This document shows positions 1 through 25,204 of a DNA stretch of 25,204 bases, piece after piece (within the stretch, counting starts at the first letter, position 1; each line of letters starts with the position of its first letter). The stretch is from a virus. Position numbers and translations under genes: made by a program. The notes under the pieces were generated by a model. It searched no databases and was not told where the DNA came from. It saw only the letters and a program-made list of their open reading frames with translations. The stretch is from the IMG/VR virus record IMGVR_UViG_3300017739_003719, positions 1 through 25,204 of that record; one strand, given 5' to 3'.

Positions 1-1137
1 AGCACCAACAATTGGCTCCTCGTTTTCTACCTCTATAGAGGTTCTGAGTTGTTCGACTTTGTTTGGTAACAACACTGTTTCATCTTCAAAAGACAATATT
101 GCGGACGTAACCGAGTTTAACGATTTGGCCGACACATTACTATTTGAAGGATTATTGATTCTATATGTTACAAAAAGCGTTGTATTTTGCGGCACAACTC
201 CTGTACTGGAGTTTTTCGATAGCACTGTTGGATCGAACGAGAAAGAACTTACATAAGACTTCCCGTAGATATCAAAGGCTACGTTTTCGGGCTCTGCGAT
301 TTCTGAATCTACTTCTACATCTCCACTGCCAAATTGTAAAATTGTTGAATCACCTCTATACTCTACGACAAATTTTCTATTAACAATCATAGGCTTTAAG
401 ATAGAAGGAACATTGTCATTTTTGTAGTTAGAGTTGGCTATTTCTTTAAAAACGACATCTTGAGATAGATTTTCAACTTCAAAATATTCATTACCTTCAC
501 TATCAATAACAGAAATTATTTCAGCAATATTAGATTGTCTTATGGTAACAGTCTTAAACCTTTCAAAGGCCCCTACTGATAGTGCCCCCTGATTATAGAA
601 ACCAGAAACAACCTTTCCATACGCCCTAATGGCATATTGAGTCGGTGTTCCAGAGTCGTTTATGTTACCTATGACAACCAAGTTAGAAGGATCAGAGAAA
701 TCAACATTTTCATAAAGAACAAACTGCTGGCCTCCCTCAGAAGAAAATCTTGTGCCTCTTTTTAAGATTGGTAGATAGTTTCTATCTGGTCCTAAACCTG
801 TGGTTGTAGCGGGCACCAAAATGTATATGGCGACTGCGCCATAGGTGCTTTGTTGGGCTGGTTGCCTATAGCCAAGGATAGCTGCCTGTCTAACTATATT
901 TGTAGGCTGAACTGCAGTATCTAGAAATGATTCATTTACATTATAATCAATGTAGAAAGATAACTGATCGCCAACATAAGCAACAGAGTCAATCATCATA
1001 GCACCAATAGAGTTTTCACTAAAATCTAAAAATGAGTCAGGGTAAAACCTTTCGGCCAATCTGACAAGATCATCTCTGATTGAATCAAAATCTTTGCTTG
1101 TGTAGTTTACAGAAACTTTACTTTTTTTACGCGACAT
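1..1137 (-). CDS. gp6: Baseplate wedge protein, T4 gp6-like (3' part missing)
   Basis: The frame opens with ATG at 1137 and stays open to base 1, so 379 codons are visible and the C-terminus lies outside the window. T4 gp6 forms the ring of the baseplate wedge and belongs to the baseplate J-like family. The N-terminus carries the usual signature: a short basic lead, then Y-T-x-K-D-F at about residue 12, and a stretch on the pattern L-D-F-S-E-N-S-I-G-A-M-M-I-D followed by Y-N-V-N-E-S-F-L-D-T-A (residues about 38-75), which recalls gp6 of marine T4-like phages. The next block (about 75-130) has the R-Q-A-A-I-L-G-Y-R segment typical of the family. It lies 15 bp downstream of the gp25 gene with a Shine-Dalgarno-like AGGTAA in the gap, which fits the T4-like order gp25 then gp6. 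The family call rests on these motifs and the neighbour. Confidence 0.85.
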   Translation of the reverse strand, partial: MSRKKSKVSVNYTSKDFDSIRDDLVRLAERFYPDSFLDFSENSIGAMMIDSVAYVGDQLSFYIDYNVNESFLDTAVQPTNIVRQAAILGYRQPAQQSTYGAVAIYILVPATTTGLGPDRNYLPILKRGTRFSSEGGQQFVLYENVDFSDPSNLVVIGNINDSGTPTQYAIRAYGKVVSGFYNQGALSVGAFERFKTVTIRQSNIAEIISVIDSEGNEYFEVENLSQDVVFKEIANSNYKNDNVPSILKPMIVNRKFVVEYRGDSTILQFGSGDVEVDSEIAEPENVAFDIYGKSYVSSFSFDPTVLSKNSSTGVVPQNTTLFVTYRINNPSNSNVSAKSLNSVTSAILSFEDETVLLPNKVEQLRTSIEVENEEPIVGA

Positions 1138-1152
1138 ATTAAATTACCTGAT

Positions 1153-1521
1153 TTAAATAGTCACATCGATAGAATCACTTACGCCTAATTGTGGTATTGA
1201 ATACTGAATTGACAACTTAATAGTGCCGGCATCAACATTGGTGCCTGTGGTGACAATATTTAATATTGAAACCCCAGGCAGGTAGAACCCTGCTTGTTCA
1301 GTAATTTTTGTCTTTAACGCGATAATTGTACCATCATCAAAATTATTAAATAAATAAGCTCTTGCTCCAACACCATATGTTGGTTCCATTATTCGCTCTC
1401 CAGGGTTTGTAAGGATGAGCATTTTTAAGTTTTGCTTCACAAGGTCATTAAAGCTTTTGATAGTCTGAAAACCATCAACTGGGTCTTTTTCTATCGGTAT
1501 TCTTAATGTTAATGATGACAT
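1153..1521 (-). CDS. gp25: Baseplate wedge protein, GpW/gp25 family
   Basis: This is a 122-residue protein, close to the usual size of the T4 gp25 / P2 gpW baseplate family. In contractile tails that family sits in the wedge and links the baseplate to the first sheath ring. Diagnostic features are the central helix-turn segment with N-P-G-E-R (residues about 40-44), then E-P-x-Y-G-V-G-A (about 47-54), followed by an L-F-N-N-F-D-D helix start. The rest is predicted to be mixed alpha/beta, ending in short strands. A D-G-F-Q sequence near residue 16 precedes the conserved helix. It is flanked by the giant structural protein 5 bp upstream and the gp6-like protein 15 bp downstream, so the three are probably one late transcription unit. 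Confidence is high because motif, length and context agree. Confidence 0.9.
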   Translation of the reverse strand: MSSLTLRIPIEKDPVDGFQTIKSFNDLVKQNLKMLILTNPGERIMEPTYGVGARAYLFNNFDDGTIIALKTKITEQAGFYLPGVSILNIVTTGTNVDAGTIKLSIQYSIPQLGVSDSIDVTI

Positions 1522-1526
1522 GTATT

Positions 1527-4500
1527 TTAATTCCTATTCTTACAAACTTTGTTCTTGCCGTTAAGTGGGTTAGACGCCCTCTTTCTCCACCAAGGTATAC
1601 CTCTGACTCCAGGGGCCGGCTTGATCTTTTCTCTTAATTCTTGAATGACTGCTCTTCCTGGCTTCGCATCATCAGGGTATTCTCCTGCTTTGAAATCTCT
1701 ATTGTGATAATACTGCTTGAAAATTCTCTTTAATCTTCTTCTAGTTCTTTGAAGAGTTTCTTGATCCCACTCGTCCCACTTTAAGTAGAAAAGACTGGGT
1801 TGTGCAAAACCAGATCTGCGACTATATGTTGTCCAGCCTTTTGCGCCCTTACCTTCTTTTAAACTCACTATTCTAGTAGGAGGTCTGTCAAACAAAGAAT
1901 AGCCTTGCTGATTAACATAAGCAATTTGTTGGAAAATATTGAGGGTGCTCCATATTGAATCATTGAAGCTCGTATCGTCGCCCCAGTCTCTTATTTCTCC
2001 AGTATTTTCATTTATAAGTACTTCATCCTCAATTCTATTCTCTAGATCCTCTTTTTCTTTTTCCCATGCTTCAACAGCATCAGTGTTATCGATAACATCA
2101 GGCTCAAGAAACATTCCTGGTTTTTGTGTCACATCATCGTTTCTGTGATCTACTGTGACTTCTCCAATAGAAGGTAGCATAGCGTAATTTATATAAATTC
2201 CTAAAAGGGCCGCGTGTTTCTTCATTGGAAAGATGTATTCAGTTATAATTTTAAACTTGGTATCATTAATCAATTTATCTAAAAGACACTTAAGAATTTT
2301 TGTGCCAATTGGAGTTAGTTGCCCTCCAGATTGTGATGACATTGGTTGAGCTTGAGCAATAGGCAAATCAAGCAGATCTACTTCGGCGTTTGCTACTTCT
2401 GTCCCATTATACATTAAAGCAAGGCCATAACGTAGTCCTAATTCGCCTCGGAGGCCCGTAACAACGGTACCAGCTGCGTTAGGTTCAAGTGTTCTTCCCA
2501 TAGGGGTGTCAGAGGATACAATTCTAAGTGTACCGGGGTAAATATCAGATATATTCGCTTCAGGGTTGCCTGTATTGTCATTTATAATTCTATAAATTTC
2601 AGTTGTGTCTATCTTGCTTTGATTTTCTCTTAGATATTTAACAACTTTAAATCCACCACCAGATCTTTGAGAATACTCTGGCACATCTCCAATATCTAGT
2701 CTGGTCATATCAGCAAGAGGGAGCAGGGCCTCGTGAGGCTCATCAGAGTGTTCCTCACCAACCATAAAGATGATATCACCCTCTTCGTCGGTATGAGAAT
2801 GATAATACCCAATATATTCTTCACCATTGGAAGCAATACTGAATTGATTACCATCAGTGTACATACCACTGCCGGTTAAGGTTTCAATGTCGATAATCTC
2901 TAGTTCTATGTCTTTTTGGAGATCAAGAGTGTTACCTTCACATACTTCTTGTAAGAAATAGTATCCCATATGGTGAATATAATTTTTTCTATTGATTAGC
3001 TTTACTTTTTTGGCGTTTTCTAAAAATATATCAGCCATTTCTTTAACTTCTTGTTTTACAAGTTCTTTCAATACTATCTTACAGTCATCTTCGTAGTCTT
3101 TGACTAGTTCAAGATTTTTTCTAAACCTGTATTCTTTTAAGCCTAAAAATCCAAGTGTATTAACAGTGTCTTTTGCCTCTTCAGATTTTAAATCTTCTCT
3201 TTGTGGATATTCATATTCTTTTTGTGCGTTTCTTAATTTTTTCAGAATACTAATAATATATTCTGGGGGGTTGATGATCTTTCCCTCTTCTTCAAGCGTA
3301 TTGTAGTACTGAACTGACTGTTCTAGGAAAGAATACCAAAATTCAGACTCTTTAAATGAAGATAAAAAGTTACCACCAGCATCTTTCATTGATTCTTCCA
3401 TTTGTTCAACGATAAATTGAGAATATATATCACTAATGTTGTTATCAAAATCTGGCTTGATTTTTGAAAATAGCGGCAATGTTTTAATAATATTAACAGA
3501 TGCATAAATCATACAAGCAGATTTTATCGCCGTAGCGATACCAACTTTGCTGACTCTCTCAAGAATTCTATCGAATGGCTTCTCTATTACACAATCTGGG
3601 TCGGAGAATAATCTCTTGTCCTCCGGCGTGTTGGAGTAGTCTCTTTGTACCTCTTGTTCAATTTTATCAAAATCAACTATGTCAACCCTATATGGCTTAC
3701 AGGGAGACACTTCAGGAAACATAACATCAACTAATCCAAGCCAACCCTCATTTACTTCGGGCGCTATGTAAATTTTTGGATTTAAATAAGAACCGCCATA
3801 TAATGTGGGATCTAGATAAAATACTCTATTTTTAGGGCCATCGTTGTTTTCTTCTTCAAACTGCATCCTGCTCATGCCCAAGATTCTGTCTTCGTTGGTG
3901 ATGTCATTTGTTTTTGCATATTTTACATATTCTACAAAAGTACCATTATTGTCTACACCATACTCAGTTTGCTCATACATTAAGCCTTGAAACTTAGCTC
4001 CGTATCTAAAGCCTTTATTATCTTTATTTAACACTTCATTTTTTAAGTCTTGATATATTTTTTTGTTTAGCTCTTCAAATTCAGATTTAGAGATAGAAGA
4101 GCCGAGTATTTGCTCAAATAGCGCTATCTGTGGTGCCTTAGAAATATCGCTAGTGGTATAATTTAAAATTGTTCTTTCTAGATCTTCATATTCTTCAATT
4201 CCTTTGAAAGTATCTTCAAGTGTGAAGAACTCATATTTTAGATAATCAAATTTGTCATCACCTTTAGTTTTCAACTTTCCGGTTTTTTTGTCTGGGTTTG
4301 TTTGTTTGCCGTCATTTTCAAGGGGGTTAAGATCAATAATAGTAATTTCCTCTTCAATTTTTACTCTTGTAGAATCAAATCTAGTGTTTACAAAAACACC
4401 ATCAGAATTTTCTTTGTCATGAAAAAAACCTCTTAAAGTAAAGGCAAAGCCGAAATCAGCGTTGCTTTCAGAATCGCCTTTAAGGTTATCTTGGAATCTT

Positions 4501-7500
4501 GTTTTGATATTTGCTTTCTTCTTTCTTGGTCTAGAAAACATCTCATATTCATTCTCAGAGTAATTTACTTTATAACCAACATTAAAACCATAGTTTGGCT
4601 CATCTAAATAATTAAAGTTTCCAATTTGTCCATACTCTCCTTCTCCTAGGGAAATTCTTCCCCTTGCTTCATTTTCGTAAGAACAATTCAAATCACTATC
4701 TATAATCCCTTTAAGCTTGTTGTCAAACAACCACTCACCAACATACTGTGGGTAAGCACCTCTCTGCACCTTGTTCCTGGCAAAGTTTAGTCCTAATTCT
4801 TCTGGCTCATCATCCCCGATATCAAAATAAAAATCTACATTTCTTTTTCGTAATCCAAGGCCTCGATTCGTCTGTCTAATGTGGGTTGTTAATGGATCGC
4901 CATCTGTATCGGACAACATCATGTTAATCATACCCCAGTTTCTTTGGAATGGGCCATTACCAATCATGTCATAAGTAAAGTCAACCTTTAGCTGTTCAAT
5001 ACCATTGGTCACAGCTTGAACTGCGGCGTTCTGCTGTTGTTCGCTCTCATAAGGAATGAGGCCATCATCACACCCAGGCTCTGAAACAAGCGGAGGAAGG
5101 TTCCTAGCCAACATCGGACCAATGCCTTGCTGTAAAATGTCTGTTAATTCGGAGAGATCGACAGGCTGTCTCCCTTGGATACATAATGCTTCTAGTTCTT
5201 CTGGTGTTACCCTATCCTCAAGTATACTAGCCCTTACAGAACAGAATTGCTCTATTTGCTCATCAGTAGCACATAGGGAAGGGTTTGAGGGCCTGCTGTC
5301 ATCTCTTATTGAGTTAAGGTTTTCTGCCAGCATTCTTCTCGCACTTAATGGAGCAACATTTCCAATTGACTCTAAAAAGCCAGCGATATCACTTTCTGTA
5401 CCAAAGATATCTCCGTATTCAGGGTAACTGTTATTAACAAGCGCAACGGCAGTTCTTAGACCATCTCTTGATGGATCACCCAACATGCCAGAAGTTATCT
5501 CGTATGTTGTCATAGTTGAGCTTAGATCAGACAAGAAATCATTGAATCTTTCTTTGTCAGCCAATGCTTCTGGGCTTGCTCCATAGCGTGCAAACATCTC
5601 AGCAAGTGCTTCTTCTGCAAGCTGATCTGAGGCGTCTTCACCGCAAAGGGTTTCCTTCATGATATCTCTTAAGCTGTCTCTACTGAATGCTGCCTCGACC
5701 AAATCTCCCACTAACTCAAGAGCTTTACAAACTGCTGCGTTTATAATGTCACAAATTTTACAAAATAGCATTCTGATTAGACTGTCTATCAGGTTTCTGA
5801 TTGCAATCTGTACTGCTATTTTTAAAAGAAACCAATAATCTTTTAGCTGCATAAGCTCATAAAAAGGATTTATTAATCTTGGAATAACAATTGGGTTTTG
5901 GTTTTTGCAGAATGGCAATTCAAGCGAGTTTAGGAAATCTAAAAGATTTGGATCCATAATTGGAGGCTTAGGACAATCTATGAGAGAAATTATGTTTGCT
6001 ATAAGCTGCGCCCCTGGAAATCTATTCAAAATATCAACAAGACCAAGAAGATCACTTGCATAAACTTCTAGAATGGCCTCAATCCAAAGTCCTATTGCAG
6101 TATTTGGATCTCCCTGATCAAACCCAGCCGCTGTTGAAACATCATAGTTTGAAGCAAGAGACGCCTCTTCTACAGGATTAGATTCTACGTTGCCTTGCGT
6201 AAAGTTGCCGTAAGAATCAACTTCAGGTGTTTCCTCTACGTTTTCATTTTGATTTTCGCTCGTGCCTGCCCAAGGTGGATTTGGCAAACCTGTTTTTTGT
6301 CTTTGTTCTGTTACAGTATCTGCACTTTCTACATTGTTGCCATTGAAAACAAGATTTGGAGACTTGCCAGATTCTAATCTTTTTTGCACAACTAAAGCAA
6401 TTTCTTGCTGTTTTTCAGGAGGTAATCCAATAAAAAGAACATCAAGATTCTCAAGCGACATAGCTCTCAGAGCAGAAGCACATATCTTTGATAATGCCTC
6501 TTCAAGACTAAGACCTCCAAGTAGACAATTGATGGCTTCCAAAAGCAAATCTAATAGACCACAAATCTTAATTCTATCCATATTGTTTTTTAGATTTTTT
6601 AATGAATTATATTGAAAAACACTAGGCTTGGCATCACCGCAGACAATATTACAAATATTACTAAAAAGATAATGCTTTTCATCAAAACCGTCTTCTTGAT
6701 TAATTTTTAACAATCCTGCATATAGGCCATCATCAAAAGTTCCCTCACCGGGCTTGTCGCCAAACAGCTTATAATCTGTATCAGCTAGTTTGTTTAAATC
6801 ATCAACTGTGGCAGTCTCTGGTAGTAAACCATTCCTTATCATCATTTGTAATCTTTGCTCGTCATCCATAAAGCAAACCTGTTCTCTGAACAAATGCCCT
6901 ATGGCTTCAAACAAGCCAAAAGTTTCATCTAAAACATCTTGACCAAATTCCTTTGCTTCATTGGCTAGATTTTCACCTATGCAAGACAAGATTGTCTTAT
7001 CATCTCCTTCAATGTTTAATTCTGGTCTAGCTATAACTTCTGGATATGTGTATTTTTTTACAAATTCAACCCAAGGTAGTGGGACTCTTGCGGTCAAATC
7101 TTTTTCCATGAATTTAGCATTAGCAAGATAAGCCATTGCAGTAGGATCTTTGAAAACAGGCTTTCTGTTTAACTTTTTGATCCCGCCTAGTTTAATCCAC
7201 TTTTCTTTACATTTAAGTGTCTTTACTTTTATCTTTTTTAATTTGTATTTGCTAGAAAATACAAATCTAATTTTTGTAACCTTATCTCTTACAATTGTTA
7301 CAGGAGATATGCTGTACTGTCTGTCATTAAGGTGTTCTATGACTGCCCTAAAAACAGATTTAAGCTTGGCATCCTCGCCCCTACCGATTCTCATAAAATC
7401 GCCATAGGCAGCTAAATCTAAAGGCTTTCCATTGCTTGCAAAAACTAAGCCCTTTTCTTGAAATTGAAAAAGCTTCTGGTACCTTCCGTAAAGATGCAGA

Positions 7501-8045
7501 CCTTTTCTAACTCTAGTAAAGATGGTGTCAAAAGCATCGCCTTCAAAGGTTACCTTGATGGGGCCGTCTTCTGTATCATCCTCTTCATCTATTTCATCGT
7601 CTTCTAGAAGCTGGTAATCTTCGAAAGGTAAGGCAAGTAAAAGATTAACATATGAGATCTGTCTAGCGTACAAATCGAAGGTTTCAAATTGAAGCTTATC
7701 AGATACTAGGTTTACTGCTTCTGGTGTTTTCTTCTTAACTGCTGCTTCAAAAAAAGCATCAACAATGGTGTCTTTTAAATCATTAAAAATACCAGACGCA
7801 TCTCCAGTGGAGCTATCAACCGTGCTTTGTAGATCTGTTTGAAAGTTGAATTCGTAAGTACACTTCTTTTGGTTAAACTCAACTGTCTGATCTTCTCTCT
7901 CTGTCCACAATGAAACTAGAGCAAAAGGGTTGGGGCGACAGGAAAGACATAGCTTTTCAGCGGGTGCCGGCAGAGCTACCTCGCATTCATCTATTATCTT
8001 ATCGCCGTTCTCATCTTGATATTTTAAAAATTTTGATTCTGCCAT
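1527..8045 (-). CDS. Giant virion structural protein (2172 aa), probably baseplate- or tail-associated
   Basis: This uninterrupted 2172-codon frame fills a quarter of the window. I do not recognise the whole protein. What can be seen: a CxxC pair with aromatic residues near residues 33-36; a strongly acidic run of D and E at about 145-160; Cys-containing hydrophobic helical stretches at about 495-530, 690-720 and 735-790 (for example C762, C765, C774); a Gln/Asn/Pro/Glu-rich linker at about 575-625; a charged, Tyr-rich middle; a His cluster at about 1745-1770 (Y-H-S-H at 1748-1751, then G-E-E-H and E-P-H); and a very basic Arg-rich C-terminus. It has no signal peptide and is not a tape-measure-like coiled coil throughout. 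Its place between a spike-like protein and gp25 points to a large baseplate or proximal tail component. The start ATG follows GAGAGAATA. The function is inferred from context. Confidence 0.6.
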   Translation of the reverse strand: MAESKFLKYQDENGDKIIDECEVALPAPAEKLCLSCRPNPFALVSLWTEREDQTVEFNQKKCTYEFNFQTDLQSTVDSSTGDASGIFNDLKDTIVDAFFEAAVKKKTPEAVNLVSDKLQFETFDLYARQISYVNLLLALPFEDYQLLEDDEIDEEDDTEDGPIKVTFEGDAFDTIFTRVRKGLHLYGRYQKLFQFQEKGLVFASNGKPLDLAAYGDFMRIGRGEDAKLKSVFRAVIEHLNDRQYSISPVTIVRDKVTKIRFVFSSKYKLKKIKVKTLKCKEKWIKLGGIKKLNRKPVFKDPTAMAYLANAKFMEKDLTARVPLPWVEFVKKYTYPEVIARPELNIEGDDKTILSCIGENLANEAKEFGQDVLDETFGLFEAIGHLFREQVCFMDDEQRLQMMIRNGLLPETATVDDLNKLADTDYKLFGDKPGEGTFDDGLYAGLLKINQEDGFDEKHYLFSNICNIVCGDAKPSVFQYNSLKNLKNNMDRIKICGLLDLLLEAINCLLGGLSLEEALSKICASALRAMSLENLDVLFIGLPPEKQQEIALVVQKRLESGKSPNLVFNGNNVESADTVTEQRQKTGLPNPPWAGTSENQNENVEETPEVDSYGNFTQGNVESNPVEEASLASNYDVSTAAGFDQGDPNTAIGLWIEAILEVYASDLLGLVDILNRFPGAQLIANIISLIDCPKPPIMDPNLLDFLNSLELPFCKNQNPIVIPRLINPFYELMQLKDYWFLLKIAVQIAIRNLIDSLIRMLFCKICDIINAAVCKALELVGDLVEAAFSRDSLRDIMKETLCGEDASDQLAEEALAEMFARYGASPEALADKERFNDFLSDLSSTMTTYEITSGMLGDPSRDGLRTAVALVNNSYPEYGDIFGTESDIAGFLESIGNVAPLSARRMLAENLNSIRDDSRPSNPSLCATDEQIEQFCSVRASILEDRVTPEELEALCIQGRQPVDLSELTDILQQGIGPMLARNLPPLVSEPGCDDGLIPYESEQQQNAAVQAVTNGIEQLKVDFTYDMIGNGPFQRNWGMINMMLSDTDGDPLTTHIRQTNRGLGLRKRNVDFYFDIGDDEPEELGLNFARNKVQRGAYPQYVGEWLFDNKLKGIIDSDLNCSYENEARGRISLGEGEYGQIGNFNYLDEPNYGFNVGYKVNYSENEYEMFSRPRKKKANIKTRFQDNLKGDSESNADFGFAFTLRGFFHDKENSDGVFVNTRFDSTRVKIEEEITIIDLNPLENDGKQTNPDKKTGKLKTKGDDKFDYLKYEFFTLEDTFKGIEEYEDLERTILNYTTSDISKAPQIALFEQILGSSISKSEFEELNKKIYQDLKNEVLNKDNKGFRYGAKFQGLMYEQTEYGVDNNGTFVEYVKYAKTNDITNEDRILGMSRMQFEEENNDGPKNRVFYLDPTLYGGSYLNPKIYIAPEVNEGWLGLVDVMFPEVSPCKPYRVDIVDFDKIEQEVQRDYSNTPEDKRLFSDPDCVIEKPFDRILERVSKVGIATAIKSACMIYASVNIIKTLPLFSKIKPDFDNNISDIYSQFIVEQMEESMKDAGGNFLSSFKESEFWYSFLEQSVQYYNTLEEEGKIINPPEYIISILKKLRNAQKEYEYPQREDLKSEEAKDTVNTLGFLGLKEYRFRKNLELVKDYEDDCKIVLKELVKQEVKEMADIFLENAKKVKLINRKNYIHHMGYYFLQEVCEGNTLDLQKDIELEIIDIETLTGSGMYTDGNQFSIASNGEEYIGYYHSHTDEEGDIIFMVGEEHSDEPHEALLPLADMTRLDIGDVPEYSQRSGGGFKVVKYLRENQSKIDTTEIYRIINDNTGNPEANISDIYPGTLRIVSSDTPMGRTLEPNAAGTVVTGLRGELGLRYGLALMYNGTEVANAEVDLLDLPIAQAQPMSSQSGGQLTPIGTKILKCLLDKLINDTKFKIITEYIFPMKKHAALLGIYINYAMLPSIGEVTVDHRNDDVTQKPGMFLEPDVIDNTDAVEAWEKEKEDLENRIEDEVLINENTGEIRDWGDDTSFNDSIWSTLNIFQQIAYVNQQGYSLFDRPPTRIVSLKEGKGAKGWTTYSRRSGFAQPSLFYLKWDEWDQETLQRTRRRLKRIFKQYYHNRDFKAGEYPDDAKPGRAVIQELREKIKPAPGVRGIPWWRKRASNPLNGKNKVCKNRN

Positions 8046-8052
8046 TATTCTC

Positions 8053-9072
8053 TCATGTTAGGTAAACGTTTCTACTACCAATATACTCAGCACCAAAGTA
8101 ATCTAAATAGTTTGCCTCTAAAAACCACAAACCAGTCTTATTTCCATAAAGCGGTGCCAATACGTCAGTCAGACTTAGAACTCCAGAAACACCAGCTATG
8201 GCTGGAACCCAAGGCCTTAAGGGATCTACACCATCAATAGACATATATGCAGATAAAATTGCTGCTAAATTCATCACTGCGCCATTTATCTTATCAACGT
8301 GGTCAACCAGCTCTTTTAAGCATTCAGTTGTATTTTCTCCTAAAACAGCTGGTTGTAGATAATTGATTCTTTTGGGCAAACCAAATAAGCCAGCAATAAC
8401 ATTTCTATGGCCTGTCCCATTATTACCAGCAATTAATTCAATTGGCGCAGCAGTCTCCAGCTTGCCTCCAAAAGAGTTTGTCTCACCTTTAGGACCTGCT
8501 CCAACATTGGCTCTTCCGGTAACAATCTTAACGCCCTCTCTGCCAATTATTCTAATGCCATCAGCTTTAAGCGCAACTGCTGACCGGGCCACTGAGTTTT
8601 TTAGCATACCTTCGGATATGCCAAAGTTTAGATCAACATCTGTCATTTGGCTTATGTAAACTCTCGCAGCGTCTGTAAAAAAGTTATTGTCTGTGTAGGT
8701 TTCGTCCTTTGGGCCTTTGCCGCCCCTGGCTGATGATTGTCTACCAACTACTAAGTCAATTGTAGACGATCTGCCGCCTGGATTGATCGCGCCGTATCCT
8801 GGGGGTTCAGCCCCTCTTGGCCTGTCTTTGCCAAGAACAATATAAGAGCCTTCATTTTGTATGACAGTTTCAGAGGGCAGGTCATTAAAATGTACTTTAA
8901 CTTGTGGACTTGTTCTGTGGCCTACTGGGATTGCAGAAAGCGCGGCTCTTTTATCAGAATTTTCCCACTGCTTTATACTATTGGTTATGTATTTCTTTTT
9001 TAATTCAGATACCTCTTTATCAAAAAGCGCTTTAGTATTAGCAAATGTTTTCTTATCTGTTTTCTTTCCCAT
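8053..9072 (-). CDS. Virion structural protein, possible baseplate spike component
   Basis: A 339-residue protein with a lysine-rich helical N-terminus (about 1-40). It is followed by a Gly-rich, beta-rich region (about 60-215) with short alternating hydrophobic strands, including G-I-R-I-I-G-R-E-G-V-K-I-V-T-G at about 172-186, and then a more helical C-terminal third (about 245-300). Repeated short strands such as I-R-I-I-G and V-K-I-V-T-G are common in elongated beta-structured spike and baseplate proteins, and this gene lies directly between the tail amidase and the giant baseplate-type protein. I therefore infer a baseplate hub or spike role, but no catalytic motif is visible and no family can be named with certainty. 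Gaps to its neighbours are 3 bp upstream and 7 bp downstream, so it is cotranscribed with them. An alternative is a decoration or adaptor protein of the tail tip. Confidence 0.5.
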   Translation of the reverse strand: MGKKTDKKTFANTKALFDKEVSELKKKYITNSIKQWENSDKRAALSAIPVGHRTSPQVKVHFNDLPSETVIQNEGSYIVLGKDRPRGAEPPGYGAINPGGRSSTIDLVVGRQSSARGGKGPKDETYTDNNFFTDAARVYISQMTDVDLNFGISEGMLKNSVARSAVALKADGIRIIGREGVKIVTGRANVGAGPKGETNSFGGKLETAAPIELIAGNNGTGHRNVIAGLFGLPKRINYLQPAVLGENTTECLKELVDHVDKINGAVMNLAAILSAYMSIDGVDPLRPWVPAIAGVSGVLSLTDVLAPLYGNKTGLWFLEANYLDYFGAEYIGSRNVYLT

Positions 9073-9075
9073 AAA

Positions 9076-10266
9076 TTATGCCCCACTTGTCATCTTGGCA
9101 CGAATTCTTGATGTAAAATCATCAAAATCAAAATTGCCGTATTTTACGCCAGGATCACTACGATCAGAAGATACATTTTCATGCAAAATAATTCCGTTTG
9201 CATCAGGAGATATATTGTATTTCATACACAATTCGGCAACCAGAGTTGTACATGCGTCTATCATTTCTTCACTATACATAAAACCATATCCATCTCCAGC
9301 AGTACCTCTAACCGTCATTGGCTTTCCGCTCCTATCACTATAGTTTACCCTATGTGGGTGTCCAACCATTTCAATACCTATACCGGTCCAGTTATACCCA
9401 GGGCAATGCCATGCAACGTCTTTATCAGGTATGGGATTTGCCACATTGCCGCCACCATCAACAGAATAATGCCAAGAGGCAGATCTCCCATCAGCACCGC
9501 TAAAAAGATATCTATTTAAAGACTCGTTTGTGCCTCTGGGCCAGTTTTGTCCGGCAGATGAGTGAAGGACAACATGCTTTATTTGATTGAAATTGACCCT
9601 ATCTGCTTGGCGTAATTGATAAGGAAAAAGATTTAAATAACCCCTGCCGCCAACGCCACCGCCTGTCGAGGGGGTTAAAACTGTTCCTGTAGAGATGGCT
9701 TTTTGCACTAATTCTGATAGTTTACCATCATCACAACCAACCGCTCCAGGGATTCCCAATTGTGCAGACTTGATCTCTGTTGGAGTAGCTATAGAAACAA
9801 AAATACCAGTTTTGAGATTTGGTATTCTTCTTCCTTCAATAACTGTAAAAGCAAACTTTACTCTTACAATCGTATTTTTTTTCAACAAGTCGGCGCTAGC
9901 TCCTGTAATTACAAACTTTGTATGATTACGGACAACACTTTGCAAAGTTACACCAGAGTCTTTAATTTTTTGATAGTCTGTAGGGCTGCAGGGATTAAGT
10001 AAAAAATCATGTGGAGTGTAAACAGAGCTTTCAGCATTCACTGGGGCCAAAGCTCTTGCAAAAAATTCTGTTGCATACTCATAACCAGCAACCAAACCAA
10101 ACAGCCAATCAGCAGCCTTATCTCTAGTTGCCTTTGCAGGCAGAACTTCAAGTACTACTGCGTAGTATTCTTCTGCCAGAGCATCACCATTATAAAATGA
10201 ATCAAAGACCTTTTTTAAAGAGTTATATCCATTATTGGTTCCATATACCTCATTGGGATCAGGCAT
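9076..10266 (-). CDS. Tail-associated N-acetylmuramoyl-L-alanine amidase (amidase_2/PGRP fold) with N-terminal structural domain
   Basis: A 396-residue protein. The C-terminal half (about 208-390) is a zinc amidase of the amidase_2 / peptidoglycan-recognition fold, which cuts the bond between MurNAc and L-Ala. Seen directly: H235 in H-V-V-L-H-S-S-A-G, W-H-Y at 265-267 (the Tyr position of the family), H287 in A-W-H-C-P-G, E299 in G-I-E-M-V-G, and H362 in L-H-E-N with D371 in the D-R-S-D-P-G end motif. These match the T7-lysozyme-type zinc ligands H, H and C/D. The first 175 residues are not part of the amidase. They end in a beta-rich OB-like stretch (about 130-165) and a Gly-rich hinge at 200-208. 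The fused N-domain and the location among baseplate genes suggest a virion enzyme that helps the tail cross the cell wall rather than a free endolysin. It overlaps the upstream gene by 8 bp. Confidence 0.85.
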   Translation of the reverse strand: MPDPNEVYGTNNGYNSLKKVFDSFYNGDALAEEYYAVVLEVLPAKATRDKAADWLFGLVAGYEYATEFFARALAPVNAESSVYTPHDFLLNPCSPTDYQKIKDSGVTLQSVVRNHTKFVITGASADLLKKNTIVRVKFAFTVIEGRRIPNLKTGIFVSIATPTEIKSAQLGIPGAVGCDDGKLSELVQKAISTGTVLTPSTGGGVGGRGYLNLFPYQLRQADRVNFNQIKHVVLHSSAGQNWPRGTNESLNRYLFSGADGRSASWHYSVDGGGNVANPIPDKDVAWHCPGYNWTGIGIEMVGHPHRVNYSDRSGKPMTVRGTAGDGYGFMYSEEMIDACTTLVAELCMKYNISPDANGIILHENVSSDRSDPGVKYGNFDFDDFTSRIRAKMTSGA

Positions 10267-10549
10267 CTTGTTTACCCTGAATCATATCAAATAGTTCATC
10301 TTTATCAGCGAGGCTAAGGCCTTGCTCTTTGCTTTCTTTTTGTTTTAGCCCAATAATTTTTACAAGCTGTTCGTTGGAGCGCTGTAGGGTTTCGATGTGC
10401 TTTGCAGCCACAGGAGACAGGCTCCTGTTCGATTGAGGGTCGGTGGCTATCTGTGTAGCTATCTCATTTAGGAACTCTCTAGCGAGCTTCCTGTCACCTC
10501 TAATGTTATCTAAAGCTTCATCTACTAACTTATCTACATCTTTACTCAT
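10259..10549 (-). CDS. Small helical phage protein of unknown function
   Basis: A 96-residue, almost wholly helical, charged protein. The frame could begin one codon earlier at a TTG, but the ATG at 10549 is preferred because AGGA sits 8 bases before it. It has no transmembrane segment, no Cys, and a short coiled-coil-like stretch at about 48-75. I do not recognise a family. It overlaps the sigma factor gene upstream by 8 bp and the amidase downstream by 8 bp, so it is translated from the same message as both. The position between late sigma factor and virion genes would fit a small transcription or assembly helper, but nothing in the sequence shows this. Confidence 0.6.
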   Translation of the reverse strand: MSKDVDKLVDEALDNIRGDRKLAREFLNEIATQIATDPQSNRSLSPVAAKHIETLQRSNEQLVKIIGLKQKESKEQGLSLADKDELFDMIQGKQDA

Positions 10550-11240
10550 CAAGCCAGTCCTGTTTAAAAGTAGAGTATTTCTCTCTAAACTTGTTTAAAG
10601 AGTTGACCACTTGTTTGGTGTTTAGTCCGGTCAACTCTCTAAGGTACAAGTAAATAGCTTTTTTATTAAAAATTTCAATGTCTTCCTTGCTCTCAAAAAG
10701 AACGATAATTGCCTTATATACTTTCTGGTCGTTGTCTTTCATGTCGGAAACATCCCAGCCTCGTATCTCTTTGTAGAAGGCTGTCCAAAACTCATTTTGT
10801 ATTTGGTCCTCTATAAGAGTTTGTTGTGTAGATAGATACTCTTGCTCAATTGATTTTGCTACATTGTCATAATCTACTTCACGTTTGTTTTTCTTTTGCT
10901 GTTTCTTGACCTTGTGTATAAACCAGTTCTTAGTAATAACTGAAAAATAAGAAAACGCTTTAGAGCCTTTATCTTTATTGTACTTGTCAAGTATTGTAAC
11001 AAGCCAGATCTTACACTCATCCCTGAGCATGTCTATATTGGGTAAGGTTGTAAACTTAAACGTAAAAACGATTTTATCGACCATCTCGCCTATGGCGGGG
11101 CCGATTAGGGTTTGGTATAACTCTGACTTTCTTCTAGGGCATTGTGATGCAACATACTCCAAAATGGCATCTTCATGGACCTGTGTAAAGTAGTTATTCT
11201 TGGTCTTCTTCCGACGCTTCCTCTTCAGAGCTTGATTCAT
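10542..11240 (-). CDS. gp55: RNA polymerase sigma factor for late transcription, T4 gp55-like
   Basis: A 232-residue protein with a lysine/arginine-rich N-terminus. Its core resembles sigma region 2 as found in gp55 of T4 and marine T4-like phages: an I-D-M-L-R-D-E-C helix at about 69-76, then D-K-Y-N-K-D-K-G-S-K-A-F-S-Y-F-S at about 85-100, followed by V-I-T-K-N-W-F (101-107). The A-F-S-Y-F motif with the following W is the hallmark of region 2 in this group. The C-terminal part (about 150-232) is helical and lacks an evident sigma region 4, as expected for gp55, which needs the clamp and gp33-type co-activators to recognise late promoters. It sits directly upstream of the virion genes it would be expected to activate. 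Start ATG at 11240 follows GGAAGAAATAG, inside the end of the preceding gene (47 bp overlap). Confidence 0.85.
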   Translation of the reverse strand: MNQALKRKRRKKTKNNYFTQVHEDAILEYVASQCPRRKSELYQTLIGPAIGEMVDKIVFTFKFTTLPNIDMLRDECKIWLVTILDKYNKDKGSKAFSYFSVITKNWFIHKVKKQQKKNKREVDYDNVAKSIEQEYLSTQQTLIEDQIQNEFWTAFYKEIRGWDVSDMKDNDQKVYKAIIVLFESKEDIEIFNKKAIYLYLRELTGLNTKQVVNSLNKFREKYSTFKQDWLDE

Positions 11241-11535
11241 CTATTTCTTCCTTATTTGTTAAATCATAAATATATTCAAATGTGTCTAGTTGTTCTTTGT
11301 AAGAACGTGCGTGATCCATAAGGCCCTGTAAGGTTTCGTCACCATAAAAAGACTCAAGGCCATAAACAGAAGAGACATGAGCCGAAAAAGCGCCGGTCAT
11401 ATCTCTTAAGTCTTCCATCTCTTCAGAGAAGGAAACGAGTCTAGAAAGAGCGGATCTGAGGTAGATAAAAAGTCCTACATTGATAATTGTTGATATAAAA
11501 CTTACACATATTAAAACAATTTCAAGACGACTCAT
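11194..11535 (-). CDS. Small single-pass membrane protein of unknown function
   Basis: A 113-residue protein with one clear N-terminal hydrophobic helix at about 5-26 (I-V-L-I-C-V-S-F-I-S-T-I-I-N-V). A helical, coiled-coil-prone cytoplasmic-type domain follows (about 30-95), then a Glu/Ser-rich acidic tail. The segment L-E-S-F-Y-G-D-E-T-L-Q-G-L at about 61-73 resembles, from memory, a small conserved protein of marine T4-like phages without known function; I cannot verify that here. The start ATG is preceded by GAGGAAACAT. Its 3' end overlaps the sigma factor gene by 47 bp in another frame, and its 5' end overlaps the zinc-ribbon gene by 14 bp. It is not a recognisable holin, because it has only one membrane segment and a long soluble tail. 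Confidence 0.7.
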   Translation of the reverse strand: MSRLEIVLICVSFISTIINVGLFIYLRSALSRLVSFSEEMEDLRDMTGAFSAHVSSVYGLESFYGDETLQGLMDHARSYKEQLDTFEYIYDLTNKEEIDESSSEEEASEEDQE

Positions 11536-11785
11536 ATGTTTCCTCGCTGCTTTCTTTTTTCATGTCTTTTAGAAGCTCTCTGTTGGCCTCTATGTACTCT
11601 TTGGTTTTAGTGCCGGCCTTCTCCTCCACATCAACAGTAGAGGTCTTAGGAATGTAAGCACGGCCCACCAACTTGTTGTAAGTAGCCCCGCCGCAAACAG
11701 GACACAAATCTAAAGTATCAGAAAAGCCATGGAAATGAACGTCCGCATGGCCACAGCACTCACATTCATAAGGGTATCTAGGCAT
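11522..11785 (-). CDS. Zinc-ribbon protein, FmdB-like putative regulator
   Basis: An 87-residue protein beginning M-P-R-Y-P-Y-E-C, the typical opening of FmdB-type zinc ribbons. Four metal-ligand cysteines are visible as C8-x2-C11 and C28-x2-C31 (C-P-V-C-G-G). The rest is a Lys/Glu-rich tail with no other motif. Members are usually annotated as putative regulatory proteins, but their action is poorly known, so a role in transcription or protein-nucleic acid contact is only an inference. The frame can be extended one codon to a GTG, but the ATG at 11785 gives the common TGATG stop/start overlap with the upstream gene and is preferred. It lies among small genes just before the late sigma factor. 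Confidence 0.75.
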   Translation of the reverse strand: MPRYPYECECCGHADVHFHGFSDTLDLCPVCGGATYNKLVGRAYIPKTSTVDVEEKAGTKTKEYIEANRELLKDMKKESSEETYESS

Positions 11786-12012
11786 CACTTCACCATGTTA
11801 AGTAGATCTTTTTCAGTAATCTTGTTCTCGTTAGATACTCTAACTGTTGGGGGATTTCTGACGACTAAACCGTCAGTTGTTTCAACAAGCTCAAAGCTCC
11901 GAAGAATTGGAACAATATCCAACTCATTTAGTAGTGATTCTTGTAATGCCATCATAATTGAACCAAGTGCTTGGTTTGATAGCTTATGTGCCCTCTCAAT
12001 AGTTTCTTCCAT
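11785..12012 (-). CDS. Hypothetical 75-residue protein
   Basis: A short acidic-to-neutral protein with a helical first half and a short strand pattern near 40-60 that includes N-P-P-T-V-R-V. It has no cysteine, membrane segment or known motif, and I do not recognise the family. The ATG at 12012 is supported by an AAAGGA Shine-Dalgarno 8 bases upstream. It overlaps the end of the epimerase gene by 17 bp and is coupled to the zinc-ribbon gene by a TGATG junction. These features support it as a real gene. It marks the switch from glycan genes to small regulators. Confidence 0.65.
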   Translation of the reverse strand: MEETIERAHKLSNQALGSIMMALQESLLNELDIVPILRSFELVETTDGLVVRNPPTVRVSNENKITEKDLLNMVK

Positions 12013-12841
12013 TTTCTTTTTCCTTTGTTTTAAAACATAATTCTAGCCCATATTGGATGGGTATTTTTGGCCTCCAGCCAAGAGACATAATTTTTGTATT
12101 ATCAGAAGAAGAGTGCTTAATATCGCCTTTTCTTTCTCTTCTCCCTATCCATACAATATCATGATATCTGTTTATTGTTTCTTTTATTTTATTTAAAGAA
12201 CAAGAAACGCCAGTACCAACATCGAGATATAGGCCATTAAATCTGGATTTATAATTCATGCAAAAAATATTTGCATCAACGATATCATTAACATGTATAA
12301 AATCTCTTGTTTGTGTTCCATCGCCATCTATAAATAATGGCTTTCTTTGTCTTATGGCCTCCATCCATGCGCTTATTGCAGTCGAATAAGCACCACCATA
12401 AGGCTGGTCTTCAGAATAAACATTATAATATCTAAGACAAACAGTGTCAAGCCCATAAAGTGAAGAATATAACTTGCACTCTTTTTCTGATAAGAGTTTA
12501 TGCAAACCATATGGAGAAGTTACCCCTTTTCCATCACCGTAAACGGCTGCAGATGAAGAGAATATAACTTTTTTTACGTTATGGTCTTTGGCCCATTGCA
12601 ATAGCACAGAGGTGCCATATGCATTATTTCTAAATGTATTTGCTGGCTGCTCAACCGATCTTTGAACACTAGGGAAAGCAGCTAAATGAAAAACATAATC
12701 ATATGATGTATCTGGTAAATCATATAAAATATCTTTGCCTTCTTTGAGATCAATACCGTGAACTACGTTAATCCCATCGTTCAGCTTTTCAAACAGCTTA
12801 CTACCAATATAGCCCTTATGGCCTGTTATTAAGATTTTCAT
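11996..12841 (-). CDS. NAD-dependent sugar epimerase/dehydratase (extended SDR family)
   Basis: A 281-residue protein of the extended short-chain dehydrogenase/reductase family, as in UDP-glucose 4-epimerase and ADP-heptose 6-epimerase. It has the nucleotide-binding G-H-K-G-Y-I-G at 7-13, the H-L-A-A motif at 52-55, catalytic S95-S-S and Y111-x3-K115, then R-Y-Y-N-V-Y (137-142) and G-D-G-x-Q-T-R-D-F-I-H-V (173-184), which contacts the nucleotide sugar. It is shorter than the usual 310-340 residues, mainly in the substrate-binding lobe, so the substrate cannot be read from sequence. It would act on a nucleotide sugar made by the nucleotidyltransferase three genes upstream. It shares an ATGA overlap with the GDPD-like gene. 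The coding sequence also contains an exact sigma70 consensus (reported separately). Confidence 0.9.
   Translation of the reverse strand: MKILITGHKGYIGSKLFEKLNDGINVVHGIDLKEGKDILYDLPDTSYDYVFHLAAFPSVQRSVEQPANTFRNNAYGTSVLLQWAKDHNVKKVIFSSSAAVYGDGKGVTSPYGLHKLLSEKECKLYSSLYGLDTVCLRYYNVYSEDQPYGGAYSTAISAWMEAIRQRKPLFIDGDGTQTRDFIHVNDIVDANIFCMNYKSRFNGLYLDVGTGVSCSLNKIKETINRYHDIVWIGRRERKGDIKHSSSDNTKIMSLGWRPKIPIQYGLELCFKTKEKENGRNY
12422..12450 (-). promoter_or_regulatory. Exact sigma70 consensus inside the epimerase gene (candidate internal promoter)
   Basis: On the minus strand TTGACA (12450-12445) is followed after exactly 17 bases by TATAAT (12427-12422). Both hexamers and the spacing match the bacterial sigma70 consensus. 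The expected start would be near 12415, about 400 bp before the 75-residue gene and the small-regulator/sigma-factor group. The hexamers fall on codons for L-D-T and Y-N of the conserved R-Y-Y-N-V-Y motif, so protein constraint could have produced the match by chance. Confidence 0.4.
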
Positions 12842-13305
12842 GTTAATCTTTTTTTGTAGATTTCAGGAAAATCTGTGCAGACCGCATACCAGTTTCTATT
12901 TTCAGTATTTTCAATCTGCTCTAAAGACAGTGGAGGAATAATACAAGTTGATGGATCTTTAACGTTGGCGTAGTCATGAGCCCAAATTTTACCATTGCTG
13001 GTAATAATAAAAGGCTCAACAGTGTGCCAAAAAAACTTAAAATTAAGGTCGCAGTGGCTAATGAAAAATTCTAGTGCATCAGAATTTTTTGTATGGATCC
13101 AAAGCTTTTCAGCCCTCGCGTGCAGCCATCCAAGCTCGACCTTCCTTTCTGGTTCGTCATGTCCGAGAAATAGCTCGTTATCTACTAGCCATACATCTAT
13201 CTCTACTTCAAAACCCTTATCTATCGCATGATCAATATAATCTTTAGTGTTCTCAAGTTCGCGATTGATCTTATCTGTGTTTCCTCGATGTGAAATTAAA
13301 ATCAT
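12838..13305 (-). CDS. Glycerophosphodiester phosphodiesterase-like protein (GDPD / PI-PLC-like TIM barrel, short)
   Basis: A 155-residue protein opening with M-I-L-I-S-H-R-G-N. The active-site pattern of the GDPD family is visible: H6-R7-G, E-N-T at 18-20, E35-x-D37 (metal ligands), the second catalytic H49 in L-G-H-D, and H71-x-K73 on a later strand. Typical GDPD domains have about 240 residues, so the last strands of the barrel are shortened or absent. Similar short proteins occur in surface-polysaccharide clusters, where the substrate is not clear. A role in cleaving or transferring a glycerol- or polyol-phosphate group on the glycan is inferred. It follows the HAD gene with a TAATG overlap and has a GAGGA Shine-Dalgarno before its ATG. 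It is coupled to the epimerase by ATGA. Confidence 0.75.
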   Translation of the reverse strand: MILISHRGNTDKINRELENTKDYIDHAIDKGFEVEIDVWLVDNELFLGHDEPERKVELGWLHARAEKLWIHTKNSDALEFFISHCDLNFKFFWHTVEPFIITSNGKIWAHDYANVKDPSTCIIPPLSLEQIENTENRNWYAVCTDFPEIYKKRLT

Positions 13306-13622
13306 TATATTTCCTCAATCCTTTTGCTTCTGTCTTCTATAAAAATATCATAGTAAGGTTTATCGCATCGTAGTTTATGATACTTAACACCCCAAGAATC
13401 CAGCTGTTTTTTGGTGAAGTCATGCCAGTCAATGCCACTACGACTCCCTCTGGCTGTCCAATAGACCACCATATGTCCTTGTTCATAGAGCTTATTTACT
13501 TTTGCTATGTTTGTATGATTAGGTATCGCGGTGTTGTAGTCTTTTTTGCCATCCAGTGGTATCTCTCTCTCATAAAAACAAATTGTCTCATCAATATCGA
13601 CAAATATGGTTTTAGTTTTCAT
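13305..13622 (-). CDS. HAD-superfamily phosphatase, small capsule-cluster type
   Basis: A 105-residue HAD-type hydrolase: F-V-D-I-D-E-T with nucleophile D9 and acid D11, motif II in Y-W-T-A-R-G (T56), Lys88 as the motif III candidate, and acidic I-E-D at 95-97 as motif IV. It lacks a large cap domain, like the small polysaccharide-cluster phosphatases that remove phosphate from sugar phosphates. An in-frame start 15 codons earlier is possible, but the ATG at 13622 is chosen because GGAGG stands 7 bases upstream and the alternative would extend into the upstream gene. The 11-bp overlap with the nucleotidyltransferase and the TAATG junction with the GDPD-like gene show one operon. The cassette contains a second HAD domain, in the SIS fusion. 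Confidence 0.85.
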   Translation of the reverse strand: MKTKTIFVDIDETICFYEREIPLDGKKDYNTAIPNHTNIAKVNKLYEQGHMVVYWTARGSRSGIDWHDFTKKQLDSWGVKYHKLRCDKPYYDIFIEDRSKRIEEI

Positions 13623-14430
13623 GATACTTCCTCCAGTACCTGTAACATTCGACTGCATCTTCTTCACTCTTTACTTGTCCAGATGTTAAGATAGTCTTCC
13701 AGGCCTCAAAGCTTTCAACCTCGGCAGGTGTCCCAAAAACAGTCACAAACTCAGTATCAAAGAAGCCAATTCTATAGCCCTGCTCTACTAAAGAGTTATA
13801 GGCCAAAGTAACATAATACTCACCGTTGTAGTTTATATCTTTGCTGATTGAATTCTTGAAGCAATCTTTCATAATTTGGCCAGTTCGGAAGTAATAGGCA
13901 CCAGTAGAAGCGTGCTCACTCATGGGGTCATCCGTGTAGCATTCCTTCTCCTTAATCTCAAGCATCAGATTCCCTTCTGTTTTAAGAAAAGCCATCTTTG
14001 TTGAGTTTAAGGTGTGAGGGTGTAAGCCTGTATGAGTTAAGATACAGCCATCAAGATTATTGTTTTCTAAATGTGCTTCAAACTCTTGCCTGTTCCACAT
14101 AAAAGGATTATCACAGTAGCAAACCATGACAGGCTCTGAGTCGTCTACTAAACCAATAAATGGCATGATAGTGTAAATTGGGCCTTTTTTATGGTTTTGT
14201 ATCTCAAGAACTTTAGCATCAGGTCTAAGAGAGAGTAAAACTTTTTCTATGTTTGTCTTGTTGAGATGCGTGGTGTTACAAATAAATACTATCTCATCCT
14301 TCTCATCAAACATATCCAAAATATATTCTATTATCCTCTTTCCCCCAACATTAATCAATGGCTTAGGCTCTTCATAGCCAGCCTGTACAAACCTGTTGCC
14401 TGTTCCTGCCATTGGGACTAATACTTTCAT
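13612..14430 (-). CDS. Sugar-phosphate nucleotidyltransferase (NTP_transferase family)
   Basis: A 272-residue protein with the Rossmann-like nucleotide-binding start M-A-G-x-G-x-R-F (7-14) and the P-K-P-L motif (23-26) of glucose-1-phosphate thymidylyl-, cytidylyl- and guanylyltransferases. The usual metal-binding D-x-D of the central strand appears as C-Y-C-D-N-P (about 109-114). The family makes a nucleotide sugar from NTP and a sugar 1-phosphate; neither the base nor the sugar can be read from sequence. Length matches the short form, without the C-terminal beta-helix. It has a TAATG coupling with the kinase-aldolase gene upstream. Together with kinase, isomerase, phosphatase and epimerase nearby, it would fill the activation step of a pathway that resembles nucleotide-heptose synthesis in outline. 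Confidence 0.85.
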   Translation of the reverse strand: MKVLVPMAGTGNRFVQAGYEEPKPLINVGGKRIIEYILDMFDEKDEIVFICNTTHLNKTNIEKVLLSLRPDAKVLEIQNHKKGPIYTIMPFIGLVDDSEPVMVCYCDNPFMWNRQEFEAHLENNNLDGCILTHTGLHPHTLNSTKMAFLKTEGNLMLEIKEKECYTDDPMSEHASTGAYYFRTGQIMKDCFKNSISKDINYNGEYYVTLAYNSLVEQGYRIGFFDTEFVTVFGTPAEVESFEAWKTILTSGQVKSEEDAVECYRYWRKYHEN

Positions 14431-15746
14431 TAATTTTGTTTCCTATATTTTTCTGCTTCCATACTGATAAGCTCTTCTGTAAGTCGGCCTGACAGTGGTT
14501 CAGGCTCTAGTGATGCGTCTTTTAAAAGTTGTTTTATGTAGGCATGATACAAAAGATTAGCCTCTTCTAAGACAACAGCATCAGGATAGAGATATGTCTT
14601 GGTTTTTACAGAGCCATGCAAATACTTCTTACATAAGTTATCAAACTTTATTGTGCTCTGCAAGCATTCTTCTAACGTTTTTCTTGAAATAAAAATTCCA
14701 TGATTTTTTAAGAATGTATTTTTATGTCCATTCAAGGATTGGGACAGCTTGTCCCCTGGGGTTGTGTATCCTATTAATTCATGATCTTTAATTATTGTAT
14801 CAAGGATGTGTTTTGTCTGTTTGCATGACAAGACAGCTAACGCATGAAGTGGATGAGTGTGCAGGCAGCAATCACCCATCTTGACGTGACAGGCTATTTC
14901 CATTGATGGTCTTTTCTGGCCTTCAAAAACACTTTTACCATCTAAGGCATAAAAGCCAAACCCTTCAAAGTAGCTAATCTTATCAAAAGAAGAACCAGAT
15001 TCAGTAATGACTATCACATCCTTGAACTTGAAAGATAGATTGCCACCTTTGTTTTGAGTTATAATATCGTTTTTACCTAACTCTTTACTAACTTTTATAA
15101 AGCTGTTTAGCTTGGAGTATAAAGACTTAATATCATTGATTAAAGAAGCTAGGGAAGGATCCGAATAATCAAATGATAAACCTATCTGTCCGTCTGCTTG
15201 CTTTTTAAATCTAATGACCACATCACATACTTGTTTCTGTGGTTTTATAAACCGCTCCTCGTCTATTTTTCTGTTCTCAATTGTTTTAACAATCTGATCG
15301 ATTGTGTAGCCTCTTTTCTTGGAATCTCTAGATATCTTCCATTCATTTTTTAATTCACTATCAACATCTAAGTAAAAAGACAGGTCAGAAATTTGTTGTA
15401 AAGGCCCGTACATGGAGTGCAGGCCCTCATAGATGATATTTTCTTTAGGAGAAATCTTTATAGGCTCAGAGAAAAGACCGGACGCGTGGCTATAAATTGC
15501 TCTATTAATCTCTACGCCCTCTTTCAACGCTGTTAAATGCGCCACCTCTTGCTCTATATTATTGGCTTCAGGATTAAGGTGAGTTATGAACTTCCAGTTC
15601 TCATCCCCTCTTTCCCATTTGTGAGAGTCATCTCCAGAAACTATTAATGATTTTGTATGGCCCAAACAAATAGAGAGAATTTTTGATAATGTTGTTTTAC
15701 CAACTCCAGAGGGACCAGAAACAGAAATAACTTTATTCACTACCAT
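14430..15746 (-). CDS. Bifunctional P-loop kinase (uridine kinase/PRK-like) - class II aldolase
   Basis: A 438-residue fusion. Residues about 4-195 form a P-loop kinase of the uridine kinase/phosphoribulokinase type: Walker A G-P-S-G-V-G-K-T-T at 11-19, acidic G-D-D at 38-40, Y-E-G-L at 106-109, and R-D-x-K-K-R-G at 140-146. Residues about 205-405 form a class II aldolase/adducin domain: G-G-N-L-S at 234-238, zinc ligands H296-x-H298 in H-T-H-P-L-H-A-L, and H349 in K-N-H-G-I-F. Family knowledge predicts phosphorylation of a polyol or sugar and aldol cleavage or formation of a sugar phosphate or keto-acid. The ATG at 15746 has an A-G-G only 2-3 bases upstream; the GTG at 15740 is better spaced (7 bases from AAAGGA) and may be the true start. 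The 3' end couples by TAATG to the nucleotidyltransferase. Confidence 0.85.
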   Translation of the reverse strand: MVVNKVISVSGPSGVGKTTLSKILSICLGHTKSLIVSGDDSHKWERGDENWKFITHLNPEANNIEQEVAHLTALKEGVEINRAIYSHASGLFSEPIKISPKENIIYEGLHSMYGPLQQISDLSFYLDVDSELKNEWKISRDSKKRGYTIDQIVKTIENRKIDEERFIKPQKQVCDVVIRFKKQADGQIGLSFDYSDPSLASLINDIKSLYSKLNSFIKVSKELGKNDIITQNKGGNLSFKFKDVIVITESGSSFDKISYFEGFGFYALDGKSVFEGQKRPSMEIACHVKMGDCCLHTHPLHALAVLSCKQTKHILDTIIKDHELIGYTTPGDKLSQSLNGHKNTFLKNHGIFISRKTLEECLQSTIKFDNLCKKYLHGSVKTKTYLYPDAVVLEEANLLYHAYIKQLLKDASLEPEPLSGRLTEELISMEAEKYRKQN

Positions 15747-15753
15747 ATCCTTT

Positions 15754-16731
15754 TTAGATTATTTTCTTACTTTCCAGATTGCCAATGCAAGAATTCCAAT
15801 CTACAAATTCTACTGCCTTATCATCAATATAGCAAACTGCTCGTGGTTTTTCCGCTGTAACTTTATTAACAAATTGATCCATGTTGTGTTGCTTCAGCCA
15901 ATCCCAAACTAATTGGATACCAGTCTTTCCATTTACAAGACCTCGATCTGGCTTAGCTTTTGCTGTGTAAATGATGACAGTGTACTTTGAAGATATTCTT
16001 TGGAGTGCTTCGAATGCCCCTTCAACTGGCTCATCATAGATTGTTCCATCATAATAGCCTTTAGAACACTTATGGATTACGCCATCAAAGTCGATTCCTA
16101 TATTAACCTTTTCATCTGGATAGCTGTGCTCTCTAATCTTACCGCCCTGCCAATTTAACTTATCAAGTTGTTCTGGTGTATTCTTGTTGATTGGCGGGCA
16201 AACACTACCAGAGCCATGGGTAAGTTGATATGTCAAAAGCAATGTTAGCACTTCGGAGGTGTGGTAAAACTCAACACCTAAAAGTACTTTCGTAAGTGCT
16301 TCAATCTCCTGGTTAATGTCCTTAGAGGAGATTATTGCAACATTCATTCCTCTATCTGAGGCCCATTGTAATGCTTTGATAATATCAATTGATCTTCCAG
16401 AGGAAGAAATCCCCAATACAAGAGACTTTTTCATTTGGCTGTCGGTTCTTGTAGAAGTTCTCTGTTTAAGCCAAGACACCATCCACTGATCAAAACCAAT
16501 ATCATTAATCAATGAGGTTGTGACAATGCAACTACCGGGACAAATTGCGTTTTTTGTCCCATTGGAAAGTCTTGTGATATCAACAGCAGCATGGTCAGCG
16601 ATTGCCATATTTCCACCATGACCTAGAACATAAATATCATCAGACATGTTAAACTTTTCTTGTAATTCTGCCCATTGAGAACTACCAACAACCTCTATAA
16701 ACTTTTGTCCAATGTTTTCAAAATTAAGCAT
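15754..16731 (-). CDS. Fusion of SIS-domain sugar-phosphate isomerase (GmhA-like) and HAD phosphatase
   Basis: A 325-residue two-domain protein. Residues about 5-180 form a SIS domain resembling phosphoheptose isomerase: L-G-H-G-G-N at 36-41, A-D-H-A-A at 45-49, and the phosphate-binding S-S-S-G-R-S at 109-114. Residues about 208-325 form a HAD domain: nucleophile D214-F-D216-G, motif II I-Y-T-A-K at 254-258, K295, and D303-D304 in Y-I-D-D-K. In bacteria GmhA (isomerase) and GmhB (HAD phosphatase) act in the same heptose route, so this fusion would place an isomerisation and a dephosphorylation on one chain; that pairing is an inference. The start ATG lies inside the end of the HpcH-like gene (8 bp overlap) with AAAGGA about 9 bases upstream. 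Confidence 0.85.
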   Translation of the reverse strand: MLNFENIGQKFIEVVGSSQWAELQEKFNMSDDIYVLGHGGNMAIADHAAVDITRLSNGTKNAICPGSCIVTTSLINDIGFDQWMVSWLKQRTSTRTDSQMKKSLVLGISSSGRSIDIIKALQWASDRGMNVAIISSKDINQEIEALTKVLLGVEFYHTSEVLTLLLTYQLTHGSGSVCPPINKNTPEQLDKLNWQGGKIREHSYPDEKVNIGIDFDGVIHKCSKGYYDGTIYDEPVEGAFEALQRISSKYTVIIYTAKAKPDRGLVNGKTGIQLVWDWLKQHNMDQFVNKVTAEKPRAVCYIDDKAVEFVDWNSCIGNLESKKII

Positions 16732-17404
16732 TTAAGATATTCCTTTTATTAAAATTTTTGATTGCAATTGTGTCCATGCCAAGACATTTTAACCCATAAT
16801 CGTGGTACTTTTCAAGCTCTTCTTCTATATTTTCTGGTATATGAACCGCTAATTTATCACTTGGTATTTGTGATTTAACCTTGTTTACATAAGATATAAA
16901 CTTTTCATCGTTAAATTTTGCCGGAATACCCAATGACATACTTAAGTCATAAGGGCCTATTAAGAAATAATCAAATTTATGTTCTTTAATTGTTTCAAGA
17001 TTATCAACCGCTTGCTTGGTTTCAATTTGTGCAATCAGAATTGGTGGATCTTGTATGAGTTTTTTATCACCCCATAGATTCTGTCTTACCAGACCTAATC
17101 CTCTTTTTCCATTAGGAGGATACAGGGAGAACTCAAATATATCTTTACATTGAGAATCATTTTCAATAGTAGAAAAAATGATTCCATTAACGCCATAATC
17201 AAGAACCCATTTAATAAGATTCTTATCAACTGTGGGTAATCTAACAAAGCACATCTTATTGCTCAGTCTGGCAACTTGGATACAGGATGCCAGAGTCTCA
17301 TTATTAAACAATGAGTGTTCAAGATCAAGCACCACGCCGTTAAAACCATTGCACATTATCTCAGTGACTAAAGGCGATGGTATTTGTTGCCAAGATAAAA
17401 TCAT
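16724..17404 (-). CDS. HpcH/HpaI-family class II aldolase (2-keto-3-deoxy acid aldolase type)
   Basis: A 226-residue TIM-barrel protein of the HpcH/HpaI family, whose members reversibly join pyruvate to aldehydes to give 2-keto-3-deoxy acids. Conserved sites are present: L-D-L-E-H with the catalytic-His position H30, V-R-L-P with R55, Y-P-P-x-G-x-R-G at 95-102, Q-I-E-T with metal ligand E128, and G-P-Y-D-L-S with metal ligand D153. The first strand begins almost at the start Met, so it is shorter than the usual 250-260 residues at the N-terminus but complete in the active site. It shares an ATGA overlap with the GT2-like gene and an 8-bp overlap with the SIS-HAD gene. In a sugar cassette it is more likely to work in synthesis than in aromatic catabolism; that is an inference. 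Confidence 0.88.
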   Translation of the reverse strand: MILSWQQIPSPLVTEIMCNGFNGVVLDLEHSLFNNETLASCIQVARLSNKMCFVRLPTVDKNLIKWVLDYGVNGIIFSTIENDSQCKDIFEFSLYPPNGKRGLGLVRQNLWGDKKLIQDPPILIAQIETKQAVDNLETIKEHKFDYFLIGPYDLSMSLGIPAKFNDEKFISYVNKVKSQIPSDKLAVHIPENIEEELEKYHDYGLKCLGMDTIAIKNFNKRNILNA

Positions 17405-18309
17405 ATTGTCAAAACTCCATCAGTTATATAACCTTTGCCGGGTAAATCTTCCACATCTTTTTCAAAGAAAGGATATCTTACAAATTGAGGCGTCTTGGGG
17501 GGTGAAGGTAGGTTATCTGTAAAATCTTCTGGCCAATTAATCAGCCATCCAGGCTGATCCCAAGTTCCCTTAATCATGGGCAGATCGCTTTTTGTACCTG
17601 TCCATTTCCATCTCCAATAATAATCAGTAGCAGGATTACATAAATTCTGTTCATTTCTTAATATTCTGTGTTGTTCATTCTCAATTTTTCTAGAGGTCCA
17701 GTTTTTGTTTATAACAAAACCTCTGTTACCTATTAAGTCCAATGAAAGAGATGGATCATGATTATACAACCTTCTATGGAGTAGATCATTGATGGACGAC
17801 CTGTCTTTATTATAAATCAAACTCCTAATGTAATAATCAGCTTCTTTATGATAAACGGTGCAAAAATTCTCATCCCACAGGCCTGTCTTTATAATATGCC
17901 TTGGCTTATAGGCAACAATATTATCACCTAAATAGCCAACAAGAAAATCATACTTTTCCATTTGGTTCATAACACAGCTAGCCCAATTACCATGTAAGAC
18001 AGCATCGTTCTGAAGCGTTACTACTACTTCAGAGTCTGGATTTTTTAAGTCTCTAAACCCATGTACAAGGGCAAAATTAAAATCTGCGGAGAGATTCCCT
18101 GTAGACCAGTCTACTCTGGTCATATTGTGGAACACATTTACTTTATCATCAAATTTTTGATCGATTTGAAAATCACTATGATTGTTAATAATATTGACTT
18201 CTGTATTATCAAGCTCAACAAAATCACTATTTTCAAAAATGTTGTGTAGCAGTTCGCTTAATACATCATTCCTTTTCCAAGTTACAATATAGACTTTTAA
18301 TTTCTTCAC
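17401..18309 (-). CDS. Glycosyltransferase, GT2-like (GT-A fold)
   Basis: A 302-residue protein starting with a basic lead and the strand V-Y-I-V-T-W-K-R-N-D, typical of the first nucleotide-binding strand of GT-A enzymes. A central T-L-Q-N-D-A-V-L motif (about 98-105) stands where GT2 enzymes have the D-x-D metal site, so only one Asp of the motif is kept. The C-terminal half is rich in Trp, Tyr and Arg (for example Y-Y-W-R-W-K-W at about 229-235), which may bind acceptor sugars. The start is GTG at 18309, chosen because AAGGA lies 7 bases upstream and no better ATG exists. It is separated by 4 bp from the CMP-sugar-synthetase-like gene. The family call is fair; donor and acceptor are unknown. 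Confidence 0.7.
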   Translation of the reverse strand: MKKLKVYIVTWKRNDVLSELLHNIFENSDFVELDNTEVNIINNHSDFQIDQKFDDKVNVFHNMTRVDWSTGNLSADFNFALVHGFRDLKNPDSEVVVTLQNDAVLHGNWASCVMNQMEKYDFLVGYLGDNIVAYKPRHIIKTGLWDENFCTVYHKEADYYIRSLIYNKDRSSINDLLHRRLYNHDPSLSLDLIGNRGFVINKNWTSRKIENEQHRILRNEQNLCNPATDYYWRWKWTGTKSDLPMIKGTWDQPGWLINWPEDFTDNLPSPPKTPQFVRYPFFEKDVEDLPGKGYITDGVLTI

Positions 18310-18313
18310 TTAA

Positions 18314-18979
18314 TTATCCTTCTTTATTCTGTTTTAAAAATTGTAAGTAATTTAGACATTTTTGCCAATCACTCTCATTATCAATATCAAGATTTTCTGG
18401 TTCTTGTATCTCATAGAAATATGGTTTTTTACCAACCCTAGAGCCTACAGACAAGAAAGAAGAAGGGTTGAATATGTAAAATGCGGAGTTTTCTTCATAA
18501 AATTTTGGCAAGTCTTGCGTTTGTTGCATATCAACAGGGTTGTGGTTTACAGGACAGAAGCCATACTTTTCTTTCCGCCAGAATCGTGAATAGTAGGTGT
18601 TACACGAAACCACTGAATCATGGCCAGCCATCATCCTATATGCTTCTTTTACTGTTTCTTCTCTCAGGAAAGGGCTAGTGACATGTAACTGAATAATTGG
18701 TTCGGTGATACCGTGTGTAACAATGAAATCTTCTATTAATAGACAAACAGAAGTATTATGTCCTTTTAGAGATTCTTTTCGATCAATGACATGAACATTT
18801 TTTAGTCTATCATCTGTGTTGATACTTTTTTTAACCTCTTGGCTATCGGTATCAACAAAAATATCGTATTTAGAAAATTTTAACAAAGTGTGTTTGAATA
18901 AAGGTTCGTTATTAAAATTTCTAAAGTTTTTTCTAGGGACTCTCTGTGAGATATGCTTAATTGGAATGAATAACTTCAT
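18314..18979 (-). CDS. CMP-sugar-acid synthetase (acylneuraminate/KDO cytidylyltransferase-like)
   Basis: A 221-residue cytidylyltransferase of the NeuA/KdsB-like group, which couples CTP to a keto-sugar acid such as sialic acid or KDO. Features seen: the N-terminal I-P-I-K-x3-Q-R-V-P-R-K-N-F-R loop (5-20), the equivalent of the S-x-R-x2-K-N pattern; F-V-D-T-D-S at 41-46; T-S-P-F-L-R at 101-106; E-N-S-A-F-Y-I-F at 163-170; and E-N-L-D-I-D-x3-D-W at 195-205, the typical closing metal motif. NeuA is usually about 225-230 residues, so the length fits. No NeuB- or KdsA-type PEP-dependent synthase is in the window. It overlaps the GT29-like gene by one base (TAATG), so the two are probably translated together, which suggests that the product feeds that transferase. 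Confidence 0.85.
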   Translation of the reverse strand: MKLFIPIKHISQRVPRKNFRNFNNEPLFKHTLLKFSKYDIFVDTDSQEVKKSINTDDRLKNVHVIDRKESLKGHNTSVCLLIEDFIVTHGITEPIIQLHVTSPFLREETVKEAYRMMAGHDSVVSCNTYYSRFWRKEKYGFCPVNHNPVDMQQTQDLPKFYEENSAFYIFNPSSFLSVGSRVGKKPYFYEIQEPENLDIDNESDWQKCLNYLQFLKQNKEG

Positions 18980-19650
18980 TATTCGCTGAGGGCTTCTTTT
19001 AAAAACATGTCCATTTTAACCCTATCATCATTTTTTAATACTGTCTTCATGAATGAAATTTGAGGCGCTTGTACATGATTTCCATGTGCTCTCATTCTTT
19101 CCATAACACTTTCTTCATTGTGGTATCTATATTCTTTGGCGTATCCTCCTTTAAAGAAAGTTATACCAGTTATATACAATTCTTTTATATCACATGACAA
19201 TAGATCAAGGATAGCAAGAACACCAGAATTTGGTCTGGTTCCCATCTCAGAGGCTAGTTTAGTATAATACTCTTTTTCAAAAGTACAAAACTTTAACCTG
19301 TCCATATTACAATTAATGAAATTTTGAATATTGCTGCTGAAAGGCTGAATACTTGGGTAAGGACAAATGAGCCAATCAATTTCTTCTTGTAGGTAGCCTA
19401 TATGTAGATGTCCTCCTGACTCAGGATCTGGATCTAAACAATTATATAGAACATTAGTTTTAGTCCCAGAACTATCATGCAAGTTTTTGTGTACTGGTAA
19501 TGCTTTGTTTATTCTTACAACCACATCGTAAGAATCTATCAAATCTTTTTGCGACAGATCTTTTATTGAAGAGGCAGGGCCTACAAGACAAACTGTCTTA
19601 CCTTTTAGGTATGTTTTATATTGCTCTCTTTCTTTATCCAATACCAACAC
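18979..19650 (-). CDS. Glycosyltransferase family 29 (sialyltransferase-family) protein
   Basis: A 223-residue protein with the sialyl-motif architecture of GT29. An L-motif-like region (about 17-70) starts K-T-V-C-L-V-G-P-A-S-S and continues Y-D-V-V-V-R-I-N-K-A (41-50), then G-T-K-T-N-V-L-Y-N (62-70). An S-motif-like region (about 138-165) reads T-R-P-N-S-G-V-L-A-I-L-D-L-L, then L-Y-I-T-G-I-T-F-F. A His-containing C-terminal stretch, H-G-N-H at 189-192, may supply the catalytic His of the VS motif. Classical GT29 enzymes use CMP-sialic acid. It has no signal anchor, unlike the eukaryotic Golgi enzymes, so it would act in the bacterial cytoplasm. The start is GTG at 19650 with AAGGTGA 6 bases upstream, overlapping the preceding gene by 17 bp. 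Donor identity is unproven. Confidence 0.82.
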   Translation of the reverse strand: MLVLDKEREQYKTYLKGKTVCLVGPASSIKDLSQKDLIDSYDVVVRINKALPVHKNLHDSSGTKTNVLYNCLDPDPESGGHLHIGYLQEEIDWLICPYPSIQPFSSNIQNFINCNMDRLKFCTFEKEYYTKLASEMGTRPNSGVLAILDLLSCDIKELYITGITFFKGGYAKEYRYHNEESVMERMRAHGNHVQAPQISFMKTVLKNDDRVKMDMFLKEALSE

Positions 19651-21583
19651 TTTCTATCACCTTTTTGAAGTTTCTTGATGCAGGGGGGAAAAAAGTAAAC
19701 CCATTTTTTTCTGCTATTTCTTTCTTTAGGGTTAACTGGTTAAGTTCAACGTAAGAGTCATCGTTGTGCCAAACAGTATTTTCCTTATCGAAGGACAATA
19801 TAACACCATTATTGTGCATACGCAAAGACATTTCTATATCTTCGTTAAGTTTTCCGTTTTTTTCTGCGTTTATTGGTATCGCAGAGTTCCACTTACAGGA
19901 CTCGTATGTCTCCCTTCTCATGATCCAAAAACCTCCTGTTTGATAAAGATTTTTAGAATAATTTGGATAGTCATAACTCACAAGCTTATGTGGATTCATA
20001 GTGGCTCTGTCCCAGAATCTACCACCATCTGGTAGGAGAATCTTATTGGCTGTGACTTGCCAACCATTGGTAGTAGAGAATTCTACTAATCTTGAGGCCC
20101 AATTCTCGGGGAATAAGAAATCATCATCAACAAAAACTAATACATCGTGTGTGGCCTTTTCTGCTGCGTTATTTCTTAGCTTAGCTAACAGCCCATTGTT
20201 TGCGTCATCAGGCGTATCAACCAAAGTGACATCGATATCAGCAAATGGCTCGGTGACTCCTGCTATGATTATCTCGTAAGGAAGCCCAACCGCTTTCATG
20301 GTCTTGCGGATTGATACAACTTCTGCTTTTGTCTTCTCTGGTTTACCTGCGTTGGTTGAGATGCAAAAGCTTATACCCTCTACGAGCTTTGGCTCTATGT
20401 TTTGTTGTCCCTGGACTTCAGAAACAAACTGTCCATACATCTTTTCTGCAGAAAATCTCTCTGATAAGTTGGATTTATCCCACACTATTGCACTGTTAAC
20501 CCCATTATTATAGCAAAGCCTCATTTGTTCTCTAGCAGAAGACTCTCTAGGGAAAGCCCACATAGAGTTCTCTATCAGAACACCTTCCCAGACAACTTCT
20601 TTTTGAACAGCCTGTAGATCAAACGCCACATTATAGAATCGATTCTTTCCTTCTTCATCGACCAAGAAATCAAGCTGGCCTGACCAGCCTGTGGCGACGA
20701 CAGGAAGGCCGCTGTAAGCTGCCTCAAAGATTGGGAGACCGAATCCCTCACCGTGGGGTAGGGCTAGAAACGCATTGATTCTAGGGTGATTATAGAGCGA
20801 GTGCATTTCTTCATCCGTCATGTCTCCGTGTAGGAGATAGATCTTACACTTTTTTTCACCCAAAGAATTGACCAAGGTACGGAGTTGTTCTTCCAGCACC
20901 TCTCTATCCATAAGACAGTTTTTTGCAACATTAGACTTTAAAATTAAGCCAACATCATCGTTTCTAAACTCTTCAACAAACCATCTTATAGTGTTGGGAA
21001 GATTCTTCCTTGGCCCGAACTGAGCAACCGATAGAAAGTTGAAGCTTGTATCAACATTGATTTCAATTTCTGGTAGGGACTCAAATGTCTTAACGGGGTA
21101 GTTGACAGATTCAACAGGGGTATTCGTCTTTAGTAATACCTCTTGTCCTGTTTGTTTATTAACTGCCTCGTAAACAGTATCCAGAAAGACATTCTTTGAA
21201 TGAGAAGAAACAACAATAATCTTATCCATCTCATTACACTTCAAAATCCACTCATGGGCCACTTTTGTGGTTTCAATGCCTGCTGTATATCCAATATTAA
21301 CGGAAGCAATCTTTTGAAATTCATTAGGAATTGTTACCTGTATTGAGAGATCAAAGGTACCGCCTTGTTGGGTGTAATTTATCGTCTTTTCAATTGTCTG
21401 ATCAATCCACCGTCTTTCCTCGTTATCCTCGACAGACCAAGAGGTCTTACCCCACTGTAATGGTTGGATATAGATCTCGAACAGATCTTCTCTACTTCTC
21501 AAAGAGCGTAGAGCGAATCTTGCTTGTTCTCCATAGCCACTACGGGTTAGTAATGGGCCTTTCAATAAAACTTTGTTCTTCAT
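19634..21583 (-). CDS. Two-domain glycosyltransferase: GT4 (GT-B) followed by GT2 (GT-A)
   Basis: A 649-residue fusion. Residues about 1-390 are a GT4-like GT-B enzyme: an S-G-Y-G-E-Q-A-R N-terminal loop, F-G-P-R-K-N-L at the start of the second Rossmann domain, and the donor-binding H-G-E-G-F-G-L-P-I-F-E-A motif (E-x7-E). Residues about 400-635 are a GT2-like GT-A domain: an F-C-I-S-T opening strand, the metal-binding V-F-V-D-D-D-F-L, a G-G-F-W-I-M-R-R strand and the E-D-I-E-M-S acceptor motif typical of GT2. A longer reading from a TTG seven codons earlier exists, but the ATG at 21583 has AGGAG 7 bases upstream and an ATGA overlap with the previous gene, so it is preferred. Two transferases in one chain suggest consecutive sugar additions. 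Sugars are unknown. Confidence 0.88.
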   Translation of the reverse strand: MKNKVLLKGPLLTRSGYGEQARFALRSLRSREDLFEIYIQPLQWGKTSWSVEDNEERRWIDQTIEKTINYTQQGGTFDLSIQVTIPNEFQKIASVNIGYTAGIETTKVAHEWILKCNEMDKIIVVSSHSKNVFLDTVYEAVNKQTGQEVLLKTNTPVESVNYPVKTFESLPEIEINVDTSFNFLSVAQFGPRKNLPNTIRWFVEEFRNDDVGLILKSNVAKNCLMDREVLEEQLRTLVNSLGEKKCKIYLLHGDMTDEEMHSLYNHPRINAFLALPHGEGFGLPIFEAAYSGLPVVATGWSGQLDFLVDEEGKNRFYNVAFDLQAVQKEVVWEGVLIENSMWAFPRESSAREQMRLCYNNGVNSAIVWDKSNLSERFSAEKMYGQFVSEVQGQQNIEPKLVEGISFCISTNAGKPEKTKAEVVSIRKTMKAVGLPYEIIIAGVTEPFADIDVTLVDTPDDANNGLLAKLRNNAAEKATHDVLVFVDDDFLFPENWASRLVEFSTTNGWQVTANKILLPDGGRFWDRATMNPHKLVSYDYPNYSKNLYQTGGFWIMRRETYESCKWNSAIPINAEKNGKLNEDIEMSLRMHNNGVILSFDKENTVWHNDDSYVELNQLTLKKEIAEKNGFTFFPPASRNFKKVIESVGIG

Positions 21584-22860
21584 GCTATCTCCTTTAGATG
21601 CCAACGCTTATATCCCTTTCTGTTTTCCCAAGAACCATGCTTTTCAACTATATCATCCATAATCTCAACCCACCGTTCTTCAAACTTATTAAATCCATAA
21701 TTATTTCTAACATGTGCCTTGCCTAGTGTCACCATCTTTTTATAGGTCTTTGGTCTAATTTCTAAAGATGATGTTAAGGCCTTTTCAAAATCTTTTTGGG
21801 TAATTCTGTCTTCATAGATGTAAGGAACCTGCAAAGATCCAATAACTGTTCTTGAAGCAGGCTCAATCCCGAACCCAAACCAGTTTCTGCTATCTGTAAC
21901 TTGCTCCTGTAGGCCTCCTGTCATGTTTACAATAATAGGCGTGCCTGAAGAAAGAGATTCCAAAGTCGCCAAACCAAACCCTTCTGCATCTGAAATGTTC
22001 ATTGTAAAATCAGCAGCCTTGTAAAGATTAGCCAAGTCTTGTTGTGATAATTTATTGGTTGAGAGTAATACCTGTCCCTTGTTTAGGCCAAGCTTGTTTA
22101 TTATATGAGGCAGATCTTGTCCGTGGGGGTCTCTGGCATCGGTATGCATAAGGAGCATAGCCTTATCGTGACCAACCTTATCTAGCCACTCTTTAAACCA
22201 CCAAATTAGTGTACCACTCTGCTTTCTTCTGGCGTTTCTATTGTTCCAAAAATAGATCTTTCTTTTATCATTCTTAAGTTTGCCGGCTGCAAGTATTTGA
22301 TTTCTCAGTCCAATAACTTTTTGCTTCTCTTCTTCGGTTTTTGCTGATTTAAAGATTTCAGAATTAACAGCGTGAGGTAGATAGTGAGAAGGGACTTCTG
22401 GCGATACTTCTTGTAAGATTTTATGTGTTACCTTAGAAATACAAACAATTTCATCAGTTGATCTATAAAACTTTCCATTAAATTCGGGTGCTGGAAAATT
22501 ATCCCAAACGTGGTAATAAACCATTGGGATTTTTGATCTGATTTCGTTCTCCATTTCCCATAGCCATCCGTAGAATCTTGGATCTGTCATAAACCATAGG
22601 ACATCTGGCCTTTCTTTTTGAAGAACAGACCTGATCATCTCTGGGGTTCCATAACCATCAACTGGGAAAATTCTCCATGAGTCGCCCCAAGGATCTATCT
22701 TTACCGGGGTATAATCATTATGTTTCATAGCCCCACCAAAAGATACAATTTCATATCGGCCAGTCTTAAGCAAAGCCTCAATGAAATACTTGGTCTGAGA
22801 CCCTACCCCTGATGGGGAGAGAGGGTGATCACTCAGTGTTAAAATCTTAGTCTTTTTCAT
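21580..22860 (-). CDS. Glycosyltransferase, GT4 family
   Basis: A 426-residue GT-B glycosyltransferase. The N-terminal domain has the S-P-S-G-V-G-S-Q-T loop (about 15-23) of GT4 enzymes. The C-terminal domain has D-A-E-G-F-G-L-A-T-L-E-S with the E-x7-E donor site, followed by G-T-P-I-I-V-N-M-T-G-G. A Y-F-W-N-N-R-N-A-R-R-K motif at the start of the second domain matches the phosphate-binding N-R-x-x-K region. Family enzymes transfer a sugar from a nucleotide donor with retention. It is the first glycan gene after the nuclease, 8 bp downstream, with AAAGGA just before the ATG, and probably shares the sigma70-like promoter at 23650. It may start the glycan chain, but donor and acceptor cannot be read. 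Confidence 0.88.
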   Translation of the reverse strand: MKKTKILTLSDHPLSPSGVGSQTKYFIEALLKTGRYEIVSFGGAMKHNDYTPVKIDPWGDSWRIFPVDGYGTPEMIRSVLQKERPDVLWFMTDPRFYGWLWEMENEIRSKIPMVYYHVWDNFPAPEFNGKFYRSTDEIVCISKVTHKILQEVSPEVPSHYLPHAVNSEIFKSAKTEEEKQKVIGLRNQILAAGKLKNDKRKIYFWNNRNARRKQSGTLIWWFKEWLDKVGHDKAMLLMHTDARDPHGQDLPHIINKLGLNKGQVLLSTNKLSQQDLANLYKAADFTMNISDAEGFGLATLESLSSGTPIIVNMTGGLQEQVTDSRNWFGFGIEPASRTVIGSLQVPYIYEDRITQKDFEKALTSSLEIRPKTYKKMVTLGKAHVRNNYGFNKFEERWVEIMDDIVEKHGSWENRKGYKRWHLKEIA

Positions 22861-22868
22861 TTTATCCT

Positions 22869-23630
22869 TTATGGGCAGTGTTCGGTGCCCTTAAACATGC
22901 ACCTATCGCATGAGAGTCGATTTTTAATATAACGCTTATTTGTTATATTGTAAAGGGCCGTATTCAATAATTTTAAAGCATTTTGTGTTTTTCTTGGCCC
23001 ACTTGTAACTCTGAAGAACTCTGCCTTGTTTTTCTTGGCAGTCCTCTTGAGAAGAGCAAAATGTGTCTCAACATTCTTTGGATCTACTCCATGTTTGATA
23101 CAATAAAAATGCTTGTATAAAGTAAGCTGGTAAGTCACAATAGCATCTGCTCGTTTACGTGCATTCCAGCCCCATGAACAGGTCTTCCAATCAAAGATGT
23201 GAATCTTACCGTCTGCTGTCTTAACGATTCCGTCAATAAAGCCCTTAAAATTGTATACAGTCCCTTCGATAGGGACCATCAAATCTTCTTCGGCATTTAG
23301 CACCTCAAAGTCTTTGAAGTACGCGTTGAGGGCTGGCTCAATAAAAGGCAAGAGGTCTATCCCCTGCCCTTTCATATCAGAAACCATCTTCTCGTCTGGC
23401 TCGTAGCCAGGGATATTTCTCACAATACGCTCAAAGTCAGTTAGAAATAGTTTCTTTGGATCGTGTTCCTCTTTGAGAAGGGTCTTCTCACACACATTAT
23501 GAACAGCGTTACCGAATGCTGTATACTCGTTGCCGACGAATCCTTTATCGACCTTATCAACTCTAGTTAGTTTGTGAAACCAAGCACAAAAGGCCCAGTC
23601 TTTTAGCTCCGAATACGAAATATGGGGCAT
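22869..23630 (-). CDS. PD-(D/E)XK nuclease, RecB/Cas4/AddB-like with probable Fe-S cluster
   Basis: A 253-residue nuclease. The PD-(D/E)XK core is visible as H44 in G-N-A-V-H-N, D133 in G-F-I-D-G, and D-W-K-T at about 147-150, with the following Y-Q-L-T-L-Y motif (QxxxY type) of RecB-family nucleases. One N-terminal cysteine (C15) and three C-terminal cysteines (C241-x2-C244-x7-C252, at the very end) reproduce the split four-Cys 4Fe-4S arrangement of AddB, Cas4 and Dna2. Such enzymes cut or resect DNA ends. In phages they serve recombination-dependent replication or host DNA breakdown. No cas1, cas2 or repeats are nearby, so a CRISPR adaptation role is not supported. The start ATG follows AAGGAG by 6 bases, within a very short leader after a sigma70-like promoter. 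Confidence 0.88.
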   Translation of the reverse strand: MPHISYSELKDWAFCAWFHKLTRVDKVDKGFVGNEYTAFGNAVHNVCEKTLLKEEHDPKKLFLTDFERIVRNIPGYEPDEKMVSDMKGQGIDLLPFIEPALNAYFKDFEVLNAEEDLMVPIEGTVYNFKGFIDGIVKTADGKIHIFDWKTCSWGWNARKRADAIVTYQLTLYKHFYCIKHGVDPKNVETHFALLKRTAKKNKAEFFRVTSGPRKTQNALKLLNTALYNITNKRYIKNRLSCDRCMFKGTEHCP

Positions 23631-23649
23631 AATTTTCTCCTTACCCCAT

Positions 23650-23677
23650 AGTATAGCACGCTCAGAAGATCAGTCAA
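23650..23677 (-). promoter_or_regulatory. Sigma70-like promoter upstream of the nuclease/glycan genes
   Basis: On the minus strand TTGACT (23677-23672) and TATACT (23655-23650) are separated by 16 bases; each hexamer matches the consensus at 5 of 6 positions. It lies across the stop codon of the metallopeptidase gene and in the only 39-bp intergenic gap of the window. The expected start is near 23643, giving a leader of about 13 bases that already holds the AAGGAG site of the nuclease gene. This fits an early, host-polymerase promoter. Confidence 0.6.
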
Positions 23678-24359
23678 GGTTCTCTGGATCTTGTAGCAAC
23701 TTTATCTTGTTGTATAATTCTGGTGACACTTTCTTAAAGAAGTTGTGATTACTATCCAAATAGAATTCGGTAAATCCAACACCAAAATATTCTCTTAAGT
23801 CTGTGGCAGCATATGGGCTAATAAACACCCCCGCCATAAAAGTTGATAGCTTGTCATACCCTACTGTCTTATGGAGAAAGTCATCAAATTCTTGATCAAA
23901 TTCAACATTCATAAACATACTTTTATGGGCCTTGTGACCCATCTTCCAAAGAATGTTATATATGTGCTCTCGCTTTCTCAAGAACTCGTTTCTTATTTTT
24001 GCATCGCCGTAAATAAATTCCCCATAAGTTTCTTCTACAGAGTGAGCTATTTCATGAATAACATCATCATAAAAATCAGCGTCATTATCCTGATCTGGTG
24101 AGATGTACAAGGCACTGTCTTTGTAGAATGCGTTTATACCTCTTTCAGTGAACTCATCAAAATGACCTATAATAATCATCTCAACATTGGATAGGAGGTG
24201 TTCGGGTATTCTATTTTCAACCTTACTGACAACTCTTTCTATATCAACTCTGTGGTTATTCAACTGATCTTTAAAATAGACGTGAATACCTGTCGGTGTA
24301 TAAAAATTGCTTTGTTGTTCAATCAGTTGTTTCTGTTTCTGTGCCACGTATTTGCGCAT
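23670..24359 (-). CDS. HEXXH zinc-metallopeptidase-like protein
   Basis: A 229-residue protein whose centre carries H102-E-I-A-H106, the zinc-binding and catalytic HEXXH motif, preceded by a Y-D-D-V-I strand and helix start. A likely third ligand is the Glu in G-V-G-F-T-E-F-Y near residue 205, as in gluzincin-type peptidases. There is no signal peptide or membrane segment, so it would act in the infected cell or in the virion. It may process a host or phage protein, but the substrate is unknown and it could instead be a non-proteolytic metal protein. The ATG at 24359 (AAGG 8 bases upstream) lies inside the end of the previous gene, a 41-bp overlap. A promoter for the next gene begins at its stop codon. 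Confidence 0.72.
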   Translation of the reverse strand: MRKYVAQKQKQLIEQQSNFYTPTGIHVYFKDQLNNHRVDIERVVSKVENRIPEHLLSNVEMIIIGHFDEFTERGINAFYKDSALYISPDQDNDADFYDDVIHEIAHSVEETYGEFIYGDAKIRNEFLRKREHIYNILWKMGHKAHKSMFMNVEFDQEFDDFLHKTVGYDKLSTFMAGVFISPYAATDLREYFGVGFTEFYLDSNHNFFKKVSPELYNKIKLLQDPENLD

Positions 24360-24588
24360 CGTCTAAACCTTGCTTATAGCCTCTAATCCAGTTCTCTTCC
24401 GCCATCACCATTAGGAATTCTGGAAACTCTGATGCCAAAGTCTCAGCGACCATTTGTACAGTGACAAAGTATTCACCTTCATCTTCCTTCGTTGCAAATC
24501 TTTTGCCAACATAATCAACAATCATTTGCTTGAGCGGGTTGTCTTTTCTAACTGCGACATGCAGCATTGGGTTTTCATTTGTATTCAT
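24319..24588 (-). CDS. Hypothetical 89-residue protein
   Basis: A small, acidic, mostly helical protein. The C-terminal half has an E-N-W-I-R-G-Y-K-Q-G-L-D-D-A segment at about 65-78, and the tail is Thr/Glu-rich. There is no membrane segment, cysteine or catalytic motif, and I do not recognise a family. An AAGGAG site stands about 6 bases before the ATG, which supports translation. Its 5' end overlaps the hydroxylase gene by 14 bp and its 3' end runs 41 bp into the metallopeptidase gene. The double overlap and the good ribosome site make it a real gene rather than a shadow. Confidence 0.65.
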   Translation of the reverse strand: MNTNENPMLHVAVRKDNPLKQMIVDYVGKRFATKEDEGEYFVTVQMVAETLASEFPEFLMVMAEENWIRGYKQGLDDAQIRGTETETTD

Positions 24589-25024
24589 ATTTTCTCCTTG
24601 TTCCCATTATTAAATCTGCGAGTGGGTGTACAACACACCAGTTCATGTTTTGATTCTTTCCCATATGGTGGTCATAGTGCCACGGTATTGCTTTTCTTGC
24701 AAAGTTTGGGTATGCATGTGCGACTGTGTGAAGAACATAATAAGTTCCAGCATGGACAGCCATAGCATAATACATATAAGGAAGTATGAACCAAATTGGA
24801 ATGGCGAGGACACAGAGAGATAACACACCAACAATTTCTCTTCCAGATATTGATTTGTCGATAAAGTCATTTCTTCTAGCATTTGCATGATGATGTCCCC
24901 AGTGAAACGAAAAGATAGAAACTTTCTTCTTTCCTAGTTCGTGCAAGATGTGTTTGTGTACAGTCCACTCGATAAAAGAGGCTGCTATAAGACCAGCCAA
25001 AGTCTGCAAAATAACATAAATCAT
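24575..25024 (-). CDS. Fatty acid hydroxylase / sterol desaturase superfamily membrane enzyme
   Basis: A 149-residue integral membrane protein with the histidine clusters of the di-iron fatty acid hydroxylase superfamily: H23-K-H-I-L-H28, H41-W-G-H-H-H46, H99-x3-H103, H116-Y-D-H-H120 and H133. Hydrophobic segments lie at about 3-19 and 64-100. The family uses a di-iron centre and O2 to hydroxylate or desaturate lipids, sterols or carotenoids. It is shorter than many cellular members (200-300 residues), like compact carotenoid-hydroxylase-type forms. It would act in the host membrane, probably changing lipids or pigments during infection; the substrate is unknown. It starts within the phoH stop codon (ATGA overlap), so its translation is coupled to phoH. 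Confidence 0.85.
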   Translation of the reverse strand: MIYVILQTLAGLIAASFIEWTVHKHILHELGKKKVSIFSFHWGHHHANARRNDFIDKSISGREIVGVLSLCVLAIPIWFILPYMYYAMAVHAGTYYVLHTVAHAYPNFARKAIPWHYDHHMGKNQNMNWCVVHPLADLIMGTRRKYEYK

Positions 25025-25204
25025 AGTACCTTCGAAGCTAATGTGGCTACTTCTGATCTTTCGCCCTTTCTAAAGGTAACGTGTCCAGACAGATGAAACT
25101 GCTTAAACTTTTCGACAGCGTGGGCTAGGCCGTTGCTTGTCTCATTCACATAAACATTATCAATCTGTTCAACATCTCCAGTGAGTACGATTTTAGTATT
25201 TTCG
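25021..25204 (-). CDS. phoH: PhoH-family ATPase, C-terminal end (5' part outside window)
   Basis: The frame runs from the window edge to a TGA at 25021-25023 and encodes about 60 C-terminal residues. The piece shows the end of the PhoH P-loop NTPase domain: K-I-V-L-T-G-D-V-E-Q-I-D-N (sensor region), S-N-G-L-A-H-A-V-E-K-F, and the closing F-R-K-G-E-R-S-E-V-A motif with an arginine-finger-type Arg. PhoH is very common in T4-like marine phages and is thought to act in RNA metabolism, alone or as a PIN-PhoH fusion; which form this is cannot be seen. Family assignment is firm for such a short piece because of the T-G-D-x-x-Q-I-D and K-G-E-R-S motifs. Confidence 0.88.
   Translation of the reverse strand, partial: ENTKIVLTGDVEQIDNVYVNETSNGLAHAVEKFKQFHLSGHVTFRKGERSEVATLASKVL

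Follow-up and report, generated by a model that had tools for sequence, protein, structure and literature searches.

The window, meaning the whole 25,204-base stretch of DNA that was analysed, belongs to a marine virus of bacteria and carries a gene run on the minus strand with intact reading frames for a GT29-like transferase, a CMP synthetase, an HpcH/HpaI aldolase and an SIS-HAD enzyme (Table 1). The coordinates of the reading frames agree with the layout given by a sequence-only reading of the same DNA, in which the synthetase gene overlaps the GT29-like gene by one base and the aldolase lies two genes on, ahead of the SIS-HAD gene; the overlapping base is 18979, and the gene between synthetase and aldolase encodes a 302-aa protein. 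The 302-aa protein, judged by eye, is probably a glycosyltransferase; its homologues are present in most related clusters, and in L094-L152, among others, they adjoin CMP or NT genes. The PRK/Aldolase_II gene appears to form a separate neighbouring module, and in most related phages it is found without HpcH or CMP synthetase.

Table 1. Genes of the minus-strand run and its flanks
Feature	Coordinates	Strand	Remarks
GT4 glycosyltransferase, upstream, same gene run	21580..22860	-	Glycos_transf_1 2e-10; phrog_2170 1.7e-28
GT4 + GT2 two-domain glycosyltransferase, directly upstream of GT29	19634..21604	-	Glycos_transf_1 1.4e-8, Glycos_transf_2 4.1e-8
GT29-type (sialyltransferase-fold) glycosyltransferase	18979..19650	-	223 aa, GTG start; fold from model
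CMP-ulosonate synthetase, NeuA/PseF branch (CTP_transf_3)	18314..18979	-	221 aa
Conserved 302-aa protein between synthetase and aldolase	17401..18309	-	no match in Pfam, PHROG and NCBIfam searches
HpcH/HpaI class II pyruvate aldolase	16724..17404	-	226 aa, C-terminally short
SIS isomerase domain (GmhA-like) fused to HAD phosphatase domain	15754..16731	-	325 aa
Uridine-kinase/PRK + class II aldolase domain fusion	14430..15746	-	Pfam PRK 1.2e-33, Aldolase_II 4.6e-16
Sugar nucleotidyltransferase, neighbouring module	13612..14430	-	NTP_transf_3 9.6e-9; phrog_3980 4.3e-53

Enzymes encoded by the gene run

The assignment of the aldolase to the HpcH/HpaI family was confirmed by the Pfam profile HpcH_HpaI (PF03328; 1.7e-16, 60.6 bits, cut-off 25), with further profile scores of 79 bits for HpaI and 73 bits for GarL and PDB matches to 4tv5 (1.1e-19) and 2vws (YfaU, 2.9e-15). 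Its metal and catalytic residues are intact, as had been claimed: W5, D27, E29, H30, R55, Q126, E128, D153 and H188 are invariant among 26 phage members, and E128, D153, H30, R55 and W5 align with their counterparts in YfaU and 4tv5. From what is known of HpaI, we take E128 and D153 to be the metal-binding Glu and Asp, H30 and R55 to be catalytic and W5 to be the Trp of the aldehyde site. HpcH aldolases are reversible, with the characterised members being catabolic. The assignment of residue roles draws also on published work on HpaI enzymes, which in vitro condensed pyruvate with D-glyceraldehyde and with C3-C6 aldehydes (PMC8560999).

The SIS domain of the fusion protein scores below its Pfam cut-off, and its identity was settled by NCBIfam gmhA (32.6 bits over residues 23-139, short of the equivalog cut-off of 209.45) and by PDB profiles; it is described as GmhA-like because the best PDB profile match is the phosphoheptose isomerase 5i01 (1.8e-8). 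The HAD part matches phrog_1238 over residues 207-323. Across 26 sequences of the fusion protein, SSSGxS, H47, D51, H157 and E160 are invariant in the SIS part and D214, D216, K258, D303 and D304 in the HAD part.

A NeuA/KdsB-like cytidylyltransferase had been proposed for the synthetase, and this is borne out by Pfam CTP_transf_3 (PF02348; 4.4e-14, 53.2 bits, cut-off 22.6), by a phmmer search of the PDB with PpNeuA as the top match (1.1e-10) and by a structure model (pLDDT 94.9) closest to CMP-sialate synthetases, the best 17 Foldseek matches being CMP-Kdn, Neu5Ac and Pse synthetases with KdsB next. PseF is the nearest named family, with a score of 50 bits against the PseF NCBIfam equivalog, which lies below the cut-off of 205.7. 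D198 and D200 form the metal-binding Asp pair and line up with the murine CSS DxD motif (D209/D211 in Neisseria CSS, an enzyme crippled by the mutations D209A/D211A). Gln104 of Neisseria CSS, which binds substrate and metal, is replaced by His99 in the window, and His occupies this position in all 18 sampled HpcH-linked members as well, making it a clade-specific substitution within the family.

The GT29 call survived through motifs and fold and not through its Pfam profile, as the protein scores 19 bits against PF00777, below the cut-off of 23. The alignment of 26 phage sequences contains VGP..ID.hD.VvR..G (motif L), PNSG (motif S) and an invariant His, and the patterns VGP...IDxxDxVxR...GxxT, PNSG and H192 are found across all 26. 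Judging from its AlphaFold model (pLDDT 88.7), the protein can be assigned with confidence to the sialyltransferase GT-A-variant fold: the best 43 Foldseek matches in the PDB are all sialyltransferases, with 2wnb at the top (E 7.4e-8), and comparison with 2wml gives a Z of 15.0 over 182 residues, the next unrelated fold reaching 11.4. A spurious motif match was considered and rejected on this fold result. The GT29 label is absent from some HpcH-bearing clusters, and the phage proteins often carry a fused N-terminal domain (L008, L085). Bacterial and plant GT29 enzymes have sialyl motifs without the animal cysteines (PMC5811610; RCKT1, PMC12168206); plant members are probable Kdo transferases, and RCKT1 suggests that members of the family may use CMP-Kdo (PMC12168206).

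A predicted pyruvate-dependent route

The stretch from 15754 to 19650 is best read as encoding a short route, independent of PEP, that makes a ulosonic acid (a 2-keto-3-deoxy sugar acid) and activates it with CMP, together with the transferase for it, a reading to which we give about two chances in three. The observations behind it are the gene families, the intact active-site residues, the folds of GT29 and synthetase, the conserved linkage and the co-evolution of a synthetase clade with HpcH. In the role that we infer for the fusion protein, the SIS domain would isomerise a phosphorylated sugar, after which the HAD domain would take off the phosphate to leave a free aldose. The class II aldolase, acting in the predicted direction of synthesis, would join this aldose with pyruvate to a 2-keto-3-deoxy acid, from which the synthetase would form the CMP-linked acid with CTP. 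GT29 would then accept this putative donor and move the acid from CMP to an acceptor glycan, presumably on the host surface or the virion. A free aldose produced by dephosphorylation ahead of aldol addition is an unusual intermediate.

The sequence-only reading had noted that a PEP-dependent synthase is missing, and NeuB and KdsA-type genes were indeed not found in the virus record, which says little by itself because the record is a 25,204-base fragment. Neither gene was found in 27 of the 29 related HpcH-bearing records, some of them longer than 110 kb, and NeuB was not found in 46 of 50 related records. L113 and L155 carry KdsA, NeuB and HpcH with three synthetases (two extra), while L105 carries NeuB, a DHDPS-family protein and two synthetases, so that the numbers of C-C enzymes and synthetases appear to match within each of these records.

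Gene linkage and competing explanations

Relatives were found by family alignments; single-sequence scans with HpcH, CMP synthetase and GT29 gave none, and tblastn in named phages returned nothing for synthetase or GT29 and for HpcH only a 33% match in unverified Staphylococcus phage assemblies, maybe host DNA. In the genome scan, a two-sequence alignment found nothing and a 26-sequence alignment yielded 52 loci. The phage loci recovered comprise dozens of relatives, of which 69 have the SIS-HAD gene and 29 the aldolase. Of 45 viral HpcH loci selected through SIS-HAD or HpcH, 39 contain a CMP synthetase, and in the remaining six the sequence ends before reaching that side; HpcH adjoins SIS-HAD in 35 of 39 loci; a contiguous GT29-CMP-HpcH-SIS-HAD run exists in five (L096, L103, L118, L122, L152). 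Among 86 contigs picked via a different gene, CMP synthetase occurs in all four with SIS(-HAD) and in one of the 82 others. The co-occurrence of the cassette genes is far above chance, with counts that are not independent, because many of the compared phages are related.

These data bear on an unlikely but still the strongest alternative, in which the host supplies the ulosonic acid (KDO, pseudaminic, legionaminic or sialic) for synthetase and GT29, and the aldolase serves another branch of the cluster. Phages often depend on host precursors, PseF is the synthetase's closest named relative, and of the 50 SIS-HAD/CMP records that were searched, 14 (L007, L123 and L131 among them) contain no recognised ulosonate-forming (C-C) enzyme, so the CMP and SIS-HAD pair is sometimes without one. 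The window's synthetase, however, lies in a clade (support 100/100) of 21 phage members whose records all have HpcH as well, each record contributing one synthetase to the clade even where two or three are present. A second synthetase clade, linked to cupin-SDR genes, likewise accompanies HpcH, which is therefore not bound to a single synthetase type. Where HpcH is missing, another family often fills the slot beside the synthetase: an FAH-family protein in 10 loci (1.7e-41) and a DHDPS/neuraminate-lyase-family protein in L105 (1.1e-21). A Pfam scan of neighbours of HpcH-less SIS-HAD/CMP pairs also gave one TAL/FSA aldolase (L144) and one RuBisCO-like protein (L150). Members of the FAH family usually act as hydrolases, hydratases or decarboxylases, which makes the FAH stand-in weaker evidence than DHDPS. 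The host-made CMP-sugar that the sequence-only reading had kept as its alternative is thus disfavoured by clade sharing and slot replacement, with the 14 records in its favour.

The same pair exists outside phages. A CMP-KDO- or CMP-sialate-type synthetase lies within 6 kb in 38 of the 51 nearest cellular HpcH relatives, where chance would provide about 0.017 synthetases per 12.7 kb (71 family members in 52.2 Mb). The pair occurs in bacteria and archaea of several phyla and its synthetase is often KdsB-like, as in Kiloniella (L218), where HpcH stands in a row with a KdsB-like gene (258.9 bits, cut-off 255), Gfo/Idh, SIS, an inositol-monophosphatase-type phosphatase and a 2-hydroxyacid dehydrogenase. 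The cellular genomes with the pair encode KdsA/DAHP-type synthases at other sites, which again argues against a host-made substrate. Clade coupling, slot replacement and the bacterial and archaeal pair support the earlier prediction that the CMP synthetase receives its substrate from the aldolase. The pair in bacteria and archaea also suggests that the phage took its route from a cellular pathway for which no prior description was found; in open-licence papers, no report of the HpcH-CMP synthetase pairing was found. A wider claim, to which we give somewhat less than even odds, is that an undescribed CMP-ulosonate pathway independent of PEP is common to marine phages and many bacteria and archaea, with HpcH catalysing its committed step and with a product other than KDO, Kdn and the known nonulosonic acids. 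Such a product might, speculatively, be a C7 acid, for instance Dha (3-deoxy-D-lyxo-heptulosaric acid), for which PMC12168206 lists both the biosynthesis and the nucleotide form as unknown.

It is improbable that the aldolase cleaves a host ulosonic acid, for instance blocking host surface decoration or recovering pyruvate. Characterised HpaI, GarL and YfaU do work in catabolism (PMC8560999; profile annotations), but the cassette has no gene recognised as a transporter, kinase or dehydrogenase of a catabolic route, the flanking genes are glycosyltransferases and nucleotidyltransferases, and four catabolic-looking, FAH-linked cellular HpcH loci all have no CMP synthetase. Equally improbable is that the small acid made by the aldolase (2-keto-3-deoxy or hydroxy) escapes CMP activation, is reduced by a nearby 2-hydroxyacid dehydrogenase and is attached as a non-sugar substituent. 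In favour of this, such a dehydrogenase accompanies HpcH in 31 of the 38 cellular HpcH-CMP loci and six phage loci (L113, L155, L174, L185, L187, L189); against it, neither the window nor most of the phage cassettes have the dehydrogenase, whereas CMP synthetase is present in every HpcH locus where the sequence reaches. A catabolic HpaI acquired by chance was also considered and rejected, the FAH-linked cellular HpcH genes being without CMP synthetases.

Relation to known pathways

To our knowledge, the CMP-KDO and CMP-nonulosonic acid routes known so far start from a PEP-dependent synthase. If the pyruvate-dependent route is true, it would be a second entry into the CMP-ulosonate sugar class, overlooked so far, and many 'HpaI/GarL' genes in polysaccharide clusters that now bear catabolic names would need re-annotation. 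It would also give a handle for finding new acidic sugars on marine microbes and would mean that phages hold a complete cassette to make, activate and attach a charged surface sugar, which could alter host recognition by other phages.

The phage cassette looks like a variant of CMP-ulosonate biosynthesis in which a pyruvate aldolase replaces the PEP-using enzyme. It shares with the CMP-KDO pathway (KdsD, KdsA, KdsC, KdsB) an SIS isomerase, C-C bond formation, a HAD phosphatase and CMP coupling, but has an HpcH/HpaI pyruvate aldolase instead of the PEP-dependent KdsA, a GmhA-like SIS domain fused to HAD and a synthetase of the NeuA/PseF branch; dephosphorylation would also precede aldol addition, if the proposed order is right. 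With the CMP-sialic, Kdn and pseudaminic pathway (NeuB, phosphatase, NeuA/PseF) it has in common the fold and motifs of the synthetase and the fold of the GT29 transferase, whereas NeuB was found neither in the fragment nor in those 46 related records, and the cassette has no gene recognised as coding for an amino-sugar precursor enzyme. The predicted aldol step resembles N-acetylneuraminate lyase, HpaI or YfaU in reverse, as pyruvate and an aldose give a 2-keto-3-deoxy acid, and the lyase's own family (DHDPS) occupies the slot in L105. By contrast, those enzymes are known as catabolic or as bench tools, while the phage aldolase lies within a biosynthetic run with synthetase and transferase. 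Unlike the bacterial and plant GT29 enzymes (PMC5811610; PMC12168206), the phage transferase is encoded by a virus and linked to a pyruvate aldolase.

Gene run and family assignments

The window, 25,204 bases long, takes in the whole of an IMG/VR virus record; it is a fragment of a contractile-tailed phage and carries a single long run of sugar-enzyme genes in which the four genes of interest are all intact.

Features of the window
Feature	Positions	Strand
Baseplate wedge genes	1-1521	
Tail-region gene for a 2172-aa protein, no match in PHROG	1527-8045	
Endolysin	9076-10266	
Sugar-enzyme gene run	11996-22860	minus
Second module of the run	11996-15746	
SIS-HAD (SIS isomerase domain fused to a HAD phosphatase domain)	15754-16731	minus
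HpcH/HpaI aldolase	16724-17404	minus
CMP synthetase	18314-18979	minus
GT29-type transferase (putative CMP-ulosonate donor)	18979-19650	minus
Fatty-acid-hydroxylase family gene (5.9e-8)	24575-25024	

The second module comprises an epimerase, a GDPD-like protein, a HAD protein, a nucleotidyltransferase of phrog_3980 and a kinase fused to a class II aldolase. Its parts are also present in two cyanophages, S-SM2 and Bellamy, and in dozens of marine contigs that lack both HpcH and CMP synthetase.

The one-base overlap of the synthetase and GT29 genes claimed by the sequence-only reading is seen in the window. Its family calls held in Pfam for the HpcH/HpaI aldolase and the synthetase (CTP_transf_3), both above cut-offs, while the GT29 call fails on Pfam alone (19 bits against a cut-off of 23). 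An alignment of 26 phage relatives shows that sialyl motifs L and S and an invariant His are kept, and in a structure model built on this alignment (pLDDT 88.7) the first 43 PDB matches are all sialyltransferases, with Z 15.0 over 182 residues for the mammalian enzyme 2wml and 11.4 for the best unrelated fold. The protein is accepted from motifs and modelled fold as a GT29-type enzyme with a putative CMP-ulosonate donor. The plant GT29 protein RCKT1 probably transfers Kdo (PMC12168206), so by analogy a donor other than sialate is plausible for the phage enzyme.

By family, predicted fold and most key residues the window synthetase is a CMP-ulosonate synthetase: the 17 best matches of its model (pLDDT 94.9) are CMP-Kdn, CMP-Neu5Ac and CMP-Pse synthetases, with KdsB next, and the Asp pair for metal binding (PMC2901514) is retained. 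His99 stands at the place of Gln104 of the Neisseria enzyme CSS, which binds substrate and metal. As this His occurs in 18/18 sampled HpcH-linked synthetases, with other residues in most HpcH-less ones, the sequences suggest that the HpcH-linked enzymes share a distinctive substrate. Among 62 phage synthetases placed in a tree, one clade (100/100) holds 21, the window's included, all from HpcH-bearing records and only one per record, even where two or three synthetases are present. A second HpcH-linked group (8 rows, 100/99) accompanies a cupin and an SDR gene. Cupin-SDR-CMP synthetase triads, often with SIS-HAD, are found at L008:12336-14126, L085:6625-8418 and other compared loci. At L098:2198-4514 and L160:8868-12198 the CMP synthetase has 380 aa, in L098 with a cupin domain as part of the fusion protein, and is followed directly (L098) or a few genes on (L160) by a class III aminotransferase-like gene, assigned by eye, which hints at an amino-ulosonate branch.

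Linkage in viruses and cells

Viral relatives were first reached through an alignment of a nearby nucleotidyltransferase and later through alignments of SIS-HAD (69 viral loci) and HpcH (29). HpcH is present in 45 of 78 loci, the window included, and is accompanied by a CMP synthetase in 39; the remaining six end on the side where their siblings carry it. HpcH adjoins SIS-HAD in 35/39, and in L096, L103, L118, L122 and L152 the genes for GT29, CMP synthetase, HpcH and SIS-HAD form an uninterrupted run. The set is kept while its order varies, as expected for a functional unit. Among 86 contigs picked blind to these genes, a CMP synthetase occurs in 4/4 with SIS(-HAD) versus 1/82 others. L005 (OR844989.1), an unverified 282-kb 'Staphylococcus phage' record with both HpcH and epimerase genes, is possibly host DNA.

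Scanning 84,980 genomes with an alignment of 26 HpcH sequences gave 52 loci, of which 51 were scored. A CMP synthetase lies within 6 kb of HpcH in 38, KdsB-like only in 27 and NeuA-like in 11; none was found within 6 kb at four FAH-linked, catabolic-looking HpcH loci. With 71 CTP_transf_3 genes over about 52 Mb in fifteen of these genomes, chance proximity comes to ~0.02 per locus, a figure that ignores the clustering of polysaccharide genes. Since a DAHP/KdsA-type synthase is encoded elsewhere in 15/15 of the same genomes, the cellular pair seems to be additional to the standard route. Companions in the 38 loci include a 2-hydroxyacid dehydrogenase (31), Gfo/Idh oxidoreductase (17), an inositol-monophosphatase-type enzyme (12) and SIS (9); cultured Kiloniella laminariae carries HpcH, KdsB-like, Gfo/Idh, SIS, phosphatase and 2-hydroxyacid dehydrogenase genes consecutively. 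The dehydrogenase also adjoins or lies near phage HpcH/CMP genes at L113:12376-13302, L174, L185, L187 and L189. In the HpcH tree, phage sequences form two main groups inside a 30-row clade (100/100), within or beside which fall a few cell-derived contigs (L201-L204) that may themselves be viral.

Enzymes in the aldolase slot

Ten HpcH-less phage loci with SIS-HAD and synthetase carry an FAH-family gene (PF01557, 1.7e-41 and 5.5e-46). Among 50 records, FAH is found in 0/29 with HpcH and 5/21 others, a mutual exclusion with Fisher p 0.01, uncorrected for relatedness. HpcH-less L105 has a DHDPS/neuraminate-lyase-family gene directly before a synthetase (1.1e-21). Of the PEP-dependent enzymes, NeuB is present in 4/50 records and a KdsA-type synthase in 2/50, and the records that have them contain extra synthetases: L113 and L155 combine KdsA, NeuB and HpcH with three synthetases, KdsA and NeuB each adjoining one, and L105 has NeuB, DHDPS and two synthetases. 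No ulosonate-forming enzyme was recognised in 14/50.

Other families were observed near these genes. L144:15402-16106, in an HpcH-less phage, is a transaldolase/fructose-6-phosphate-aldolase family gene (PF00923, 3.8e-39) near CMP synthetase and SIS-HAD. The phage sugar cluster of L150, where SIS-HAD accompanies a CMP synthetase without a known aldolase partner, also encodes a RuBisCO-like protein a few genes away (L150:12354-13538; PF00016, 2.9e-33). L011:14633-15700, by eye of dehydroquinate-synthase/cyclitol-synthase type, directly precedes a CMP synthetase with a SIS gene near, and profile matches place cellular relatives in L209 and L224.

Proposed pathway

The SIS domain of SIS-HAD scores below its Pfam cut-off and is closest to phosphoheptose isomerase, and catalytic residues are retained in the HAD domain fused to it. 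Most of the evidence fits a reading in which the SIS domain would isomerise a sugar phosphate, the HAD phosphatase would release the free aldose, the HpcH/HpaI aldolase would add pyruvate to it, and the synthetase would couple the product to CMP for subsequent transfer. In vitro, HpaI enzymes accept D-glyceraldehyde and C3-C6 aldehydes for the addition of pyruvate (PMC8560999). Candidate acceptors would be D-arabinose, giving KDO or an epimer, mannose, giving Kdn, or a heptose, giving a C10 acid.

The combination is undescribed in the open-licence literature searched. Its component families are known, and together they are predicted to take the place of the PEP-dependent step that commits a known type of pathway; the gene combination is filed as a variant of CMP-ulosonate biosynthesis with putative activity.
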